IMG/VR virus record: IMGVR_UViG_3300035180_001778
Coordinates: 248,001-312,000 of that record
Reading direction: 5' to 3' (one strand)
Origin: a virus
Length of the DNA: 64,000 nt
Below, in pieces: positions 1 to 64,000 of the stretch. The first letter of the stretch is position 1; the number at the start of each line of letters is the position of its first letter. The notes beneath the pieces are model-generated. The model had not been told where the DNA came from and ran no database searches. It saw only the letters and a program-made list of their open reading frames with translations. The position numbers and the translations under genes are program-made.

Positions 1-82
1 CCGACCGCTCGCGCTTCAGGTAGAATGCGTTGACGATCTTTCGGCACAAAGCCATGTATTCCATGGCTAGCCATACACCAGC

Positions 83-168
83 GGAAGAAGGAGGAGTCGA
101 ACCCCGGGCAGGTTTCCCCACCCACTTCGCTTTCCAAGCGAGCCCCGCTCCGAGCAGGAACATCTTCC
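83..168 (-). tRNA. tRNA-Ser(GGA)
   Basis: Type II tRNA. The anticodon loop reads TTGGAAA (anticodon GGA), a long variable arm follows, and the T-arm is GGGGTTCGACTCC-like. The acceptor pairs except at the innermost position. It is the first member of the array seen in the window. Confidence 0.75.
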
Positions 169-243
169 AAGTCTGCAACTACTGAATCCGTAACTGAAAT
201 TCCCTACTGAGGCTCTTTCTATCCCCACTTTCAAGTGGGGGGT

Positions 244-504
244 ATGACCATGAAACGCAGCAAGTCTCAAGACCGTCTACGCCTTCGAGCGACTCTCCCC
301 CGAGAGCGCCAGGAGACCCTTCTTCCTTGCCCCGCGTGCGCTGGCAACAAGCTCCTCTTGAAAGAGACTCCCGACGGTCTCTACAAGATGAAGCCGTGCC
401 GTTGGTGCGACGGTACAGGAGCGGTTGATCGCATCATTCAGCGCATGTGGGCCCGCTGGACCAAGATGCTCGCGTACAACCGCAACAAGGGTCACTGCGG
501 CTAG
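244..504 (+). CDS. small DnaJ-type zinc-finger protein
   Basis: 86 residues. Two CxxCxG-type knuckles (CPACAG near residue 29, CRWCDGTG near residue 52) match half of a DnaJ cysteine-rich zinc-binding domain, a fold that contacts unfolded protein or nucleic acid in many small phage proteins. An ATG at 244 is preferred over the upstream GTG at 235 because a G-rich stretch precedes it; ATG at 250 is also possible. It is a lone plus-strand gene in a minus-strand region and its stop overlaps the stop of the convergent gene at 501. Confidence 0.55.
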   Translation: MTMKRSKSQDRLRLRATLPRERQETLLPCPACAGNKLLLKETPDGLYKMKPCRWCDGTGAVDRIIQRMWARWTKMLAYNRNKGHCG

Positions 505-920
505 TCGTCGTCAGCCAGGAGGTGCTCTTGCCAGGGACGACCCTCTACACGAGGAACATGCGGCCAGAGAAGAGCGAAGACACTCGGGCTGCACGTTGCC
601 TTGCCGATGTCCCCGGTTGTGGCTGCCAACAAGTTCTTCTTCACCACGGCATCCCCATCCGAGTACACCTCTTCGATGTAGTACGCATGGTACAGCATGA
701 CCTTGGGCAAGTTGACTCCAGGTCGCCTCCAGATTTGAAGACGACACAGATCGGGGTGTACACCCCAGTACACCCCCGAAAACATCTTGTTGAGCTTCTC
801 GACTGCCTCAACTCGAAGGGGGGAGTCATAGGGAGTCTGCTCTTCTGGTCTTGAAAGAATGCTCAGAAGCACCCCCGCGCGCTTCGCTTTCTCTGCGTAC
901 TGGACAGGATCTTCGGACAT
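501..920 (-). CDS. hypothetical protein with acidic C-terminal tail
   Basis: 139 residues from ATG at 920. No recognised domain. The protein ends RPWQEHLLADDD, one of the clearer cases of a tail shared by many proteins in this window. It is followed directly by the HNH gene on the same strand. Function unknown. Confidence 0.7.
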   Translation of the reverse strand: MSEDPVQYAEKAKRAGVLLSILSRPEEQTPYDSPLRVEAVEKLNKMFSGVYWGVHPDLCRLQIWRRPGVNLPKVMLYHAYYIEEVYSDGDAVVKKNLLAATTGDIGKATCSPSVFALLWPHVPRVEGRPWQEHLLADDD

Positions 921-964
921 GAAAAAGGGGTACACCGACCCGAGAGTCAGCGTACCCCTTTCAG

Positions 965-1525
965 TCAGCCCGAGGCCTGGTTCTGCTGGAACCCCACGAG
1001 GAAGGGTTCCCAGAGGTCCGACTTGACGTCATGCCGGATCTGGGGAGCCCCCAACGGCAGAGTCTTCGGAGCGTGCGGATGCGCGATGCCCTTCCACGTT
1101 GCCGGGGGCTTGAGCCTCATGCCCGCTTCTGCCGGCGTGCGACCAGCCTTGCGGCCGTTGCACGGGTAGCAGCTCGTCACGATGTTCTCCCACACCGTCT
1201 TCCCACCCTGGCGCCTCGGAACCACATGGTCGTAGTTCAGGTCCTTCCGCGACTTGGTGGTGCCGCAGTAGCAGCACATGAAGTTGTCGCGAGCGAAGAC
1301 GTTCTCCCGTGAGAACTTGACGCCCCGCTTGCGATACGGGACGACCTTCTTGAGCATGGCGACCGCGGGCATCTTGACGACCTGCCCATCACGCTCGCAG
1401 AGGACCTCGTCGTACTCTTCCAGGATTTGGATTTTGCCGTTGCAGAAGTCGACCATTGCGACCTGCCACGGCACGACTCTGTGTGGGGCCATCCACGAGT
1501 TCAAGATCAGCGTATGCGAGTTCAT
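965..1525 (-). CDS. HNH endonuclease (free-standing, homing type)
   Basis: 186 residues. The C-terminal half has the HNH core: CCYCG zinc knuckle, DHVVPRRQGG with the catalytic H, ENIVTSCYPCNGRK with the second knuckle. The N-terminal part contains basic residues that could bind DNA. The family nicks or cuts DNA and often sits next to phage tRNA genes, as here (a tRNA begins 56 bases upstream). The start at ATG 1525 was chosen because residues before it overlap the tRNA and tmRNA genes. Confidence 0.9.
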   Translation of the reverse strand: MNSHTLILNSWMAPHRVVPWQVAMVDFCNGKIQILEEYDEVLCERDGQVVKMPAVAMLKKVVPYRKRGVKFSRENVFARDNFMCCYCGTTKSRKDLNYDHVVPRRQGGKTVWENIVTSCYPCNGRKAGRTPAEAGMRLKPPATWKGIAHPHAPKTLPLGAPQIRHDVKSDLWEPFLVGFQQNQASG

Positions 1526-1580
1526 GGGACACCTTCGTGATGCGCCCCAACTTGGAGCGGCTACCGTTTCAATTGCATGG

Positions 1581-1654
1581 TGCCCGCCGGGGGATTCGAA
1601 CCCCCAACCTTCCGTTTTTGAGGCGGACGCCGCTGCCAGTTGGGCTAGACGGGC
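1581..1654 (-). tRNA. tRNA-Leu(CAA), short variable loop
   Basis: Anticodon loop CTCAAAA; acceptor, D, anticodon and T stems all pair; A73 followed by encoded CCA (1578-1580). The variable loop is only 5 nt, although bacterial leucine tRNAs are type II. A promoter ends 4 bases upstream of the 5' end. Confidence 0.85.
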
Positions 1655-1658
1655 ATAA

Positions 1659-1684
1659 TACAGGAAGGCCCTGGTTGCGATCAA
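1659..1684 (-). promoter_or_regulatory. TTGATC-N16-TGTA promoter for tRNA-Leu(CAA)
   Basis: Exact motif on the minus strand. The TGTA block ends 4 bases before the mature tRNA 5' nucleotide, so the RNA may start at or very near its mature end. Confidence 0.7.
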
Positions 1685-1708
1685 CCAAGGCCTTCCAATT
1701 CGAGAATT

Positions 1709-2060
1709 TGGAGCTGCCGGGAATCGAACCCGGGTCCGCAAAGCTTCCGTTCCGCTTTCGTTTACGTGCGTAGCCGCCATATCCCTGGCGGCTGGGTTCG
1801 CGGATTTGGCCGCGAACTATCTCGTCTGCTTGTCTCGAAGGGGTAGCCGCCGAGCACGCTTCCCCTTCCAGCCCTGTGGGTTGACACCGGAAATCCAGCT
1901 ACTAGGACGATCTTGCTGGCCGATGGTCACTACGCAGCCATCTGCATGGGGACGAGAGCGTTGTCGTTCGCAGGTATACGTCTCGATTGATTACGGCGGG
2001 TCGAGAGCCGCCTACACGCAAGCTGGAACTTCCAATCCACGTCGAAACCAAGTCAGCCCC
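1709..2060 (-). ncRNA. ssrA: transfer-messenger RNA (tmRNA)
   Basis: 352 nt. The 5' end GGGGCTGACT and 3' end CAGCTCCA form an alanine-type acceptor with a G3-U70 pair, and the T-arm CGGG-TTCGATT-CCCG sits next to it. The internal reading frame (positions 1971 down to 1930) encodes ANDNALVPMQMAA and then TAG TGA. tmRNA frees ribosomes stalled on broken mRNA and adds a degradation tag. The ANDN start matches the common bacterial tag, while the MAA end differs from the usual LAA. CCA is not encoded. tmRNAs are known in some tRNA-rich phages such as mycobacteriophage Bxz1 relatives. Confidence 0.92.
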
Positions 2061-2134
2061 GAGTTGTGCTACCGATGAATTGAATCACCTTCGCCCACTA
2101 CTTGGGTGGGTCAAGCGATGGTAGCTCGCTTTCG

Positions 2135-2219
2135 TGCCGTCGACAGGAGTCGAACCTGCCCTCCCTTTCGGGAACATGCACCTCAAGCATGCGCGTCTGC
2201 CAAGATCCGCCACGACGGC
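2135..2219 (-). tRNA. tRNA-Leu(GAG), type II
   Basis: 85 nt with a normal long variable arm; anticodon stem CATGC/GCATG encloses the loop with anticodon GAG; acceptor GCCGTCG pairs fully; A73. This is the only canonical-looking leucine tRNA in the array. Confidence 0.88.
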
Positions 2220-2240
2220 CTATCGTACCCAAACCGAGAG

Positions 2241-2323
2241 TGTGTCACCCCGGGATCGAACCGGGCTACCAACGAAGGTCCTGCTTATCAGGCAGGTGTG
2301 GTCAACCAGCTCCCTCGTGACAC
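2241..2323 (-). tRNA. tRNA-Ile(GAT)-like with long variable region
   Basis: Acceptor GTGTCAC pairs perfectly, A73, T-arm intact, anticodon stem CCTGC/GCAGG with loop CTGATAA (anticodon GAT). About 14 nt separate the anticodon stem from the T-arm, far more than a normal isoleucine tRNA. Identity follows the anticodon only. Confidence 0.65.
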
Positions 2324-2501
2324 ATGTGAGGAAAGAGAGAAGGAAAAAGGATGAAACAGAAGCAGGGCGTTTCCGGGCTTCACACCAATTCCGAGGTTCC
2401 TCGGGGTTAAGCGCTTAGAAGGAGGCAGCCACGCTGGGGTTTTACCGTTTGGGGGGTTAGTTCTCTTTCCTCAGCCCGGCTTTCACCGGGCCCGGGACCC
2501 G

Positions 2502-3011
2502 CTACTCGAAGAGCGCGGGGTCCAAGTTTTCGATTTCGATCGAAGTGGAGTTCGCCATTCCGATCACGGCCTGGAGGCCGCTGTGCTTCCTTCCAGCCTG
2601 GAGGGCCCGTCCCATCGCCGCCTTGGGCTCGATGGTGGCCACCATGTACTCCGTCCCATCCCCGATGGTGCGGGAATCGGGCATGTAGGAAGTGTCCTTC
2701 TCCTTGATGGCGGACTTCCACATCTTCTGGAGACGACCCATCCCACCAACCCGCTTGATGGCCTCAGCGAGGCTCATGGGCTTCCCGTCGACCGTGACGG
2801 GGACCGCCAGGTTGTACCGCATCTGGGCGGTCTGGAGGACCGCCAGAGCGTCCTCTGCGGTCGAGTACTCCTCGGCGAGGTTGGCGGGCGAGACCGGATC
2901 CTTCTCGGAGGGGTAGGCCTTCAGGGAACCCGAGAACTGCTTCTCGGGCAGCTCCCGGCGAAGCTCCCACATCTTGATCGCATCCCGAAGCTCGAATACA
3001 GTGACCTTCAT
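2502..3011 (-). CDS. hypothetical protein, helical
   Basis: 169 residues from ATG at 3011 (in-frame ATGs at 3017 and 3023 are alternatives). It starts MKVTVFELRDAIKMWELRRE and is rich in charged helices, like small phage proteins of unknown role. The GAGG ribosome site for the 3011 start lies in the 3' arm of a perfect 14-bp hairpin (3019-3054), so translation may depend on opening it. A zinc-ribbon frame overlaps upstream in another phase. Confidence 0.7.
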   Translation of the reverse strand: MKVTVFELRDAIKMWELRRELPEKQFSGSLKAYPSEKDPVSPANLAEEYSTAEDALAVLQTAQMRYNLAVPVTVDGKPMSLAEAIKRVGGMGRLQKMWKSAIKEKDTSYMPDSRTIGDGTEYMVATIEPKAAMGRALQAGRKHSGLQAVIGMANSTSIEIENLDPALFE

Positions 3012-3018
3012 TACCATC

Positions 3019-3054
3019 CTCATCTTCTCGAAGATTTCGTCGAGAAGATGAGGC
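3019..3054 (-). repeat. perfect 14-bp inverted repeat over a start region
   Basis: The arms CCTCATCTTCTCGA and TCGAGAAGATGAGG are exact complements with an 8-nt loop. The 3' arm contains the GAGG before the ATG cluster at 3023/3017/3011. It could act as a translational switch; this is inference. Confidence 0.75.
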
Positions 3055-3216
3055 CAGCTCTCCAGTCTCCCACTCGGTCCCACAGTGATTGCAGGTAGGA
3101 ATGGGAAGATCGTCAGGAACCGGGTAGACCCCTCGACGATACCCGGCTGTGCGACCGGGCCCTGTTGTAGGGGTGACGACCCCAACGCCGCATTCGGCAC
3201 ACTTGAAACTCAACAT
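3054..3216 (-). CDS. zinc-ribbon coding segment, frame unclear at its end
   Basis: The first 55 or so residues form a zinc ribbon: CAECG near residue 6 and CNHCG near residue 42. The frame stays open beyond but becomes arginine-rich where it overlaps the next gene in a different phase, so the true end is probably near the 3019-3054 hairpin or the gene is joined to the next by a frameshift. The end given is where ribbon-like sequence stops. Confidence 0.5.
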
Positions 3217-3218
3217 GG

Positions 3219-3290
3219 TGCGGGGTAGGGGAATCGGACCCCTCTGATCTAGCTTGTCGAGCTAGTGCTCTCCCAGAGAACGAACCCCGC
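3219..3290 (-). tRNA. tRNA-Val(GAC)
   Basis: Acceptor GCGGGGT pairs, T-arm intact, anticodon stem CTAGC/GCTAG encloses anticodon GAC. Position 33 is C rather than the near-universal U. CCA is encoded at 3216-3218. Confidence 0.8.
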
Positions 3291-3294
3291 ATGG

Positions 3295-3366
3295 TGAGGC
3301 GATTGGGAGTTGAACCCAAGACAGGTTCCTTATCAGAGAACCCAGGTGACCGTACCGTCCCGCCTC
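3295..3366 (-). tRNA. tRNA-Ile(GAT)
   Basis: Anticodon GAT, short variable loop, acceptor GAGGCGG pairs, CCA encoded. The last anticodon-stem pair is C-A. A degenerate copy of the promoter motif (TTGAGG-N16-TGTA) lies at 3376-3401. Confidence 0.85.
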
Positions 3367-3412
3367 ATGTTTCTCTTACACCAACTTGGGGGTGAACCTC
3401 AAGTTTTCTTCG

Positions 3413-3491
3413 TAGTCCGAGGAGGAATTGAACCCCTACACAGCCACCTATAATGAGGCCGACGCCGACCGTACGTCTTAGGGCTCGGCCC
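3413..3491 (-). tRNA. tRNA-Ile(TAT), imperfect
   Basis: Loop ATTATAG gives anticodon TAT. The acceptor, anticodon stem and T-stem each contain one mismatch and the D-region is long, so it may be a decaying gene. Confidence 0.5.
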
Positions 3492-3500
3492 AGAAATGCG

Positions 3501-3598
3501 TCTCCGGACCCTTGTCGGTGCCGAAGTCGACTTCCCCTGTGGTCGCCTCCAGGTGTTACCTGGCTTCCGCTCAAGGGCTGCAAAGGATCTCACCGGAG
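3501..3598 (-). ncRNA. candidate structured RNA closed by CTCCGG/CCGGAG
   Basis: 98 nt lying between tRNAs but without a T-arm. Ends pair (6 bp), then an asymmetric internal loop, then CCTTTG/CAAGG, with inner hairpins CCAGGT-AAC-ACCTGG and GAAG-TCGA-CTTC. A two-helix stem with an internal loop is the general layout of Ro-binding Y RNAs, but no Y-specific sequence is visible. Confidence 0.35.
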
Positions 3599-3625
3599 TG
3601 ACCCGGGCTCAATCCAGTGCATTGG

Positions 3626-3697
3626 TACCACGAACGGGAGTCGAACCCGTACCTCTTGCATCTCAGGCAAGTGCCTCTGCCGTTGGGCTACCGTGGC
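3626..3697 (-). tRNA. tRNA-Leu(GAG), short variable loop
   Basis: Perfect anticodon stem CTTGC/GCAAG, loop CTGAGAT (anticodon GAG), variable loop 4 nt, CCA encoded at 3623-3625. It is a second leucine GAG tRNA but of type I shape. Confidence 0.85.
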
Positions 3698-3787
3698 ATT
3701 GTATCCGGACCCCATGCAACTGGGGCAACTCACAGGAGGTTGCACTCCAATGAGTCGAGAGTCCCGGATGGCCTCTCGTTTTTCTGG

Positions 3788-3862
3788 TGCTGACGAAGGG
3801 AGTCGAACCCTCACATTGTCTTCCTTCTGAGGGAAGCGCCTCGCCATTTGGGCTACGTCAGC
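3788..3862 (-). tRNA. tRNA-Leu(CAG), short variable loop
   Basis: Acceptor GCTGACG pairs fully; anticodon stem CTTCC/GGAAG with loop CTCAGAA (anticodon CAG); variable loop 7 nt; CCA encoded. Confidence 0.88.
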
Positions 3863-4023
3863 GTATTCTCGATCTCTTTCAACTTCATCAAGACCTTGTG
3901 CTTCAAGTTCTGGAGTTCGACCCTCAGAGCGTAGGCCTGAAGCATTTGAGGTCCCTGGAGCTTGTTGATACGCTTCCAGAACTTTTTGGACTTCGGTCCG
4001 CTGTATCGTCTTTTCATCTTGAG

Positions 4024-4097
4024 TGACCACGAAGGGAGTCGAACCCTCAACATTTCGCTTCTAAGGCGAACGCCTCTGCCAGTTGGGCTACGTGGCC
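4024..4097 (-). tRNA. tRNA-Leu(TAG), short variable loop
   Basis: Anticodon stem TTCGC/GCGAA, loop CTTAGAA (anticodon TAG, reads CUA), variable loop 5 nt, A73. Confidence 0.87.
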
Positions 4098-4101
4098 ATG
4101 G

Positions 4102-4175
4102 TACGGGACTAGGGGATCGGACCCTACATTTTCTGCCTTGTGAGAGCAGCGCGTTCACCAGCTCGCTCGTCCCGC
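4102..4175 (-). tRNA. tRNA-Val(CAC)
   Basis: Anticodon CAC; acceptor GCGGGAC pairs with a terminal G-U; CCA encoded at 4099-4101; last anticodon-stem pair is C-A. Confidence 0.82.
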
Positions 4176-4196
4176 GTTACTTGAATCTCGAACCCA

Positions 4197-4312
4197 GAAG
4201 AAGACCTCCGCTGCACAATAAATCCCACCCGCCTTGCTTGACGACCAGGTAGCCCCGAGAGAAGGGCATCTCTCGGCATTGCGTCCCTCAAGGGAGGCCT
4301 TCTTCTACGTTC
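4197..4312 (-). ncRNA. candidate structured RNA with long terminal stem
   Basis: Ends pair as AGAAGAAG/CTTCTTCT, one mismatch, then CCTCC/GGAGG, enclosing a hairpin CCGAGAG/CTCTCGG. No open reading frame fits. A T-arm-like GGGTTCGAGATTC follows just outside at 4185-4197. Function unknown; a Ro-bound RNA is one possibility. Confidence 0.4.
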
Positions 4313-4316
4313 GAGG

Positions 4317-4388
4317 TGACCTCGGAGGGACTCGAACCCTCACACAACCCGCTTTAAGGGGGTCCCTTTGCCTTTTTGGTACGAGGCC
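4317..4388 (-). tRNA. tRNA-Leu(TAA), short variable loop
   Basis: Loop CTTAAAG (anticodon TAA), acceptor GGCCTCG pairs, T-arm intact, variable loop 5 nt. The closing anticodon-stem pair is G-G. Confidence 0.8.
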
Positions 4389-4402
4389 GAAACACTGAAT
4401 AG

Positions 4403-4476
4403 AACCCCGGGTGGGACTTGAACCCACAACAGCCAGCTTCAAAGGATGGCGTCCCTGCCAGTAGGACCCCCGGGGC
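4403..4476 (-). tRNA. tRNA-Gln(TTG)
   Basis: Loop CTTTGAA (anticodon TTG), acceptor GCCCCGG pairs, T-arm intact; the discriminator appears to be U. Confidence 0.8.
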
Positions 4477-4532
4477 AAAGTACCTCTGCTCAGCGTGCTC
4501 ATTCTCCATGAGCATCTCCGAACGAAAGGTGG

Positions 4533-4625
4533 TCGCAGTGAAGGGAGTCGAACCCGACTGATACTGCTTGGGAAGCAGTCGCCTCACCACGTCGGCCTCA
4601 TCCGCATAGAGGCGGATTCACTGCG
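4533..4625 (-). tRNA. tRNA-Gly(CCC) with an extra hairpin inserted before the D-arm
   Basis: 93 nt. Acceptor CGCAGTG pairs perfectly, anticodon arm ACTGC-TTCCCAA-GCAGT, CCA encoded. Between the acceptor and D-arm is an 18-nt insert folding as ATCCGC/GCGGAT; removing it leaves a normal 75-nt tRNA. Confidence 0.75.
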
Positions 4626-4709
4626 CGATACCCCCGGCCGAGGATACAGTTCAGTTTTGTGTGAAAGGAATGCACCCAACCTTGCACACTAGCCCCTTGT
4701 CAGAGGCGG

Positions 4710-4777
4710 AGCGGATAGGGGGAATCGAACCCCCTGCTCATGCTTGGCAAGCACGAACCCAACCATTGGGTACCCGC
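4710..4777 (-). tRNA. tRNA-Gly(GCC), compact
   Basis: 68 nt; acceptor GCGGGTA pairs; anticodon GCC; T-stem of five G-C pairs; very small D-arm (CCC/GGG). Confidence 0.8.
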
Positions 4778-4868
4778 ATTGAGCGGTATATCAGGACACC
4801 TGTACCGCGTCGGTGCTATTGTTCCGGCACCCAGAGCAATTATGGGCTTGGTGCTTCACCGGACCTGG

Positions 4869-4940
4869 AGCGGGTAGCGGGAATCGAACCCGAATAGACA
4901 GCTTGGAAGGCTGTTGTCAGACCTCCTGACGACTACCCGC
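4869..4940 (-). tRNA. tRNA-Gly(TCC)
   Basis: Acceptor GCGGGTA perfect; anticodon stem ACAGC/GCTGT with anticodon TCC. The 3' end of the neighbouring HNH gene overlaps its 5' half by 24 bases. Confidence 0.88.
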
Positions 4941-5351
4941 AGACTTCATGCGCCGATGTGTTCGTTCGGCATGACAGTTCGAACAGACCAACTCACACTT
5001 AGCGAGTTCAGCTAAAACTCGCTCAACCGAATAACCAGCCCGGTCGATCCGAGCTATGGAAACCATCTTCAGCGTTCCTGGAAGATGGTCGTGTTGCAAG
5101 ACATAGTAAGGCCAAGGTTTTTGGCAATCTGCACACGTCTGGCCCGTCTTCAACTCTTGAATCATCTGGCGGAGCCGTTTTTGATGGTTCCGCGCCTGCG
5201 TGACGTACTTTCCCTTGTTCTTCTGGTAGTGTTCCTGATGGTACGTCTTTGCGCAGTCTTTGCAGCGATCCCTATACCCGTCACCATGACCGACCCTCTT
5301 GTGAAAGTCAACAACCGGCTTTGTTTGTTCACAGACACCGCACCGCTTCAT
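4917..5351 (-). CDS. HNH endonuclease with N-terminal zinc knuckles
   Basis: 144 residues from ATG 5351 (MKRCGVCEQTKP). Two CxxC knuckles at residues 4-7 and about 30-33, a coiled basic linker, then CADCQ, the HNH core LQHDHLPG and a final CSNCH pair. This layout is common in homing-type nucleases encoded beside phage tRNAs. Its last eight codons lie inside tRNA-Gly(TCC), so the two genes share sequence. Confidence 0.85.
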   Translation of the reverse strand: MKRCGVCEQTKPVVDFHKRVGHGDGYRDRCKDCAKTYHQEHYQKNKGKYVTQARNHQKRLRQMIQELKTGQTCADCQKPWPYYVLQHDHLPGTLKMVSIARIDRAGYSVERVLAELAKCELVCSNCHAERTHRRMKSAGSRQEV

Positions 5352-5555
5352 ATAAAAGCGGACGTATAAGGATTCCAACACAAACGCGGCTTGGAAGATT
5401 TCGAGGGCGGGCAGGTTGCAAACTGCTTCACCCTCTGAGCACCCACTTACGCCTGTCATTTGCGTTCGCCGTAAGACAGGAGACAGGAGACGTGTCGGAG
5501 CTTGCCATGGCACTCCGCACAGAGCTTTCACCCTGTGGGGATCTTGCGACCCCAG

Positions 5556-5629
5556 AGCTGGTTACGGGAGTTGAACCCGTCTCATTCCTCCATACCAGGG
5601 AGGCGTCTTCCCACGAGGACTAAACCAGC
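5556..5629 (-). tRNA. tRNA-Thr(GGT)
   Basis: Acceptor GCTGGTT perfect; anticodon stem CCTCC/GGAGG, anticodon GGT; T-arm intact. Confidence 0.88.
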
Positions 5630-5743
5630 AAATTCGAGACGACAGACGAAGCCTTCACCTTTCAGTGACTACTCCAGGGTATAGACCACCTATCCCCATT
5701 TCCACGTATGGTCAAACGTGTAGCCTGCAACCTCTATTTTTGA

Positions 5744-5846
5744 AACTCGTCTCAGGACTCGACCCCTGAATCGGGCACGTCGGTTACGGGGTTCCCCCAT
5801 CCCTTTCGGGATCCTAAGCACTGCTCTACCCTTGAGCTAGACGAAT
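5744..5846 (-). tRNA. tRNA-like gene, anticodon unresolved, with about 30 extra nt
   Basis: The acceptor pairs (ATTCGTC with GACGAGT) and the D-arm GCTC/GAGC is perfect, but the segment between D-arm and T-arm is 54 nt and contains an ATCCC-GAAA-GGGAT hairpin. The T-loop is 8 nt. It may be a decayed or intron-bearing tRNA. Confidence 0.4.
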
Positions 5847-5851
5847 CTCGG

Positions 5852-5922
5852 TGGACCAGAAGGGAATCGAACCCTCATATACCGCTTGCAAGGCGGGCGC
5901 TCTTCCGTTGAGCTACAAGCCC
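5852..5922 (-). tRNA. tRNA-Ala(TGC)
   Basis: Anticodon TGC; acceptor GGGCTTG pairs with a G3-U70 pair, the alanine identity element; T-arm intact. Confidence 0.85.
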
Positions 5923-5933
5923 ATTTTTCGTAG

Positions 5934-6004
5934 TGGAGCCGAAGGGAATCGAACCCTCGTTTCAAGAATGCCATTCTTGCGTCCTCCCGCTGGACGACAG
6001 CCCC
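5934..6004 (-). tRNA. tRNA-Ala(GGC)
   Basis: Acceptor GGGGCTG with G3-U70; anticodon stem CAAGA/TCTTG, anticodon GGC. A TTGATC-N16-TGTA promoter sits 52 bases upstream. Confidence 0.87.
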
Positions 6005-6054
6005 GTTTTCGTACCTTGTCAGAGACCGAGCCAGATTTCTCCGGCTCCCCTACC

Positions 6055-6548
6055 TTACACCAAGTCTCGGTCCTCGATCAACCGAATCGCTCTTTGTTGG
6101 AGAGAAAAGAGCAGAGCTGCTCGTTGCTGCTCCAAGGGGATGGGCCCCTTCTTCCTCGCCGAGAGGACCCCGAGGAGGCTGGAACGCTGCCATTCCAGCG
6201 TGTTCCTCAGAGCCTCCTCATCCCGCTGAAGCTCGATGCTGAGACCGTCGACCGCCGAGAGGACCTCCGCAAGGAAGCCATCCTTCTCGAAGGATACCGG
6301 GTCGATCCACTTGCGAGGACCGAACGGTATACAGCCCCGAGCTTGAAGGTACTGGTCGGAATCCCTGTCCCCTGTATTCGGAGGGCATACACATCGTACT
6401 CGACCCGGTCTTCCAGAGTGAGGGAAGACCTCTGAGGATCGAGCCAGCGAGGACCCCATGACTTCCACCCCCTTGCCAGGAGGTAGGCTCGCTCCCCCTC
6501 AGACAGGGGGCGAGGTTTCACCCGAGGAGAACTTGAGCTGTGAGCCAT
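6055..6548 (-). pseudogene. two-repeat hypothetical protein with an apparent frameshift
   Basis: Two overlapping frames join into one protein of about 160 residues. The first frame carries YLLARGW...GPRWLDP and the second YLQARGC...GPRKWIDP, clearly two copies of one repeat, which shows they belong together. The shift falls at a GGGG run near 6365; one more G restores the frame. It is either a sequencing undercall or a real mutation. Function unknown. Confidence 0.6.
6056..6081 (-). promoter_or_regulatory. TTGATC-N16-TGTA promoter toward tRNA-Ala genes
   Basis: Exact motif at the 3' end of the frameshifted gene, pointing at tRNA-Ala(GGC) and tRNA-Ala(TGC). Confidence 0.65.
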
Positions 6549-6570
6549 GTTTCATCGTACACCAAAAGAG

Positions 6571-6644
6571 CGGACCCGGGGGGACTCGAACCCCCAACTA
6601 ACCGATTAAGAGTCGGCTACTGCTACCAGTTGAGTTACAGGTCC
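6571..6644 (-). tRNA. tRNA-Lys(CTT)
   Basis: Loop CTCTTAA (anticodon CTT), acceptor GGACCTG pairs, T-stem all G-C. Confidence 0.85.
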
Positions 6645-6777
6645 AAAAATCACGACTGTCTGCCCAGACAGAACGAATGCCTCGCCGATTCGAACGGCTT
6701 GTTCCACCATTCTGGGAGGGATTTGAACCCCAGATCGGGAGCTACCCGAAGACCTACTCAGACATCCTCAGTCGTGG
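6645..6777. other. gap with tRNA fragments
   Basis: Two T-arm-like pieces (GCCG-attcgaa-CGGC near 6682-6700 and ggATTTGAAcc near 6718-6730) occur without acceptor partners. They look like remains of tRNAs. Confidence 0.3.
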
Positions 6778-6855
6778 TGTATGATTCGGGAATCGAACCC
6801 GGTGTTTTTCGCGCCTGTACGGCTGCGTCGCGTTGTCCCTACGCGCAACATCACC
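6778..6855 (-). tRNA. degenerate tRNA-like sequence
   Basis: A good T-arm and an encoded CCA (6775-6777) are present, but the acceptor pairs only with a bulge and no anticodon loop has U33. Probably a pseudo-tRNA. Confidence 0.3.
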
Positions 6856-6861
6856 CATGGG

Positions 6862-6933
6862 TGGACCCGAGGGGAATCGAACCCCTACAGCCGCAGTGCG
6901 AGTGCAGCGTGCTCCCATTATCACTACGGGCCC
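6862..6933 (-). tRNA. tRNA-Ala(CGC)
   Basis: Acceptor GGGCCCG pairs with CGGGTCC including G3-U70; loop CTCGCAC gives anticodon CGC. Confidence 0.8.
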
Positions 6934-7329
6934 AATTGTCAGTACGAGCACGGCTCTGACAGCCGGTTGACTTCTCGACGCTCGCTGTGAGTCAACAGAC
7001 CTTCTGTTGTTAGTGGCCAACACTCCAAAGAGTCCCCGTCTGTCGGCCGGGGGTACGCCGTTGCTGGTAAAGACGAGTCTTGCGACTCCGGAAGGAAGCT
7101 ACCAGCTACCCTTCTCCCTGGCGTTTCAGGCGAGGTCCTACCTCGCAGACCAAGCTACCCTCGCTTGTTGAGGTAGCTGCGACGCCAACAAGGCTGGCAC
7201 ATGTAGAACCGGCCCATGAGCGTTGCAGCGATGGTGCAGAATCGGCACCCCATAGAGCCCTCCTTTCTAAGAAAGAGGGCTCTATGGCGGCTTCACCTCA
7301 TGCATCGTCGTTGTCTCCTGTCGAGTTAG
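6934..7329 (-). other. long structured gap, no gene
   Basis: About 395 nt without a credible frame. Hairpins include GCGAGGT-AGG-ACCTCGC, GAGTC-GCAA-GACTC inside GCTGGTA/TACCAGC, GTTGACT/AGTCAAC, and a strong CCATAGAGCCCTC hairpin. It is likely to encode one or more non-coding RNAs or to be processing spacer. Confidence 0.4.
7247..7285. repeat. 13-bp perfect hairpin
   Basis: CCATAGAGCCCTC pairs exactly with GAGGGCTCTATGG around a loop that can itself pair (CTTTC/GAAAG). There is no T-tract on either strand, so it is a processing or pausing hairpin rather than a classic terminator. Confidence 0.6.
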
Positions 7330-7399
7330 CGGGCTCGGAGGGAATCGGACCCCCGCGGCCAGGTTTGGACCCCAGCGCCGCCCATTCCGTGGCTCGCCC
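7330..7399 (-). tRNA. tRNA-Trp(CCA), imperfect
   Basis: Loop GTCCAAA with anticodon CCA and discriminator G, as in tryptophan tRNAs. The anticodon stem pairs poorly and the acceptor has two mismatches. Confidence 0.5.
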
Positions 7400-7418
7400 A
7401 AAATCTTCGTCCCATTTG

Positions 7419-7490
7419 CAGGCCGGGAGGGAATCGAACCCGTCTAGTCTTGATTGACAATCAAGTGTCGCCACCAGACGACTCACGAAG
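7419..7490 (-). tRNA. tRNA-Asp(GTC) with a non-pairing acceptor
   Basis: The anticodon arm CTTGA-TTGTCAA-TCAAG is perfect and the T-arm is good, but the 5' strand that should pair with CCGGCCT does not. Either the gene is broken or the RNA needs end repair. Confidence 0.5.
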
Positions 7491-7543
7491 CATTGGGCCA
7501 TTTCTCGCAATGGCAGGCGACCCAAGATGACTTGGGTATGTAG

Positions 7544-7615
7544 CACCCCCGAGGGGAATCGAACCCCCCACACCGACGTGACAAGCCGGCCGCCTCACCA
7601 GATGCGTACGAGGGT
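7544..7615 (-). tRNA. tRNA-Asp(GTC)
   Basis: Acceptor ACCCTCG pairs, G73 as in aspartate tRNAs, anticodon GTC. The stop of the outer-membrane-type gene lies 6 bases upstream. Confidence 0.83.
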
Positions 7616-7620
7616 ATGCG

Positions 7621-8148
7621 CTACCAGGCCCAGACGGGCCCGATATTGGTAGTGAACATCGGACCCTTGTAAAGGGTGGCCGGGACCCACAACCCGTGAA
7701 CGTTTGCGGCGACCCCGAAGTCCTTGTCCTTGAGGAAGGTCAAGTAGATGTTGCCCCCAGGAGCGAAGCCCGTCTCCCGCCCGCAGCGGGGTTCATTCGA
7801 GCACAGCACCATCGTGAAGAAGTCCACGCTCGGACCAATGTCGAAGATGAAGTGCTCGGAAGGCGTCACCGTGAACATGAGAGCGTTCACGTCGAGCAAC
7901 CCCATGTTGGCCACGCTCTTGAAGGTCGTCAAGTTCGCTGAGTTCTCATAGGCAATGCCGATGGTCTCGTTGAACTTGACCCCAAGAAGAACGCTTCCCG
8001 TGAATGCGAAGCCTCCCGTCGAGTACTTGTCCCCCGCGATGAGCATCCCGAACCCCGGGTTGAGGCTCAGACGGCCCTGAGTCTCCGCGTGAAGGAGTCC
8101 AGGACTGCACAGAAGCGCGAAGGCCGCAGCCGCCAGGAGGTTCTTCAC
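7621..8148 (-). CDS. exported beta-barrel-like protein
   Basis: 175 residues. A clear signal peptide (MKNLLAAAAFALLCSPGLLHA, cut after residue 21) is followed by alternating glycine/aromatic strands such as FGMLIAGDKYSTGGFAFTGSV, ending in an aromatic residue (VWAW). This is typical of small outer-membrane barrels or OmpA/porin-like domains. Two cysteines in LCSNEPRCG could form a disulfide. It follows the lipoprotein gene after 3 bases, so both are one operon. A role in altering the host surface, such as superinfection exclusion, is inference. Confidence 0.72.
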   Translation of the reverse strand: MKNLLAAAAFALLCSPGLLHAETQGRLSLNPGFGMLIAGDKYSTGGFAFTGSVLLGVKFNETIGIAYENSANLTTFKSVANMGLLDVNALMFTVTPSEHFIFDIGPSVDFFTMVLCSNEPRCGRETGFAPGGNIYLTFLKDKDFGVAANVHGLWVPATLYKGPMFTTNIGPVWAW

Positions 8149-8151
8149 GAG

Positions 8152-8688
8152 CTACTCCTGGTCCGGCGAGTCACCCGAGCCAGGGCCGGGACCGGGATCG
8201 ACCGGCGGAGGGAGCATATCCCCACTGGTGCCTCCCTTGTCGGAGTCGTTCTGGCTCACCGGGCACTTGGGGGTCGGGGGTTCGAGCTTGAACTTCTCCT
8301 CGCAGATGACGGACTGAACGTCCTTGATCAGAGGGTTCTGGCTCTTCAGCATCTCGATGAACTTCTTCTTGGCGATCTGGAGCGCCAAGCCCCGGGCAGC
8401 CTCGAAGTTGGTCGGCGAGAAGAACCCGCTGTAGACGTCCTTCATGACGAGGTCGATGAACCCGCTCTTGACGGGAATGGACCCATCGGGGTTCTTGAGC
8501 GACATCACGTCACCTTCGCACTTGAAGGTGTAAGCGTGAGCCTCTCCATCGGTGTTCTTGACCCAGTCCTGATAGTTCTTCGAGACGACGTCGGCGTCTC
8601 CAACGCTGCATCCCTCTCCAACGACGCAGCCCTCCAGGGAGAAGGACGACGAGAGGAGGGCGATGAGGGCGATGATTTTACGGAGCAT
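8152..8688 (-). CDS. lipoprotein with proline-rich tail
   Basis: 178 residues. The N-terminus has a charged start, a hydrophobic core and the lipobox LEGC (cysteine at residue 21), so it should be lipid-anchored in the host envelope. The middle has several cysteines and a helical region; the C-terminus is acidic and proline-rich (LPPPVDPGPGPGSG). It is the upstream partner of the barrel-like gene. It could be a spanin or exclusion lipoprotein, but no family was recognised. Confidence 0.72.
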   Translation of the reverse strand: MLRKIIALIALLSSSFSLEGCVVGEGCSVGDADVVSKNYQDWVKNTDGEAHAYTFKCEGDVMSLKNPDGSIPVKSGFIDLVMKDVYSGFFSPTNFEAARGLALQIAKKKFIEMLKSQNPLIKDVQSVICEEKFKLEPPTPKCPVSQNDSDKGGTSGDMLPPPVDPGPGPGSGDSPDQE

Positions 8689-8732
8689 ACGTGCTTTTCT
8701 ATTCCATTCTGGGAGCGCGATAAACGCTCCGG

Positions 8733-8804
8733 CATCCCCGGTAGGAGTCGAACCTACCTATCAGGTTTCGTAGACCTGTGCCTCATCCGCTAGGCTATGG
8801 GGAC
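8733..8804 (-). tRNA. tRNA-Arg(ACG)
   Basis: Anticodon stem CAGGT/ACCTG, loop CTACGAA (anticodon ACG, needs A34-to-inosine editing to read CGC/CGA); T-arm perfect. Confidence 0.85.
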
Positions 8805-8836
8805 ATGTGCCCTCCGAGAAGGAGGGGTTTTCGACC

Positions 8837-9136
8837 CTACTTGGGGTCGAGGACGCTGTTCACGATGCGGAGCCGACCACTGGCCGATCCAACATTGTGA
8901 AGAAGCTCGGAGTTCTCAGGAGTTGTTGCCGGTCCCAAACGAATGGGCTGCAACGACTTCTTGATGTTCGTGAGCCGGATCTTCCAGCGCACATCGAAGT
9001 CTCGACCCTCGGCGAAGTAGCCGATGCTGAGCTTCACCGGGTCGTCATCCCCAAGAACAGGTTTCCCCGTCTCACGGACGTGAGACGGGGAAACCTGAAC
9101 CATCTGCAAGAAATCCTCATACTCATGGAGTGCCAT
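8837..9136 (-). CDS. hypothetical protein containing a 15-bp hairpin in its gene
   Basis: 99 residues, no family recognised. Codons for VSPSHVRETGKP lie in a perfect 15-bp inverted repeat (9060-9095), so base pairing constrains or interrupts the coding sequence. It sits between tRNA-Arg and tRNA-His. Stop codon is TAG. Confidence 0.6.
   Translation of the reverse strand: MALHEYEDFLQMVQVSPSHVRETGKPVLGDDDPVKLSIGYFAEGRDFDVRWKIRLTNIKKSLQPIRLGPATTPENSELLHNVGSASGRLRIVNSVLDPK
9060..9095. repeat. perfect 15-bp hairpin inside a gene
   Basis: GGTTTCCCCGTCTCA and TGAGACGGGGAAACC are exact complements with a 6-nt loop. Confidence 0.8.
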
Positions 9137-9252
9137 TCTCTAGGCACCCCACAAGAAGATTAAGACCTAGCTGGTAGGGAGGAAAGCCTCGACTCCTACC
9201 CTCTTCCTTCGCGCGTTGTAGAGGCACCGCGCGAAGCACCCAGCTCTGTCAG

Positions 9253-9324
9253 TGTGCCTGACGGGGATCGAACCCGCCTTAGTTGATTCACAGTCAACCA
9301 TCATCACCAGATGACAACAGGCAC
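9253..9324 (-). tRNA. tRNA-His(GTG)
   Basis: Acceptor GTGCCTG perfect; anticodon stem GTTGA/TCAAC with anticodon GTG. Confidence 0.88.
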
Positions 9325-9348
9325 CACGATACTCGGACCAAAAGAGAA

Positions 9349-9405
9349 GTTCGTACCCTCCTACCCCCAGTCTTGTCGAGGGAACAAGGATAGGAGAGTA
9401 CGAAC
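9349..9405 (-). ncRNA. candidate Y-like hairpin RNA
   Basis: 57 nt. The terminal helix GTTCGTAC/GTACGAAC continues after one mismatch into CTCCTA/TAGGAG. Above it is an asymmetric internal loop, C-rich on the plus strand, then a short CTTGT/ACAAG hairpin. A long end-to-end stem with an internal loop is the general Y RNA plan and the phage encodes a Ro60-type protein 4 kb away. The link is inference. Confidence 0.35.
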
Positions 9406-9432
9406 AGGACCACTGCCAGATGGTATCCTTAG

Positions 9433-9568
9433 AGGGGTATCTTGGAGTCGAACCAAGTACTTGTAAGAACCACTGTTTTGCCCCGTTTTTGACGGGGCGA
9501 GGTGTGGTACTGGGAGCTTTCGCTCCTGCGTGGAAGGCAGGTGAGGAACCGATCCTCTGTAATACCCC
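9433..9568 (-). tRNA. tRNA-Gly(TCC) with a 65-nt insert before the T-arm
   Basis: 136 nt. Acceptor GGGGTAT perfect, D-arm GAGG/CCTC, anticodon arm CCTGC-CTTCCAC-GCAGG, T-arm CTTGG/CCAAG. Between anticodon arm and T-arm is a folded insert with AGC-GAAA-GCT and CCCCGT/ACGGGG hairpins, ending TTCTTACAAG. Homologous inserts occur in neighbouring RNAs. Confidence 0.75.
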
Positions 9569-9603
9569 GAGATTTAAGGCGTCCGAGGTGCGGCCCTGGG
9601 ACT

Positions 9604-9671
9604 GTGCAAGAGCGAGTTTCGAATTCGCCCCATCGGTGCTAAACCGATTGCCCACCAAGGACAATCTTGCG
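9604..9671 (-). tRNA. tRNA-Leu(TAG), compact
   Basis: 68 nt; anticodon stem ATCGG/CCGAT perfect, anticodon TAG; T-stem pairs; acceptor pairs except 1:72. Confidence 0.7.
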
Positions 9672-9698
9672 TGTAAGAGCCGCGAATTGAACGCCTAG

Positions 9699-9829
9699 TG
9701 CCAAACCGTGGAGTCGAACCACGCTTGCTTGTATGAGCCTCAGTTTTCCTCCACATGGGAGGAGAGAAGAGACACAGGGGATTTTGGTTTCCTTATGTGG
9801 GAAGTGGCCGCCCCGCGGCCTTGTTTGGC
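9699..9829 (-). tRNA. tRNA-Met(CAT)-like with a long insert before the T-arm
   Basis: Acceptor GCCAAAC/GTTTGGC perfect, D-arm GGCC/GGCC, T-arm CGTGG/CCACG, loop CACATAA (anticodon CAT, A33). The long insert before the T-arm ends in TCATACAAG, resembling the insert of the Gly(TCC) gene. Confidence 0.55.
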
Positions 9830-9936
9830 GTTTGCCGGCCCATGCCGGTCTTGAAAGATTTCCCCGTTCCCGAGAGAAGAGACCTGGATTTCTGATCGTT
9901 TTTCGGACGATTGCCTTACCGATAGGCTACAGACCC
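9830..9936 (-). tRNA. tRNA-Phe(GAA)-like, damaged 3' part
   Basis: The 5' half is good (GGGTCTG, D-arm, anticodon stem ATCGT/ACGAT, loop CCGAAAA), followed by the same kind of insert (AAATCC...TCTCTTCTCTC as in the Met-like gene). No matching acceptor 3' strand or normal T-loop follows. Confidence 0.4.
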
Positions 9937-9946
9937 AGTTGTTGGC

Positions 9947-10006
9947 GGGTTTGGCAAGAGTTGAACTTGCTTGCGTGTAAGGTCTCGTTCGAGAGGGAAC
10001 GAGTAG
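9947..10006 (-). other. orphan T-arm with insert-type leader
   Basis: A perfect T-arm GCAAG-TTCAACT-CTTGC preceded by a CTCGTTC/GAACGAG hairpin and CCTTACACG, the 3' half of an insert-bearing tRNA without a 5' half. Confidence 0.35.
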
Positions 10007-10141
10007 TGGGCCACCCTGGAGTCGAACCAGTGACTTGTAAGAACAACTATTTGTCCAGTTCACACGGGACGAGGTGTTGTACTGAGGAGCTTGCGCTCCC
10101 GCTCCGATTGCGGGTGGGGGACCGACCCCCTGTGATGGCAC
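10007..10141 (-). tRNA. insert-bearing tRNA-like RNA, loop AATCGGA
   Basis: 135 nt, strongly similar in its insert to the RNA at 9433-9568 (shared TTCTTACAAGT and GGAGC-hairpin segments). Acceptor 6 of 7 pairs, D-arm GGGGG/CCCCC, anticodon stem CCCGC/GCGGG. The loop lacks U33; nominal anticodon TCG. Confidence 0.5.
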
Positions 10142-10183
10142 AGATGACCGTTTGAGACGGTCTCGTTTCGCTTCTATCTAGTA

Positions 10184-10217
10184 CACCATCTCTCCGAGTT
10201 ACGAGATGGTTTTTTCA
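10184..10217. terminator. hairpin with T-run downstream of the tRNA array
   Basis: ACCATCTC/GAGATGGT followed by six T on the plus strand. The minus strand reads the same hairpin preceded by A-run, so it would stop plus-strand transcription or act on both strands weakly. Confidence 0.45.
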
Positions 10218-10226
10218 GATTTCTCT

Positions 10227-10805
10227 CTAGAGGTGCAATGTAGTGCCGTACGGCGCGACGTTGTACCCGATCTTGCGCCCCTTGAGGAAGAACTCCTGGA
10301 CGGCACGAGCGAGATAGGCTGAGGTGAGGGCGATAAACGGCAAGTGCTCGCCGTTTTCGCAGGTTGCTGCCCCAGCTCCGGGCTCATCGTCGATGGTGAA
10401 GTCGTGATCCCACCGAACGAGTCCGAAGGTGCCGTCTGCCGCCAGTCCCCCGTGGATGCAGGGAGTGTTGGTCCGACGAGCGAAAGCTTGCACAAGCCGG
10501 CGTGCTGCCCCGTTGTCGAGGCAGTCGACGATGAGGTCGGCTCCCGAGAGGAGCTGCTTCTCATTGTCGGACGTGAGCTTGTGCGGGATGGTCTCGATCT
10601 TCGTCCCGAAGAAGAAGTTCATCGCCTGCTTCAGCGACTCGACCTTGGCCTTGCCCACGGAAGGCTTCCCGTGGAACTGGCTGAGTACGTTCTTCTGCTC
10701 GACGCGGTCGAAGTCGATCACCTTGAGGTTCACCCCGGTGCTCCGGAGGAACTGTGCAACGTGGGAGCCGAGCGCGCCGACCCCCACAATGGTCACGGTC
10801 TTCAT
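10227..10805 (-). CDS. ThiF/E1-like adenylating enzyme
   Basis: 192 residues. Rossmann start with GVGALGS (residues 8-14), acidic ATP-contacting segment IDFDRVEQKNVLSQF (30-44), DCLDN (94-98) and a candidate catalytic cysteine C149 in ATCENGEHLP, followed by a helix. This is the layout of E1 enzymes that adenylate the C-terminus of a ubiquitin-like protein and pass it to a cysteine. The CxxC zinc pairs of MoeB/ThiF are absent. Its ATG overlaps the stop of the HNH gene. With the JAB and Ubl genes upstream it completes an E1/Ubl/JAB set; no E2 was recognised. Confidence 0.85.
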   Translation of the reverse strand: MKTVTIVGVGALGSHVAQFLRSTGVNLKVIDFDRVEQKNVLSQFHGKPSVGKAKVESLKQAMNFFFGTKIETIPHKLTSDNEKQLLSGADLIVDCLDNGAARRLVQAFARRTNTPCIHGGLAADGTFGLVRWDHDFTIDDEPGAGAATCENGEHLPFIALTSAYLARAVQEFFLKGRKIGYNVAPYGTTLHL

Positions 10806-11185
10806 AGTGTTGCTCCGAAGCCGATCCAGTCCCCAAACAACCCCTGCTCGCGGACTGTGCGGACGGTTTCTGCGAACTTGAGCCACGCCTCCCAGGGCAT
10901 GTCCCTCCGCATATAGTTACACCTGATGCAGGCCGGAACGACGTTCGCCTTCGTGTGACCAAGAGCGTTATCCACGCGATCCAGGGTCATCTTGAGCTTG
11001 GTCTCGCCGCAGTACTGGCACCCCAAAGCGAGGAGGTCTTGGACGAAAGAGAGATCGAGATCCGAGATGAACCCGTGCCTCTTGTCCCTCTTCTTGGAGT
11101 CCTCCAAGACCCAACGGGAGCGTGTTGTGGGGTCTCTCCGAAGAGCTTTCCGGCGATCTTCCCGGACGCGCCAGTTATCAGGCAT
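10802..11185 (-). CDS. HNH endonuclease inside the Ubl operon
   Basis: 127 residues. Core: CQYCG knuckle, LDRVDNALGHTKANVVPACIRCNYMR. The stop overlaps the E1 start (ATGA), so it is embedded in the same transcript. Probably a mobile nuclease that inserted between the zinc-finger gene and E1. Overlap suggests translational coupling of E1 to this gene. Confidence 0.88.
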   Translation of the reverse strand: MPDNWRVREDRRKALRRDPTTRSRWVLEDSKKRDKRHGFISDLDLSFVQDLLALGCQYCGETKLKMTLDRVDNALGHTKANVVPACIRCNYMRRDMPWEAWLKFAETVRTVREQGLFGDWIGFGATL

Positions 11186-11224
11186 GATCCGTGGAGGTTA
11201 CCACAGATCCGCCCCTGCTGACAA

Positions 11225-11515
11225 TCACTTCGTCAGCGGTCGCTGAGACCAGATAACAACAACGGCAACCGTCTTCTGGAAGGGCTTGCCATCAGCATCG
11301 AGATCAGATTCCTGCCCCACATGCACGAGCTTTCCACTGTGCGTGGTCAGATAGTGGTTGACGTGATCCTGCCACTGATTTGGCCCGGTGAAGCGATAGT
11401 GGTTGACGTGATCCTGCCACTGATTTGGCCCGGTGAAGCTGAAGTCCCACCCACATGTACAGCTTCCGCCGAGCACGTCGCTGTCGATACGAACGACTTC
11501 CTGAATCTTACCCAT
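11225..11515 (-). CDS. zinc-finger-like small protein with duplicated segment
   Basis: 96 residues. CTCGWDF followed by HVNHY gives a C2H2-like metal site; a 45-bp tandem duplication (11351-11440) repeats the 15-residue block RFTGPNQWQDHVNHY exactly in frame, doubling the histidine half. It lies 7 bases after the Ubl gene, so it belongs to that operon. Role unknown; a substrate or adaptor for the E1/JAB system is only a guess. Confidence 0.7.
   Translation of the reverse strand: MGKIQEVVRIDSDVLGGSCTCGWDFSFTGPNQWQDHVNHYRFTGPNQWQDHVNHYLTTHSGKLVHVGQESDLDADGKPFQKTVAVVVIWSQRPLTK
11351..11440. repeat. 45-bp tandem duplication
   Basis: Two copies differing at the last base; in frame within the zinc-finger-like gene. 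Confidence 0.9.
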
Positions 11516-11522
11516 GGCTGCC

Positions 11523-11789
11523 TCAGTCGACGTCTCCGAAGGGGGTCTTCGGCCGGACGCTGATCCGGTTGTGGAGGTCCCCCGTGGCCGGGAAGCGGTC
11601 GATGACGAAGTCGGTGAAGTCGGCGTTCCCCATCGCGGGGATCCCGGGGACGCCGCCGTTGCGGATGGCCTCGGTCACCCAGGCGCGAATCTGGGTGTCG
11701 GTCGAGTCGTACAGGACCGTATCCGGGAGGTCCCCCTGGTTGCCGGAGTAGGTGATGTTGACTCGGGCCTCTTGTGCTGCGATGACCAT
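11523..11789 (-). CDS. ubiquitin-like protein candidate
   Basis: 88 residues from ATG 11789, preceded by a good AAAGGAG site. Pattern: strand ARVNITYSG, strand TVLYDS, helix TDTQIRAWVTEAIR, later strands FTDFVIDRF and RISVRPKTPFG, the beta-beta-alpha-beta-beta order of the ubiquitin fold. It ends PFG-DVD, so cutting after the glycine by the adjacent JAB peptidase would expose a C-terminal glycine for E1. No double glycine. Assignment rests on fold pattern and on lying between JAB and E1 genes. Confidence 0.6.
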   Translation of the reverse strand: MVIAAQEARVNITYSGNQGDLPDTVLYDSTDTQIRAWVTEAIRNGGVPGIPAMGNADFTDFVIDRFPATGDLHNRISVRPKTPFGDVD

Positions 11790-11836
11790 GGCTGGTCTCC
11801 TTTCATTCGATGTTGGGGGTCTAGTACACCGGACCC

Positions 11837-12244
11837 TCAAGACGGGGTTGGAAACCCGGAGCGAATCCTCAGCTCACGGACCCAAGGGATCAGAGGAACC
11901 TCTGAGAGCAGGTCCACACAGGCCAAGCTCACAGTGTATCTGGGGGCTTGGTGCTCCTTTTCCCGGAGACACAAGACCAGCGAATCCCCCGAAGAGATCC
12001 ACCATTCGAGATGCCGACCCAATCCACGTTCAATCGCGTCGAACGTGGTGATATCCTCACGGCTCGGACCCAGCTTCCCGTATCCGGGGTGGGTGTGAGC
12101 TATGCCCCGGAGCCGAGCGCGGTTCTCCCAGATCACATCCCAGAGGGGACGGCTATCCGGGATAGCTCCGCCAGAACGGTCGTTCGGCATGTGCCAGTAG
12201 AAGGGTTGACCGTCGAGGTCAAGGAGAACGGCTGCTTCCTTCAT
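11837..12244 (-). CDS. JAB/JAMM metallo-isopeptidase
   Basis: 135 residues. JAMM signature H50-T-H52-P with S61-R-E-D64 (HxHP-x7-SxxD), the zinc site of deubiquitinase-like peptidases; E3 or E40 may be the catalytic acid. The family removes or trims ubiquitin-like proteins. Start at ATG 12244 gives a compact domain; the longer frame overlaps the small gene upstream. Ubl follows 47 bases downstream. Confidence 0.85.
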   Translation of the reverse strand: MKEAAVLLDLDGQPFYWHMPNDRSGGAIPDSRPLWDVIWENRARLRGIAHTHPGYGKLGPSREDITTFDAIERGLGRHLEWWISSGDSLVLCLREKEHQAPRYTVSLACVDLLSEVPLIPWVRELRIRSGFPTPS

Positions 12245-12246
12245 GG

Positions 12247-12435
12247 TCAACCCTTGCAGGACTTCTTGTGCTTGTACCAGACGAAGGCCGCGTCGCCGAT
12301 CCCGGCTTGCGCTGCCCACTGCTTGAGCGACAGGCCTTGAGGGAGACCTTCAGCTCGCCAGCGACGCTTCAGATCGTTGCGCCACTTGCGACACACACCG
12401 TTCTCGTATCCCTCTTGGCTAGTCGTCGTCATCAT
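12247..12435 (-). CDS. small basic protein in the Ubl operon
   Basis: 62 residues from ATG 12435, overlapping the end of the coiled-coil gene by 17 bases and ending 2 bases before the JAB start, which argues that it is translated. Basic helix CRKWRNDLKRRWRAEGL then LSLKQWAAQAGIGDAAFVWYKHKKSC, resembling a small helix-turn-helix. Function unknown. Confidence 0.6.
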   Translation of the reverse strand: MMTTTSQEGYENGVCRKWRNDLKRRWRAEGLPQGLSLKQWAAQAGIGDAAFVWYKHKKSCKG

Positions 12436-13390
12436 CGTCGTCCCTATCGTCCCCAACGTGTCGGAAGACCACGAGCTTCCGCTCACGGTCCGCTTGTCCG
12501 ATTACACCAGGCAGCGATTCGAGGGTGAAGTATGCATCGCCTTTCTCCCCCGTTGCATGGTCGTTGAGGCAAATCCCGGAATCGATGATCCGAAGCGTAC
12601 GGGCATCGCACGTACACTCGAACTGCCGGTGCATGAACCGGAAGGTGACGACCATTTCTCCGCGAGACGTGGATGTTCTGTGGTCGAGGTAGGTCGCACC
12701 ACCTACCGCCAGGGAGGCCCGAGCAGCCTCGCCGAAGTCCACCACAGCCATTGCCCGCCGACCGGCTGCATCTCCGAGCTGAGTACGAATCTGCTCTCGG
12801 CGTTCCTCAAGCTGACGTCGTTCTTCTTCCTCGCGGAGCTGCTTGGCGATCTCTTCGCGGCGCTTTTGGGCTTCGAGTGTCCGCCACATTTCCATGCGGA
12901 AGGCAGCATCGAGAGCCGGAGCCACACCCTTCACCGCATCGAGTGAAGGGGTGCGGTTGTAGTAAGCCTGGAGAACGTCTCCCTCGGGACCGAGGGGCAT
13001 CTCTTGTCCCCCGTAGATGAGGGGCCCATCTTCGTAGAAGGCTCCGACCTGGACACGGGCGAACCGATCCAGGCCGGGCTCCACAAGATGTACGGGCTTT
13101 GCGTAGTCGCAGATCCTCGCCGGGTCCGGGTCGACACGGACATTGTCCGGAACGATCCAGTCTCCGACGAGATACCCGCGAACCTGTTGTCGAAGGAGCC
13201 CAGCGGTGGCTTCCGCCGGGCCTTTGAGCTTGGCCTTCCGTCCAGTCAAACCGAACGTGTACCACCCATGCTCCCTCGGAAGAGGGCCATCGAGAGTCCA
13301 CGATCGTTCAGCTTGACGAAGGACCCTACCCCCGATCCAAGGAAGGACGATCGTCTCGTCCTTCCCCTGGAGAAGATCCTTCCAGCCCAT
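12419..13390 (-). CDS. coiled-coil protein with Cys-rich C-terminal domain and poly-Asp end
   Basis: 323 residues. An N-terminal domain (MGWKDLLQGKDETIVLPWIG...) is followed near residues 165-210 by a charged coiled coil rich in EE/RR/QL, then a domain FRFMHRQFECTCDARTLRIID with cysteines, and a tail of seven aspartates. ATG is 6 bases after the TROVE stop and its end overlaps the next gene, so it sits in the middle of the TROVE-JAB-Ubl operon. The cysteine domain could be an E2-like or target-binding part, but no motif proves this. Confidence 0.72.
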   Translation of the reverse strand: MGWKDLLQGKDETIVLPWIGGRVLRQAERSWTLDGPLPREHGWYTFGLTGRKAKLKGPAEATAGLLRQQVRGYLVGDWIVPDNVRVDPDPARICDYAKPVHLVEPGLDRFARVQVGAFYEDGPLIYGGQEMPLGPEGDVLQAYYNRTPSLDAVKGVAPALDAAFRMEMWRTLEAQKRREEIAKQLREEEERRQLEERREQIRTQLGDAAGRRAMAVVDFGEAARASLAVGGATYLDHRTSTSRGEMVVTFRFMHRQFECTCDARTLRIIDSGICLNDHATGEKGDAYFTLESLPGVIGQADRERKLVVFRHVGDDRDDDDDDD

Positions 13391-13395
13391 TCAGC

Positions 13396-21012: not shown

Positions 21013-21191
21013 CGAACATCGAAACCCCCTCCTTCTCAGTCGAAGACTACGAGCACATCGCAGGGTCGAGCATGCCTCCGGAGCGGCTCGCCGAAATCTA
21101 CGGCGTCACCCACCAGACGGTGAACAAGATCCAGATGGGCAAGATGACCTACTTCGAGGTGCTCAACAGCCTCAAGAAGCCGGCCACCTGA
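21009..21191 (+). CDS. small helix-turn-helix protein
   Basis: 60 residues. PERLAEIYGVTHQTVNKIQMGK is a typical helix-turn-helix (AEIYGV turn, then recognition helix), so a DNA-binding regulator is likely. It overlaps the upstream gene by ATGA and is followed 2 bases later by the GIY-YIG gene. Confidence 0.7.
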   Translation: MTNIETPSFSVEDYEHIAGSSMPPERLAEIYGVTHQTVNKIQMGKMTYFEVLNSLKKPAT

Positions 21192-21193
21192 CC

Positions 21194-21610
21194 ATGGCTC
21201 GCAGCGTCCTACCCTGGTTCGTCTACCTCATTCACAGCGAGTCGACAGGTCACCTCTACGTTGGGGTGACCACCGATCCCACTCGCCGCCTGGCAGAGCA
21301 CAACGGGAAGGGGAAGCGAGGGGCAAGGTACACCCGCAAGGGCCGCCCCTGGATTCGCCTCTACCTGGAATCTGCGATCGACCGCGTAGCCGCCATGAAG
21401 CGAGAATACGCGATCAAGAGGTTCCACCGGCCCAAGAAGTTCGCCCTGGTCGACAGCCCGACGAACATCAACGAGGCCTTCCTCAAAAGTCGTCTCCCAG
21501 CTTCCCCCACGCCGGAGAACGAACCACCGGAGCCTTCGCCTCCTCGTGATCATCCTCCAGCCGGTGAAGCAGCTCCAGGAACAGCGTCGTCGACTTCTGC
21601 TCCGCCGTGA
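21194..21610 (+). CDS. GIY-YIG endonuclease (UPF0213/YhbQ-like)
   Basis: 138 residues. FVYLIHSESTGHLYVGVT carries the paired GIY-YIG-equivalent motifs, followed by RRLAEHN and KGKRGARYT and a conserved E near residue 55, as in small single-domain GIY-YIG nucleases. The last 45 residues are proline-rich and overlap the opposite gene 21483-21677, so the tail may be a late extension. Mobile nuclease or DNA-processing enzyme. Confidence 0.82.
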   Translation: MARSVLPWFVYLIHSESTGHLYVGVTTDPTRRLAEHNGKGKRGARYTRKGRPWIRLYLESAIDRVAAMKREYAIKRFHRPKKFALVDSPTNINEAFLKSRLPASPTPENEPPEPSPPRDHPPAGEAAPGTASSTSAPP

Positions 21611-21677
21611 CTTCCGTGCGTCGTGAAGGAAACGGAGGACCCTCTTCCGATCGCTCCGCTCCAAGCTCTGAAACCAT
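21483..21677 (-). CDS. small protein with shared C-terminal tail
   Basis: 64 residues with a helical centre (TTLFLELLHRLEDDHEEA) and the tail SPAWGKLGDDF. It overlaps the GIY-YIG tail on the other strand. The tail match to other proteins here argues that it is real. Confidence 0.55.
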   Translation of the reverse strand: MVSELGAERSEEGPPFPSRRTEVTAEQKSTTLFLELLHRLEDDHEEAKAPVVRSPAWGKLGDDF

Positions 21678-21735
21678 TCAGTCGTTTGCATGGGATGTCT
21701 TACACCATCCCACATGTAGGTGCTAACGATTTCGG

Positions 21736-23556
21736 CTAGAATTCCTGATCCAGCTCTGCCAGGAGGTTGAAGGTCTCCCTATCCCTCCGCTGGGCCAGCT
21801 CTTCCGCAGCAACGAACCGTACGCGCTCCGAAGAGATCCGGGTGTACTCAGCCTCCCGCTCGATGCCAACGAAGCTCATCCCCTCCTGAAGAGCCGCCAC
21901 GAGCGTGGAGCCGGAGCCGGAGAATGGATCCAGGACGATGCCTCCCTTCGGGGTGACGAGCCGGATCAGGTAGCGCATGAGCTTGAGGCTCTTGACAGTT
22001 GGATGCGTGTTTTTGCTCAGGGATCCGGCCGTCTCTTCCCACTCGGGGTTGGCGCACACGCAGTGAGGCTGCCCGAACTTCACCCGATGGCAGAGGGTAC
22101 AACGCCGGTTGCTCTGGGTGCTGATCTTCGAGTCCTCGATGGAGTGCATCGCACGAGCTTCCGACGTGAGCCCCGCCTCCCTCTCGCTCCGAGCTGCTTT
22201 CGCCACGTAGAAGAACGGGGGGTCGTGCTCGAACGTCTTGAAGAACCTGGAGACGCCGCCCGAATCCCCGTGCTGGTTCGAGGGACCAGATCGTCCCCGA
22301 AGGAATACAGTGGCCGAGTCTCCGTCGTAGGCCTCGACTTCCACCTTCATTGCCCCTGAAGTGGTCGTCCCGTTCTGCTCGTCGAGCATCCTCACGGGGC
22401 ACTCGGGCGAGCACTCCCAGTTCGCCACCGTCTCGTTGCCGTTTGCGTCAGCGAGTCGAGCTTGCGTCGGAACAGCCTCGTCGAGCTTGTCGTCTCGGTA
22501 ATGAGACCAGAGGCGTCCGGCCCCTTCCTTGTTCGCGGGCACATCTCGGGTTCCAGCTCGGACGCATCCAGGCGCGTGGCTGAGGACGAGGTTCGAGGGC
22601 CAGCGTCCCGAGGGATGACATGGGACGCCATTGCCAACCGGAAGCCACGTCTTGACTTCCGCATCTTGGGCGGCATGTCCGCTCCTCTTCCAGGACTCGG
22701 GCCGATCGGGCTCATTCCAATCGGTATAGACCCGGCACCCGTCGATGTTCATCGCTCCGGTCCCGGTCTTCTTGACCTGGTTCGCGACGGTCGACTCTTC
22801 GAGAGGCTTCCGGCAGATCCACCAGACTTCCACGGCCGGCTTCAGAGCTGTCCCCCATCCTTCCCAGAGCTTGGCCTCCTCGGTTGAAGGCGCCGTGACT
22901 TGATTCGCTTCCTGCCAGTTATTTCCTTCGACAGCAAGCTGAGAGCTTCGAGACCGTGCCATACTAGGCCCCAAAACCGTATTGGACGTCCCCACCACCT
23001 CACGAACGGCTCCAGCCATCTTGTCGAGAGCCTTCCCGACGGAGAGAGACTTCGGGAACCCGCTGCCGAAGAGGTGAAGGAGGAACTCATCTGTGGGCGA
23101 GCATCGCTGGAGAAGCTCGTTCTGCTCCGGAGATAGGCTCGCAAGGAACGCCTCGATCTCCAGGCTTCGGGGCTTCACATGGTAGATGCAGTCGCGGATC
23201 TCGAAGCCCGCGTTCTCCAGGGCCATCGCCGTCCAGTGTGACGTTCGAGGAAGAGCCCAGACGACCGCGTGTCCTCCTGGCTTGAGAACTCGGAAGCTCT
23301 CCCGTAGGACCTTCTCCATGAAGGAGATGAATCCCGTTCGCTGTTGCAGCCGGCGACTCGTCTCTTTGGTGTCAGTGTCCCCTCCAAGGATGGTCGCGTT
23401 GTCCCAGTCCTTCCCCATGAAGTCGATCCCAGCAGGTTATGGGGGGTCCGTGACCACAGAGTCGACGGACCCCGCGGGGAGAATACGTAGAACCTCCCGG
23501 CTATCCCCCTGGTACAACTGGCCCCATTCCTCATCGATGATGTGTTCGTGTCCCAT
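21736..23556 (-). pseudogene. DNA methyltransferase interrupted at its DPPY motif
   Basis: The full frame from ATG 23556 would be 606 residues: YQGDSREVLRILPAGSVDSVV, then TDPP at residues 36-39, then TAA (23437-23439), then GIDFMGKDWDN and the rest of an N6-adenine/N4-cytosine methylase. The C-terminus has HPTVKSLKLMRYLIRL and LDPFSGSGSTLVAA, the AdoMet site. Removing six bases (ACCTGC on the minus strand) turns the stop into Tyr and restores DPPYGIDF. Translation may also restart at ATG 23418, but without the catalytic motif. The middle holds zinc-type cysteines. The end is LLAELDQEF. Without repair or read-through it should be inactive. Confidence 0.75.
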
Positions 23557-23581
23557 GATTACCTTATGAATCCCTCTAGGC

Positions 23582-24316
23582 ATGCAGAAAGCTTGCCCTG
23601 TTTGCTCCTCGATCTACGAAGCTGACCCGAAGAGACTGCTTCACGGGAGACAGACGACATGTAGCAGGTCATGCTCATACAAGTATCGACAACCCTCACA
23701 GGCCATCGAAAAAACTTGTACGTCATGTGGGCGCATCTACACCAGAAGTCCGAGTCACGTGAAGGCAAAACACGGAGCCGAATACTGTTCACGTCCTTGT
23801 CATTTCAAGGGAAGAACCATGGGGTTGACACCCAGAGAAGTAACTCACCCATACGAGTACACACCAGAGTCAAAAGCGAAACAGATTGCTTCAGCGCGAA
23901 CTCCTCAGGGTAAGCGAGTCTTCCACCCTCTAACGTGCCTCAACTGCAAGTCCCTATTCGAGGATCCCAATTGGGGCAGGCACCGCAAGAGCGGTATGAT
24001 CTTCTGTTCTCTCCTATGCTGCAACAACTATCGCAAGGGTGAGAAGAACCCTGCTTGGCGAGGAGGGCACCCAAGTTATTACGGCCCCGATTGGAGTAGA
24101 ATGAGACGCGAGACTCTGCAACGCGATAACCACACATGCCAGCGTTGCAAAGCTACCCCAAAAGGGAGACGACATGACGTCCATCATATCAAGCCTGTGG
24201 TTACATTTGAGAACCCAAACGATGCACACACGATAGAGAATCTTATCACCCTGTGCCGTCCGTGTCACATGCGGGTAGAATGGCACGGAGTAGATTGGGA
24301 TCTACCCCAGCTCTAA
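23582..24316 (+). CDS. HNH endonuclease with three zinc-knuckle modules
   Basis: 244 residues. N-terminal knuckles CPVC...CSRSC and CTSCG...CSRPC, then CLNCK...CSLLC, then the HNH core CQRCKATP, HDVHHIKPV and LCRPCHMRVEW. It lies head to head with the damaged methyltransferase, whose break is about 150 bases away, and overlaps the membrane gene at its end. A homing-type nuclease that may have affected the methylase locus. Confidence 0.88.
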   Translation: MQKACPVCSSIYEADPKRLLHGRQTTCSRSCSYKYRQPSQAIEKTCTSCGRIYTRSPSHVKAKHGAEYCSRPCHFKGRTMGLTPREVTHPYEYTPESKAKQIASARTPQGKRVFHPLTCLNCKSLFEDPNWGRHRKSGMIFCSLLCCNNYRKGEKNPAWRGGHPSYYGPDWSRMRRETLQRDNHTCQRCKATPKGRRHDVHHIKPVVTFENPNDAHTIENLITLCRPCHMRVEWHGVDWDLPQL

Positions 24317-24881
24317 CCAGGGCATTATGCAGGACAAGTTTTTGTCTATCAGTAACGAAAAGAGCACCCTCAGACCCGTACGCTTCGTCCCCTGCTTCTT
24401 TTTGACCCAAAACAAAATTGTCAACGCCCCGTATGAGGACGTAAATGGAAGCGATGCTGGCCAGAGTCATCTGTATTCCAACATGCATTGTCGAAGCATA
24501 AAGGACGCCCGAGAGCCCCACAATTAGTTCGATAATTGCGTACCATGTTCTACGGAAAGTACGAAGTGCGTACAAGAGGATACTCCCCATCACGAGGATC
24601 AAAGTAACTACTGCTCTTACTGCAAAAGGCTGCGTTGAAGGGCCCAAGACCCAACGCGCACAAATACAAGCAACCCCCAGCATGAGTCCGAGCGTGAGTC
24701 CGACCCAAACAAGAAGAGCGAGACGGGTTTGGCGTACTATTACTACAAGACTTTCGCGCACTTCACGCAAAGCAGTCGGTAGCCCAAGAACAAATCTCTC
24801 TGTTTCGACTGTGTGGTTCCACAGGGACAAGAATTTGTGGGCGGGCACGTAAGATTTAAAAAACAGGCTCAGTTTTTTCAT
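24246..24881 (-). CDS. membrane protein with at least three transmembrane helices
   Basis: 211 residues from ATG 24881 (MKKLSLFFKSYVPAH). Hydrophobic segments near residues 56-78, 88-103 and 110-140. The C-terminal 50 residues are soluble. The gene ends just before the methylase-helicase start on the same strand and overlaps the HNH tail. Function unknown; this is the region's least GC-rich coding stretch. Confidence 0.65.
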   Translation of the reverse strand: MKKLSLFFKSYVPAHKFLSLWNHTVETERFVLGLPTALREVRESLVVIVRQTRLALLVWVGLTLGLMLGVACICARWVLGPSTQPFAVRAVVTLILVMGSILLYALRTFRRTWYAIIELIVGLSGVLYASTMHVGIQMTLASIASIYVLIRGVDNFVLGQKEAGDEAYGSEGALFVTDRQKLVLHNALVRAGVDPNLLRAILPACDTDGTG

Positions 24882-24885
24882 AGGG

Positions 24886-27800
24886 TCACCCGAGAGACAT
24901 CGCGAACTCGAAGAGGTCCGCTTCCGTGACAATGGGAGGAGGAAGGTGCTTCACCACCGGGATGAAAGCTTTTTTGGCCTTGGGGATCATGGGGAGATCG
25001 CGCCCCGACACGATCATCTCGTAAATCTGACGACCGACCGAGAAGGCTGAGAAGCCGTCATCGTTTCCGATACCCGCCGCCAGAAGAGCAGCTTCCGCGT
25101 CGAGCCCATCCGTCGACATCGAGACAGCCACCTTGTGCATGAGGAGCGAGTGCGTGTGTTGCTGCGTCGTCCCACCATAGACAGGGAAGCGAACCCGCGT
25201 GGGCTTGTCCTGCCCAACGCGATCGATACGGCCGTCCGCCTGACGCTTCGTCACCGGGTTACACGCCGGGTTCTGCATCCAAATGGACGTAGAGAAGTAG
25301 ATCAGGTTGTTGAGCCCTGTCTGCACACAGACAGGGTTGACGACCAGGACCCGAGCCTTCTTGGCCACGACCTCACGGTTGATCCAGCTCTGCCGCTTGC
25401 CCGTCGAGACCTTGTCCGGGTTCAAGATCGGAACGACACCCCCAATACGCTCCTGAATGATCCGAGCGAGCCGGGGAAGAAGAACCGTGTGCCAGCCGAA
25501 GACCATCACGTTCCGGCCTTCCTTCAGCTCTTCCTCGATGGTGTCGAGCATCCATGCCTCTTTCGGCAAGATGGTTGACGCAGGGAACGATGCGACGCTC
25601 GCAACCAGGCCCCCACCACACGATTCAGGGTAACGGATTGCGTAGGAACCATCTTCCTGGTTCCCAGTGTCCGCCGTCGCCAGGTCAAGGTAGCTCGGAA
25701 GCTCCGAGAGGGCGCCCATAAGCTTCCCCGCCTTGCCTTCCTTGCTGTAGCGGTCCGCCTTGATCTGAGCGATCAGAACATCTTGCAGATGCTTGTACCG
25801 CTTCATCAACTCCGAATCCGCCTCGACGGATTCAACCATCTCGGAGCACGTCGGGATGTTGATCCCAAGGTCAGACTTGTGGAGCGTGACGGCAATCGGG
25901 AGAAGATGCTTCAGGACAAGGAGCGGGAGGACCCCAGGCGCGTTGCCGATGATCCGCTCTTTCCGATCGACACGATCGGTGACACTTCCGAACTCGACGA
26001 CCTTTTTATCCTCGCCTCGATCCTCGACGATCCGCTTCCGGTAGCCGTAGCGCCCCACAAACTTCGTGAGTTCGTCGCGAGAGAACTCTGCCCGGAAAGC
26101 CGGAGAGAGCGCCCACAGGTTCGTGAAGAGACTCGCGGCGTACCCATTCATCACGGTGCCCGTCAGGAGCATCGTAGGGATACCCAGGCCCGTCAGCCGA
26201 TGAGCGGCCCGTTCCTGTGCGGATCCATCCGTCGCGTACTCATGCCCTTCATCGAGGGCGAGAACATCGAACAGCCAAGGGAACTTCTTCGAGATGTAGA
26301 GCGCCAGGGGATAGCGCATGGGAGTAGGCCGTGCCTCGAAGAGCTGCTCCCCACACTCATCAGGCTCTTCGCCCTTCATTCGCTTCTTGAAGGGCTTGTC
26401 TTCCATCAAGGCAGCGACCGCAGAGACCACCGCTTCCGGGATCGTCGGGATCTTCCGCCACAGGAGGGAACCCTCCGTCGTCATGGTGATATCGGGCCAT
26501 GAATCGTAGAAGGTAGCAGTCTCCTCCTTGTACAGAGAACTGTACTTGGCTTCCACCCGCGTCCCGTAATCTCGCGGACCCGAGTAGTACGACACGTGGG
26601 CAGAGTCTTTCCCAGGGTACAACCCCCAAAGAACCGCCGTCAACTTCTTGCGATCCTCCTCGTCATCGATCAAGAGGGCAAGGCTCACGAGCCGTTCACG
26701 AACATTGGCCCACACCCCCCAAGTCTCCTTGTCCTCAGCGAGGGTGGCCACGTACATACGCTCAGCCACCGTTGCGATGAGCTGCGGGTCAGGGTTCGCG
26801 ATCAGGAGGTACTCAATTGCCGCCACGACATTGAGGCTGGGGAGGAACGGAATGAGCCGGTTGATGATACCGGGGAGAGCAGGGGCCGCCTTCTCCCAAG
26901 CGTCAGCCGGCTTCTCACGACGCCGAAGCATTGTCGTCCACTTCCGAAGGGGACGGCTCCAGAGCAATTGCCGAAGCCGAGCGGCATCGGGGAAAGCAGG
27001 GACCATTGCAATCGCGAGGTCCTGGAGAATCTTCCCGAGATCACTCACGATGATCGGGACGACCTTGCATCGAGCCCGTTGCTTGGCGAGGTCCTCACCA
27101 ACAGGAACTTCCCCACCACATTTGGGGCAGAAGTTCTCGACCGACCCCCAAGTGTGCCCGAGCTTCGCCGTCTCACGCGAGAGAATCGAGATCACCACGT
27201 CATCGCTCTTGTCCCGAGCGAGGGCCTGGACATCCGACACACTCGTCAGAACAACGATCCGGGCATGAGGTGCGACCGCTTGGATCTGCTCTTTCCACCC
27301 ATCGAGGAGGTGAGGCGGGCACATCACGAGCATCCGCTTGGCCCCGATAGACAGCGCCACGTAGATCGCCAGCGTCGTCTTCCCGGATCCGATCTCCCCG
27401 AGAACGAAGACAGTCTTCCCCCGACGGTGCTCCTTCTTGGCATGGACACCCCCAAGAAGCTTCACGGCAGCTTGCGCAGCTTGATGCTGCGCATAGAACA
27501 TCTCCCGGTTGAGCTGCGGCAAGGCGATCTGATCCTCGGCAAGACCAGGGTTGTGCAACACCGGGCATTGCTTGAGCATGACCTCCATGAGGCCCCGCCC
27601 GTAGTATTCGAGGAGGTCCGCCATGGTCATCTCAGCGACCTTGCGGGTATTCGTCTTGTCCGCCGACGCCTTGATCGTGACGTACTGGTACGTCGAGAGA
27701 TCAAGAACGGTCGTGACGAGCTTGGGTTGCTGGACTTGAATCTCAGCGACCTTCTCTCCATCCGAGTTGTGCTTCTCGTCAACCGTCCGGTACTCCCGGT

Positions 27801-28878
27801 CAAAGACCCCCTTCACGAGAAGGGAAGGGAGACCCATTTTGGGGTCGTCAGGGTGAACAACAAAGCCGTTGAAGATCCCAGCGGCAAGACCACTGGCGAT
27901 ATGTGCCGACCGCGGGGGCATCGCGAGAGGGTATCGCCGGATCAGCAAGTCTTCTGCGGGGACATCCGGGAGAACGCCGGGCGTGGGGAGAAGCCGGCCA
28001 GCTCGATTGGTCGTGTGCCACGGGCGAGCCTTCATGAGAATCCCGTAGTAGTCCACGGGTGTCATCAGCCAAGACGAGAACCCCACAGCGTGAGACTTCT
28101 CGTTGGAGAGAGCAATCACATGGCGAGCCTCGGGATCAGCCACGAGCGCTTCAACAGGATTGGCCATCCCCAGGTGAGACCCCGGAAGAATCGGAAGAGC
28201 CTCCGGATGCGCAGCCCACGCCTCGATGCGAGCCTGGAGATCCAAGTCCGGCTCCAGGAGCGATGTAGACTTTTTCGCAAGGATGACGATCTGCTTGTAG
28301 GCCTCATAGTCCGGCGAGGGGAACCGGAAGCAGTGCAGATTCGTGTACTCTTGAGCGAGAGTCACCGCCGACTTCTGAAGAGCCGTCACGGGGATGATGT
28401 AGACCAGGACTCCCCCGGGCATCAACGTCGAGCTGAAGCGTTGGAGGAAGGCTTCCTCCTGACGCCCGACATCCCGGTTGATATCGTAGGGAGGATTCAA
28501 CCAGAGGAGGCTCGCACCCTTGTGATAGTAGGCGTTGTAGTTGTTGTCCCAAACAACTCGAAAAGCGTCCCCCTGGACAATGCCCTTGGACCAGGAGCCA
28601 TAGTCCATCTCCTTCTGGCAACGGGCCTTCAGCTCCTCGAATCGAGTAGCCTCCATCTCCGATGCGTAGAGGTCGAAGTTGACGCTCCTATCCCTGAGAT
28701 CCCCCAAGAGCCACCGAGCACATGCGATGACCGCTTCCCCGTCGCCAGCGCAGGGGTCAACGAACGCATACCCCGAGTCATGCACGTACGGAACATCGAT
28801 GAGCCCTGCGATATAGGGGATCAGATGTTTGGGGGTCTTATAATACCCCGCGATTGCAACAGACTCAAGCCTTGCCAT
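24886..28878 (-). CDS. methyltransferase-helicase fusion (DUF6094 plus SF2 helicase, DarB-like)
   Basis: 1330 residues. N-terminal MARLESVAIAGYYKTP start typical of DUF6094 methylases, AdoMet site DPCAGDG (41-47) and NPPY (128-131). The rest is an SNF2-like helicase: GEIGSGKTTL Walker A, CPPHLLDGW, a zinc pair CPKCGG, ALDEGH box, LTGTVMNG motif and RQADGRIDRVGQ motif VI. Similar fusions include phage P1 DarB, which protects incoming DNA from restriction. It overlaps the upstream gene by 14 bases. Expected to be an antirestriction or early DNA-processing enzyme. Confidence 0.85.
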   Translation of the reverse strand: MARLESVAIAGYYKTPKHLIPYIAGLIDVPYVHDSGYAFVDPCAGDGEAVIACARWLLGDLRDRSVNFDLYASEMEATRFEELKARCQKEMDYGSWSKGIVQGDAFRVVWDNNYNAYYHKGASLLWLNPPYDINRDVGRQEEAFLQRFSSTLMPGGVLVYIIPVTALQKSAVTLAQEYTNLHCFRFPSPDYEAYKQIVILAKKSTSLLEPDLDLQARIEAWAAHPEALPILPGSHLGMANPVEALVADPEARHVIALSNEKSHAVGFSSWLMTPVDYYGILMKARPWHTTNRAGRLLPTPGVLPDVPAEDLLIRRYPLAMPPRSAHIASGLAAGIFNGFVVHPDDPKMGLPSLLVKGVFDREYRTVDEKHNSDGEKVAEIQVQQPKLVTTVLDLSTYQYVTIKASADKTNTRKVAEMTMADLLEYYGRGLMEVMLKQCPVLHNPGLAEDQIALPQLNREMFYAQHQAAQAAVKLLGGVHAKKEHRRGKTVFVLGEIGSGKTTLAIYVALSIGAKRMLVMCPPHLLDGWKEQIQAVAPHARIVVLTSVSDVQALARDKSDDVVISILSRETAKLGHTWGSVENFCPKCGGEVPVGEDLAKQRARCKVVPIIVSDLGKILQDLAIAMVPAFPDAARLRQLLWSRPLRKWTTMLRRREKPADAWEKAAPALPGIINRLIPFLPSLNVVAAIEYLLIANPDPQLIATVAERMYVATLAEDKETWGVWANVRERLVSLALLIDDEEDRKKLTAVLWGLYPGKDSAHVSYYSGPRDYGTRVEAKYSSLYKEETATFYDSWPDITMTTEGSLLWRKIPTIPEAVVSAVAALMEDKPFKKRMKGEEPDECGEQLFEARPTPMRYPLALYISKKFPWLFDVLALDEGHEYATDGSAQERAAHRLTGLGIPTMLLTGTVMNGYAASLFTNLWALSPAFRAEFSRDELTKFVGRYGYRKRIVEDRGEDKKVVEFGSVTDRVDRKERIIGNAPGVLPLLVLKHLLPIAVTLHKSDLGINIPTCSEMVESVEADSELMKRYKHLQDVLIAQIKADRYSKEGKAGKLMGALSELPSYLDLATADTGNQEDGSYAIRYPESCGGGLVASVASFPASTILPKEAWMLDTIEEELKEGRNVMVFGWHTVLLPRLARIIQERIGGVVPILNPDKVSTGKRQSWINREVVAKKARVLVVNPVCVQTGLNNLIYFSTSIWMQNPACNPVTKRQADGRIDRVGQDKPTRVRFPVYGGTTQQHTHSLLMHKVAVSMSTDGLDAEAALLAAGIGNDDGFSAFSVGRQIYEMIVSGRDLPMIPKAKKAFIPVVKHLPPPIVTEADLFEFAMSLG

Positions 28879-29686
28879 TCGTGACCTCGAAGTAAATACG
28901 AACCTGCTCGGCGAGGAAAGCCTCCAGAGCTTCGTGGGAGCACATGCACGAGACCCCAACGAAAAGTCTCACGTCGTCAATCCCCACTTCGTTCATGTGA
29001 TAATAGGAATGGCACCCCCACCGATTCAGGGTGTTCTCCCGCGTCCAGGCTGCGATCCCTTGAGCCAGGGCTGCGCAGAACATCTGGAGATAGAACCGCA
29101 CATCCGAGATGAGCGGGCAGCGACTCCGACGATCCAGAAACGACGCGAACAGGACTGCCACCGGGACCAGCTCAGCAAGAGCTTCATCGGTGAGAGGAAC
29201 CCCCACCTTTCCGTAGGTGGCACGTACATGGGCCACTGCGGGCCCGGGATCGATTGTTGACGAAGCCACCCATTCGCAGGTAGGCAGCAAGCAGAATCGA
29301 ACCCCGGCAAGGTCGACCATGCCAAGGTCCATTCGGAAGAGATCGGGCAGGTACGCCGTGACGATCGACGTCACATCTGGCTTCCCATCGGGGCGCTTCT
29401 CGACAACCCGTTGCCAGTCGAAGCGGTACTTCGACGACTTCATCAGCTCGATGACCGTGTCTTTGCGCCCCTTACCGAGGATGGCCTTGCGCCCCAGCAT
29501 CAGGTTCGCGACGAACGGCCGCATCTCAGCTTCCGTGCCCCCAACCTGCAACCATACCGGCCGGATGGAGTCCTTGGATGTCTGGCCCCCAGGCCAGAGG
29601 CTATCCGCCTCCAGGTGAGCAAGATGCACCGCAGAGAAAGATCGGCCCTTCCCCTCTTTCTGGGGGGCGATGATAAGCTCGCGCAT
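28865..29686 (-). CDS. hypothetical partner of the methylase-helicase
   Basis: 273 residues, mixed fold, with cysteines near FCLLPTCEW and a C-terminal acidic/aromatic section. It starts MRELIIAPQKEGKGRSFS. Its end overlaps the methylase-helicase start by 14 bases, so the two are translationally coupled. A TGTAATCTAGA-type element lies just before the ATG. No family recognised. Confidence 0.72.
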   Translation of the reverse strand: MRELIIAPQKEGKGRSFSAVHLAHLEADSLWPGGQTSKDSIRPVWLQVGGTEAEMRPFVANLMLGRKAILGKGRKDTVIELMKSSKYRFDWQRVVEKRPDGKPDVTSIVTAYLPDLFRMDLGMVDLAGVRFCLLPTCEWVASSTIDPGPAVAHVRATYGKVGVPLTDEALAELVPVAVLFASFLDRRSRCPLISDVRFYLQMFCAALAQGIAAWTRENTLNRWGCHSYYHMNEVGIDDVRLFVGVSCMCSHEALEAFLAEQVRIYFEVTNGKA

Positions 29687-29719
29687 CCGTCTAGATTACA
29701 CCATAGGGTGTCCTAGACG

Positions 29720-30166
29720 TCAGAAATCGTCGTCCCAGATCACCTCAAACGAGGTCCGGCGGAGGACAGGTACGCGAGAGAATTTGAGAGCTTCTGCCCA
29801 CACCTCTCTCAACCTCTGTGCTGCCTTGGGGTACAGCTCTTCAGCATGATGATCAATGCCCAACCAACTCGAAGATGGGGCTACTCGCCGTAGCAGATCC
29901 AAGTTGGTGCCAATTCGGCACATATACACATTTCCCCATGGCTTCTTCGCAGCCTTGCTTTCAATACGGCGAAGATACATCCCTGTCGTGCCACCGAGTA
30001 TCTTTGCATATTGTGCAGAATGCCCGAAAAGCTGCACGGATACACCCTGTGTCACCATAGACACGGCTTCCACAAGCATGCGCGTCGTACGCCCTGAACC
30101 AGGTCGCGTTTGAACCTCGGGCCAAGGGCGGATCCCCAGAGCAATGCGGACTTCTTCAGGAGTCAC
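29720..30166 (-). CDS. P-loop-like hypothetical protein
   Basis: 148 residues. RPGSGRTTRMLVEAV near residue 21 is a Walker A-like loop seen in small phage NTPases; VYMCRIG and GIDHH follow. The end is RTSFEVIWDDDF, a clear example of the shared tail. It overlaps the methyltransferase stop upstream by 4 bases (ATGA). Confidence 0.65.
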   Translation of the reverse strand: MTPEEVRIALGIRPWPEVQTRPGSGRTTRMLVEAVSMVTQGVSVQLFGHSAQYAKILGGTTGMYLRRIESKAAKKPWGNVYMCRIGTNLDLLRRVAPSSSWLGIDHHAEELYPKAAQRLREVWAEALKFSRVPVLRRTSFEVIWDDDF

Positions 30167-31326
30167 GACCCGTCGAACTCCGCCATCAACTGCTCCATGT
30201 AGTCGAAGTCGTCCTCGAAGTTGGACCTCTCGGAAGCATCTTCGAGAGGCCCACGGAGCCGGGCCTCGATGAGGGCCTTGTACTTGGGGTTCAGCTCGAT
30301 CCCGAGGTAGCTTCGACCCAGCTCCACAGCCACCGCCAGCGTCGTCCCAGAGCCCGAGAACGGGTCCAAAACAACACAGGGGACAATGCCTGCGTCACAC
30401 GTACATGTCGGCTGCCAACCCGTGGTGACCGGCGGATTCTCATCGCGAATCCGCTGTTGCTCCCAGCCGAATCGCTGATGAGGCGTGTTGTCGGGCACCA
30501 CGTTGGACTCGAACCGAGGGGCGTCAGGGATGACCCGTTCGAGGATGCGAACCCAGGGAGCACCACAGGATGAACACGCTCCATGCTCGCTCGTCCCGAG
30601 CTTGATGCAGCGCTCCGGCAGCTTTGGGGGGAAGACCGCGAAGTGTGCACCCTTGTACGGCTGGGGGTTGATCTTCCACACGGTACGCAGGTTCCGTCCC
30701 GCGGGATTACCCACAGGGACCCCGTCATAGCGAAGGATCATGTTGGGGTCACGATCGGATCGGTATGTCTTGCTCTCCCCCGAAACGAAAGTATGGCGTC
30801 GTTGCACATACTCCAATTTGTGGGGCTCTCGCTCCGCATCCTGGTCGTAGAAGTAGTGCGGGCTCTTCGAGAAGAGAAAGACCTGCTCGTGAGAACGCGT
30901 CGGACGATCACGGACGCTCTCAGGCATGACGACGGCCTTCTCCCAAATCTGCTCTCCCCGCAGATACCAGCCCTCAGCTCGAAGGGCAAAAGCCAGCGCC
31001 CAAGGGATGCCGATGAGGTCTTTCTCCTTGATCCCTCCGACGGTCCCACGCGAGTAACTGTCCCCGATGTTGAGCCAGAGGACGCCGTCCTCCCGTAGAA
31101 CCCGGCGAGCTTCAGAGAAGACTTTCGTCAGGCGCTCGATGTACAACTCGTGGGTCGCTTCCAACCCGAGCTGGCCCTCAACACCATAATCACGAAGCGC
31201 GTAATAGGGCGGCGACGTGACGATGCAGTGGGCGAAGTTGTCGGGGAGTTTTTTGAGGAGATCGAGAGCATCACCAATGACGACTTGATTTGCGATGAGG
31301 GAAATCAAGTCCCTGTAGAGCGCCAT
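30163..31326 (-). CDS. DNA methyltransferase (N6-adenine or N4-cytosine)
   Basis: 387 residues from ATG 31326. GDALDLLKKLPDN, then TSPPY (37-41), LWLNIGDSYSRG, KPYKGAHFAVFP, a CSSCG zinc pair, and a C-terminal LDPFSGSGTTL. This is the beta-type order of amino-methyltransferases with the target and AdoMet motifs intact. The TSPPY form is common in cytosine-N4 enzymes. It protects phage DNA from restriction or marks it. Ends MEQLMAEFDGS. Confidence 0.88.
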   Translation of the reverse strand: MALYRDLISLIANQVVIGDALDLLKKLPDNFAHCIVTSPPYYALRDYGVEGQLGLEATHELYIERLTKVFSEARRVLREDGVLWLNIGDSYSRGTVGGIKEKDLIGIPWALAFALRAEGWYLRGEQIWEKAVVMPESVRDRPTRSHEQVFLFSKSPHYFYDQDAEREPHKLEYVQRRHTFVSGESKTYRSDRDPNMILRYDGVPVGNPAGRNLRTVWKINPQPYKGAHFAVFPPKLPERCIKLGTSEHGACSSCGAPWVRILERVIPDAPRFESNVVPDNTPHQRFGWEQQRIRDENPPVTTGWQPTCTCDAGIVPCVVLDPFSGSGTTLAVAVELGRSYLGIELNPKYKALIEARLRGPLEDASERSNFEDDFDYMEQLMAEFDGS

Positions 31327-31336
31327 GCCGGCGATT

Positions 31337-32134
31337 CTACACCGCGTCGAGCTGACGCTTGAAGAAGTCGAGGATCTTCGGCTTGACCTTCTGGTTCCAG
31401 TTCTGGGGCGAGCTGCTGTAGTTCGGGAGCTTGCCCTGGAGACCATGCGCAGGGTCACCCACGATCTCCTTCTCGTTGTACCCCTCGGTCAGGTACTTCA
31501 CGTAGAGACCCGCATCCGGGTGAACCTTCTGGGACAGCTCCCTGAGAAGGGACTTGAGCTGATGCTCAGGAATCAGCTCAGCGATATCCTCGAAGGCGTG
31601 GGGGTCCGAGATATCGAGGTTCGTCTCTTCGCCATCCGCGTCCTCTTGGGTGATCGACTTCTCCCGGTGACGCTGCTTCGTCTTGTCGTTGACGACGTTG
31701 ATCCCCTGGCGAACGACGCCGGTCATCACGTAGCCCTGCGCTTCCTTGAGCGGGCACTTGTCACGCAGACCCTTCGATCCCCCCTGAAGGGTGAACCGGA
31801 TCATGAACTCGACCATGGCGTTCTCCGCCAGCTCGGGATCTCGGAACTTGCCAATCAGCGTCTTGTAGACGCGGCTGGCGAAGTCCTGACCGTAGCCGCG
31901 GGGCAACGTGTCGGCCGGTTTTGAACTCTTGGGGTTCCAGCGTGGTCCCGGGTCGGGCATCTCCGTCACCCCGCGGAGTAGGAACTCCGCGAAGATCATC
32001 CGGCCGAAGGCTTCGGTCGAATCCGCGGCGAGCCGCAGAAAGAGATCCGCAACTCGAAGACCCCACGGAAGGGAGGCGTAGAGCCTTCGAGCGAGATTTT
32101 GGCTGGCGAGGATGAGGGTGGCAATACGATCCAT
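31337..32134 (-). CDS. sigma-like RNA polymerase factor
   Basis: 265 residues from ATG 32134. A helical region near residues 105-160 (ELAENAMVEFMIRF ... VVNDKTKQRHRE) resembles sigma region 2, and IPEHQLKSLLRELSQKV ... LTEGYNEKEIVGD resembles region 4 (helix-turn-helix that reads -35). Divergent from known sigma factors. It follows the next sigma-like gene by 29 bases. It could direct transcription from the TTGATC-N16-TGTA promoters; inference. Confidence 0.5.
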   Translation of the reverse strand: MDRIATLILASQNLARRLYASLPWGLRVADLFLRLAADSTEAFGRMIFAEFLLRGVTEMPDPGPRWNPKSSKPADTLPRGYGQDFASRVYKTLIGKFRDPELAENAMVEFMIRFTLQGGSKGLRDKCPLKEAQGYVMTGVVRQGINVVNDKTKQRHREKSITQEDADGEETNLDISDPHAFEDIAELIPEHQLKSLLRELSQKVHPDAGLYVKYLTEGYNEKEIVGDPAHGLQGKLPNYSSSPQNWNQKVKPKILDFFKRQLDAV

Positions 32135-32162
32135 CAATCCCGTGAAGGGATAGAAGGATCCT

Positions 32163-33071
32163 CTACCCCAGGGTTCGAAGGGCTCGCTGAACACTCCGCC
32201 GTGTCTCGGCGGACAGGTCGAGCTTCTTGACCGCTTCGATGAGCGTGTAGCCGTCTCCGAGGAGATCCGTCAGCTCTTCCTTGTGGGCAAGCAGCTCGTC
32301 GGCGTTGATCGAACCCATCACAGAGCTGATATCCGCCGAAGCTTCCATCTGCCCGTGCGCGTTCGGATCTGCAACCAGCTCTTCCCACGCGAAGGGAACG
32401 ACACCCTCCGGACCCGCGAAGGTCGCTCCGAACGCATCCGCCGGGCGTTCCTTCTCACGCCGCTTCCGGGTCCGAACCCAGTTCGCGAAGTGATTCTTCA
32501 CCGCTTGCCTCAAGTAGTTCTTGAAGTGAGTGGGCGAGGCGACCGGCGTCGGAAGGCTCACGAACACATTCGAGAACACACCCATCTCAGCGAGCTTCAG
32601 GACTTCCTTGGTCTTGAACTTCGCCTTGGTCGACGCGGGGCCTCCCTCTTCAGGGTTGATGGGCGAGGGCATCCATGCAACCCAGCGCTCCCCCTTGGGA
32701 GAACGAAGCCGAGTGACTCCCCGCTGCTTCCCTTCAGGAGCATGGCCGCCCATGACGTCCAGGAAAATCTTGGAGTAGGACCAGTGGGCCGACCGCCACA
32801 CCTGGTACGTCACCCCCAAGAGGGCGCACGCCTCCAGCATGGTGACATGGTCCGGAACCGTGTGATTGCTCTGGAGCGAAGCAACGTACTTCTCCAGCAC
32901 CTCGGAGCTGATGATCTTCAGCCAGATGTGCTGAAGAAGGTCCTGTGGTGTTTGATCCACACGGCCGAAACGCTGGACGGCGTAGGCGATGAACGTCCCG
33001 TACTCCTTCTGGAGTGCGGTGTAATCGCGCGGGATTTCCGCGGGCCATGTCGAAATCGAAGTCCGTTCCAT
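32163..33071 (-). CDS. sigma-70-like factor
   Basis: 302 residues. YGTFIAYAVQRFG...QDLLQHIWLKIISSE resembles sigma region 2, HFKNYLRQAVKNHFANWVRTRKRREKE looks like regions 2.3-2.4, and LLGDGYTLIEAVKKLDLSAETRRSVQRALR like region 4. About 110 residues are inserted between the halves of region 2. A TTGATC-N16-TGTA promoter precedes its ATG by 8 bases, so it may control its own class. Confidence 0.58.
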   Translation of the reverse strand: MERTSISTWPAEIPRDYTALQKEYGTFIAYAVQRFGRVDQTPQDLLQHIWLKIISSEVLEKYVASLQSNHTVPDHVTMLEACALLGVTYQVWRSAHWSYSKIFLDVMGGHAPEGKQRGVTRLRSPKGERWVAWMPSPINPEEGGPASTKAKFKTKEVLKLAEMGVFSNVFVSLPTPVASPTHFKNYLRQAVKNHFANWVRTRKRREKERPADAFGATFAGPEGVVPFAWEELVADPNAHGQMEASADISSVMGSINADELLAHKEELTDLLGDGYTLIEAVKKLDLSAETRRSVQRALRTLG

Positions 33072-33871
33072 ATTCCACCTACAATCGCGCGCGCCTCGCG
33101 ATCAACTACTTCATACACCAACCCCAAAATCTGTCCCGCACACGTCCCGAAGGCTTTCGCCCTTCAGGGGTGAGGGTTCTCCCGGCAGCCCATCGTGGGG
33201 CCCGCCACGGAATTCGCGTGTATTCTCGCATTGATCCGAACGAATCCGCGGTGTACTACCTGAAGATGCACGCGAATCCTGTTGCCGGAGCTTGTGTCCT
33301 TCAGATGGTGCGCCGCGGGTACGGCCCGCGGTTCTCCGAGGGAACCCCCATCGTGCGAGAGCTGCACGCCCTTCAGGACGCCCTTCGTGTGGTCGACGGC
33401 GGAGAGGACCCGGGGAAAGCCAGGGCAGCGGCGAAGAGGGCTCTGGCTTCCCGGCCTCGCCACAGCCCGCCCCTCATCGACCAGGTCATCCGCTGCTCGA
33501 TCGCCAAGATCGCAGGGGAGCCCATCCCCGCCCGCCCGCTCGGCAAGCCCACCCAGTCCTCCTCCGAAAACCACCTCGTCGAAACCGCCTCGCTCGCATG
33601 GACCGCATGGGTCACGGCGAGCGAGCCCGGACGTGCGGCGAGCGAGTGCCTCCGGATCCAATCCGAGAGCCCGACATGGCTCGGACAACCTGGAGCACTG
33701 CATCGCACCACCACCACCTTCTGGCTCTCCGCCATCGAACGTCTGGAAGCTCAGGATGTCCCCGAAGCCCGTCGCTTGTGGCAACGAGCCATCGAGATCG
33801 GAGCGAGCCTCGGAATCGAGAGCCACCCCGCCATCCTCTGGAGCTACGCAGCTAGCTTCTTCCCTATCTGA
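33047..33871 (+). CDS. hypothetical protein, start uncertain
   Basis: Up to 274 residues. Residues from about RVYSRIDPNESAVYYLKMHANPVAGACVLQ onward read as real protein; the first 60 overlap the sigma gene and its promoter on the other strand, so the start may be nearer 33267 (ATG). C-terminus helical (RLWQRAIEIGASLGIE). No family recognised. Confidence 0.5.
   Translation: MSKSKSVPYSTYNRARLAINYFIHQPQNLSRTRPEGFRPSGVRVLPAAHRGARHGIRVYSRIDPNESAVYYLKMHANPVAGACVLQMVRRGYGPRFSEGTPIVRELHALQDALRVVDGGEDPGKARAAAKRALASRPRHSPPLIDQVIRCSIAKIAGEPIPARPLGKPTQSSSENHLVETASLAWTAWVTASEPGRAASECLRIQSESPTWLGQPGALHRTTTTFWLSAIERLEAQDVPEARRLWQRAIEIGASLGIESHPAILWSYAASFFPI
33080..33105 (-). promoter_or_regulatory. TTGATC-N16-TGTA promoter
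   Basis: Exact motif, 8 bases before the sigma-like gene start at 33071. Confidence 0.78.
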
Positions 33872-34307
33872 AACTGACGCGAGGCGTCGAGGGGATCTCT
33901 TCCACGAGGTTCCCAATGAGCGTCCGCTCTGAAGCCGAGAGCCCAGAGAGCTTCTCAGCGAAGTCCGGAGCGAAGCCGACGACGATCTTCTCCGTGAAGA
34001 GGGACGTCCAGACAGCGGGAGGAATCGCTTGCTTGAAAGCCAAGAGATTCACACCCTTACGCTCTTTCACCGAGGACTTCGGGAAGCTCACCTGAGCTGA
34101 TCCGTGAAGCCCTTCTAGATCCACATTCGAGGAGCCCGTCCCTCCAGCAAAGAGGATGAGCTGCTCCTTCGCAGCCTGACGGAGGAACGGCTTGACCGCC
34201 TCCAACTGGCGCGAAGCGCCTTCCATCTCGCGGTGAGCCTCGATCGCATAGTCCACGACTTGCTGAACCGAGCCCGAGGCGAGAACCTCAGAAGCTTCCT
34301 TCTTCAC
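33864..34307 (-). CDS. hypothetical protein (GTG start)
   Basis: 147 residues starting at GTG 34307, directly after the upstream stop (TGAGTG), so translation is coupled. Mixed helices and strands, no recognised motif. It converges with the 33047 gene, overlapping by 8 bases. Confidence 0.62.
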   Translation of the reverse strand: MKKEASEVLASGSVQQVVDYAIEAHREMEGASRQLEAVKPFLRQAAKEQLILFAGGTGSSNVDLEGLHGSAQVSFPKSSVKERKGVNLLAFKQAIPPAVWTSLFTEKIVVGFAPDFAEKLSGLSASERTLIGNLVEEIPSTPRVSFR

Positions 34308-34880
34308 TCAGAACTCCGACCTTGAGATGACCTTCTCGAACTTCGAGGTGAGGCGATCCACAGGCGAACAACCCACTTTTACCTGAAGCGAACCAGCGGG
34401 TTCAACTGAAATCGTACCGGACGAACTACCTGGAGCTGTTGCTCTACTACCTGCTGAAGCTGCACTCGTACTTGCTGCTCTACCTGAACCTGAACTCGAA
34501 GAAGCTGAAGCGAGAGAAGAGATTGACGAAGCTGAAAGACCAGAACGAGAAGAATCTGAAAAGAGAGCTTTTTGTTGGTTGATGATCTACTCAGGCTTCC
34601 GCCGGACGGAGGATCTAGGATCCTCTGTGAAGGTCTTGATTCGTCGGGAGGACGACCTTCTCTTGGCGTACTTCAGGGTAGCCTCGGAGATCCCGCTCTC
34701 TTGGCTACCTCTTCGGTGAAGCTCCGACAGGAACGGCTCCTGGAGGACTTCTACCTACCCTCGGAACCCAGAAGGCTCCGACCTGAGAATCGAACGAGCT
34801 TCCTCTCGTCGCTGATCGTTCCGGACGACCTCGAAGAGAAAGCGGGTCGAGCATATACCAGGCGCAGATCACGAAGCAAG
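34308..34880 (-). pseudogene. Ser/Ala-rich coding region interrupted by two amber codons
   Basis: One frame runs from about 34880 to TGA at 34308-34310 with TAG at 34755-34757 and 34587-34589. The last segment (Ser/Ala-rich linker, then GTISVEPAGSLQVKVGCSPVDRLTSKF) clearly encodes protein and abuts the next start, but has no ATG or GTG after the second TAG. Either a decayed gene or one needing amber read-through; no CUA-anticodon tRNA was found. The plus strand of the linker is CTGAA/CTGCTG-rich low-complexity DNA. Confidence 0.45.
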
Positions 34881-34946
34881 CACGAATTTCGACCTCGACG
34901 TTTCTTCGTGATTACCCGTAGAAACCCGTGTTTTGAGAAAGATTCG

Positions 34947-35291
34947 ATGGAAATGCAGACAGGGATGCTCCCTGCTTCCATCCTCGAACTCGCGGACGTC
35001 TCTGGGCAGCCGAAGGTCAAGCTGGTCCTTCCAGCTCCTCTTCGACTTGGAGACGTGCTCAACCTCAACTTCCGCCTTCGTCGTCAGACTGGAGGGCGCA
35101 CGGAGGCCCTCGAAGTCAACGGGAGGTTCAAGGTCACCTCTGTTGGCTTCGATGCTACTCAAGGGCTACCCAGGCAGCTCCTCGTGGTTGAAGCCACAGG
35201 GGTGACGCCGATCTGGCGAGCCATCAAGAACACCCCGCCCTTCGTGCGGCAGCTTTCCCCCACGCATTACCCGAGAACCACCGTGGCATGA
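34947..35291 (+). CDS. small conserved phage-type protein, beta-rich
   Basis: 114 residues from ATG 34947 (MEMQTGMLPASILELADVS). Strand-rich: KVKLVLPAPLRLGDVLNLNFRLRRQ and RTEALEVNGRFKVTSVGFD. Such proteins are common among phage structural or accessory genes, but no function is known to me. The stop overlaps the next start. Confidence 0.65.
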   Translation: MEMQTGMLPASILELADVSGQPKVKLVLPAPLRLGDVLNLNFRLRRQTGGRTEALEVNGRFKVTSVGFDATQGLPRQLLVVEATGVTPIWRAIKNTPPFVRQLSPTHYPRTTVA

Positions 35292-35582
35292 GCATGACCC
35301 CCATCACCTTCTCCGCCGAAGCGTTGGAAGACCTTCCCGATGCCATCTGGATCCCCTCGCCGGTTCCAGTGTTCTACCGCGGCGCTCCACCGGAGATGAT
35401 CCAGGCGATGGTCTCGGGCAAAAGACGCCGGAAGCCTCTCCGCCAGAACGTGAAGTTCCTGCTCGAAGAAGCGGGAGATCCTTCTGGGCCTACCGGGCAA
35501 CGTCGATGATGACGCCCTCGCGGCCATGTTCATCTTCGCCCTCCTCGATGTCGGCGTCGCCAAGGTCGTCCCCATGGCCTAG
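35288..35582 (+). pseudogene. phage protein with frameshift in its second half
   Basis: The first frame gives MTPITFSAEALEDLPDAIWIPSP and GAPPEMIQAM; the expected C-terminal part REILLGLPGNVDDDALAAMFIFALLDVG sits in another frame up to TAG at 35580-35582. One deleted base near 35470 would join them. Start overlaps the previous stop. Confidence 0.6.
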
Positions 35583-35649
35583 AACGACGAGAGGCGGGTC
35601 GGACGGCTCATCGCCTGTCCCCCGCCTCTTCGCCTCGCCTTGAGGCCTT

Positions 35650-35922
35650 CTAGCCCCTCAGCATCCCTGCCTGATCCGACCGGAGCTTCCTCGCTCCGAA
35701 GCCGATAGCCAGCGTTCCGACGATGTAGCCGTGGCTCTCATCGGTGCAACAGCGGCCGTCATGGATCTCGACGACGCCTCCCGCCGATTCCACCAGCTCG
35801 CGGACCTGCGAGATTTCTCCCACCAGGCTGAGAAGGTGAACGGGAGCCGGACCAGCTTCCGGCTTGCCTGACTTCTCGACGATCATTCGAGCCGTTTTCT
35901 TGCGAAGCTTCTTGCGGGTCAT
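35650..35922 (-). CDS. small basic hypothetical protein
   Basis: 90 residues beginning MTRKKLRKKTARM, with a cysteine pair GRCCTDESHGY. Own promoter at 35931-35956. Function unknown. Confidence 0.68.
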   Translation of the reverse strand: MTRKKLRKKTARMIVEKSGKPEAGPAPVHLLSLVGEISQVRELVESAGGVVEIHDGRCCTDESHGYIVGTLAIGFGARKLRSDQAGMLRG

Positions 35923-35930
35923 GCCCCGTC

Positions 35931-35956
35931 TACATTTTGACGGGGCTCAGGATCAA
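35931..35956 (-). promoter_or_regulatory. TTGATC-N16-TGTA promoter
   Basis: Exact motif 8 bases before the ATG at 35922. Confidence 0.78.
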
Positions 35957-35983
35957 CTATTTTCCGATAAGCGGGCGAAAGGT

Positions 35984-36559
35984 ATGGACCTTCGGCACAT
36001 CGTCGCACGCTTCAACCAACGTCGAGTCGCCCAGCGCATCCTGAATGCGTTCGGCGTGAACGACATGAAGAAGCTCTTCCGGCTTGGTAATCAGTTCGGC
36101 GTGCTCTCGGGGTATCGCGCGGAGCTGCACAAGCACGAGAACCAGGACCGCCACGGGGACATCATGGGGGACCTCCAGAGCATGGGGTACAGCCGGCTGA
36201 TCCCGCTGAAGTCTGCCTGGGAAGACATGGCCACGAACGTGGTCCACCGCGAGAAGTCGATCCTCGTTCCCGGGATGCACTTCGCGGATTGCGTCAGCCT
36301 CATGGCCCGCTACAAGCAGGACGCCATCATCTACAAGGACCCCACGGGGACCATCGGGATCTACTTCGGCAATGGCGAGGCGATCATGGCCTACGACGCC
36401 ACCGAGAAGGACTTGGCGGTCCTCACGCACCACGGGTACAACGAGTACTCGAAGGGGCGGAACTTCTCGTTTGGGCTCCAGCTTGTCGACGACAAGAAGT
36501 TCCACTGGTCGGGGAAGCCTCTCGACAAGGCCAGCTTGCTCGCGCAGCTCGTCGCCTAG
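35984..36559 (+). CDS. hypothetical protein
   Basis: 191 residues from ATG 35984 (MDLRHIVARFNQRRVAQRILNAFG). Helical N-terminus, then strands DAIIYKDPTGTIGIYFGNGEAI. No catalytic motif recognised. Converges with 36556-36759 (4-base overlap). Confidence 0.68.
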   Translation: MDLRHIVARFNQRRVAQRILNAFGVNDMKKLFRLGNQFGVLSGYRAELHKHENQDRHGDIMGDLQSMGYSRLIPLKSAWEDMATNVVHREKSILVPGMHFADCVSLMARYKQDAIIYKDPTGTIGIYFGNGEAIMAYDATEKDLAVLTHHGYNEYSKGRNFSFGLQLVDDKKFHWSGKPLDKASLLAQLVA

Positions 36560-36759
36560 TTCCGGGGCTTGTCCTTCGCGTCTTTCGCGAGAGCTTCCGC
36601 CGTCGCTTGTTCCAGCTCTTCAGGTGAAGAGGCTTCTACTTTGGGGCCGATCGCGGCCACCTTCAGCAGGTCTTGTCCTCGGTGGACGAAGAAGGCTCCG
36701 TACCGTCCAAGCGGACTGCGTACGGGCACGCACTTGTTGGGTTTTCCGCCTGAGCCCAT
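36556..36759 (-). CDS. small hypothetical protein
   Basis: 67 residues; basic start, helical acidic end (PEELEQATAEALAKDAKDKPRN). A promoter lies 22 bases upstream. Confidence 0.6.
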   Translation of the reverse strand: MGSGGKPNKCVPVRSPLGRYGAFFVHRGQDLLKVAAIGPKVEASSPEELEQATAEALAKDAKDKPRN

Positions 36760-36781
36760 GGGTAGTTCCTCATGTGTGTTC

Positions 36782-36807
36782 TACAGGGGAACCATGTGGG
36801 TGATCAA
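36782..36807 (-). promoter_or_regulatory. TTGATC-N16-TGTA promoter
   Basis: Exact motif; it overlaps the last codons of the upstream gene. Confidence 0.75.
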
Positions 36808-37163
36808 CCCTTTTTCTTGAGACCTTCGAGGAAGGCCATCTCGTAGATCATCGCCGAGAACGTATCCGTGTTCCCCTCCCATGTGCCTTCTCCCCGATGC
36901 CGGCCCTGGGTGTACGTGTGGTACTCGTCGCCCACGACGCGGACGATTCGGACCTCGCAGTCTTCGAGGATCCCCGTGAAGAGGACCTCGCCGAGCGGAG
37001 GCTGAGCGCCGGGTCCGATGAACGTGCAGCAGGGACAGTACTTGCAACCGGGGGCGTTGTTTTCGCTCCAGTCGAAGTGCCGCTCATACGTGTGCCCGCA
37101 CCCCTCTTGGATGCACTTGGCGTTCTGATCATGCTTGGGGTCGAACTCGTGCGGATTCTTCAT
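36804..37163 (-). CDS. zinc-binding hypothetical protein
   Basis: 119 residues. CIQEGCGHTYERHF and CKYCPCCTF provide a likely zinc site in the first 45 residues; a beta-rich part follows (VRIVRVVGDEYHTYTQG). No known family. It starts 1 base after the end of the previous gene. Confidence 0.65.
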   Translation of the reverse strand: MKNPHEFDPKHDQNAKCIQEGCGHTYERHFDWSENNAPGCKYCPCCTFIGPGAQPPLGEVLFTGILEDCEVRIVRVVGDEYHTYTQGRHRGEGTWEGNTDTFSAMIYEMAFLEGLKKKG

Positions 37164-37164
37164 A

Positions 37165-37347
37165 CTACTTCTTCTTGGGGGTGACGGAGATGCGGGACAT
37201 GGAAACCGCCATGTTCTTGTCCCCGTCGATCACGTCCACCTTGTAGTGGGGGAACAGGTACGACGAGGATCCCTCGGGGAAGCATTGCTTCACGGTTGCG
37301 AGGACCTCGCCGTCAATCAAGACCTTGGCACCGTGAGGGAAGTACAT
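37165..37347 (-). CDS. small SH3-like hypothetical protein
   Basis: 60 residues: GAKVLIDGEVLATVKQCF and YKVDVIDGDKNMAVSMSRISV, the five-strand rhythm of small SH3-like barrels. Promoter 8 bases upstream. Confidence 0.6.
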   Translation of the reverse strand: MYFPHGAKVLIDGEVLATVKQCFPEGSSSYLFPHYKVDVIDGDKNMAVSMSRISVTPKKK

Positions 37348-37354
37348 ACGAGGT

Positions 37355-37969
37355 CTACAGGGTCAAGGAGCGCAGGATCAACCCCAACCCGTGGGACGCG
37401 CCAACAGCCCGCTCGAACGTGGACTTGATCACGCGGTAGAGATCGGCCGGGGCCCACCCCTTCCGGGCCGTACCCGTCGCGTGGAACTCCTCCGCCTTCA
37501 TGTGGCAGGACGCACAGAGCGCGATGCCGTTTTCCTTCACGTAGCCCCCATGCGGCATGAGGGTCCTATCCGTGATGTGGTGCGCGTCCCGCTCGTGTTC
37601 CGCGTCCTTCTCGGTCGACACGAAGAGGCACCCGGGCCCATGGCAGCGGTACTTCGCCCGCTTGAACACAGCCTTGCGGAAATCAGCCCGCATCGTCTTC
37701 TTCGTTGTACTCATCGTTGTCTTCCCCCGATCGTCGTAAGCCCCATACCTCGTTTCTTGGAATCGAGTCAGGGCCTCCCGATATAGCTTCATGCGCCACA
37801 ACGACAGAGGGATCTTCCCTTGCCGAAGGAGCGCACCTTTTTCTTTTTGAAGGACAGCCAGGTCTTTGGACGTCGATTTGAAGAGCACCAGACGTGCCTT
37901 CAAGGACATCCATTCACCCGCGCTCAAGTCATCGACACGTTGGAGGAAGTACCTCGTCTCCTGTCGCAT
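37355..37969 (-). CDS. HNH endonuclease
   Basis: 204 residues from ATG 37969 (start uncertain). A helical N-terminal part (residues 1-85) precedes the HNH core: CHGPGC knuckle, AEHERDAHHITDRTLMPHG and LCASCHMKAEEF. A second start at ATG 37714 would give only the nuclease domain. The N-terminal section overlaps gene 37924-38184 in another frame. Confidence 0.8.
   Translation of the reverse strand: MRQETRYFLQRVDDLSAGEWMSLKARLVLFKSTSKDLAVLQKEKGALLRQGKIPLSLWRMKLYREALTRFQETRYGAYDDRGKTTMSTTKKTMRADFRKAVFKRAKYRCHGPGCLFVSTEKDAEHERDAHHITDRTLMPHGGYVKENGIALCASCHMKAEEFHATGTARKGWAPADLYRVIKSTFERAVGASHGLGLILRSLTL
37356..37381 (-). promoter_or_regulatory. TTGATC-N16-TGTA promoter
   Basis: Exact motif 8 bases before ATG 37347; lies within the tail of the HNH gene. 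Confidence 0.75.
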
Positions 37970-38184
37970 GAACTCCGAGATATTTCCCGCTTCACGGAAC
38001 CCGTGCCTTCCGCGTCCCCGCAGAGGCGAGAGGGTAGCCCACATCGAGGGCAAAATCCAAGGGCCGACAGCTCAACCCGCGCAGGTTCCGGGAGGTATCC
38101 CCACTCTTTGGGAGTCTCTCGTACCGCCCGTAGCCGGGGTCGGAGAACCTCCCAGTAGGATTCCAGCTCGTCCGAGTCGTTCAT
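37924..38184 (-). CDS. hypothetical protein overlapping the HNH gene
   Basis: 86 residues from ATG 38184 (MNDSDELESYWEVLRPRLRAV), with FCPRCGLPSRLCG as a possible zinc site. The part after residue 55 overlaps the HNH reading frame and is Arg/Ser-rich, so a frameshift joining the two genes is possible. Confidence 0.5.
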   Translation of the reverse strand: MNDSDELESYWEVLRPRLRAVRETPKEWGYLPEPARVELSALGFCPRCGLPSRLCGDAEGTGSVKREISRSSCDRRRGTSSNVSMT

Positions 38185-38232
38185 CCCTCCGTAGTACACC
38201 GACTTGGGGGACGACTGAATCCCTGGAGCCTC

Positions 38233-38258
38233 TACAGTCAGAGGGCTCCAGGGATCAA
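38233..38258 (-). promoter_or_regulatory. TTGATC-N16-TGTA promoter
   Basis: Exact motif 48 bases before ATG 38184. Confidence 0.72.
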
Positions 38259-39327
38259 CCAGCGGGAATCATTTCCAGGTGAAAGGGACCTCGCCTTCTT
38301 TGGGGAGGGGGGACGGCTCCAGTCGGCGATGAGCTTCGTGAGGGTCTCGATGTCCTTCTTGAGGCTCCGGAGCGTGCTCTTCGTCTGGGAAATCTCGCTG
38401 TCCAGGCGCATCTTCCAGCCCGCCGAAGCAGACGTCATGGGTTCACGGTTCGTCATGCGAGAAGAGAGCGTCGTGATTTCGCCCGCTTCGAGCTTGCGCA
38501 GGTACTCCGTCTCGGACACAACGCGCTCTTCCAGGAAGACTTTGAGGGCCTTCGTGCCCTCGCAGCTCAGCTCGAAGGGCGGGTACTTCAGGCCGAAGCA
38601 CTGGCCGACCACGTAGCCCCAACCGGGGCGCTGGTAGCCGTGAAGCATCATCTGGGGCACCGTCTTGCCCGCGAGAAGCCGAAGCTTGTGGTTCGCGAAG
38701 CAGCACGAGCATGTGCCCGTGTTATCGCGCGTTCGGGGCTTCTTGTCCGCCTTCTCTTCGTCCGGGGTCTTCGTCCGGGGTCTTCATCCCGAGGGCGTCA
38801 CTGACCTGCTTGATGAGGTCCGTGTTGGCGACGAGCCAGGGCATGACCTCGTAGATCCGGAGGTACTTGAGGGCGAAGACACCGTTGTTGCCGTAGCGGC
38901 TCTGCAACAGCTCGAACACTTTGCCGTTGGGCGCCGTGAAGCGGTAGGCTTCCGCCGCCTGCCACACTTTGTATTCCGTCCCGAAGAGCGGGGTCGTCGA
39001 GAAACCCGGCGTCCACGAGCGGAAGTCCTCGACTTCCATGAAGTACTTGGTGCCAGCCACCGGCTCCGCGGGAAGCTCCGAGAGTTCTTCCCTCTTGAGG
39101 GTCTCGTACATCGAGCGAGCGACGCTCTCATCGCGTTCGCCGAGGATTTCCTTGGCCTCGGGCGAGCTGAGGTGGCCGTACATCTTGATCAGGCCGACGA
39201 ACTTCTCGGCCTTCCAGCCACCCAGGAACTCCAGGGCGCTGATGAGCTGCTTGATCGAGACCGAAGCAGTCGCACCCTTGCGGATTTTCTCCAGGAGGGC
39301 GGTCATCTTGGGGGTTAGCGTTTTCAT
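38238..39327 (-). pseudogene. protein split by a 13-bp tandem duplication
   Basis: The frame from ATG 39327 encodes 201 residues (helical, KFVGLIKMYGHLSSPEAKEIL) and ends at 38722. With one copy of a duplicated 13-base unit (TTCGTCCGGGGTC, about 38755-38782) the protein instead continues KTPDEEKADKKPRTRDNTGTCSCCF and HGYQRPGWGYVVGQCFG to a coiled coil. The end is also broken: in a poly-C run near 38310 one base restores KEGEVPFTWK. So the intact protein would be about 360 residues with a C-terminal zinc/aromatic domain. Promoter at 39336-39361. Confidence 0.65.
38755..38782. repeat. 13-bp tandem duplication
   Basis: Two adjacent copies of TTCGTCCGGGGTC; 13 is not a multiple of 3, so the frame shifts. 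Confidence 0.85.
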
Positions 39328-39335
39328 GAGGGTCC

Positions 39336-39361
39336 TACAGATGTCGCCCGGTCCCGATCAA
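39336..39361 (-). promoter_or_regulatory. TTGATC-N16-TGTA promoter
   Basis: Exact motif 8 bases before ATG 39327. Confidence 0.78.
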
Positions 39362-39369
39362 CCTGATTC

Positions 39370-39870
39370 TCAGATGTTGACCTTGTAGATGGCCAGAGCT
39401 TCAGCCAGCGGGAGAAGATTGAGGATCTTCAGCGCCTTGAGGGTCTGCGCGAGGGTGGGGTAGGCGAGCATATCTTTCAGCTCCTCGGCCTTGTAGGTCT
39501 TGGTCTGGAAGATGCCCGCCTTGCCTTCCTTGGTGAAGAGGATGCGCTTGCTCGGGGCCTTCTTGAAGTCCCGCTCCACGATGCTCTCCGTCACGAGGGA
39601 GCCCACGAAAGTCTCACCCGTCGGCTGGAAGGTGAAGAAGCCCCCGGGTTCTGACCCGTCCTTGATGTTGGAGACGAGCTTGGGGAGGGTCGCCGCGTGG
39701 GCATTGAGCTGCTCACGGCACTCCCGGGGCTCGATGTGCGTGGCCCCGCCGTGCCCGTCGTTGTGGGCCGTGCCGAGCTTCTTGCCGTCGAGGTAGATGG
39801 CCCCCTCGAAGCAAGTGGTCTCTTTCGAGGCGAACGCGGAAACCTTCAGATTGCGGATCTCGAACTTCAT
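39370..39870 (-). CDS. hypothetical protein
   Basis: 166 residues (MKFEIRNLKVSAFASKETTCFEGAI...), beta-rich first half, helical end (LKALKILNLLPLAEALAIY). No family recognised. No exact promoter motif just upstream. Confidence 0.7.
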   Translation of the reverse strand: MKFEIRNLKVSAFASKETTCFEGAIYLDGKKLGTAHNDGHGGATHIEPRECREQLNAHAATLPKLVSNIKDGSEPGGFFTFQPTGETFVGSLVTESIVERDFKKAPSKRILFTKEGKAGIFQTKTYKAEELKDMLAYPTLAQTLKALKILNLLPLAEALAIYKVNI

Positions 39871-39900
39871 GGGGGGTCCTTGGTTTTCGTGATTTCCAGA

Positions 39901-40014
39901 TCAACCGAGAACGTCGTCAGACTTCTCGGACGTCGGAATCGCCTTGAGAGCAATGTCCGCCCCAAAGAGGGCCGACACCAAAAGGACGGTCAGAACAATG
40001 GGAAGGGTGAACAT
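39901..40014 (-). CDS. 37-residue hydrophobic peptide
   Basis: MFTLPIVLTVLLVSALFGAD followed by a polar tail. A single membrane-spanning or exported peptide. The promoter at 40023-40048 is 8 bases upstream, which is the main proof that the gene is expressed. Confidence 0.65.
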   Translation of the reverse strand: MFTLPIVLTVLLVSALFGADIALKAIPTSEKSDDVLG

Positions 40015-40022
40015 GGCGGTCC

Positions 40023-40048
40023 TACAAATTGGAGACCCGAGCGATCAA
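40023..40048 (-). promoter_or_regulatory. TTGATC-N16-TGTA promoter
   Basis: Exact motif before the hydrophobic peptide gene; divergent from the ArdC promoter. Confidence 0.78.
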
Positions 40049-40072
40049 CCGAACACAACCAACAAAATCTGG

Positions 40073-40098
40073 TTGATCCAGGGGACCCCCAAAATGTA
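40073..40098 (+). promoter_or_regulatory. TTGATC-N16-TGTA promoter
   Basis: Exact motif before the ArdC-like gene. Confidence 0.78.
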
Positions 40099-40108
40099 GA
40101 TGACCCCC

Positions 40109-40993
40109 ATGATGAAGACCAGCACGATTGACCCCCGCGTCGAAGAGGCTCAGAAGGTTCTCCAGGACGGAATCGCCGCGCTAGTCGCTGGTGCCGACTG
40201 GAAGAAGTACCTGGAATTTCAAGCGAAATTCCACAACTACTCGCTCTGCAACACCTTCTGGCTGATGGCTCAGGCCATGCGCCGAGGGATCGAGATCAGC
40301 CAGTTCGCCGGGTTCAACACTTGGCGTGACGCGAAGCGCCAGGTCCGCAAGGGCGAGAAGGCGTTCCAGGTGCTCGCCCCCCTTCGCTACAAGCGCGAGG
40401 TCGTGAAGGACGGCACCAAGGAAAACGTATTCGGAATCCGTGGGTTCCGCGTCGCATCAACCTTCGACATCTCGCAGACGGACGGCCCGGCCCTCCCCGA
40501 GATCGTGTCGCAGCTCCAGGGAACGAGCGAGGAGATCGAGGCGGTCTACGCCTCTCTCGTCAAGTTCTCCACGGAGATCAACAAGGTGCCCGTCCGTCGG
40601 GAAGTGCTCCCGGCCGGCACCAACGGGTACTACAGCCGCGAGGGCTTCATCGTGGTGTCGAGCACCATCAGTGGGCTCCAGGCGCTCAAGACGCTGGCTC
40701 ACGAGATCGCCCACTCGATCCTGCACGAGAAGCTGGCCGACTGCCATGACCAGGTGTACCGCGAAGTCGAGGCCGAATCCACGGCCTTCGTGGTGCTCCA
40801 CTCCCTCGGGTTCAGCGCGGAGTCCTACTCCTTCGGGTACGTGGCCGGCTGGTCCAAGGGTGACGCCAAGATCGTCAAGGAGGTCGCCGAGCGTGTCCAG
40901 CGGGCTGCGAAGACCATCCTCGGCTCCCTCGTGAAGCCGAAGACCTGGCAAGAGCACCTCGACGACGACATCCTCGAAGACAAGGCGGCGTGA
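40109..40993 (+). CDS. ardC: ArdC-like antirestriction protein
   Basis: 294 residues. The N-terminal half has the ArdC ssDNA-binding pattern: YSLCNTFWLMAQ, FAGFNTWRDAKRQVRKGEKAFQVLAPL. The C-terminal half is a zincin with HEIAHSILHE near residue 201 and a downstream E-A-E-S. ArdC binds ssDNA and shields incoming DNA from host nucleases and restriction. ATG 40109 is preferred to 40100 because the promoter lies so close. The end KTWQEHLDDDILEDKAA belongs to the shared tail group. Confidence 0.87.
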   Translation: MMKTSTIDPRVEEAQKVLQDGIAALVAGADWKKYLEFQAKFHNYSLCNTFWLMAQAMRRGIEISQFAGFNTWRDAKRQVRKGEKAFQVLAPLRYKREVVKDGTKENVFGIRGFRVASTFDISQTDGPALPEIVSQLQGTSEEIEAVYASLVKFSTEINKVPVRREVLPAGTNGYYSREGFIVVSSTISGLQALKTLAHEIAHSILHEKLADCHDQVYREVEAESTAFVVLHSLGFSAESYSFGYVAGWSKGDAKIVKEVAERVQRAAKTILGSLVKPKTWQEHLDDDILEDKAA

Positions 40994-40995
40994 AA

Positions 40996-41030
40996 GAAGG
41001 GAGTCTGAGAAATCAGGCTCCCTTCTTCAT
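40996..41030 (+). terminator. terminator after ArdC
   Basis: GAAGGGAGTCTGA and TCAGGCTCCCTTC pair around GAAA, followed by TTCATTT. Confidence 0.7.
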
Positions 41031-41036
41031 TTCCGG

Positions 41037-41062
41037 TTGATCGACAGCTACCCCAGTCTGTA
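41037..41062 (+). promoter_or_regulatory. TTGATC-N16-TGTA promoter for a tRNA-like RNA
   Basis: Exact motif 8 bases before the RNA 5' end at 41071. Confidence 0.78.
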
Positions 41063-41070
41063 GTCTCCTT

Positions 41071-41221
41071 GCTGAGACGGCGGAGGTAGCTGGAACGCCC
41101 TGGAGCCTGCGACTTTCCTCGGAAGACTTTGGAGTTGCCCGCGTCGGTGACGAGATTGTCTGACCTCGGAGGGGGACAGAGGACAGGCCAGCTACGAGGG
41201 TTCGATTCCCTCTCTCAGTGC
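41071..41221 (+). ncRNA. 151-nt tRNA-like RNA with tmRNA-type closing helix
   Basis: GCTGAGA pairs with TCTCAGT as an acceptor and GAGGG-TTCGATT-CCCTC is a T-arm. GTAGCTGG (41086-41093) pairs with CCAGCTAC (41188-41195), placing an 8-bp helix just before the T-arm as P2 does in tmRNA. The 94-nt interior has CGTC-GGT-GACG and TTCC-TC-GGAA hairpins and no evident tag frame. No anticodon arm is apparent. Confidence 0.6.
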
Positions 41222-41306
41222 CTTTTTCGGGATGCCTCGATCACCAACCCCTCGGTGAAGCCATCCTTCTGATTCTGATTCCCACCCATGCCACTCGGAG
41301 ATCGAT

Positions 41307-41519
41307 ATGGACCAGCCTTGTACGATTATCATCCCCTGGGAGCCCGACGTCTGCATCCGCACCGTCTGGCATCCCAAGGCACCCACGGGCACCTTCAGCA
41401 CCCTCAGCCGAGGGCACTTCGACACCAAGGCGGAAGCCCAGACTTGGGCGGATAGGCACCTCGGCCCCAAGGCGACCTACACGATCGTGAACATCGCCGA
41501 CCTGCCCGGAACTCGCTGA
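41307..41519 (+). CDS. small hypothetical protein
   Basis: 70 residues, beta-rich then helix (TKAEAQTWADRHL), MDQPCTIIIPWEPDVCIRTV start. No family recognised. Confidence 0.62.
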   Translation: MDQPCTIIIPWEPDVCIRTVWHPKAPTGTFSTLSRGHFDTKAEAQTWADRHLGPKATYTIVNIADLPGTR

Positions 41520-41526
41520 GGATGCC

Positions 41527-41772
41527 GTGAGCAAAGCGAACGGCGGTACGAAGAAGAGACGGTGGGCGAACATGAAGCACGCCCACGAGATGCGTTGGGC
41601 ATGTCCAGGGTGTGGGGGGAGCGTACACACTCCCCGCCAGCCCGTGTATGGCCCCTACTCCAGGAAGCTTGTGGAAGCTGAAATCCCATACCTTCCCTGG
41701 GGAAGCCCCTGCGCTGCTTGTATTCGAGCGTGGGGTGGACGACACCGCCGCCGCCGCCGCCCCACGCGCTGA
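41527..41772 (+). CDS. zinc-ribbon-like basic protein (GTG start)
   Basis: 81 residues: CPGCGGS and CAACIRA pairs with a very basic end (RRRRRPTR). GTG at 41527 follows the previous stop by 7 bases. It converges with dCTP deaminase. Confidence 0.5.
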   Translation: MSKANGGTKKRRWANMKHAHEMRWACPGCGGSVHTPRQPVYGPYSRKLVEAEIPYLPWGSPCAACIRAWGGRHRRRRRPTR

Positions 41773-42396
41773 TCACTTCTCGAACTGACGCCAAGCCTGG
41801 CTGGCAACAGCCCCCTTGGCGTTTTCGTTCGTGTAGTGTCCGACCTTGTCGTAGGTCTTCCCGACGTGCCCCGAGATCGTGTGGAACCGGATCTGACAGA
41901 TCCTCATGCCCGGGTAGACCTGGACCGGATGCACGCAGGTGACCTCCAGGGTGTATTGGCCGTTGAAGCCAGGATCCCCGTAGCCCGCCGTCTCGTGGAC
42001 CTTGATGAAGAGGCGTCCAATCGAGGACTTCCCGTCGAGGACCGGAACGAAGTTGTTGGTATGCACCCGCTCCCGGGTGTGCATCAGATAGCCGATACCC
42101 GGCTTGAGGACCCAGCCCGCGATAGGGTCCATCTTGTACTTCGCGACCTCTTGAGGTGTCTTCGCGTCGAGAATCCCGGTTCTCCCTCCGTAGATGAAGC
42201 ATCGCCCATCCTCAGTGGAATACGGCGACACTTCATTGTGGTAGACCACCGACGTGTAGACGGCGACTTCGTCCCCCAGGGTGAGGTCATAGCTCGCCGG
42301 GTTGAGCTGGTCCTTGTTGTAGGGGTCGATCTGAATACCCCCCTCCTCGACTTCCCCGCTGATTGCGTCCCCGGATAGAATCCCTGAGTTCATCAT
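41773..42396 (-). CDS. dcd: dCTP deaminase (dUTPase-like trimer)
   Basis: 207 residues. GKSSIGRLFIKVHETAGYGDPGFNGQYTLEV contains the arginine and glutamate used for deamination and the trimer signature. NPASYDLTLGDE lies upstream and GMRICQIRF downstream. Family length is about 190. It supplies dUMP for dTMP synthesis, fitting the thymidine kinase 4 kb away. Two start ATGs (42396, 42393). Confidence 0.92.
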   Translation of the reverse strand: MMNSGILSGDAISGEVEEGGIQIDPYNKDQLNPASYDLTLGDEVAVYTSVVYHNEVSPYSTEDGRCFIYGGRTGILDAKTPQEVAKYKMDPIAGWVLKPGIGYLMHTRERVHTNNFVPVLDGKSSIGRLFIKVHETAGYGDPGFNGQYTLEVTCVHPVQVYPGMRICQIRFHTISGHVGKTYDKVGHYTNENAKGAVASQAWRQFEK

Positions 42397-42417
42397 CCGG
42401 GGCCACTACACCAGAAA

Positions 42418-42903
42418 CTACCAGGTGAGCACGATGCTGTAGTCTCTGCCCTGGTAGTCTTGGGCGTTCCTGGCGATCTTCACAGAGAGCCCGGACTCCT
42501 TGAGTTTGTCGAAGACCGCCCGGCCGATACCCGTGAGAGTGGTGGGATCCAGCATGGTCCAAGGGGAACCCGAGACCTTGGTTGGCCACGCCTTGAAGTC
42601 GTCCCCGTAGACGAGGTGCATGACCAGGGATTGCTTCTCTCCCTTCGCAGCCTTCTTCCGTGCGGTCTCGGCGGACTTGGCGATGATCGTGTCGACACGC
42701 TTGAGTGCCGCAGCCCGCTTCTTGTCAGCCTGTGCCTGCTCTTTGAGCTTCTGCGCCACGGCCGCCGCTTGGGTCAGGGCTTGAAGCTCCTGAGTCGTGA
42801 GGGGGACTCTACCCGTTTGCTGGGGCGTAGTCGTGGCTTTGGGGGCCGGCTTCTGAGGCTTGTCCCAAAATTCCTCCAGGGGGTCATCGTCCAGATTGGG
42901 CAT
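42418..42903 (-). CDS. hypothetical protein with coiled coil
   Basis: 161 residues. Pro/Thr-rich N-terminus, a long alanine/lysine coiled coil (AQKLKEQAQADKKRAAALKRV) and a folded end SLVMHLVYGDDFKAW. Function unknown. Confidence 0.66.
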   Translation of the reverse strand: MPNLDDDPLEEFWDKPQKPAPKATTTPQQTGRVPLTTQELQALTQAAAVAQKLKEQAQADKKRAAALKRVDTIIAKSAETARKKAAKGEKQSLVMHLVYGDDFKAWPTKVSGSPWTMLDPTTLTGIGRAVFDKLKESGLSVKIARNAQDYQGRDYSIVLTW

Positions 42904-42923
42904 GACCCCCTAATACACCGGAA

Positions 42924-43244
42924 TCAGCCTCGTTGCCCCGCGAATCCGCTGATCTGCTCGTGTCCCGAGCCGCCGTGGCACTTGCTCGAACCCGGGCCGA
43001 AGTAGCGGTCGTTCGAGCTGGTCCGGACACCGCGAACCTTCCGCGGGGGCAAGCGCTCGATCATGTTGAGCCCGAGCTTCTTGAGGCCCTGGATCACAGG
43101 GGTCGCGATCGAGTAACCCAGCTCGAAGGCCAAAGCCTCCGCCTCCGCGAAGCGGAAACTGGTACGGTCGTCTTCGAGCAGCTCATCGCAGAACGTGCCA
43201 AGCGCAGCGGAAACAACCTCGGCTTTGGGGGCAACGTCATTCAT
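42924..43244 (-). CDS. hypothetical protein
   Basis: 106 residues from ATG 43244 (MNDVAPKAEVVSAALGTFCDELLEDD). Helical. The promoter 8 bases upstream supports this start over the longer frame. Confidence 0.65.
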   Translation of the reverse strand: MNDVAPKAEVVSAALGTFCDELLEDDRTSFRFAEAEALAFELGYSIATPVIQGLKKLGLNMIERLPPRKVRGVRTSSNDRYFGPGSSKCHGGSGHEQISGFAGQRG

Positions 43245-43252
43245 GCCCGAGG

Positions 43253-43278
43253 TACAAGACCCCAAGGGTCAGGATCAA
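43253..43278 (-). promoter_or_regulatory. TTGATC-N16-TGTA promoter (divergent pair)
   Basis: Exact motif. Its TTGATC box forms one arm of a 16-bp inverted repeat whose other arm holds the opposing promoter's box. Confidence 0.78.
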
Positions 43279-43307
43279 CCTGATTTTTCTTGTTGATCCT
43301 GACCCTT
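43264..43307. repeat. 16-bp inverted repeat between divergent promoters
   Basis: AAGGGTCAGGATCAAC and GTTGATCCTGACCCTT are exact complements, 12-nt loop. Confidence 0.8.
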
Positions 43308-43318
43308 CATTCTCTGTA
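43293..43318 (+). promoter_or_regulatory. TTGATC-N16-TGTA promoter (divergent pair)
   Basis: Exact motif 8 bases before ATG 43327. Confidence 0.78.
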
Positions 43319-43326
43319 GGACCCCC

Positions 43327-43899
43327 ATGGACAGCATCGACCACAGCGAAGAAGGTTTCAACGTCGGCACCACGTTCGCGAACGATACGTACCGGATTCA
43401 CCGTTTCTACGGGTCCATCAAGATCACGCACCTCGTCAACGCCGGGAAGCGTGGCAAGAAGTGCCTCGAAATCTCGGTCTCGGGTCGTCGTGACGAGGTG
43501 GGTATGGAGTCGCTCGCGCTGGAGTTCAAGCTCCACGCGCTCCGAAACTGCCCGCTGGAGCGCATGCTCCAGGCTGTCCAGGAGGCCGTGGAAATCGGCT
43601 GCCAGACGTACCAAGAGGAGCTGCGCGGCATCGACGTGATCCCCGGCAACCTCAAGAGCTTCGAGATCATCGGCGAGCACGTCTACATGAAAGCCAACGG
43701 TCTGGACTTCCTGGTTCGTAACCGGGACGACCAGAACAACGACCCGACCTCGATCCCCACCAACAAGAAGGCGGCCCCGCTTTTCTATGCCTGGGTCGTC
43801 AAGAACGAGGCGGCGATCCCCACGATGTCCTACCATGACGTACTGAAGGCGATGGACGCCCTCACTGTCGGATATCGTTCTTACTGCGCCGTGTATTGA
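43327..43899 (+). CDS. hypothetical protein
   Basis: 190 residues. Strand-rich first half (TYRIHRFYGSIKITHLV), then helix ERMLQAVQEAVEIG, then DFLVRNRDDQNND. First gene of a run of plus-strand genes to 45.4 kb. No family recognised. Confidence 0.7.
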   Translation: MDSIDHSEEGFNVGTTFANDTYRIHRFYGSIKITHLVNAGKRGKKCLEISVSGRRDEVGMESLALEFKLHALRNCPLERMLQAVQEAVEIGCQTYQEELRGIDVIPGNLKSFEIIGEHVYMKANGLDFLVRNRDDQNNDPTSIPTNKKAAPLFYAWVVKNEAAIPTMSYHDVLKAMDALTVGYRSYCAVY

Positions 43900-43900
43900 G

Positions 43901-44188
43901 ATGTACTCCTACAACCGCACATCCTCCGACACCGGACGCGTCTCGAAGGCTCTCTCAGAAGTCCTTCGAGCGCTTCCGCAATTTCACGACATGGCGACCA
44001 AGCTCCGCCAAGACGCCAAGACCTACCTGGACGCGGCGGAAAGCTTCTCCTCGCACGACCAAGAGGCCATGAAAGGCCTCGCTGATGAGGTCGTCATCGG
44101 CCGGGTTGGCGAGATGGTGAAGCACCTCGCGGCTCTCGAAAAAGAGCTGGAAGTTCTCCAGCGGATCAATCCGCACGAAGATCGCTGA
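43901..44188 (+). CDS. small helical protein
   Basis: 95 residues, almost fully helical with heptad-like leucines (MVKHLAALEKELEVLQR), perhaps a coiled coil. It begins 1 base after the preceding stop. Confidence 0.65.
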   Translation: MYSYNRTSSDTGRVSKALSEVLRALPQFHDMATKLRQDAKTYLDAAESFSSHDQEAMKGLADEVVIGRVGEMVKHLAALEKELEVLQRINPHEDR

Positions 44189-44193
44189 TCTGG

Positions 44194-44219
44194 TTGATCG
44201 GGGGCCGACCCCCCGTGTA
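44194..44219 (+). promoter_or_regulatory. TTGATC-N16-TGTA promoter
   Basis: Exact motif 11 bases before ATG 44231. Confidence 0.75.
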
Positions 44220-44230
44220 TTACCCTCACT

Positions 44231-44383
44231 ATGAAGGCTCCCAAGAATCGCACCCAGAAGGGTGCCCGGTCGCTCATCGTCCTCGGCATGATCCTCACCC
44301 GCAAGGGCGGCACGATGAAGCACAAGAACGCCCCCCGGGGCGGTGCCAAGAACAAGCAGGCCAAGTACCTGTCGGAGGCGTGA
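44231..44383 (+). CDS. 50-residue very basic protein
   Basis: MKAPKNRTQKGARSLIVLGM start and KHKNAPRGGAKNKQAKYLSEA end; about a quarter Lys/Arg. Probable nucleic-acid binder. Immediately behind an exact promoter; the next gene starts 5 bases after its stop. Confidence 0.62.
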   Translation: MKAPKNRTQKGARSLIVLGMILTRKGGTMKHKNAPRGGAKNKQAKYLSEA

Positions 44384-44388
44384 AGAAA

Positions 44389-44601
44389 ATGGCAACGGAA
44401 CACACGAACATTCTAGGCGGCTCGCGGGTTCTCCCCGTCAAAATCGCGACGGTGCTGAAGGCTCTGCTCCCATCCGAGCTTCAGCAGTTGAAAGACTACG
44501 TCGACTTCGTGGCCCAAGAGGCACACGAAGAAGGCTACGAAGAGGGAGTCAAGGCTGCCGAAGATCGGTCTTCGCGACCCTTGGTTGGCGAAGGGGACTG
44601 A
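44389..44601 (+). CDS. small acidic hypothetical protein
   Basis: 70 residues: helical LPVKIATVLKALLPSELQQLKDYV and an acidic stretch EEGYEEGVKAAED. Its stop lies just before the phosphatase start. Confidence 0.6.
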   Translation: MATEHTNILGGSRVLPVKIATVLKALLPSELQQLKDYVDFVAQEAHEEGYEEGVKAAEDRSSRPLVGEGD

Positions 44602-44602
44602 C

Positions 44603-45373
44603 ATGAAACGAACCCTGGTAATCGGAGACGTCCACGGGTGTCTCCACGAGCTGCAAGACCTCCTCCTCAAATTGGGGTACACCCAAGGGGAGGATCGTCT
44701 CGTTTTCCTCGGCGACTTGATCGACAAGGGGCCGGATCCCGTTGGCGTGGTCAAGCTCGCTCGCCTGCTCAAGGCGGAGTGTATCCTCGGCAACCACGAG
44801 GAGTCAGCACTCCGGTGGCGTCGTCATGAGGCTCGCTGCCTCAAGGACCCGAAGTACAAGAACCCGATGAGAGAAATCTCGGATGAACTGCGAGAGCAGT
44901 GGTCCGGCCTCTCAGAGGAAGATGACGCCTGGCTGCGAAGTCTGCCGCTCACCCTGGATCTCGGGAACGATATCGTCGCGGTTCACGCGGGCTTTCTTCC
45001 TGGTCTGTCGATCGTCGAGCAGCCGGCAGACAAGATCCTGCGTCTTCGCTGGGTCGATGCCGCCGGGAAGATGGTCCCGCTCCAGGAAGACACCATGGCG
45101 GCTCCCGAAGGAGCCCGCGAATGGATGGGCGCCTGGGATGGGAACCACCACGTCATCTATGGGCACGCAGTACACAGCCTGGAGGTGCCGAAGCTCGTCA
45201 CAACCGCACATGGGTACGAGACGATCGGAATCGATACGGGCTGTGTTTTTGGGGGGCACCTGACCGCTGCGGTTGTCGACAAACCCAAAGGGGAATCGGC
45301 GCGAATCACCCTCGTCCAGGTGAAAGCCCGGCGAGCGTACCGTGAAGTCCCCCCCGGGACCTTCAACCCGTAG
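44603..45373 (+). CDS. calcineurin-like phosphatase
   Basis: 256 residues. GDVHG (residues 7-11), GDLIDKGP (36-43) and GNHE (66-69) bind two metals, with later VHAGF and YGHAVH histidines. This is the PP2A/ApaH-like order; members cleave phosphoproteins or diadenosine/NAD-type caps. The start at ATG 44603 overlaps the previous stop by zero or one base. The third gene of a plus-strand unit. Confidence 0.88.
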   Translation: MKRTLVIGDVHGCLHELQDLLLKLGYTQGEDRLVFLGDLIDKGPDPVGVVKLARLLKAECILGNHEESALRWRRHEARCLKDPKYKNPMREISDELREQWSGLSEEDDAWLRSLPLTLDLGNDIVAVHAGFLPGLSIVEQPADKILRLRWVDAAGKMVPLQEDTMAAPEGAREWMGAWDGNHHVIYGHAVHSLEVPKLVTTAHGYETIGIDTGCVFGGHLTAAVVDKPKGESARITLVQVKARRAYREVPPGTFNP

Positions 45374-45554
45374 CAGCCAACTTCCGAGGCTGGAACTGGA
45401 CTTGAGGCTGAGGCTTGGGTTCCGGAGGTGTTGAAGACCTCCGGATGACCTCCGTGTAGAGGGCCTCCGTCAGCATCTTGGTTGCAGCGGTCGTTGCAGC
45501 CAAAGCCTCCATCGAGTCTTGTTCTTCACGGCTAATGCACATGGGTTTACTCAC
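45363..45554 (-). CDS. small hypothetical protein
   Basis: 63 residues, alanine/threonine-rich helix then proline-rich end. Converges with the phosphatase, overlapping 11 bases. Confidence 0.55.
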   Translation of the reverse strand: MSKPMCISREEQDSMEALAATTAATKMLTEALYTEVIRRSSTPPEPKPQPQVQFQPRKLAATG

Positions 45555-45575
45555 AGTCTCGCCTGTTGTAAGGGT

Positions 45576-46103
45576 TTACGGACGCGGCGGAAGTCGAGGC
45601 TGAGGGATATCCAGGGCAGCCATCACGCCCCGGAGCATTGCGTTGACGGCAATGATCTCCTCTCGGAGCCGGATGATTTCCTTGGCGCGCTCTTTCATGT
45701 CCGTATCGTAGTCCGCACGAGACACGTAGTCATCGTCGAGGCCATCCTCAACGCGCTTCGTCCTCTCGGCCACGGTCCGGATCTTGTTCTCCAGCTCCTC
45801 GACGACTTCGAGGTTCAAGCCAGATTGCGTACGGCTCCGAGTCAGGAGCTTGGAGACCCACGTCGGAGGGGCATCCTCGAAGGCGTCAAAGTCCTTCCGG
45901 AGACGTCGGACCAGCTCTTCCACCGTGTAGAGGGCAAGAGACATCCCCGTCCGAGGGTCGGTTTCAACCCCAAGACGTTTCTCCATGTCCGAGACCCTCT
46001 TCTTGAGGTCCGCCTGAGTCCCAAAAAACGTCGTGCCCGCGGCCGTGCCTCCAGCCAACAGGCCGGTCACAATGCTTTTGACGAGTTCTACCGTGTCCGA
46101 CAT
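45576..46103 (-). CDS. membrane-anchored coiled-coil protein
   Basis: 175 residues from ATG 46103. A glycine-rich hydrophobic segment (residues 9-27) could span or touch the membrane; the rest is helical with a coiled coil ADLKKRVSDMEKRL and MKERAKEIIRLREEIIAVNAML. Lies downstream of thymidine kinase by 5 bases. Function unknown. Confidence 0.65.
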   Translation of the reverse strand: MSDTVELVKSIVTGLLAGGTAAGTTFFGTQADLKKRVSDMEKRLGVETDPRTGMSLALYTVEELVRRLRKDFDAFEDAPPTWVSKLLTRSRTQSGLNLEVVEELENKIRTVAERTKRVEDGLDDDYVSRADYDTDMKERAKEIIRLREEIIAVNAMLRGVMAALDIPQPRLPPRP

Positions 46104-46108
46104 AGCCG

Positions 46109-46645
46109 TTACCCACCCGGTTGGAAGCAGCGGAGACATCGAGGCTCGTACGCCTCAGCACCACCGACGAGGACCGTTGCCTCACTCTGGATGAGGCGAT
46201 AAGAGCGACATGCGGAATTTCCGCAGACCGCACAGCGGGATCGCAACTTTCGAACCTCATCCGCGTGAGCCATGAATGTAGGGAGATGTCCGAAAGGCAC
46301 CCCCTTCCAGGTCAGGTCGAGCCCTGCAAGGACTACGGAAACCCCTGATAGGATCACATTCAGGACAGCCGGGACTGCTTCGGCAGAGAGAAACTGGGCT
46401 TCGTCGATAGCTATGATGTCGGCACTTGTGGGTAGAGGGAAGGCATCAGGGGAGAGCCAATTCGCGTGGCACCGGATCCCCTCGTGCGAAATCACCTCGG
46501 CCTCAGCATGCCGGGTATCTGTGATCGGCTTGTAGACTTCGACGCTCTTGCCCAGTTTTTCCATCTGGTGAACCACAGCAAGAAGCGCCGTGGTCTTCCC
46601 AGCGAACATGGGGCCCGCGATTACAGTAAGTCGGCCGATTCTCAT
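46109..46645 (-). CDS. tdk: thymidine kinase
   Basis: 178 residues from ATG 46645. GPMFAGKTTALL Walker A (10-21), IIAIDEAQFL Walker B, LDLTWKGVPFG lasso region and a CAVCG...CLRC zinc pair, all of the type II thymidine kinase family (usual length about 190). It phosphorylates thymidine in nucleotide salvage, together with dCTP deaminase. Confidence 0.92.
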   Translation of the reverse strand: MRIGRLTVIAGPMFAGKTTALLAVVHQMEKLGKSVEVYKPITDTRHAEAEVISHEGIRCHANWLSPDAFPLPTSADIIAIDEAQFLSAEAVPAVLNVILSGVSVVLAGLDLTWKGVPFGHLPTFMAHADEVRKLRSRCAVCGNSACRSYRLIQSEATVLVGGAEAYEPRCLRCFQPGG

Positions 46646-46682
46646 CTGCCGAAGACGGGTCACAAAAGGAAACCACGGAAAT

Positions 46683-46895
46683 CTACTCAAGATCGTCGAG
46701 GAGATGCTCCCAGCCGGTCGGTCTCTTGTCCGCCAGCTCTTGGAGCATCCCGATCTGGAATTCTTTCGCTTCTTCCTTCGTGATGTTTCCACTGGCGTAC
46801 TCGTACTCGACGCAGGGACACGAGCGGAACATGATCCGCCCGTTGCAAACGGGGCAGCGGACGGGAGGGCAATTCTTCCGTCCGTCTCGCATCAT
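46683..46895 (-). CDS. small zinc-binding protein with shared tail
   Basis: 70 residues. CPVCNGRIMFRSCPC forms a likely zinc site, a helical middle follows, and it ends RPTGWEHLLDDLE. It overlaps the end of the nucleotidyltransferase gene (46892). Confidence 0.65.
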   Translation of the reverse strand: MMRDGRKNCPPVRCPVCNGRIMFRSCPCVEYEYASGNITKEEAKEFQIGMLQELADKRPTGWEHLLDDLE

Positions 46896-48046
46896 AGCTG
46901 CTCCCACACCGTGAGGGCGGGCCGCGGAGCTGCCGCCCACGAAGGGGCCATGGACTCCTCGATGAGCTGCACACAGACCTCTTCCAGGCCCGCACGGTCC
47001 GGTTGCTGCGGGAGGAGGCTGGTCCTCATCAGCTCCGACAGCTCCGCATCCTGAGCCACAGCCCACGACACGAGTTCGTCGTAGGTCCACATCCCAGCTC
47101 GGATCTCCAGAAGCTCAGCAGCATCCGGCTTACGAACGAGTACGCCTTTTCCTGACAGGATTTCACGGCACATCCGGAGAAGCCTGACCAAGTGCATGGC
47201 GTGTTTGGTGTCGTACCCAAACTTCTCTTCCAGAGCGGCCCTTGCCGGGTTCCGGTTCTTCTTCCACTCCTGGTACTGAGACCAGGTCCGATGGGCCGCC
47301 GTGTACCTCCGCTCCTTGTCGAGCAGCTCGATGAAGTTCGTGTCGTACCCGACACTTCGAGCAGCCGCTTGCCAGGTGTTCACTTCGACGTCATCCCAGG
47401 ACCACTTGGTGACCTCCAAGAGACGCTCGGTGAACAGCTCCCGCATGCGGATCCGGGCCGGCTCGTCGAACTCCTCCATGTCCCGCCACCGCCAAGAATC
47501 GAGGACCTTGGTGATGGCAGAGGTTGCCGCTGCGAGCTGGTCGGCGGGGATGACCGTTCGCTCGGGAAGCCCGAACTCGGATCGCAAGGGCTGAGCCTTC
47601 GGGGGATCCTTGAGCCACTTGTAGTGTATGTTGATCCTCTTGAGCTGAGCGGTCGCGTACCCTGAGAACGTGTGTTTGGCCTTCCGCGAGAGGAAGCTGT
47701 CACGCTTCTCCCGGATGCGCTCCCACTCGGGGCTCAGGACCAGGTGATCGCTCGGGTCCGTGTAGAGCAGCTCCAAAACGTTGGGGTTGCAGTCGCACGC
47801 GAGGAGGAAGAACTTCCGGATGTCGAAGATCGTGAAATCCGGCTCGTGTTGCTCCGCTTGCTCGAAACGGTTGTGGGGCTGGAAGCCGAGGTAGTTCACC
47901 TTCGGGGCAATGCAGACCCCACGCAAGTCCAGGTCACTCGTCGGCAAGTTGGTGCCGTAGGCCTGGCTCCCGTGCCGAGTGATGAACAGGGTCCGCTGAG
48001 GAAGCCAGCCGAGGTTGCCCTTGTAGATGTTCCAGTCGAAGCTCAT
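46892..48046 (-). CDS. predicted nucleotidyltransferase
   Basis: 384 residues from ATG 48046. GSQAYGTNLPTSDLDLRGV (residues 25-43) is the G-S and D-x-D signature of the polymerase-beta nucleotidyltransferase superfamily, in the group of large bacterial and phage predicted transferases. The rest is helical. Substrate unknown; RNA end repair is one idea given the tRNA array. Ends ALTVWEQL. Confidence 0.8.
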   Translation of the reverse strand: MSFDWNIYKGNLGWLPQRTLFITRHGSQAYGTNLPTSDLDLRGVCIAPKVNYLGFQPHNRFEQAEQHEPDFTIFDIRKFFLLACDCNPNVLELLYTDPSDHLVLSPEWERIREKRDSFLSRKAKHTFSGYATAQLKRINIHYKWLKDPPKAQPLRSEFGLPERTVIPADQLAAATSAITKVLDSWRWRDMEEFDEPARIRMRELFTERLLEVTKWSWDDVEVNTWQAAARSVGYDTNFIELLDKERRYTAAHRTWSQYQEWKKNRNPARAALEEKFGYDTKHAMHLVRLLRMCREILSGKGVLVRKPDAAELLEIRAGMWTYDELVSWAVAQDAELSELMRTSLLPQQPDRAGLEEVCVQLIEESMAPSWAAAPRPALTVWEQL

Positions 48047-48065
48047 CCCCCATTTACACCAAGAG

Positions 48066-49029
48066 CTAGAAGCTCTCGTCGAGGTATTCCCACCACGACT
48101 TACGAGGAAGCTGGGGGCCCGAACAAGGGATCCACTTCTCATGGAGATCGCGGCCTTGAATGGTGATCCCTCGTCTGCTCGTGACCCACATGTTCCAATG
48201 TCGAACGATGGCCCGAGTCCCCTCCCAAACGGAAGCTACTTGAGCGTAGATCCGCTCCCTGTTCTTGTCCCGGCGGAAAGCCCACACCCCAGGCTTGCAC
48301 CACTCGGGGATAGGGAGAGGCGGCTTCGGGACATGAATGAGAGGATGCCCACCCTCACGAACGAAGGAGATGTCGCGGAAGTTGATCTCGTCGTCGTAGT
48401 AGACCGCGTGCTCGGTTCGGCCTCGAATACGCAGTTCGGATCCCACACTTGTAGCAAGCTCACGGGAAAAGATCGGGAGCGCCCCATTGGGCAACTGCTC
48501 AACCTGGAAGATGCGTCGAGCAATCCCCTGATAGTCACGCGCTCGGAAGATGGGCGCGGCCATCGATCTGGCTAGGCTACTTCGCCCCTCTGCCGAGTTC
48601 ATGAAGTTGGAGATGATGCTCTCTCGAAGGGACTGATGTAGTTGGGTTCCCACCGCAACAGCGCTGTCCGAGAGCATCCGGAATGGGACTGTGCATCCCA
48701 TCGAGAGACTTCGAGCCGCTGTCTCGAAGTCCATAGCTATCAGCGACACAATTCCCGGAGGCATATCGGGAACACGGATCGGAGCTGGGGGATTCCCTCG
48801 GCGGTAGGCCCCGTTGTTCGTTCCGGGCCCGAATTCTTCGAGGGTGCTGAGAAGGTTCCGGTCTTTGGGCCCCGCTTCACTCCAGAAGTAGACCTTGGCA
48901 CGGAAGAGGTTCGCCGAAGGCTTCAGGTTGTCGACTCGCCGGGTGTTTGGATCCAGGCGGAGAGAAGCGACCCCGTCTTGAAATGGAACGCGACTTCCGG
49001 GGGCAGCTCAGATCCCACACCAAAGGCAT
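48066..49029 (-). pseudogene. hypothetical protein with a poly-C frameshift near its start
   Basis: From ATG 49029, MPLVWDLSCP runs into a five-C run (48999-49003 on the plus strand); deleting one base gives a continuous protein of about 320 residues through VASLRLDPNTRRV and YYDDEINFRDISF to KSWWEYLDESF. The shorter version would start at ATG 48734. Probably a sequencing error or slippage. Ends with the shared tail. Confidence 0.6.
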
Positions 49030-49050
49030 GGGCGGAGCTACACCAGAAAT

Positions 49051-49419
49051 CTAGCCGAGGGCCTCTTCGCTCTGTTGCCCGCGCTGCTTCTTGGCCACGA
49101 CGTGGAACCCGAGCTTGACCTTCCCGCTCGTGAGGAGCGCGGTCATTCTCTCTTGCTTCCCCTCGCGGGAGATGTAGGGGGAGAGCCGGACAGCCTCGAA
49201 CATCGTCGCTGCTTGCAGCTCGGTGAGCTTCGCGATGTTGGCGGTGAACTCGGCGGTCATGTAGTCGCCTGCCACCTCGACGGGGGCATAGAGCCCAGCC
49301 CCATCGACCACGTAGGCCTTCCCATCGCGGCGCTCGACCCGATCGATCCCAAAACGGAAATCGAGGATCCCCTGGGGAGTAAGGTGTTTCTTTCCGGTAG
49401 TTTGGCGTTGTTTCGTCAC
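49051..49419 (-). CDS. hypothetical protein
   Basis: 122 residues (MTKQRQTTGKKHLTPQGILDFRFG). Strand-rich first half, helix ANIAKLTELQAATMFEAVR. The promoter is 9 bases upstream and is divergent from the HicA-like gene's promoter. Confidence 0.68.
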   Translation of the reverse strand: MTKQRQTTGKKHLTPQGILDFRFGIDRVERRDGKAYVVDGAGLYAPVEVAGDYMTAEFTANIAKLTELQAATMFEAVRLSPYISREGKQERMTALLTSGKVKLGFHVVAKKQRGQQSEEALG

Positions 49420-49428
49420 GGAGCATTC

Positions 49429-49454
49429 TACACCGGGACGCCTTCCACGATCAA
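49429..49454 (-). promoter_or_regulatory. TTGATC-N16-TGTA promoter (divergent pair)
   Basis: Exact motif before 49419; nearly abuts the opposing promoter. Confidence 0.78.
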
Positions 49455-49458
49455 CCAG

Positions 49459-49484
49459 TTGATCCCCTGCTCGATCTATTTGTA
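49459..49484 (+). promoter_or_regulatory. TTGATC-N16-TGTA promoter (divergent pair)
   Basis: Exact motif 8 bases before ATG 49493. Confidence 0.78.
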
Positions 49485-49492
49485 GTGAGGGG

Positions 49493-49708
49493 ATGACCTT
49501 TCAACAGATCACCGCCCGGGCAAAAACCCAGAATTTCAAGGTAGAGAAGACATCTGGGGGACACTGGAAATTCACACCCCCAACGAAGGGGGCCGAGATC
49601 GTGATCACGTCGGGAACCCCGAGCGATCATCGATCCATAGACAATTTCCTGGCACGCATGCGTCGGAGCGGGTTCAACGACGGCCGACGTCGTCAGCATC
49701 ACGGCTGA
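49493..49708 (+). CDS. HicA-like double-stranded-RNA-binding-fold protein
   Basis: 71 residues. GGHWKFTPP near residue 22 carries the HicA histidine and KGAEIVITSGTPSDHRSIDNFLARMRRSGF the rest of the small fold. HicA proteins are mRNA-cutting toxins, but phages often carry stand-alone versions. No HicB partner is seen. Confidence 0.65.
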   Translation: MTFQQITARAKTQNFKVEKTSGGHWKFTPPTKGAEIVITSGTPSDHRSIDNFLARMRRSGFNDGRRRQHHG

Positions 49709-49710
49709 GT

Positions 49711-49738
49711 CTTGGGGGATCGGTGTAAGATCCCCAAG
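49711..49738 (+). terminator. hairpin before the next start
   Basis: CTTGGGGGATC and GATCCCCAAG pair around GGTGTAA just before ATG 49739. Confidence 0.5.
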
Positions 49739-50002
49739 ATGGACAAGATGCGCGTCGTGCCATGGCAATCCGTCCGAGACGGATCGGTGTCCTGGAAGGC
49801 GGTCAAGTGTAGAAGGTGTCACGTCTGGGACGGAACCTCCTACGCGGGCCAGCCCGAAGGGCCTGAGCTAGCCATCATCAAGCTCGAAGATCACTTCCTG
49901 GAGATGCAGTGCCGGGCCACGCTCTTCGATGGCAAGTGGGAGTTCCTGTGGAACTTGCATCTGTTCCTGTGGGCCCCGAAGACGGCTTGGGAACAGCTCT
50001 AA
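49739..50002 (+). CDS. hypothetical protein with shared tail
   Basis: 87 residues from ATG 49739. CRRCHVW near residue 25 is an unpaired zinc-like pair; the end APKTAWEQL matches the tail of the nucleotidyltransferase (ALTVWEQL). Confidence 0.65.
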   Translation: MDKMRVVPWQSVRDGSVSWKAVKCRRCHVWDGTSYAGQPEGPELAIIKLEDHFLEMQCRATLFDGKWEFLWNLHLFLWAPKTAWEQL

Positions 50003-50011
50003 GGAGTATGT

Positions 50012-50419
50012 GTGTTTGGTACCCTCGTAGCGAAGTCTGGGAGTTTCAAGATCGGTTCAGGTGAATTCGAGTTCACTCGTGTGGAGACCCCCACCCGCAA
50101 GGGAGTAATACACTGGGATCGTGTTTCGTGCGAAGTGCTTACTTTTACTGCGGCGGGGGAATACTTCTTCCTTGGGGGAAAGGAGGTTTCAGCTTCTCTC
50201 GACGAGTTCTCCGCCGTCGCGAATGAAGAAGACGAGTTTTACGAGGGCCCGTTTCTGCTTCTTCGAGGAGAACAACCTGAAGTCAGGGAGGGGGCAACAC
50301 AGATTCTTCATCTGGTGCTTGCGCGTGTTCTTACGTACCCGTCGGAAATGTCCCAGACGGAGTTGTTTGACGCTGTACGATCGGTTGATCGGAATCCCTC
50401 TCGATCTGTAGGAGACTGA
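50012..50419 (+). CDS. hypothetical protein (GTG start)
   Basis: 135 residues. AAGGAG at 50002-50007 precedes GTG 50012, one of the few clear ribosome sites in the plus-strand set. Beta-rich (FKIGSGEFEFTRVETP). No family recognised. The next promoter overlaps its last codons. Confidence 0.62.
   Translation: MFGTLVAKSGSFKIGSGEFEFTRVETPTRKGVIHWDRVSCEVLTFTAAGEYFFLGGKEVSASLDEFSAVANEEDEFYEGPFLLLRGEQPEVREGATQILHLVLARVLTYPSEMSQTELFDAVRSVDRNPSRSVGD
50385..50410 (+). promoter_or_regulatory. TTGATC-N16-TGTA promoter
   Basis: Exact motif 11 bases before ATG 50422. Confidence 0.78.
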
Positions 50420-50421
50420 CC

Positions 50422-50718
50422 ATGTACGACATTGTCAAAGGCACCCGCATTCGGGCCGAAGTCTTCAGAGCAAAGGAGCTGGGCACGTACTCCATCGCTG
50501 GAGCCCAACCCAAGGTGATTGGCGACTTCATCACCGTCGTGGGCAAGGTGACGCACATCTACGGCGACCACCCCACGGCTCCGACCAAGTACGAGATCCA
50601 CGTCCAGCCGGATGACGGTGGGCCTGAAGTCGTCATCGGCGAGAGCTGCATCCGCGCGATTCAGCCCGCGCGCGATTCAGCCCGCGGTCGGTTGATCCGA
50701 AACCTCCTACTCCTGTAG
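50422..50718 (+). CDS. SH3-like small protein, end altered by a tandem duplication
   Basis: 98 residues, beta-rich (IRAEVFRAKELGTYSIAG). A 16-bp tandem duplication (about 50655-50687) shifts the frame; with one copy the protein would end IQPAVG at the TGA inside the next promoter's TTGATC box. As given it reads through the promoter to TAG at 50716-50718. Confidence 0.6.
   Translation: MYDIVKGTRIRAEVFRAKELGTYSIAGAQPKVIGDFITVVGKVTHIYGDHPTAPTKYEIHVQPDDGGPEVVIGESCIRAIQPARDSARGRLIRNLLLL
50655..50687. repeat. 16-bp tandem duplication
   Basis: GCGATTCAGCCCGCGC occurs twice in tandem. Confidence 0.85.
50692..50717 (+). promoter_or_regulatory. TTGATC-N16-TGTA promoter
   Basis: Exact motif 9 bases before ATG 50727. 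Confidence 0.78.
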
Positions 50719-50726
50719 AGACGAAC

Positions 50727-52055
50727 ATGCGATTCCCCCTCTCCCTCGACTGTACCAACCTTCCCAACTGGGGTGCCCGTGAGGGTATCCGCAAGCTTCT
50801 CCAGAACGGGGTCGACGCCGAAACGGAGTTCTCCGCTCCCCTCAACGTGAGCTACCGCAAGGAAACGGCCAAGCTCGTCATCAAGAACGACGGGACCGTG
50901 ATCCCGCTCAAGGCTCTTCTCACGGGCTTCACCACGAAGCGTGGCAAGAAGGGTCTTCGCGGCCAGTACGGCGAGGGTCTCCCCCAAGGCGTGCTCTCGC
51001 TCCTCCGAGCGGGGCATTCGGTGAAGATCCGCTCGGGGTCCGAAGTCTGGGTCCCCAGCATCGAAGCTCACGAGCAAGCGGGAGCGGACGTTCTGGTCTT
51101 CAACATCTCGAAGGGGCACAAGGACGAGAACCGGGTTGCCATCGAGATCGGCAACATCTCGGAAGAGACCTACAAGGCCCTTCCGGAGCACTTCCTGTTC
51201 TTGTCGAAGGAGACGACCAGCGACCGCGTGAAGACGTCCATGGGTACGCTCCTGCTCGACAAGCGCTATGCTGGCAACATCTACGCGCAGGGCATCTGGG
51301 TCTGCAACGACCCCAAGCTCACCATGGGCTACGACTTCTCGGACATCGAGACGGATCGTGATCGGAAGATGGTCGCCAGCTACGACCTCCAGCTCCACTG
51401 CCGTCGCGTCTGGCAAGAGGCTCTGGCCACGCGGCCGGACCTCGTGAAGAAGTTCATCGTGCTCCTCAACGAGCAAGCTCCGGACGTCGAGGGTATCGAC
51501 GCCTACAGCACCTACGCCTTCTCGGATGAAGTGAAGACTGCCGTGGCGGCCGACTTCACGGAGAAGCACGGCAAGGACGCCGTCCCGGTTCGGTCGCTTC
51601 TGGAGAGCGCCGAAGTCGAGCACCTCGGCCGCACGGGTCGCATCGTCCCCATGCCCCTCAAGGCGATCCTGGAGTCCGTGCTCGGGACGGTCGAGCAAGT
51701 CAAAGAGCGGTTCCGCTCGGAGGCGCAGCGGCTCTACGGCTGGTCGGAGCTGGGTGTGGTCGAGAAGACGCACCTGGAGCAGGCCATCGCCCTCGTGACC
51801 AAGGAAGAGGAGGTCACTCTCGGGGACATCGACATCACGGACTTCCGCGATCCGGGTCTCCGCGGCCTCTACCGCGACGGGAAGATCCTGCTCTCGAAGA
51901 GCATCCTGGCGGATCGGGATCTGACGCTTCGGGTTCTCGTTCACGAAGTCGCGCACCGTTCGGGAGGCGACGGCGAGAAGGGTCACGTCTCCGAGATCGA
52001 GCGCATCTGGGCCGGGATCACTGGCCAGCTCCGCAACCTGGTGGGTAACGTCTGA
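50727..52055 (+). CDS. GHKL ATPase fused to a zinc metallopeptidase-like domain
   Basis: 442 residues. An Hsp90-type ATP site in the first 100 residues: REGIRKLLQNGVDAE (N-box helix), IKNDGT, and LRGQYGEGLPQGVLSLL (glycine loop). The C-terminus has LVHEVAHRSGGDGEKGH with HEVAH at 406-410, a zincin signature. The middle is alpha/beta. GHKL enzymes use ATP to drive shape changes (Hsp90, MutL, gyrase, Morc). The pairing with a protease motif suggests an ATP-controlled protease or chaperone; inference. Confidence 0.75.
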   Translation: MRFPLSLDCTNLPNWGAREGIRKLLQNGVDAETEFSAPLNVSYRKETAKLVIKNDGTVIPLKALLTGFTTKRGKKGLRGQYGEGLPQGVLSLLRAGHSVKIRSGSEVWVPSIEAHEQAGADVLVFNISKGHKDENRVAIEIGNISEETYKALPEHFLFLSKETTSDRVKTSMGTLLLDKRYAGNIYAQGIWVCNDPKLTMGYDFSDIETDRDRKMVASYDLQLHCRRVWQEALATRPDLVKKFIVLLNEQAPDVEGIDAYSTYAFSDEVKTAVAADFTEKHGKDAVPVRSLLESAEVEHLGRTGRIVPMPLKAILESVLGTVEQVKERFRSEAQRLYGWSELGVVEKTHLEQAIALVTKEEEVTLGDIDITDFRDPGLRGLYRDGKILLSKSILADRDLTLRVLVHEVAHRSGGDGEKGHVSEIERIWAGITGQLRNLVGNV

Positions 52056-52195
52056 TGCTGATGTACGTTCTTTCGGGTGTGATCGGAGGGGTCATCGGAT
52101 CCCTCCTCACGGGGGCGGTTGCCTACTACCTCATCAACAAAGTCCTCGCAGGGGTCTTGAAGGCCTTCGGGGACATCAAGACGAGCGCGAAATGA
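52055..52195 (+). CDS. 46-residue membrane peptide
   Basis: MLMYVLSGVIGGVIGSLLTG then AVAYYLINKVLAGVLKAFGD: a glycine-rich transmembrane helix with a basic tail. The ATG overlaps the GHKL stop (TGATG), so it is co-translated. Resembles small phage holin-like or anchor peptides; role unknown. Confidence 0.65.
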   Translation: MLMYVLSGVIGGVIGSLLTGAVAYYLINKVLAGVLKAFGDIKTSAK

Positions 52196-52562
52196 AACCC
52201 GATAAAACGTGCAACGACCCTCCCGAGGTACCGACGGAGCCCGTGTTTCAGACGGTGCTCTACCAGAGCTGGGAGGAGAGCGAGCGTGGCTGGGGGAGGC
52301 GGCCTGATGGGTTCTCCCTGCATCTCCCTGCATCTCCCTGCATCTCACCGCAGCCCATCGGAAAGAGTATCTCGCGGCACTCAACAAGAACAAGCTGTCC
52401 TACGTGCCGGATGAGTACGAAACTCCGGCCGGCGAGCCGATCGAAGTCGAGGTCCCTGTCGAGGTCGTGCGCTACCTCCGCGAAAAAGGCGGGAATATCC
52501 GCAGCTACGAGAAGGTGGCGATCGTCACCCGCCGGATGTTGACGGGCTTCAAGATCGGCTGA
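52192..52562 (+). pseudogene. protein broken by a 10-bp triplet repeat
   Basis: The frame begins MKPDKTCNDPPEV and reaches three tandem copies of CTGCATCTCC (about 52317-52346). With one copy (or four) the frame continues LTAAHRKEYLAALNKNKLSY and EVPVEVVRYLREKGGNIRS to TGA at 52560-52562, about 116 residues. With three copies it is out of frame. A candidate slippage switch. Start overlaps the peptide stop. Confidence 0.65.
52317..52346. repeat. 10-bp unit repeated three times
   Basis: CTGCATCTCC in three tandem copies. Confidence 0.85.
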
Positions 52563-52581
52563 CGAAATTCTCAGAGCGAGG

Positions 52582-52607
52582 TTGATCGGTGGCAGCCTCG
52601 CTCTGTA
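52582..52607 (+). promoter_or_regulatory. TTGATC-N16-TGTA promoter
   Basis: Exact motif 8 bases before ATG 52616. Confidence 0.78.
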
Positions 52608-52615
52608 GAGAACCC

Positions 52616-52912
52616 ATGAGCCGCAACCTACATGTCGAGACCACCATCCTCGTTGACCGTGATGGTGAAGAAGTGGAAGTCACGCTGAAGGGCGAGGTTT
52701 CCCCCGGGGTTGCAGGCCGTTACACGGGCGCCCCCGAGAACTGCTACCCCTCCGAGGACCCGGAAGTCCAGGACTACTCGGCGACCGTTGATGGCCAGCC
52801 CTTCGAGCTGGACGCGGACGAGAAGAAGGACGCCGAAGAGGCCCTGATCGATAGGGCCAGCGAAGACGACCTCTGCGGTCCGGACGGCGATTCGGACGAC
52901 GCCGACTACTGA
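52616..52912 (+). CDS. acidic hypothetical protein
   Basis: 98 residues from ATG 52616. Beta-rich start (HVETTILVDRDGEEVEVTLKGEV) and a very acidic end (DLCGPDGDSDDADY). Could be a DNA mimic or metal binder; no proof. Confidence 0.65.
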   Translation: MSRNLHVETTILVDRDGEEVEVTLKGEVSPGVAGRYTGAPENCYPSEDPEVQDYSATVDGQPFELDADEKKDAEEALIDRASEDDLCGPDGDSDDADY

Positions 52913-53032
52913 AAGAAAGAGGACGCGAATGCTCGCTCTACTACAGTTTGCCCCGCGCTGAAAACGGGGCTGAAAGGGCTGACAACCCCGGAACCTACGT
53001 GCGGCGCACATGTAGGCCCGACGATGAAGAAA
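52913..53032 (+). other. intergenic stretch with two hairpins
   Basis: GCCCCG/CGGGGC and CCTACGTGCG/GCACATGTAGG; no coding frame. Possibly a regulatory or small RNA. Confidence 0.35.
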
Positions 53033-53072
53033 GCCGGGAGATCGTGGGATCTCCCGGCTTTCTTCATTTCCA
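53033..53072 (+). terminator. rho-independent terminator
   Basis: GAAAGCCGGGAGATC and GATCTCCCGGCTTTC pair around GTGG, then TTCATTTCC. Confidence 0.8.
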
Positions 53073-53111
53073 AGGGTCCGCCGCAGACTTTCGAAAAGTA
53101 TCGCGAGTGAG

Positions 53112-53137
53112 TTGATCGGGACGACCCACAAAGTGTA
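53112..53137 (+). promoter_or_regulatory. TTGATC-N16-TGTA promoter
   Basis: Exact motif 29 bases before ATG 53167; an AGGAG follows, so this message has a leader. Confidence 0.72.
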
Positions 53138-53166
53138 CAGGAGACAAGAAAGACGAGGATACGAAA

Positions 53167-54102
53167 ATGACGAAGCCGACCACGAAGAAGACCAAGACCT
53201 CCGGCCGCTCCGCGACGCAGCGGATGACCGACAGCAAGATCGACGCGACGGCGGGTTCGATCGTGAACGTCCCGGTGAACGACATAACGTTCGCCCCCAA
53301 GGGTTCGGCTCTGGCCCACCCCCGCGAGCACTACCCGATCAACGAGGCCCTTCGCGACGACATCGTCAAGAACGGCGTGCAGAAGCCGATCAAGGTTCGC
53401 GACGACGGGAACGACTCGAACGGCAAGCGGATCCTGACCTTGGTTGACGGCGCTCAGCGGACCATCAACGGCAAGGCGGCTCAGGCCATCCTTGTGGAGC
53501 GCGGGCTCCTCGCGAAGGCTGGCAACGTCCTCCGCGTCAAGGTGGTGTTCGTCACGGGGAGCGATGCGGAGTGCCTCCTGGAGCGTCTCCGGAGCAACAC
53601 CGACCCGCTGAAGGTGGCCGACAGCCTCAGCGTGCTCTCCGCCACCTTCATTCAGCTCGACCTGCTGGGTGTGTCCGTTTCGGAGATGGTCGCGGTCGCC
53701 CCCAAGGGCATCGGGCCCCGGGAGATCGACGCTCTCCTCCGCTTCGGCAACCTCCTCCCGGAGGTTCAGATCCGGTTCGACAACGGCTCGGCTCCGGTCG
53801 GGCTCCTCTCCGCGGTGCTCGATGCCTCGCGGAACGAGCAGGGGAAGAAGCTCGACGAGCTGCTCTCCGCTGGGGTGAAGACCGGGAAGGGCGCCACGCG
53901 GGCCCAGAACAAGGCGGATGGCAAGACGGAGCGCCCGCATCCCGCCAAGGTCCGGAAGCTCATCGCGGCTCTGGAGGCTCTCCCGGGTAGCACGCAAGTC
54001 GAGGGGATCATCCTCGGCCTCAAGCTCTCGCTCGGAGAGAACTTCCCCCTTCACCTCCCCAAGGACGTGAAGGACGCTCTCTCGGGAGTTCTGAGCAAGT
54101 GA
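53167..54102 (+). CDS. ParB/Srx-fold protein
   Basis: 311 residues. VPVNDITF, INEALRDDIVKNGVQKPIKVRDDG and LVDGAQRTINGKAA match the ParB N-terminal (ParB/Srx nuclease-like) fold. A helical middle follows. Such phage proteins act in DNA segregation, transcription or as nucleases. ATG follows an AGGAGACAAG site. No parA gene nearby. Confidence 0.72.
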   Translation: MTKPTTKKTKTSGRSATQRMTDSKIDATAGSIVNVPVNDITFAPKGSALAHPREHYPINEALRDDIVKNGVQKPIKVRDDGNDSNGKRILTLVDGAQRTINGKAAQAILVERGLLAKAGNVLRVKVVFVTGSDAECLLERLRSNTDPLKVADSLSVLSATFIQLDLLGVSVSEMVAVAPKGIGPREIDALLRFGNLLPEVQIRFDNGSAPVGLLSAVLDASRNEQGKKLDELLSAGVKTGKGATRAQNKADGKTERPHPAKVRKLIAALEALPGSTQVEGIILGLKLSLGENFPLHLPKDVKDALSGVLSK

Positions 54103-54122
54103 ACGGAAGAGGGGTGCGGAGG

Positions 54123-54148
54123 TTGATCCTCCCACCCCTCTTGGTGTA
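54123..54148 (+). promoter_or_regulatory. TTGATC-N16-TGTA promoter for a plus-strand tRNA
   Basis: Exact motif 12 bases before the tRNA 5' end at 54161. Confidence 0.75.
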
Positions 54149-54160
54149 CGTAGAAGTAAC

Positions 54161-54233
54161 GCTCCCGTAGCTCAATTGGCTGAGCAGCGGATTTCAAATC
54201 TGTTGTATAGGGGTTCGAGTCCCCTCGGGAGCA
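54161..54233 (+). tRNA. tRNA with UCA anticodon (UGA-reading)
   Basis: 73 nt. Acceptor GCTCCCG/CGGGAGC perfect, D-arm GCTC/GAGC, T-arm GGGG/CCCC, anticodon stem GCGGA/TCTGT with loop TTTCAAA: U33, anticodon TCA. It reads UGA. It lacks the long variable arm and 8-bp acceptor of selenocysteine tRNA. G1-C72 and A73 do not match bacterial Trp (A1-U72, G73). An alternative pairing giving CAA (Leu) pairs worse. The only plus-strand tRNA seen. Confidence 0.75.
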
Positions 54234-54246
54234 TTCGGAGAAGACA

Positions 54247-54534
54247 ATGAGCGCAACGACGGACGACGAAGATCGAAAAAAGGCACCTCTCCGAAAGGTC
54301 TTCTCGATCTACTGGTACGTGAAGGCCGAGGGGGTGGTGTTCGGCCCTAACTGGGGGGACTACACGGATATCAATCCTGCGGTACACGACCATGGCTCTG
54401 ATCCCATCGTTGAGAACAGACTCGGGATGTACCAACCCTCAGATATCCTCGAAGCCAAGGAGATCCTGCGATCCAAAGGCTTCAAGAACGTTCGCGCCGT
54501 GAAGGTCACGGTCTATCGGAAGCAGCGGGGCTAG
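54247..54534 (+). CDS. hypothetical protein
   Basis: 95 residues, beta-rich (VFSIYWYVKAEGVVFGPNWGDY) then helix (SDILEAKEILRSKGF). The fold order resembles small ACT- or ferredoxin-like phage proteins; not recognised. Shares the tRNA's promoter region, so it may be co-transcribed with it. Confidence 0.65.
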   Translation: MSATTDDEDRKKAPLRKVFSIYWYVKAEGVVFGPNWGDYTDINPAVHDHGSDPIVENRLGMYQPSDILEAKEILRSKGFKNVRAVKVTVYRKQRG

Positions 54535-54848
54535 ACCAGCGCGAGAGGAAGTCTCTGAAGGAGCTTCCTGCCATTCGGCTCGATGGCAATGGCCGTCATC
54601 TCATTCTGCCGATCGGGTTCATGGAAGACCGAGCACTTGATGTCTCGGTCTTCTGCCTTTTGTACCAGCTTCCTGAGCGCCATCTCATCCGGCACGGCCT
54701 TGAGGATGAGGTAGTTCGAGGTCTTGTACCACTCCCGATCGATCTCGGGATGTTGGTCGACGAACTCCCGGAAAGCGTGAGCCGCTTGAATGGCCTGTTG
54801 CCCGGCGGGAAGGTCGCTGCGTGTGACGAGGAAGAGCTTCTGATTCAC
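54531..54848 (-). CDS. pth2: peptidyl-tRNA hydrolase 2 (PTH2)
   Basis: 105 residues. KLFLVTRSDLPAGQQAIQAAHA at the N-terminus and KCSVFHEPDRQNEMTAIAIEP later are the signature segments of the PTH2 family, found in archaea, eukaryotes and some phages. It frees tRNA from abandoned peptidyl-tRNA, which fits the tRNA array and tmRNA. Stop overlaps the end of the opposite gene. Confidence 0.85.
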   Translation of the reverse strand: MNQKLFLVTRSDLPAGQQAIQAAHAFREFVDQHPEIDREWYKTSNYLILKAVPDEMALRKLVQKAEDRDIKCSVFHEPDRQNEMTAIAIEPNGRKLLQRLPLALV

Positions 54849-54915
54849 CTGAACACCTGTAGGGAGGAAGAAGGCTTCCTCTTGGCGGCCCGCTGGAGAG
54901 CGCTATCCTCTGGAC

Positions 54916-55173
54916 ATGCCCTCAACGTGGACCGAATACGAAGTCGAAAACGAGACACCCAACCGCCGTGTTCGGCGAGCTATGCGCAAGCACAAGGCTC
55001 GCCCCGGAGTGACCGTGATCGTGTGCTCGCGACCCTCAGCTCCCCACGCACAACCTGACCACCCACCCTCAAGGCGGTTCGGCGATGAATGCTGCCGCTG
55101 GGAAGAAGCCATAGCTACGCAGCCGCCTCAGCAACCGAGTCCTCGGCACGGAGGAAGGCCTCTGCTTCCGTGA
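54916..55173 (+). CDS. small hypothetical protein
   Basis: 85 residues. Basic first part (NRRVRRAMRKHKARPGVTVIVCSRPS) then Pro/His-rich. A short plus-strand frame between minus-strand genes that overlaps the next gene by 59 bases; weak. Confidence 0.4.
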   Translation: MPSTWTEYEVENETPNRRVRRAMRKHKARPGVTVIVCSRPSAPHAQPDHPPSRRFGDECCRWEEAIATQPPQQPSPRHGGRPLLP

Positions 55174-55396
55174 TCAGCGCCTTGAGCTTGCAGTCTTCGG
55201 CGTGGCCGAACGTGAGCTTGCTGCGACGGCTCTCGTTCGTGGAACCAGGCTGAAGGCCGTCGCACGAGGAACACTGCACGATCGAATCGGAGCAGCACCC
55301 ACGCCCACAAGGAACCCGCACGTCGACCCACTCGTGCTCGACGGCGATTTCGAGGAGGTCCCGGATGATGTCCGCGGTCGTCCGGACTTCTTCCAT
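55115..55396 (-). CDS. cysteine-rich hypothetical protein
   Basis: 93 residues from ATG 55396. A helix (VRTTADIIRDLLEIAVEHEWV), then CGRGCC and CSSCD, a zinc site, then a helical alanine-rich end. The start overlaps the stop of the upstream frameshifted gene (TGATG), giving coupling. Confidence 0.66.
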   Translation of the reverse strand: MEEVRTTADIIRDLLEIAVEHEWVDVRVPCGRGCCSDSIVQCSSCDGLQPGSTNESRRSKLTFGHAEDCKLKALITEAEAFLRAEDSVAEAAA

Positions 55397-55925
55397 CAGA
55401 CCCGAGCCTCCTCGATAGCCTGCGTCTCCGCCGCCTTCATCACGAGCCGGGCCAGATGCCAGGTCATGGGGGCGGGGCCGCCAGCAAGCCACGCGGTGAC
55501 CGCTGCCCGCGTCCAGGAGCCAGCCGCGAGGCTGGCATACTCCTCGATGGCCTGGAGGATGTTCGTGACCGAGGGGCCGTTCTCGGGGCCACACAGAGCG
55601 CCTCCATGCTCTGGTACGTCCGACCCCGAAGAGCCACGTACGCCAGCATGAGGTAACGAGCCGTGTCGCCTTCGAGCCGCTTGTTGTCCCAGAGCGCGTA
55701 CCGCGCCGGGCCCGTTTCCGGCCGGTGGAAGGGCTTCAGGTCCTTCTTACCGGGAGAAGGGTAGTTCGTCCCGCGGGTCAATTCCCGACCCTGACGGACC
55801 TTCGCCAGCTCCTCGATCCCGCCAGCCTTCCACTTGAGGCTGTTGATGTCGTTCCGGATGCCCCGGATGACTTCGTTCTGGTTCTTGATGTCCTGCTTCA
55901 ACGCCGCCGCATTCATGTTCTTCAT
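55396..55925 (-). pseudogene. hypothetical protein with a TG-repeat frameshift
   Basis: From ATG 55925, MKNMNAAALKQDIKNQNEV to MEALCV; after that the correct frame is GPENGPSVTNILQAIEEY and WHLARLVMKAAETQAIEEARV. Losing one TG at a short TG repeat near 55605 restores the frame, about 176 residues. Function unknown. Confidence 0.58.
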
Positions 55926-56056
55926 GATCTCTCTCCTGTAATTTGTTCGGAAGTGACCGGACACGAACCAGGAAAGGGCGGGGCGCGAGCGACTTGGTGT
56001 ATTCAGGCTTCGTAGAACTTCATGGTGGACCTACCTTACGGAGTTTTTGGGGGCTG
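55926..56056. other. short gap
   Basis: No gene or RNA recognised. Confidence 0.3.
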
Positions 56057-56311
56057 TCAAGAAAAGATATCGTCTTCGAGTAGGACTGTCCAAGCGGTCG
56101 GCCTGTGGGTTCTGTCCCACTCCCACAAAAGCTTGAGGTCGAGGTGAATGGGCTGGAAGCCCTGCTTGTCCCGCTGCTTGCTGACGAAGAAGCTCATCGT
56201 GCTGGAGGACGGCATGGGGGTGTCTCGATGTAGACGGACCACCATTGAGGTGTCGTACAAGATCGAGGCACCGCCCGGAATGCGGTCATTCTGGTTAGGC
56301 ACCGATCTCAT
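56057..56311 (-). CDS. RecA/DnaB-fold C-terminal-like fragment
   Basis: 84 residues. GGASILYDTSMVVRLHRD and FFVSKQRDKQGFQPIHLDL resemble the last strands of DnaB/RadA-type ATPases, without a Walker A. It may be a stand-alone piece. Ends HRPTAWTVLLEDDIFS, the shared tail. It overlaps the wHTH gene by 17 bases. Confidence 0.5.
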   Translation of the reverse strand: MRSVPNQNDRIPGGASILYDTSMVVRLHRDTPMPSSSTMSFFVSKQRDKQGFQPIHLDLKLLWEWDRTHRPTAWTVLLEDDIFS

Positions 56312-56567
56312 CCTCTTTCAAGATTACAGCCCAAGCCGTCGTAGACTTCTTGAGTGGCTTCTTGGGCTTACCTCTTCTCGGGAGGAGGTAAACGAAACCC
56401 CCTCGGGGTCCACCTCCAGGAAGCCGTTGAAGCTCCTTGCTTTGGCAAAGGAGCCTGAGACATGAAGACACGGACGCGACGTTCCCGCCGATGTGCCTTG
56501 CGATCTCTGTGGCGGTCCAACCTTCATGGACTGCCACAGAAGCCAGGATGTCGGTCCGGATGCTCAC
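56295..56567 (-). CDS. winged-helix DNA-binding protein
   Basis: 90 residues. WTATEIARHIGGNVASVSSCLRLLCQSKELQRL is a typical helix-turn-helix with recognition helix and wing; a basic linker and the tail TTAWAVILKEDEIGA follow. Regulatory role likely. Overlaps the next gene start (ATGA). Confidence 0.72.
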   Translation of the reverse strand: MSIRTDILASVAVHEGWTATEIARHIGGNVASVSSCLRLLCQSKELQRLPGGGPRGGFVYLLPRRGKPKKPLKKSTTAWAVILKEDEIGA

Positions 56568-56875
56568 GCAGAACCGACGGTCTGGGACCCGCCGAAGATC
56601 CTGTCGTAGTTCTGCCGGTATGCCGGGGTGGCGACCTGCGCCGGGCCGTGACGGTACTCATCGACGACCTTGAAGCCGGGGCCGTTCTCGCGGGCCTCCA
56701 GGGTCATCATGGTGGCGCCTTCCGGGATGGGCTGTCCATCTTTGACGTCGACCACCGTCCCGAAGGACACCTCGCAGCCGGAGGTGTGCCGAATCGCAGG
56801 ACGCATGCCGTTCCCGAGATCCGGGCCGAGCATGACCACATCTTCCATCGGGCACTTTTTCTCGTCGTTGCTCAT
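56564..56875 (-). CDS. hypothetical protein
   Basis: 103 residues from ATG 56875 (MSNDEKKCPMEDVVMLG). Beta-rich with HTSGCEVSFGTVVD and a tyrosine/arginine-rich end. Promoter-like GGTGTACT lies just upstream. Function unknown. Confidence 0.62.
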   Translation of the reverse strand: MSNDEKKCPMEDVVMLGPDLGNGMRPAIRHTSGCEVSFGTVVDVKDGQPIPEGATMMTLEARENGPGFKVVDEYRHGPAQVATPAYRQNYDRIFGGSQTVGSA

Positions 56876-56946
56876 GCTAGTAGAGTACACCAAAGCCCTT
56901 GGTGTAGAGGCGGTTGAACCACAAAACGACCACCCGAAAGATCACG

Positions 56947-58320
56947 ATGCCCGAAGGTAACCCCCAACTCTGTGAGATTTGGGAGACATCCGATGCCCTG
57001 CGAGGATCGACAATCCGTTGTGTTGTCGGTGATGTAGCTCCGAACGCCATCACGTTCGTGAGCCTGGCAGGGAACCGTACGCGCATCCCGGCGATCCGCA
57101 TGGCCGGCTGGCATTTCGTGCAGAGCCCTCCCCCCAATCTGATGTCCTGCTCGCGTCGTGGGTGCCGCCTCCCGGGGCTTCTACGTTTCGAGCGAGGGAT
57201 AACCCCCGAATGGGTCTGCGCTCGGCACATGCCCGTTGGAACCCGAGCCACGCTCGACCTCGTGCCGCGTCCCAACCAAGACCCTCCCACTCTCGAAACC
57301 CCGATCATCATCTGCGCCGCCTGTGAGGGTGACAACCCCGTCCAGGATGCGAACGTTCTCATTGGTCGGGACGACATCGAGATGTGGTTCTGCCAGCGGT
57401 GCAACAACGTCTGGGGGATCGTTCTCGAAGAGAACACGCGCGACAGGGCTGTACCGCTTACATCGCGTGAACTCGCCACATGGTACAGCTCCCGAGTGCG
57501 GCTCCTCGTGGAAGCCATGGAACGGGGCGGCCGACACCCGACCCATGTCGAGGTGTCGGCGACTGTGTGGACTTTGCTGTATGATGCACACAACGAAGCC
57601 ACTTTCATGTTGTACGGGATTCCTGCCCGGCGAGTCCTGGACTTTCTATCTCCAGACACTCGGCGCGCAATGGTGACGTTGCAGACTCGGGACGCGATTC
57701 GCTCGGCGGCTCTTCCTGTGTCGCGGCTCGGCAGCGTCCCGAACCGCTCTCCAGAGATCACGGGCAATAACCCGCTCCTGACCTGGGTTCAGGAGCAACG
57801 CACCATTCGAGCCCTCCCTCAGCCGACCCCTATGCCCCCTCCCGAGAAGACAGTCAGGTTGGAAGAACAGATGGGGATCCCTACGATGGGGTCCACATGG
57901 GTCAACCGTGGGACTGGGGTGCTCATCGAGGTGACGGGCCTATCGTTTGCCGAAGGCACACAACAGATCATTCAGTTCAGAGCCGTTCTGGTGGCTGAAT
58001 CGAATATCCGAGAACCTCACTCGCGTCTTGGCTATGATGACTTCGTCACGCTGCATCGCGTCTGGCACAACGACGGAAAGACCGAGATGCCCTACTTGGA
58101 CCTCGGTCTACAGCTCGGCGACGAATGGATTCAGAACCATAATCGGGTCGTGGTCGAGATCCTGCACATCGACCACAAGAAGGAGACCGTCTCGGTCTAC
58201 GAGAAAGACACGAAACGTCGCTCCGCCCTGAAGATGCGAGAGTTCGCACCTGGCGGTAACTGGCGGAAGATCGTCCGTCGCACGGCCTTTGAAGCCCTGG
58301 AGGATGACGACTTCGGCTGA
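56947..58320 (+). CDS. large protein with repeated SH3-like domains and zinc knuckles
   Basis: 457 residues from ATG 56947. Three similar beta-domain units are seen (residues 1-50 around CEIWETSDALRG, about 315-350 around GSTWVNRGTGVL, about 402-446 around GDEWIQNHNRVV, ending GNWRKI). Cysteine pairs CSRRGC and CAACEGD...CQRCNNVW form a zinc region. Ends RTAFEALEDDDFG (shared tail). The longest hypothetical here; role unknown, perhaps RNA or protein binding. Confidence 0.7.
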   Translation: MPEGNPQLCEIWETSDALRGSTIRCVVGDVAPNAITFVSLAGNRTRIPAIRMAGWHFVQSPPPNLMSCSRRGCRLPGLLRFERGITPEWVCARHMPVGTRATLDLVPRPNQDPPTLETPIIICAACEGDNPVQDANVLIGRDDIEMWFCQRCNNVWGIVLEENTRDRAVPLTSRELATWYSSRVRLLVEAMERGGRHPTHVEVSATVWTLLYDAHNEATFMLYGIPARRVLDFLSPDTRRAMVTLQTRDAIRSAALPVSRLGSVPNRSPEITGNNPLLTWVQEQRTIRALPQPTPMPPPEKTVRLEEQMGIPTMGSTWVNRGTGVLIEVTGLSFAEGTQQIIQFRAVLVAESNIREPHSRLGYDDFVTLHRVWHNDGKTEMPYLDLGLQLGDEWIQNHNRVVVEILHIDHKKETVSVYEKDTKRRSALKMREFAPGGNWRKIVRRTAFEALEDDDFG

Positions 58321-58321
58321 G

Positions 58322-58570
58322 CTACTCGAAGTCCACGTCGAGCTGGTCGAGCAGGGTCTTCCTCGGCGGCTTAGCAGTGGATCGCCAAGTGTCGGTTTGG
58401 GGGAGATCCGCTTCGAATACCGTACCCGCACCGAAGACTCGTTTGACCTTGCCTCCTTTGATCGTGCATTCCACGACCTGTGCCGAGGAGCCATTGACCG
58501 TCAGCACGTAATACAACTTGCCGTCGGGGCTCTTGTAGACAGTCTTGGGCTTGATCTCGTCTTTGGGCAT
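58322..58570 (-). CDS. small hypothetical protein, beta-rich
   Basis: 82 residues from ATG 58570 (MPKDEIKPKTVYKSPDGKLYYVL). Ends KTLLDQLDVDFE, a loose form of the shared tail. Confidence 0.62.
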   Translation of the reverse strand: MPKDEIKPKTVYKSPDGKLYYVLTVNGSSAQVVECTIKGGKVKRVFGAGTVFEADLPQTDTWRSTAKPPRKTLLDQLDVDFE

Positions 58571-58577
58571 GGCAACC

Positions 58578-59006
58578 TCAAATCGGAATTGACTTCCTAC
58601 GTTCCTGTTCAGCAATGATGGCCTTCTTGGCTCGCTCCCAGTTGGTGACGTTCATCATCTTCATCGAGGTGAACATGGGGTAGCCGTTGACGCCCCGAGG
58701 GAGCGCCTGATCGTAGTTCTCGTAGAAGACACCGATGGTCTTGAGGCTCTCGATGTTGTACGAGTTCAGCGCACCGAAGACCAAGGGCAGGAAGATATGC
58801 CCGATCATGTTCGGATCCTGTACCTGAGCCGACGTGAAGGTCCGACCGTCGACCACTCCGTTGATGAAGCTCCGGAGGTCGTCGTCGCTCATCGGGGCCC
58901 ACTGTATGGCCGGCTTGTGATCGTCCCAGAACTCCGAGAGCTGCGCCGGATCTTCAGGGTCCTTCGGGTCGAGAAGAATGTCGTCTTCGTCCATCATTTC
59001 GGGCAC
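58578..59006 (-). CDS. hypothetical protein
   Basis: 142 residues (ATG 59006; 58994 is an alternative). Acidic start (DEDDILLDPKDPEDP), helical middle, basic end. No family recognised. It overlaps the upstream gene slightly. Confidence 0.65.
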   Translation of the reverse strand: MPEMMDEDDILLDPKDPEDPAQLSEFWDDHKPAIQWAPMSDDDLRSFINGVVDGRTFTSAQVQDPNMIGHIFLPLVFGALNSYNIESLKTIGVFYENYDQALPRGVNGYPMFTSMKMMNVTNWERAKKAIIAEQERRKSIPI

Positions 59007-59170
59007 TCGGCTGCGGGGTAGGAGTTGTGGTGGGTGACCGCGGTATTCAAGACGACGCGAGACTTCCCCGTGTAGCGCTCCTTGCCGTGCTCGTTCACCT
59101 CGACCTCATACTCGGCGTAGGAGTTGCTCGACACATGAGAGCGCTGGACGAACCAGTAGGTCTCTTTCAC
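58994..59170 (-). CDS. small protein (GTG start)
   Basis: 58 residues starting at GTG 59170, overlapping the end of the zinc protein (GTGA). WFVQRSHVSSNSYAEYEVEVNEH is beta-rich. Function unknown. Confidence 0.55.
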   Translation of the reverse strand: MKETYWFVQRSHVSSNSYAEYEVEVNEHGKERYTGKSRVVLNTAVTHHNSYPAAECPK

Positions 59171-59583
59171 AGATCCTCCACAAGAAGGGCTTCCCAGGCT
59201 GTGGGTTGGATCTTCGTCCAAAGGCCCCTCTCGACCGAGCCTCGCCGCAGCCCAAACGTCTGCCCGGTTTTGAGATTGACCCCTTGGGCCAAGCCTCCGA
59301 AGGTCCCACCCTGGTATTCCTGCGTGATCCGGATCGGTCCCTTCACCCTCTCCTGCCACAGCTCCCCGATCTTCGGCTCATCGATGCCAGGGATGCCGGC
59401 GGAATTCCCCGCACACTTCGCACACCAGATGTTCTCGAAGTCTCGGATCCTGGGGTTCAAGCTGAAGGTGATCTCCTTCGGTGCCCCGCACGCATTGCAG
59501 TTGGGGGAGTGTCGAGGCAGCTCCGGGATCGAGTCGTGCTTCGGGGGGTATTCCCGGAAGGACTTTTTCACGTCGTTGACCAT
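59167..59583 (-). CDS. zinc-finger protein with shared tail
   Basis: 138 residues from ATG 59583. CNACGAPKEI and CAKCAGN form a zinc finger near residues 29-57; a beta-rich SH3-like part follows (GLAQGVNLKTGQTFGLRRG). Ends QPTAWEALLVEDL, the clearest tail. Probably nucleic-acid or protein adaptor. Confidence 0.68.
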   Translation of the reverse strand: MVNDVKKSFREYPPKHDSIPELPRHSPNCNACGAPKEITFSLNPRIRDFENIWCAKCAGNSAGIPGIDEPKIGELWQERVKGPIRITQEYQGGTFGGLAQGVNLKTGQTFGLRRGSVERGLWTKIQPTAWEALLVEDL

Positions 59584-59955
59584 GCCCTCTCCTCGAACAG
59601 CTTCCGGTTGTAGGTGCGGAACGTGCAGCACTTCTTCAGGAAGTTGCGACGGCTCTGCCAGGTGACCTTCCCGGCCTCCCGCTGCTCCGGAACGCCTTCG
59701 TACCTGTACACGAGGTACGAGATGACGTGGCAGCCCTTGACGTCGATACGGCGGAAGACCTCTTTGGCCTCCAGCACCTTGAGCCCAGTCTCTTCCTCGA
59801 CTTCCCGGACCATGGCGTCGTAGGGGCTCAGGTCTGTGGGCTCGACCGCGCCCCCCAGGCAAGCCGAGGTCCGTGGGGTCGGTCTTGCGGGATACGCTCA
59901 GGACGCGGTCTTGCGCGTCCAGGATCAGAGCGGTGACGGCGGATACAGGTCTCAC
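59568..59955 (-). pseudogene. NUDIX hydrolase with G-run frameshift
   Basis: GTG 59955 gives RPVSAVTALILDAQDRVLSV and DLGLPGG; the rest of the Nudix box, AMVREVEEETGLKVL (with the REVEEETG signature), lies in another frame. One G fewer in a six-G run joins them, giving about 129 residues. NUDIX enzymes clean up nucleotides or remove RNA caps. Start overlaps the upstream stop. Confidence 0.7.
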
Positions 59956-60170
59956 GGGATACTCCTGAAGTTGCGGGATCGGACCCAGAGAGAGCGGCCC
60001 TCGAAGCGGACGACCATGTTGCAGTCGAAGAGCATCTGGACTTTCTCCACACACCCTTCCCGGCCCGCCAAGATCGGAACCCCGATGATCACGAGGGGAT
60101 TTGGGGTTCCAAGACAATCTTGGTGCGCGACGACACGATCGCCTACTTGAAACGGGCTGGCTTCTCTCAT
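59952..60170 (-). CDS. small SH3-like protein
   Basis: 72 residues: FQVGDRVVAHQDCLG and REGCVEKVQMLFDCNMVVRFEGRSLWV, the strand rhythm of SH3-like barrels. It resembles the domain units of the 56947 protein. Promoter 9 bases upstream. Confidence 0.62.
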   Translation of the reverse strand: MREASPFQVGDRVVAHQDCLGTPNPLVIIGVPILAGREGCVEKVQMLFDCNMVVRFEGRSLWVRSRNFRSIP

Positions 60171-60179
60171 CCCAGGCTA

Positions 60180-60205
60180 TACAGGCCGACCCCGAAGGCG
60201 ATCAA
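60180..60205 (-). promoter_or_regulatory. TTGATC-N16-TGTA promoter
   Basis: Exact motif overlapping the end of gene 60202-61842, 9 bases before ATG 60170. Confidence 0.76.
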
Positions 60206-61842
60206 CCTTCTGCGGGCTTCTTGGGCTTCTTGGGCTTCTTCTTCCCCAGCTTCTTGGCTTCCTTCTCTTTTTCCTTCCGATCCCATTCGCGGGACTCCGC
60301 CCGGTCCACCTTGTCCCGCTCCCGACGCTCCTTGACGGGCCCCATCGTCAGCTTGTAGAGCTTCCCCAAGAACTTCCGGTGCGCCTCCCACTCCCCACAC
60401 TGAGGCCCCTTGTAGGAGCTGGGATGCCAGATGTACCGCACCTCGGACAGGACACTCTGGATGAGTGCCAGCTCACCCATGGAGTTGAGGTAGTCGGTCA
60501 CCTCTTCCTCCGTGAGCGTCTGCTTGAGCATGAGCTGCCAGTGCGTGTTCAGCCCCGCGCAGGAAATCGAGGGGTTCTTGCTGATCATGTAGGAGATCGG
60601 GTTGAACTTGCACTCCAGAGCATCCTCCATGAAGATGCGGCTCGTCAGCCAGTACGCCGCACTCTCGCGCATGCCCTCCAGCTTCGACTTGTCGGCTTCA
60701 TCGCCCTTGGCCTCCAGCTCAGCGATCTCCGCCTGACGCCGGGCATTCGATTCGTCCGCTTCCGCTTGAGCCTTCTTGCAGAAGTCCCACGCCTCCCGAG
60801 CGGCATTGTGGTAGGCCTCGACGTCGGACATGACCCTCTTGTACCCCGGCCCGTAGGTCTCGACCTTCGTGCCGGTGAGAGCTTGCCAGACATCCTCCCG
60901 GATCATGGCCTGGAGGATCGGAAACGTCTTGGGGCGCTTGGACTCCGACATCAGGGAGAAGTCGTGCCCCTGTTGCGTCTTCGTTCCCATCTTCGGACGG
61001 ATGTTGAGTTCCCCGTCCACCATGGCACGATCCGTCCCACACGCGAGCATCACCGCGTATCGACGACGGAGCTTCTTCGCGAGGACCTGGAGCATCTTCT
61101 TCGTCTCCTCGCCTCGCATGTACCCGCCGCAGCGGACCCGGATCTCACCGTGGCGGATCTGGTCGACGATGAAGCCGTACTGCACGTTGCCGAGCTTCAG
61201 CGGGACAACTCCCGTGTCGCTCTCCATGGCAGCATCCGCAGCTTCATCTTCAGCGAAGTCCGCAGCTTCTTCCTCTTCGGTCCGATCCTTGGTATGCAGA
61301 CCGTTGCCCTGACGCTTCCGATTCCGAGCCTCGCGAAGATCCTCGTGTTTTTTCAGGAGGGTCGCATCGGCCATCGTGATCGTCAGCCCCGCCGTACGGA
61401 TGATGTTCTCCACACGTCGCAGCGTCGGGATGCCCTTGGGAATCACGCTCTTGGGCATGAAGCTGAACTTGGGGCGCTTCCGTTCGAGGTCTCGGACCTC
61501 GATGTGGCACTCTTGCGTTGCATCGAGCAGCTCGTCGAAGGCCATTCCCTTCCTGGCGGGGACATCGTGAACGGTGTTGTCCCCGAGGCCCTTCTCGACC
61601 AGGTCAAGCTTGAACGCATCGAGCCACAGCCGTTGGATCGAGGGGTCTTTACAGTCCTCGATCGAGCCGTAGTCGTTGTACTCCGCACGGATAGGCGGAG
61701 TACGGATGTACCACTCCTCCGCCCCATTGGCGTAGTCCCCTCTCTCGCTGAAGGGGCTCGCTTGGAGCAGGATATAGCGGACGGGGTCTCCGGCACCGAT
61801 CGGCAACCCCGAGACGCAGCATGTGTAGTCGAATGATCCCAT
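60202..61842 (-). CDS. large hypothetical protein with Lys/Pro repeat end
   Basis: 546 residues from ATG 61842. CCVSGLPIGAGDPVRYILL near the start suggests a metal or nucleotide site. The middle has an acidic stretch and a glutamate/alanine coiled coil (QAEIAELEAKGDEADKSKLEG). The end has KKPKKPKKP from a 9-bp repeat. No enzyme motif recognised. Possibly a structural or RNP protein. Confidence 0.68.
   Translation of the reverse strand: MGSFDYTCCVSGLPIGAGDPVRYILLQASPFSERGDYANGAEEWYIRTPPIRAEYNDYGSIEDCKDPSIQRLWLDAFKLDLVEKGLGDNTVHDVPARKGMAFDELLDATQECHIEVRDLERKRPKFSFMPKSVIPKGIPTLRRVENIIRTAGLTITMADATLLKKHEDLREARNRKRQGNGLHTKDRTEEEEAADFAEDEAADAAMESDTGVVPLKLGNVQYGFIVDQIRHGEIRVRCGGYMRGEETKKMLQVLAKKLRRRYAVMLACGTDRAMVDGELNIRPKMGTKTQQGHDFSLMSESKRPKTFPILQAMIREDVWQALTGTKVETYGPGYKRVMSDVEAYHNAAREAWDFCKKAQAEADESNARRQAEIAELEAKGDEADKSKLEGMRESAAYWLTSRIFMEDALECKFNPISYMISKNPSISCAGLNTHWQLMLKQTLTEEEVTDYLNSMGELALIQSVLSEVRYIWHPSSYKGPQCGEWEAHRKFLGKLYKLTMGPVKERRERDKVDRAESREWDRKEKEKEAKKLGKKKPKKPKKPAEG
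60218..60245. repeat. 9-bp tandem repeat
   Basis: CTTCTTGGG-type units, three copies, encoding the Lys/Pro tail in frame. Confidence 0.75.
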
Positions 61843-61854
61843 GACCATCTAGTA

Positions 61855-61884
61855 CACCAGTGACCCCCAAATTGGGGGTCACTG
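61855..61884. terminator. 12-bp hairpin between genes
   Basis: CCAGTGACCCCC and GGGGGTCACTGG are exact complements; the upstream stop codon lies in it and a GGTGTACTAGA element follows on the minus strand. No T-run; pausing or processing site. Confidence 0.5.
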
Positions 61885-62136
61885 GTGGATCTTATCGGTC
61901 GGGATGGCCCACACCGAAACACCGCGAAAACGAGCAATGAGACGCTCGTTCAACGTCGCCACTCCAAGAGACCCCAGGAACGAACTCTCATCCGTCGGGG
62001 TCTGGCCTAGAAAGACCAGGAAGCCGTTGGACGTGTCATCCGTGAATGCCGTGACGTCACCCTGCGTACGGAAGGTATTCAGCGTCAGGGTGATGGCTCG
62101 GAAGGACTCCCACTCGACGCGGCAATCATCGAGCAT
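61879..62136 (-). CDS. small hypothetical protein
   Basis: 85 residues, beta-rich with FLVFLGQTP and VSVWAIPTDKIHQ. Function unknown. Confidence 0.62.
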   Translation of the reverse strand: MLDDCRVEWESFRAITLTLNTFRTQGDVTAFTDDTSNGFLVFLGQTPTDESSFLGSLGVATLNERLIARFRGVSVWAIPTDKIHQ

Positions 62137-62196
62137 TTAGATATGGTCCTGGGAGAGGGTCGGGGTATCCATGCCCCTCCTACAACTCCAAGTATA

Positions 62197-62418
62197 TCAG
62201 GACCAACCGTTCTCGGGAGGCAACCTCGCTTTTCTCCGAGCTTCCGCGCGTTCGTGTATGCGGGCTTCTCGTTCGTCGTTGATCTCGTTCAAGCACTTCC
62301 AGAGGAAGTGCTTGAACGAGATCCCGGCGAGCCACTCCAGGCCCGCGTAGCCGTAGTGATAGACGGCTACGACCAAGCCCACGGTGAAAACGAACAGGAG
62401 AATCAGGGGACGGTTCAT
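62197..62418 (-). CDS. membrane protein with a 20-bp hairpin in its gene
   Basis: 73 residues. One transmembrane helix (residues 5-24, LILLFVFTVGLVVAVYHYGY) and a basic helical tail (REARIHERAEARRKARL). Codons for SFKHFLWKCLNEI lie in a perfect 20-bp inverted repeat (62281-62323), so the message can form a very stable hairpin. Confidence 0.65.
   Translation of the reverse strand: MNRPLILLFVFTVGLVVAVYHYGYAGLEWLAGISFKHFLWKCLNEINDEREARIHERAEARRKARLPPENGWS
62281..62323. repeat. perfect 20-bp inverted repeat in a gene
   Basis: GATCTCGTTCAAGCACTTCC and its exact complement with a 3-nt loop; the longest perfect hairpin seen in the window. Confidence 0.88.
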
Positions 62419-62427
62419 CCCGCCAGT

Positions 62428-62631
62428 TTACACCGGGAGGTTCTCTTCCGTGTAGCGGAATTCCTCGCGCACCCTCATGGAAGAGGTGAACGCCGGCAAG
62501 ACGGCCATCACCCACATCATCTGGTGCATCCCGGCTTTCCCTTTGGCGCAGGACTTCTTGAAGATACAGGCAGACGCGCCCTTGCCGCGTTGCTCGATGA
62601 TACAGCCACAGGGGAACGTGTACTTTTTCAT
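62428..62631 (-). CDS. small cysteine-rich protein
   Basis: 67 residues: CGCIIEQRGKGASACIFKKSC gives four cysteines in a knuckle, then methionine-rich helix. Probably zinc-binding. Lies 9 bases upstream of the membrane protein, on the same strand. Confidence 0.62.
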   Translation of the reverse strand: MKKYTFPCGCIIEQRGKGASACIFKKSCAKGKAGMHQMMWVMAVLPAFTSSMRVREEFRYTEENLPV

Positions 62632-62776
62632 GGGGATTACCTGAACAAAATAGCGAAAGGACGATCCGTTGGGCGCTCAGATGGGGGGACATCGAGCTGC
62701 CGGGGGTCGTCCCTTCATCTATCTAGTACACCACGGACATCTGAACTTGAACAGAAATCGTCCGAGGCGATTCGAA

Positions 62777-63175
62777 TCACAGCTCGTCGTCGAGGCGGTC
62801 CCAGGCAGCTCGCGGGCCGTTGAGTTCCGCTTTGATCTTGTCCGTCCGCACCGCAATCTCATCGAGTCGGGCCTGAAGGTTCTCCGCTCTACGGTCAAAG
62901 TCCTCCAACCTCTCATCGAGAGGTTCTGTGGGAGTCTCCAGAACCGGCGGGGCAGGGATGGCGCAGTAGTGGGGCTGGACACGGGGCCACCACTTCACAT
63001 TCTCGTGTTTGGCGGCCAACCCGACAGTACATTCGTGGCACTGCCACCCATCTCTTCGAGTGTGCTTGTAGTATTCAGCACGCTGTTTCACCCGGGCGAT
63101 ATCCTCGTAGCGCCCGTATGCCCAGGTGCCAAACCATCCCAGAAGGAACACCCCCAACACAATGACGAGATACAT
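62777..63175 (-). CDS. membrane-anchored coiled-coil protein with shared tail
   Basis: 132 residues. Transmembrane helix 2-20 (YLVIVLGVFLLGWFGTWAY), a CHECTVG metal pair, a proline-rich linker and a coiled coil (DERLEDFDRRAENLQARLDEI). Ends RAAWDRLDDEL. Membrane-tethered; partner unknown. Confidence 0.68.
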   Translation of the reverse strand: MYLVIVLGVFLLGWFGTWAYGRYEDIARVKQRAEYYKHTRRDGWQCHECTVGLAAKHENVKWWPRVQPHYCAIPAPPVLETPTEPLDERLEDFDRRAENLQARLDEIAVRTDKIKAELNGPRAAWDRLDDEL

Positions 63176-63304
63176 TCAAAGTCTCCTTGCCAGCTAGGCT
63201 CGCCAAGTGTAGAGCTTCCTCACTGTCCCCGGGCCACTCCTCTCCCAGGCACGCGCTGCTCTTTACAACGCGCTGCTTGGTGATGAACCCGGGGTTTTTT
63301 GCGT
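63176..63304. other. short gap
   Basis: No gene or RNA recognised. Confidence 0.3.
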
Positions 63305-63661
63305 TCAGGTGACCCTGGAGAGGTCCTCGATCGAGATCGCCACGGTGGTTGCGTGCTTGGTCGCCGCCAGGAGTCTTTGGCAGAGAAGCTCCTGACCCAC
63401 GTAGTCCCGAATACACTCGGGTTCGAGACAGAAGACTTCGAGCGACGCCACGTACTCGATCTCCTTGTCTGACGGGAGAGTTGCCCCGAAGTACCGCCGC
63501 TTGAGCCGGAAGATGTAGTCCTCTTCGATCTTCTTCCTCTCGGCTGCGATGATGTCCTTCTTGGACTTGATGCGGGCTTCCTTGATGACCTCGATCATCT
63601 TCTCGCAGAGCTGAGCCAGCTCCGGAGAACCCATCGTGATATGTGAGCAACCTTGCGACAT
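63305..63661 (-). CDS. helical hypothetical protein
   Basis: 118 residues from ATG 63661. Helical EKMIEVIKEARIKSKKDIIAAERKKIEEDY then mixed. Starts 2 bases after the stop of the next gene; one operon. Function unknown. Confidence 0.66.
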   Translation of the reverse strand: MSQGCSHITMGSPELAQLCEKMIEVIKEARIKSKKDIIAAERKKIEEDYIFRLKRRYFGATLPSDKEIEYVASLEVFCLEPECIRDYVGQELLCQRLLAATKHATTVAISIEDLSRVT

Positions 63662-63663
63662 GA

Positions 63664-64000
63664 TTACCTTTTCCGCGGCGGGGGCATGACGTAGACTTCG
63701 ACACCCTGCTTCTTCGCGAGCTTGATCGCCCGGCTCAAGGCCGCGCAAAAACGGAGCCTCCCTCGCGGTTCCCGCAGACGAAGGAAGTAGGCGAACGCGA
63801 TGTCGTTCGTGTAGGAGATCGACTCGAATCGCTTGGCGTACCCAGCGACAGCATGAAGCGCGTCGAGCCAGGGCAAGCCCGTATCGAGCCAGGGCAAGCC
63901 CGTATCGGGCACGGGGCCTTCGTTCCACGACCGATTCAGGTATTGGCTGTGCCAGGTCCGAAAAGCGACGTAGTCCTGAACCACGTCGTCAGGGATGTTC
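63664..64000 (-). CDS. hypothetical protein, 5' end beyond the window
   Basis: At least 112 residues. The frame stays open to the window edge (upstream codons read NIPDDV), so the true start is outside. A 21-bp tandem duplication (about 63869-63910) repeats DTGLPWL in frame. The end is basic (VYVMPPPRKR). Confidence 0.62.
   Translation of the reverse strand, partial: NIPDDVVQDYVAFRTWHSQYLNRSWNEGPVPDTGLPWLDTGLPWLDALHAVAGYAKRFESISYTNDIAFAYFLRLREPRGRLRFCAALSRAIKLAKKQGVEVYVMPPPRKR
63869..63910. repeat. 21-bp tandem duplication
   Basis: TCGAGCCAGGGCAAGCCCGTA twice, in frame. Confidence 0.9.

What the first reader, a model, noticed from the sequence alone, without database searches (positions are those of the whole stretch)
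9433..10141. A family of tRNAs carrying a homologous 65-nt domain between anticodon arm and T-arm
Seen: RNAs at 9433-9568 (Gly TCC), 9699-9829 (Met CAT-like), 9830-9936 (Phe GAA-like) and 10007-10141 share a long folded insert ending in a TTCTTACAAG-like segment. The ends and T-arms still match, so each could fold as a tRNA with a huge variable arm. An orphan T-arm with the same leader lies at 9947-10006. Inference: a spreading RNA element, or tRNAs given an extra binding domain.
Basis: seen in the sequence. Interest (0 to 1): 0.78.

Follow-up and report, generated by a model that had tools for sequence, protein, structure and literature searches.

The report
Phage tRNAs with a Ro60-linked RNA handle
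A group of giant bacterial viruses carries tRNA genes that contain, are split by, or are wrapped in the same small folded RNA module, nearly always with a gene for a protein shaped like Ro60, the ring that in other organisms binds tRNA-mimicking RNAs; this suggests an unknown viral RNA-protein machine and may show how such tRNA mimics arose from tRNAs.

Summary
The shared insert is real. It is an RNA family absent from Rfam. Module M is an ~8-bp stem, a 5/5 internal loop with a nearly invariant CUC, a second stem, then YACAMGC before the T-arm. In 36 sequences 87.6% of paired cells pair (62.7% shuffled, at most 52% when slid); 16 of 17 pairs show compensatory changes.

The parsing needs correction. 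The "Phe" RNA and the "orphan T-arm" are two halves of one circularly permuted tRNA flanked by M halves. A missed RNA at 9578-9695 is a complete tRNA flanked by M halves. All are on the minus strand. Relatives show the same three layouts: 41 cis inserts, about 14 permuted genes, 31 flanked tRNAs (0.1 expected).

M travels with a Ro60-like protein (window 13399-15321). Of 27 contigs found from M alone, 24 encode it, including all 15 of at least 150 kb; 50 of 62 loci found from the protein carry M. Sequence profiles do not call it Ro60, but Foldseek's top five PDB matches are Ro60/TROVE.

Best reading: M is the handle by which a phage Ro60-like ring holds tRNA-bodied, Y-RNA-like RNAs. Binding, expression and function are inferred. 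A tRNA intron is the main rival.

The parts
10007..10141 (-). Type I RNA: tRNA body (anticodon UCG, A33) with cis module M in the V region (M core about 10033-10085)
   Evidence: (58.2 bits, E 1.4e-14)
9865..10001 (-). Type II RNA: circularly permuted tRNA (anticodon GAA, C33). M 3' half 9974-10001, T-arm 9954-9970, acceptor 3' strand 9947-9953, GCCA 9943-9946, spacer 9937-9942, acceptor 5' strand 9930-9936, then D- and anticodon arms, M 5' half 9865-9885
   Evidence: weak Rfam YrlA hit on this stretch
9699..9829 (-). Type I RNA: tRNA body (anticodon CAU, A33) with cis module M (core about 9727-9778)
   Evidence: 60.2 bits, E 3.7e-15
9578..9695 (-). Type III RNA: complete tRNA about 9605-9670 (anticodon UAG) flanked by M 3' half (9669-9695) and M 5' half (9578-9596)
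   Evidence: score 22.5; coordinates; class significance
9433..9568 (-). Type I RNA: tRNA-Gly(UCC) body with cis module M (core about 9459-9513)
   Evidence: 67.0 bits, E 4e-17
10230..10805 (-). ThiF/E1-like protein, 192 aa, directly upstream of the RNA array
   Evidence: Pfam ThiF 1.5e-27; conserved in the block
11840..12319 (-). p160: JAB/MPN-type metallopeptidase-like protein (HSHP...S..D motif)
   Evidence: Prok-JAB matches 14 of 14 homologues, best 3.6e-6; the window member itself only E 0.0076
12422..13390 (-). p323: conserved protein of unknown function, usually next to the Ro60-like gene
13399..15321 (-). Ro60-like protein: mostly helical N-terminal part plus C-terminal VWA domain with DxSxS
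   Evidence: present in 20 of 21 records

Best explanation
Module M most likely works as the protein-binding handle of a phage ribonucleoprotein. The phage makes RNAs whose bodies are tRNAs or tRNA mimics and attaches M to them in cis (V-loop), by circular permutation, or around the ends. M is bound by the Ro60-like ring protein encoded in the same gene block, much as Ro60/Rsr holds Y RNAs whose other end mimics a tRNA. The likely use is tRNA protection or mimicry during infection: decoying or sequestering host or defence tRNA nucleases, or handing damaged tRNAs to an RNA ligase (RtcB, or the Rnl2-like ligase of this phage). Shown by computation: the structure of M, its three layouts, conservation of acceptor and elbow elements, co-occurrence and mostly shared strand with the Ro60-like gene, and the Ro60-like predicted fold. 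Inferred: expression, binding, that M is retained in the mature RNA, and the anti-nuclease or repair role.
For: M is a covarying structure. Association was tested in both directions: 24 of 27 contigs found by RNA pattern alone carry the protein, all 15 of at least 150 kb; 50 of 62 loci found by the protein carry M within about 10 kb, and 156 of 158 M hits lie on the gene's strand. In MAG contigs L114, L117 and L119 the RNAs sit about 60-350 nt upstream of the gene. Fold: full-length model, Foldseek top five all Ro60/TROVE, best E 3e-8, including Ro60 of Thermus phage phiLo; N-terminal part alone, the six best VIA matches are Ro60/Rsr, Z 6.9-9.0, best unrelated 6.2. The permuted RNAs draw sub-threshold hits of the Y-RNA family YrlA. 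One permuted member lacks an anticodon arm altogether (L013:11191), as YrlA does. Position 33 is U in only 23 of 39 type I RNAs, against 317 of 342 ordinary tRNAs, while D-loop GG is kept in 41 of 41. RtcB lies within 25 kb of the gene in 6 of 11 RtcB-bearing records, 2.0 expected, P 0.005 ignoring shared ancestry. Rsr-Y RNA-RtcB operons and a decoy role for the YrlA tRNA-like domain are described or proposed in PMC7790460.
Against: TROVE (PF05731) does not match the protein in any record, while the control rings. The fold matches have low TM-scores (0.2-0.35) and rmsd of 13-19 A, so ring geometry is not shown; Foldseek on the N-terminal part alone gave nothing below E 0.001. Encoded CCA (13 of 41 type I; similar to 122 of 323 ordinary tRNAs), and NCCA also after the acceptor in many permuted genes including this window's, suggests real, chargeable tRNA ends, which a pure mimic does not need. 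One copy sits at the canonical intron position of an otherwise perfect tRNA-Tyr. The carriers are related phages, so co-occurrence partly reflects ancestry. No expression data.
Confidence: 0.5

Rival explanations
1. M is a new kind of tRNA intron. It is cut out by a phage or host endonuclease or by itself, and exons are joined by RtcB or an Rnl2-like ligase. Permuted genes would give circular pre-tRNAs that are opened at the acceptor, as in red algae.
For: Various insertion sites, including anticodon loop 37/38 of a perfect tRNA-Tyr in L117; permuted genes with short acceptor spacers and often an encoded NCCA; 7/7 acceptor pairs in all 41 selected type I RNAs, where pairing was a selection criterion; RtcB in 12 of 21 records and an RNA-ligase match in G000.
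Against: Fixed cut points relative to M do not fit all copies. Several type I RNAs have the T-stem directly after YACAMGC, so GC must stay; the anticodon-loop copy needs the join 2-3 nt further downstream. Flanked tRNAs would only become circles. U33 is often lost and some bodies lack an anticodon arm. No Rfam intron matches, and about 52 nt is too short for a group I or II core.
Confidence: 0.28
2. M is kept as a giant variable arm, and type II gives two-piece tRNAs held together by M, as in two-piece tmRNA. The RNAs decode in translation and M only makes them resistant to nucleases or host control; the Ro60-like gene is an unrelated neighbour.
For: CCA ends, acceptor and D/T-loop elements like ordinary tRNAs; many different anticodons; permuted tmRNA genes are also cut at the acceptor spacer (own knowledge).
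Against: Loss of U33 and of anticodon arms in some members. The window already has ordinary tRNAs for Gly-UCC, Met-CAU, Phe-GAA and Leu-UAG. The tight link with the Ro60-like gene is unexplained.
Confidence: 0.14
3. M is a small selfish or mobile RNA-level element, or a recombination by-product, that lands in tRNA loops; the RNAs have no function of their own.
For: Several insertion sites in tRNAs; HNH endonuclease genes nearby; multiple copies per genome.
Against: Strong covariation across phages whose proteins are about 45-65% identical, conserved place beside one gene block, and permuted copies whose separated halves still pair.
Confidence: 0.06

Closest known systems
Bacterial Y RNA YrlA (Rfam RF02553) with Ro60/Rsr
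   Same: T-arm, acceptor-like and D-arm in permuted order, closed by a stem made from the RNA's two ends; encoded near a Ro-type protein and often RtcB (PMC7790460; RNA anatomy partly from own knowledge)
   Different: Here most bodies keep anticodon arm, full acceptor stem and often CCA; cis and flanked layouts exist; M is not found by RF02553 (19-20.5 bits against 69 required) and the protein is missed by the TROVE profile
Circularly permuted tRNA genes of red/green algae and archaea (PMC3978253, PMC3218864)
   Same: 3' half precedes 5' half, short spacer between the acceptor strands
   Different: Found in phages; junction in the V region inside a conserved module, not seen as a BHB motif; halves stay paired through M
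Two-piece (permuted) tmRNA
   Same: Permuted order and pairing that can hold two pieces
   Different: No tag reading frame seen; many isoacceptor bodies; this phage has a separate one-piece tmRNA
Ro60 of jumbo phages (TROVE proteins; phiLo Ro60, PDB 9l5y)
   Same: Phage-encoded Ro-type protein, proposed RNA-repair platform with a tRNA-like partner (PMC7824862)
   Different: Not detectable by the TROVE profile; extra N-terminal beta-rich region; lies in a block with E1-like and JAB-like proteins
tRNA introns (archaeal/eukaryal BHB; bacterial group I)
   Same: One copy at position 37/38; others in V- and D-loops
   Different: Different conserved structure, about 52 nt core, no Rfam intron match, no constant splice position

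Membership tests
Y RNA (YrlA, RF02553) | Match to the Rfam covariance model at its gathering score | tested here: not met
   19.0 and 20.5 bits against 69, only model positions about 30-81
Y RNA (YrlA, RF02553) | tRNA-like module in the order T-arm - acceptor - D-arm, closed by an end stem | tested here: met
   Type II RNAs in about 11 loci; one lacks the anticodon arm like YrlA
Y RNA (YrlA, RF02553) | Conserved Ro-binding stem sequence; binding to Ro60/Rsr | not tested
   No authentic YrlA sequence was in hand for comparison, and binding needs an experiment
Ro60 / TROVE protein | Match to PF05731 | tested here: not met
   0 of 21 and 0 of 5 records, control positive
Ro60 / TROVE protein | HEAT-like ring plus C-terminal VWA fold | tested here: inconclusive
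   Foldseek top five Ro60/TROVE over 550-570 columns; N-terminal part alone, VIA top six Ro60/Rsr; but TM 0.2-0.35, rmsd 13-19 A, and Foldseek alone on the N-terminal part found nothing significant
Ro60 / TROVE protein | VWA with MIDAS DxSxS | tested here: met
   D449, S451, S453 invariant in 21 homologues; VWA Pfam hits
Circularly permuted tRNA genes | 3' half encoded upstream of 5' half with matching acceptor strands | tested here: met
Circularly permuted tRNA genes | BHB splice motif at the junction | tested here: inconclusive
   The consensus shows a 5/5 internal loop between two longer stems, not a 3-4-3 BHB; no dedicated BHB search was run
tRNA (RF00005) | Cloverleaf match at gathering score | tested here: not met
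   No match in the window RNAs except 27.5 bits (cut-off 29) on the permuted one; one relative reaches 43.2
Group I/II intron | Catalytic core detectable by Rfam models | tested here: not met
   No intron family near threshold; one group-II-D1D4-2 hit in L020 at 19.1 bits against 36

The most novel reading that the evidence does not exclude
Huge phages carry circularly permuted and interrupted tRNA genes whose processing depends on a previously undescribed RNA module and a cryptic Ro60-like ring with an E1/JAB pair. It would be either a new tRNA-splicing system or a tRNA-to-Y-RNA evolutionary intermediate that still makes chargeable tRNAs.
Probability: 0.35. Interest if true: 0.93.

Novelty: new variant of a known kind. 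Interest (0 to 1): 0.85.

Why it matters
Bacterial Y RNAs mimic tRNAs, and how that mimicry arose is unclear to me from the papers I could read. Here one phage group holds possible steps side by side: tRNAs with a handle in cis, permuted tRNAs that keep anticodon arm and CCA, and a permuted RNA without an anticodon arm like YrlA. I found no report of permuted tRNA genes in phages. It also adds a very diverged Ro60-like protein with E1-like and JAB-like neighbours to the phage side of the tRNA-nuclease and repair conflict, and gives a defined RNA-protein pair to test. The tRNA finder used here misses the cis and permuted genes.

Tried and rejected
Four separate cis tRNAs plus an orphan T-arm: rejected after half pairing showed a permuted gene. 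Known Rfam RNA: none at threshold. Group I or II intron: no match, too short. TROVE by sequence: 0 records; only faint hints in two divergent relatives, vWA_Ro60 E 0.1 and phiLo TROVE E 0.45. PF09511 ligase search uninformative because no control rang. p323: no Pfam or PDB match worth using. Anticodon-loop insertion as a common layout: only one clear case plus one D-loop case. Direct comparison with real YrlA: Bxz1 not in the collections, and a phylum search needs a genome handle. Foldseek of the N-terminal part alone: no significant hit. M hits in Rctr197k by covariance model: none at E below 1e-4, though a permuted tRNA can be read there by eye. Promoter scan of the array: none found.

Full report
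WHAT IS THERE. The window is part of a 350,469-base virus record. A near-identical record exists in IMG/VR (L003/L004). All the RNAs lie on the minus strand between 9433 and 10141, downstream of a ThiF-like gene. Three RNAs (9433-9568, 9699-9829, 10007-10141) read as acceptor - D-arm - anticodon arm - insert - T-arm - acceptor. A further RNA at 9578-9695 is a complete tRNA with the two insert halves on its flanks.

THE MODULE. Relatives were reached through the neighbouring ThiF protein: 25 loci in phage contigs up to 618 kb. A script found 41 cis copies in 19 loci. Consensus: CC(A/G)G then stem 1 (often with a pyrimidine-pyrimidine mismatch at the third pair), N-M-CUC, stem 2 with a short loop, about five nucleotides, stem 1 again, then Y-ACA-(A/C)-GC, 0-8 nt and the T-arm. 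RNAalifold gives 17 pairs, 16 with compensatory changes. Fixed-structure counts: 87.6% of cells pair against 62.7% after shuffling; 160 double-change cells against 45; slid structures reach at most 52%. The covariance model R1 matches 20 of 21 whole records, 2-7 copies each at E below 1e-4, best 4e-21. In the 24 loci searched, stretches that are plainly ordinary tRNAs scored no more than about 21 bits.

THREE LAYOUTS. Type I is cis in the V region. Type II is permuted: 16 candidates printed, of which two (L012:12279 and L020:11833) look like spurious pairings of neighbouring type I copies, leaving about 14. Their spacers are 4-25 nt and several begin with NCCA, including the window's GCCA. Type III is a complete tRNA flanked by halves: 31 of 1054 ARAGORN tRNAs, 0.1 expected after shuffling the downstream sequence. 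Rarer: one M in the anticodon loop at 37/38 of a perfect tRNA-Tyr (L117) and one apparently in a D-loop (L109, read by eye).

tRNA CHARACTER. All 41 type I RNAs have 7 of 7 acceptor pairs and a GG in the D-loop region. Acceptor pairing was a selection criterion, so this shows consistency, not an independent test; the window's third cis RNA (6 of 7) fell below that cut. CCA is encoded in 13 of 41, like 122 of 323 ordinary tRNAs. Position 33 is U in 23 of 39 type I RNAs and A in 8, against U in 317 and A in none of 342 ordinary tRNAs. ARAGORN may prefer pyrimidine at 33, and some of my loop assignments are doubtful, so the contrast is partly biased. One permuted member has no anticodon arm (L013:11191), and a few cis copies have a shortened body.

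THE PROTEIN. The 650-aa ORF at 13396-15348 has a C-terminal VWA domain and is 47-60% identical in the relatives' loci. A structure model from 21 homologues (mean pLDDT 78, pTM 0.49) gives Ro60/TROVE as the five best Foldseek matches (E 3e-8 to 4e-6); 1yvp Ro is the only long match in the VIA list (Z 13.4, 379 residues, rmsd 13.9), tied with many VWA-only rows. The N-terminal 436 residues folded alone (pLDDT 81) again give Ro60/Rsr as the six best VIA matches, Z 9.0 to 6.9, with the best unrelated at 6.2. Absolute agreement is poor, Foldseek alone finds nothing significant for this part, and the TROVE profile never matches. I therefore call it Ro60-like, not Ro60.

THE ASSOCIATION. Of 27 contigs found only by two DNA patterns for M, 24 encode the protein, two of them as divergent versions at E 1e-22 and 4e-37; all 15 contigs of at least 150 kb do. 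The three without it are 7, 96 and 110 kb. Of 62 loci found through the protein, 50 contain M, and 156 of 158 hits are on the gene's strand. The gene order Ro60-like - p323 - JAB-like p160 - ThiF - M array recurs in most loci. Nine MAG contigs that encode the protein come mostly from Myxococcota or older 'Deltaproteobacteria' bins, so the host may be there. RtcB occurs in 12 of 21 records and lies within 25 kb of the gene in 6 of 11 (2.0 expected, P 0.005 if records were independent). G000 has no RtcB match but an RNA-ligase match.

HOW IT PROBABLY WORKS. In bacteria Ro60 (Rsr) binds Y RNAs, which in Deinococcus tether it to PNPase; [quoted passage not shown] Jumbo phages with TROVE proteins and a tRNA-like partner were proposed as RNA-repair platforms (PMC7824862). 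The permuted RNAs here raise sub-threshold YrlA hits. I infer that M is the protein-facing stem and the tRNA body the mimicking or cargo part. What is not shown: transcription, binding, retention of M, and any effect on nucleases or repair.

WHY NOT SIMPLY AN INTRON. If M were cut at fixed points, the remaining loops should be tRNA-like in every copy. In several type I RNAs the T-stem follows the motif directly, so the motif's GC must stay in the V-loop; the anticodon-loop copy has four further nucleotides where only two fit. Flanked tRNAs would only yield circles. The intron reading stays open because the CCA, acceptor and permuted-gene evidence fits it well.

NOVELTY AND LIMITS. No match in Rfam 15 and no paper found on permuted tRNA genes in phages. 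The paper library lacks bioRxiv and most subscription journals. From memory only, I think preprint-level work on naturally permuted, self-splicing tRNA elements in bacteria may exist; I could not verify it, and M is too short for a group I core. Counts of carriers include relatives, so they are not independent events.

Noticed in passing
window 11840-12319 and 10230-10805 (-): JAB/MPN-like peptidase and E1/ThiF-like protein in one conserved block with the Ro60-like gene: a possible ubiquitin-like conjugation pair in huge phages.
   Followed up: partly
window 12422-13390 (-): p323, conserved beside the Ro60-like gene in nearly all loci, without any family match; one invariant cysteine.
   Followed up: partly
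window 1708-2060 (-) and 81-17701 (-): One-piece tmRNA (tag ANDNALVPMQMAA) and an array of more than 30 ordinary tRNAs on the same strand.
   Followed up: no
window 54161-54233 (+): A lone tRNA called SeC (anticodon UCA) on the opposite strand, far from the array; could be a suppressor rather than selenocysteine tRNA.
   Followed up: no
window 968-1780 and 10805-11185 (-): HNH / endonuclease VII-like genes next to the tRNA array, possibly homing endonucleases.
   Followed up: no
window 9039-9100 and 9348-9405: Two long near-perfect inverted repeats between the RNA array and the next genes; possible terminators or structured RNAs.
   Followed up: no
L009 about 4380-4560 (-), KX853510 (Virus Rctr197k): Unannotated permuted tRNA beside ThiF in a public GenBank phage; its 3' joint carries an extra hairpin.
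   Followed up: partly
L111-L119: Contigs with the Ro60-like gene binned in Myxococcota/Deltaproteobacteria MAGs, pointing to a likely host.
   Followed up: partly

Follow-up and report, generated by a model that had tools for sequence, protein, structure and literature searches.

The stretch of DNA analysed here (the window, 64,000 nucleotides) corresponds to positions 248001-312000 of a 350,469-base jumbo phage record, and contains a tRNA gene with the anticodon UCA in the following surroundings (window coordinates):

53167 to 54102, plus strand: upstream gene of 311 aa, weakly ParB-like (PHROG match, phrog_1033), ending at TGA
54120 to 54129, plus strand: AGGTTGATCC, the -35-like part of the phage's promoter-like motif (from its count in the window)
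54143 to 54149, plus strand: GGTGTAC, a -10-like box placed at the constant 16-nt distance, which fits a second motif, YYGGTGTA, too (motif statistics)
54161 to 54233, plus strand: tRNA gene, anticodon UCA, A73, no encoded CCA (ARAGORN, Rfam, fold z)
54247 to 54534, plus strand: 95-aa ORF starting 13 nt past the tRNA (ORF call)
54531 to 54848, minus strand: convergent gene for a PTH2 peptidyl-tRNA hydrolase (PF01981, E 2.6e-9)

The 95-aa ORF, for which the PHROG and Pfam searches gave no match, stands between the UCA tRNA and the PTH2 gene and probably shares a transcript with the tRNA. The remaining Rfam tRNA matches in the whole record all fall on the minus strand, within 242.6-265.6 kb, and the UCA tRNA stands by itself on the plus strand, at 302.16 kb and approximately 37 kb from this array, being the only phage tRNA outside of it; an earlier reading made from the letters alone (the sequence-only reading) had correctly placed it on the strand opposite to the array. 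Elsewhere in the window (46892-48046, minus strand), the phage encodes an RlaP-like nucleotidyltransferase of an RNA repair family (PF10127, E 1.5e-21), which is possibly tied to tRNA repair, the phage being rich in tRNAs.

ARAGORN places one tRNA at exactly 54161-54233 (plus strand), with the anticodon TCA at position 34, and the Rfam model RF00005 matches the gene over its full length (64.7 bits, E 9e-12), with the third-highest score among the 36 Rfam tRNA matches in the whole 350 kb record. The predicted cloverleaf has a 7-bp acceptor stem (GCUCCCG/CGGGAGC), a D stem GCUC/GAGC, an anticodon stem GCGGA/UCUGU closing the 7-nt loop UUUCAAA (U33, U34-C35-A36, A37), a short variable loop of 5 nt and the T arm AGGGG-UUCGAGU-CCCCU, and its fold is significant (z = -4.4). 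By inspection, a near-full set of conserved tertiary positions is kept (U8, A14, G18G19, U33, U54-U55-C56, A58, C61 and A15:U48), the single departure being U21, while the discriminator is A73 and the CCA end is not encoded. The label “SeC” assigned by ARAGORN arises because the tool names any UCA anticodon so; the hallmarks of tRNA-Sec are an 8- or 9-bp acceptor stem, a long D stem and a long variable arm, and SelC is ruled out by the 7-bp acceptor and the 5-nt variable loop, with RF00005 as the best Rfam model. The covariance alignment likewise rules out the anticodon CAA, a shift in pairing that the sequence-only reading had raised against itself, since it places U34-C35-A36 in the anticodon. 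Its description of a well-formed UCA tRNA is thus borne out by ARAGORN, the full-length Rfam match and the alignment: the gene is a canonical tRNA with the anticodon UCA, able to read UGA and possibly UGG as well.

The “exact promoter” attributed to the tRNA by the same reading is real as a motif and is best called promoter-like: an exact copy (TTGATC at 54123-54128, 16 nt, TGTA at 54145-54148) precedes the gene, and TTGATC-N16-TGTA occurs at 26 sites in the window, compared with 0.04 expected from shuffles. The fuller motif, RGGTTGATC(C/G)-N16-TGTAG, was drawn from the statistics of upstream regions and has 88 loose matches in 324 kb; in 82 of these the gap from TTGATC to TGTA is exactly 16 bases, and 57 lie close upstream of predicted starts, often at 8 to 11 bases, a distance suggesting that the 5' leaders are very short or absent. 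Further sites of this fuller motif in the window are at 53112-53137, 50692-50717 and 1659-1684 (minus strand). Because TTGATC-N16-TGTA also precedes tRNAs of the array, e.g. by 4 bases at tRNA-Leu(CAA), it would represent a transcription signal, with the start very near TGTA. The motif is abundant in the small-gene blocks (20-57 kb and 244-331 kb) and scarce in the structural and replication block; it is thus characteristic of small accessory genes, so nothing marks the UCA tRNA as late, and the suggestion that it may act late finds no support. The second motif, YYGGTGTA, is located approximately 10 bases before starts at about 50 sites in the phage record (e.g. 315592, plus strand, and 321385, minus strand), without a TTGATC box, and is perhaps another promoter class; the sequence ahead of the UCA tRNA matches both motifs, an overlap that is not beyond chance.

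Whether a UGA-reading tRNA reflects a changed code was assessed with a home-made codon-usage gene caller run on 324 of the 350 kb, a crude tool whose counts are approximate, the contrasts being large. Among its 397 predicted genes, 269 end at TGA, 95 at TAG and 33 at TAA, in agreement with the earlier statement that many genes stop at UGA; TGA makes up 68% of the stops and is the commonest one in each block, the structural block being the same as elsewhere. When TGA is read as an amino acid, the coding density drops from 0.77 to 0.565 and from 0.856 to 0.564, whereas reading TAG or TAA in that way alters it little. There are 30 stop-start overlaps of the ATGA type. Under strong opal suppression, back-up TAA or TAG codons would be expected after TGA in the phage; such codons occur within 10 codons after 4.8% of TGA stops vs 15.6% of other stops, a deficit which arises partly because the next gene often starts at once. 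The portal (550 aa, ending at TGA), the large terminase (678 aa, ending at TAG) and a head-protease-like gene each give an uninterrupted PHROG profile match, and the record lacks the release factor domain PF00472 as well as the synthetase domains PF00579 (TrpRS/TyrRS-type) and PF00133. Genome-wide recoding of UGA is ruled out by the sharp fall in density and by TGA being the main stop, and late-gene recoding by the stop usage being alike in all blocks; the proposal that the tRNA reads UGA in late or structural genes therefore does not hold, the portal, the terminase and the structural block being ordinary. The phage uses the standard code. Recoding of UGA across the genome or in late genes, as in crAss-like phages, has nothing in its favour other than the anticodon UCA, is refuted for the 324 kb covered, and must be considered extremely improbable. 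Such phages, e.g. Lera, carry a tRNA-Sup-TCA together with UGA-to-Trp recoding (PMC7886860, PMC12386605), the isotype of the Lera suppressor being predicted as Trp or Arg (PMC12386605); the UCA anticodon is common to them and to this phage, whereas this phage lacks the TGA codons found inside the signature genes of recoding crAss-like phages.

The search for in-frame UGA in phage genes that the sequence-only reading had proposed yielded one candidate site in 324 kb, close to the complete absence that it had named as speaking against its own suggestion. In-frame neighbours joined by TGA (e.g. the 550-aa and 988-aa genes and GroEL) mostly start a few codons past the TGA and were taken as ordinary neighbours, and a second coding-like stretch past a TGA, at window positions 35454-35580, continues another frame and represents a frame switch, not readthrough. 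In this latter region (35300-35580, plus strand), the coding signal shifts frame inside a short unassigned ORF, by a frameshift that is either programmed or degenerate. Of all the stop codons tested, one TGA has strongly coding-like flanks on both sides and no start for 22 codons; it lies just outside the window at position 316140 of the record (G000), where it splits a 177-aa ORF (L018:3609-4142) from 48 codons ending in TAG, the whole spanning L018:3609-4289, or G000 315609-316289. With a coding score of 0.395 per codon, this 48-codon stretch ranks first among 935 open frames that lie outside predicted genes (for comparison, genes score 0.20 and non-genes -0.30 with an sd of 0.155). It speaks for programmed readthrough in one gene or a few genes of the phage, in which the tRNA would read this UGA and add 48 residues: the extension has no usable start of its own, and the site is the sole one of its kind in the 324 kb. 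It is, on the other hand, a single case, with no homologues in phages, Pfam or PHROGs and only the identical record in IMG/VR; this near relative (G001) is identical over every stretch compared and so provides no comparative information. The site is also unrelated to the position of the tRNA gene, and it would be explained equally well by a newly arisen nonsense change, by an error in the consensus or by an unusual start. Programmed readthrough as the purpose of the tRNA is rated as decidedly unlikely, and the 177-aa ORF is best taken as a lead, a candidate for a gene with readthrough that may instead have acquired a nonsense change recently or reflect a faulty consensus.

The amino acid carried by the tRNA was approached through its relatives and identity elements. 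Its closest counterparts among 50,697 GenBank phage records are the tRNA-Trp(CCA) genes of phages ZY21, CM1 and RAS14, with 84% identity over 56 nt that cover the D arm, anticodon arm, variable loop and the start of the T arm. The tRNAs of Pseudomonas phage ZY21 and Stenotrophomonas phage RAS14 differ from it in having a CCA anticodon, G73 and a different acceptor stem. The body of the UCA tRNA (D and anticodon arms) is thus Trp-like, and C35 and A36 suit TrpRS; the identity elements of this synthetase, A1-U72 and G73, are present in the CCA-anticodon tRNA of the phage, whereas the UCA tRNA has G1-C72 and A73. Other synthetases are disfavoured: C20 speaks against ArgRS, the absence of G3:U70 against AlaRS, and the shortness of the variable loop against SerRS and LeuRS. 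Trp therefore appears to be the best, albeit uncertain, guess from these elements, and the tRNA might be charged poorly, because A73 and G1-C72 are poor for TrpRS and no other synthetase is clearly indicated.

The leading rival to UGA readthrough is extra decoding of UGG, which this kinship favours: the tRNA would be a spare Trp isoacceptor, reading UGG by U34 wobble and e.g. escaping a host nuclease, with UGA reading being incidental. In line with that, Trp codons are frequent in the phage (TGG, 15 per 1000), and its sole CCA (Trp) tRNA (L008:16546-16627, minus strand) is atypical and has a long D stem; it is missed by the ordinary Rfam tRNA model and scores best against the tRNA-Sec model, at 40.6 bits, below the threshold of 47, which leaves room for the UCA tRNA to assist in UGG reading. 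A second phage (L011) has a Trp-like UCA tRNA with G73 and CCA. The spare-tRNA explanation is nonetheless weakened by the G1-C72 and A73 of the UCA tRNA, by a CCA tRNA being present already, and by the unwanted UGA reading that a UCA anticodon entails, and it is regarded as unlikely, if still a serious contender.

A pattern scan of IMG/VR detected UCA tRNAs with a similar body on six further contigs, in addition to the identical record, the discriminator bases varying among these tRNAs. One of the contigs, the low-GC L036, shows a rise in coverage if TGA is read as sense and encodes a class-Ib synthetase; the others, on a rough count, do not look recoded, and several end genes at TGA. Contig 3300035698_017588 of IMG/VR contains two UCA-anticodon tRNAs in tandem (L039:5703-5849). 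The pattern used found no UCA tRNA in the distant relative LR745208.1, which has a weak tRNA call (L026:2030-2106) with the anticodon UUA, one that would read UAA.

Among described phages, the nearest parallel is Agrobacterium phage Atu_ph07, described as having a UCA suppressor among 33 tRNAs and 267 UGA stops (PMC6102473). The two have in common one UCA tRNA with A73 in a giant, tRNA-rich phage with many UGA-ended genes; the Atu_ph07 tRNA differs in encoding CCA and in having another body, with no close sequence kinship seen. The jumbo phages XacN1 and RsoM2USA similarly combine the standard code with orphan suppressor tRNAs, theirs being amber (CUA) and reading UAG, where the one described here reads UGA (PMC5852040, PMC8504454), and in silico read-through in XacN1 found no targets (PMC5852040). 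Suppressor tRNAs without recoding have been discussed as incipient code change or as a means of disturbing host proteins (PMC7886860, PMC12386605), and Yutin et al. described one born by a single anticodon change in a phage without recoding (PMC7886860). Such a precedent favours the view that the UCA tRNA is an incipient or relic code change or a product of drift, acquired or mutated and tolerated since it is hardly charged, with which the poor charging that A73 and G1-C72 may imply would agree. Against this, the sequence is very well maintained and comes with a promoter-like motif to itself, pointing to selection on the tRNA; this view as a whole is held to be rather unlikely.

The explanation we prefer, tentatively and at somewhat less than an even chance, is that of an orphan tRNA of the opal type, carried by a jumbo phage with the standard code, whose main role would be limited readthrough of UGA; extra decoding of UGG may accompany or replace it. 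The expression, charging, decoding and target that we infer for it would proceed as follows: the tRNA would be transcribed from a promoter specific to the phage, its leader, no longer than ~12 nt, would be trimmed by host RNase P, and the CCA end would be added by a CCA-adding enzyme; a host synthetase, most likely though not certainly TrpRS, would charge it, and the charged tRNA would compete with the release factor RF2 at UGA. The outcome would be low-level UGA readthrough in the infected cell, on host mRNAs, whose UGA stops the sequence-only reading had thought it may suppress, and perhaps on one phage gene, and not a change of code. An efficient suppressor would be costly to a phage in which 68% of the stops are TGA; since UGA is the main stop of the phage and back-up stops are lacking, its suppression has to be weak or limited, and the readthrough is therefore most likely low-level. 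In a more specific proposal, the tRNA would be an opal suppressor made for counter-defence or host takeover, expressed from the accessory-gene promoter class and lengthening UGA-ended host proteins, with the phage's own UGA-ended genes tolerating or resisting readthrough; this we consider quite unlikely.

Suppressor tRNAs in non-recoding phages are on record with their purpose unexplained, in Atu_ph07, XacN1, RsoM2USA and zeta crAss-like phages, and the UCA tRNA joins this already known group of orphan suppressors, with Atu_ph07 as the published precedent. The puzzle is sharpened in the present phage, where the suppressed codon is its own main stop and the tRNA is well kept and has its own promoter-like motif, and the one candidate readthrough gene offers a testable target. 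More generally, a suppressor tRNA alone is no ground for inferring a changed code.
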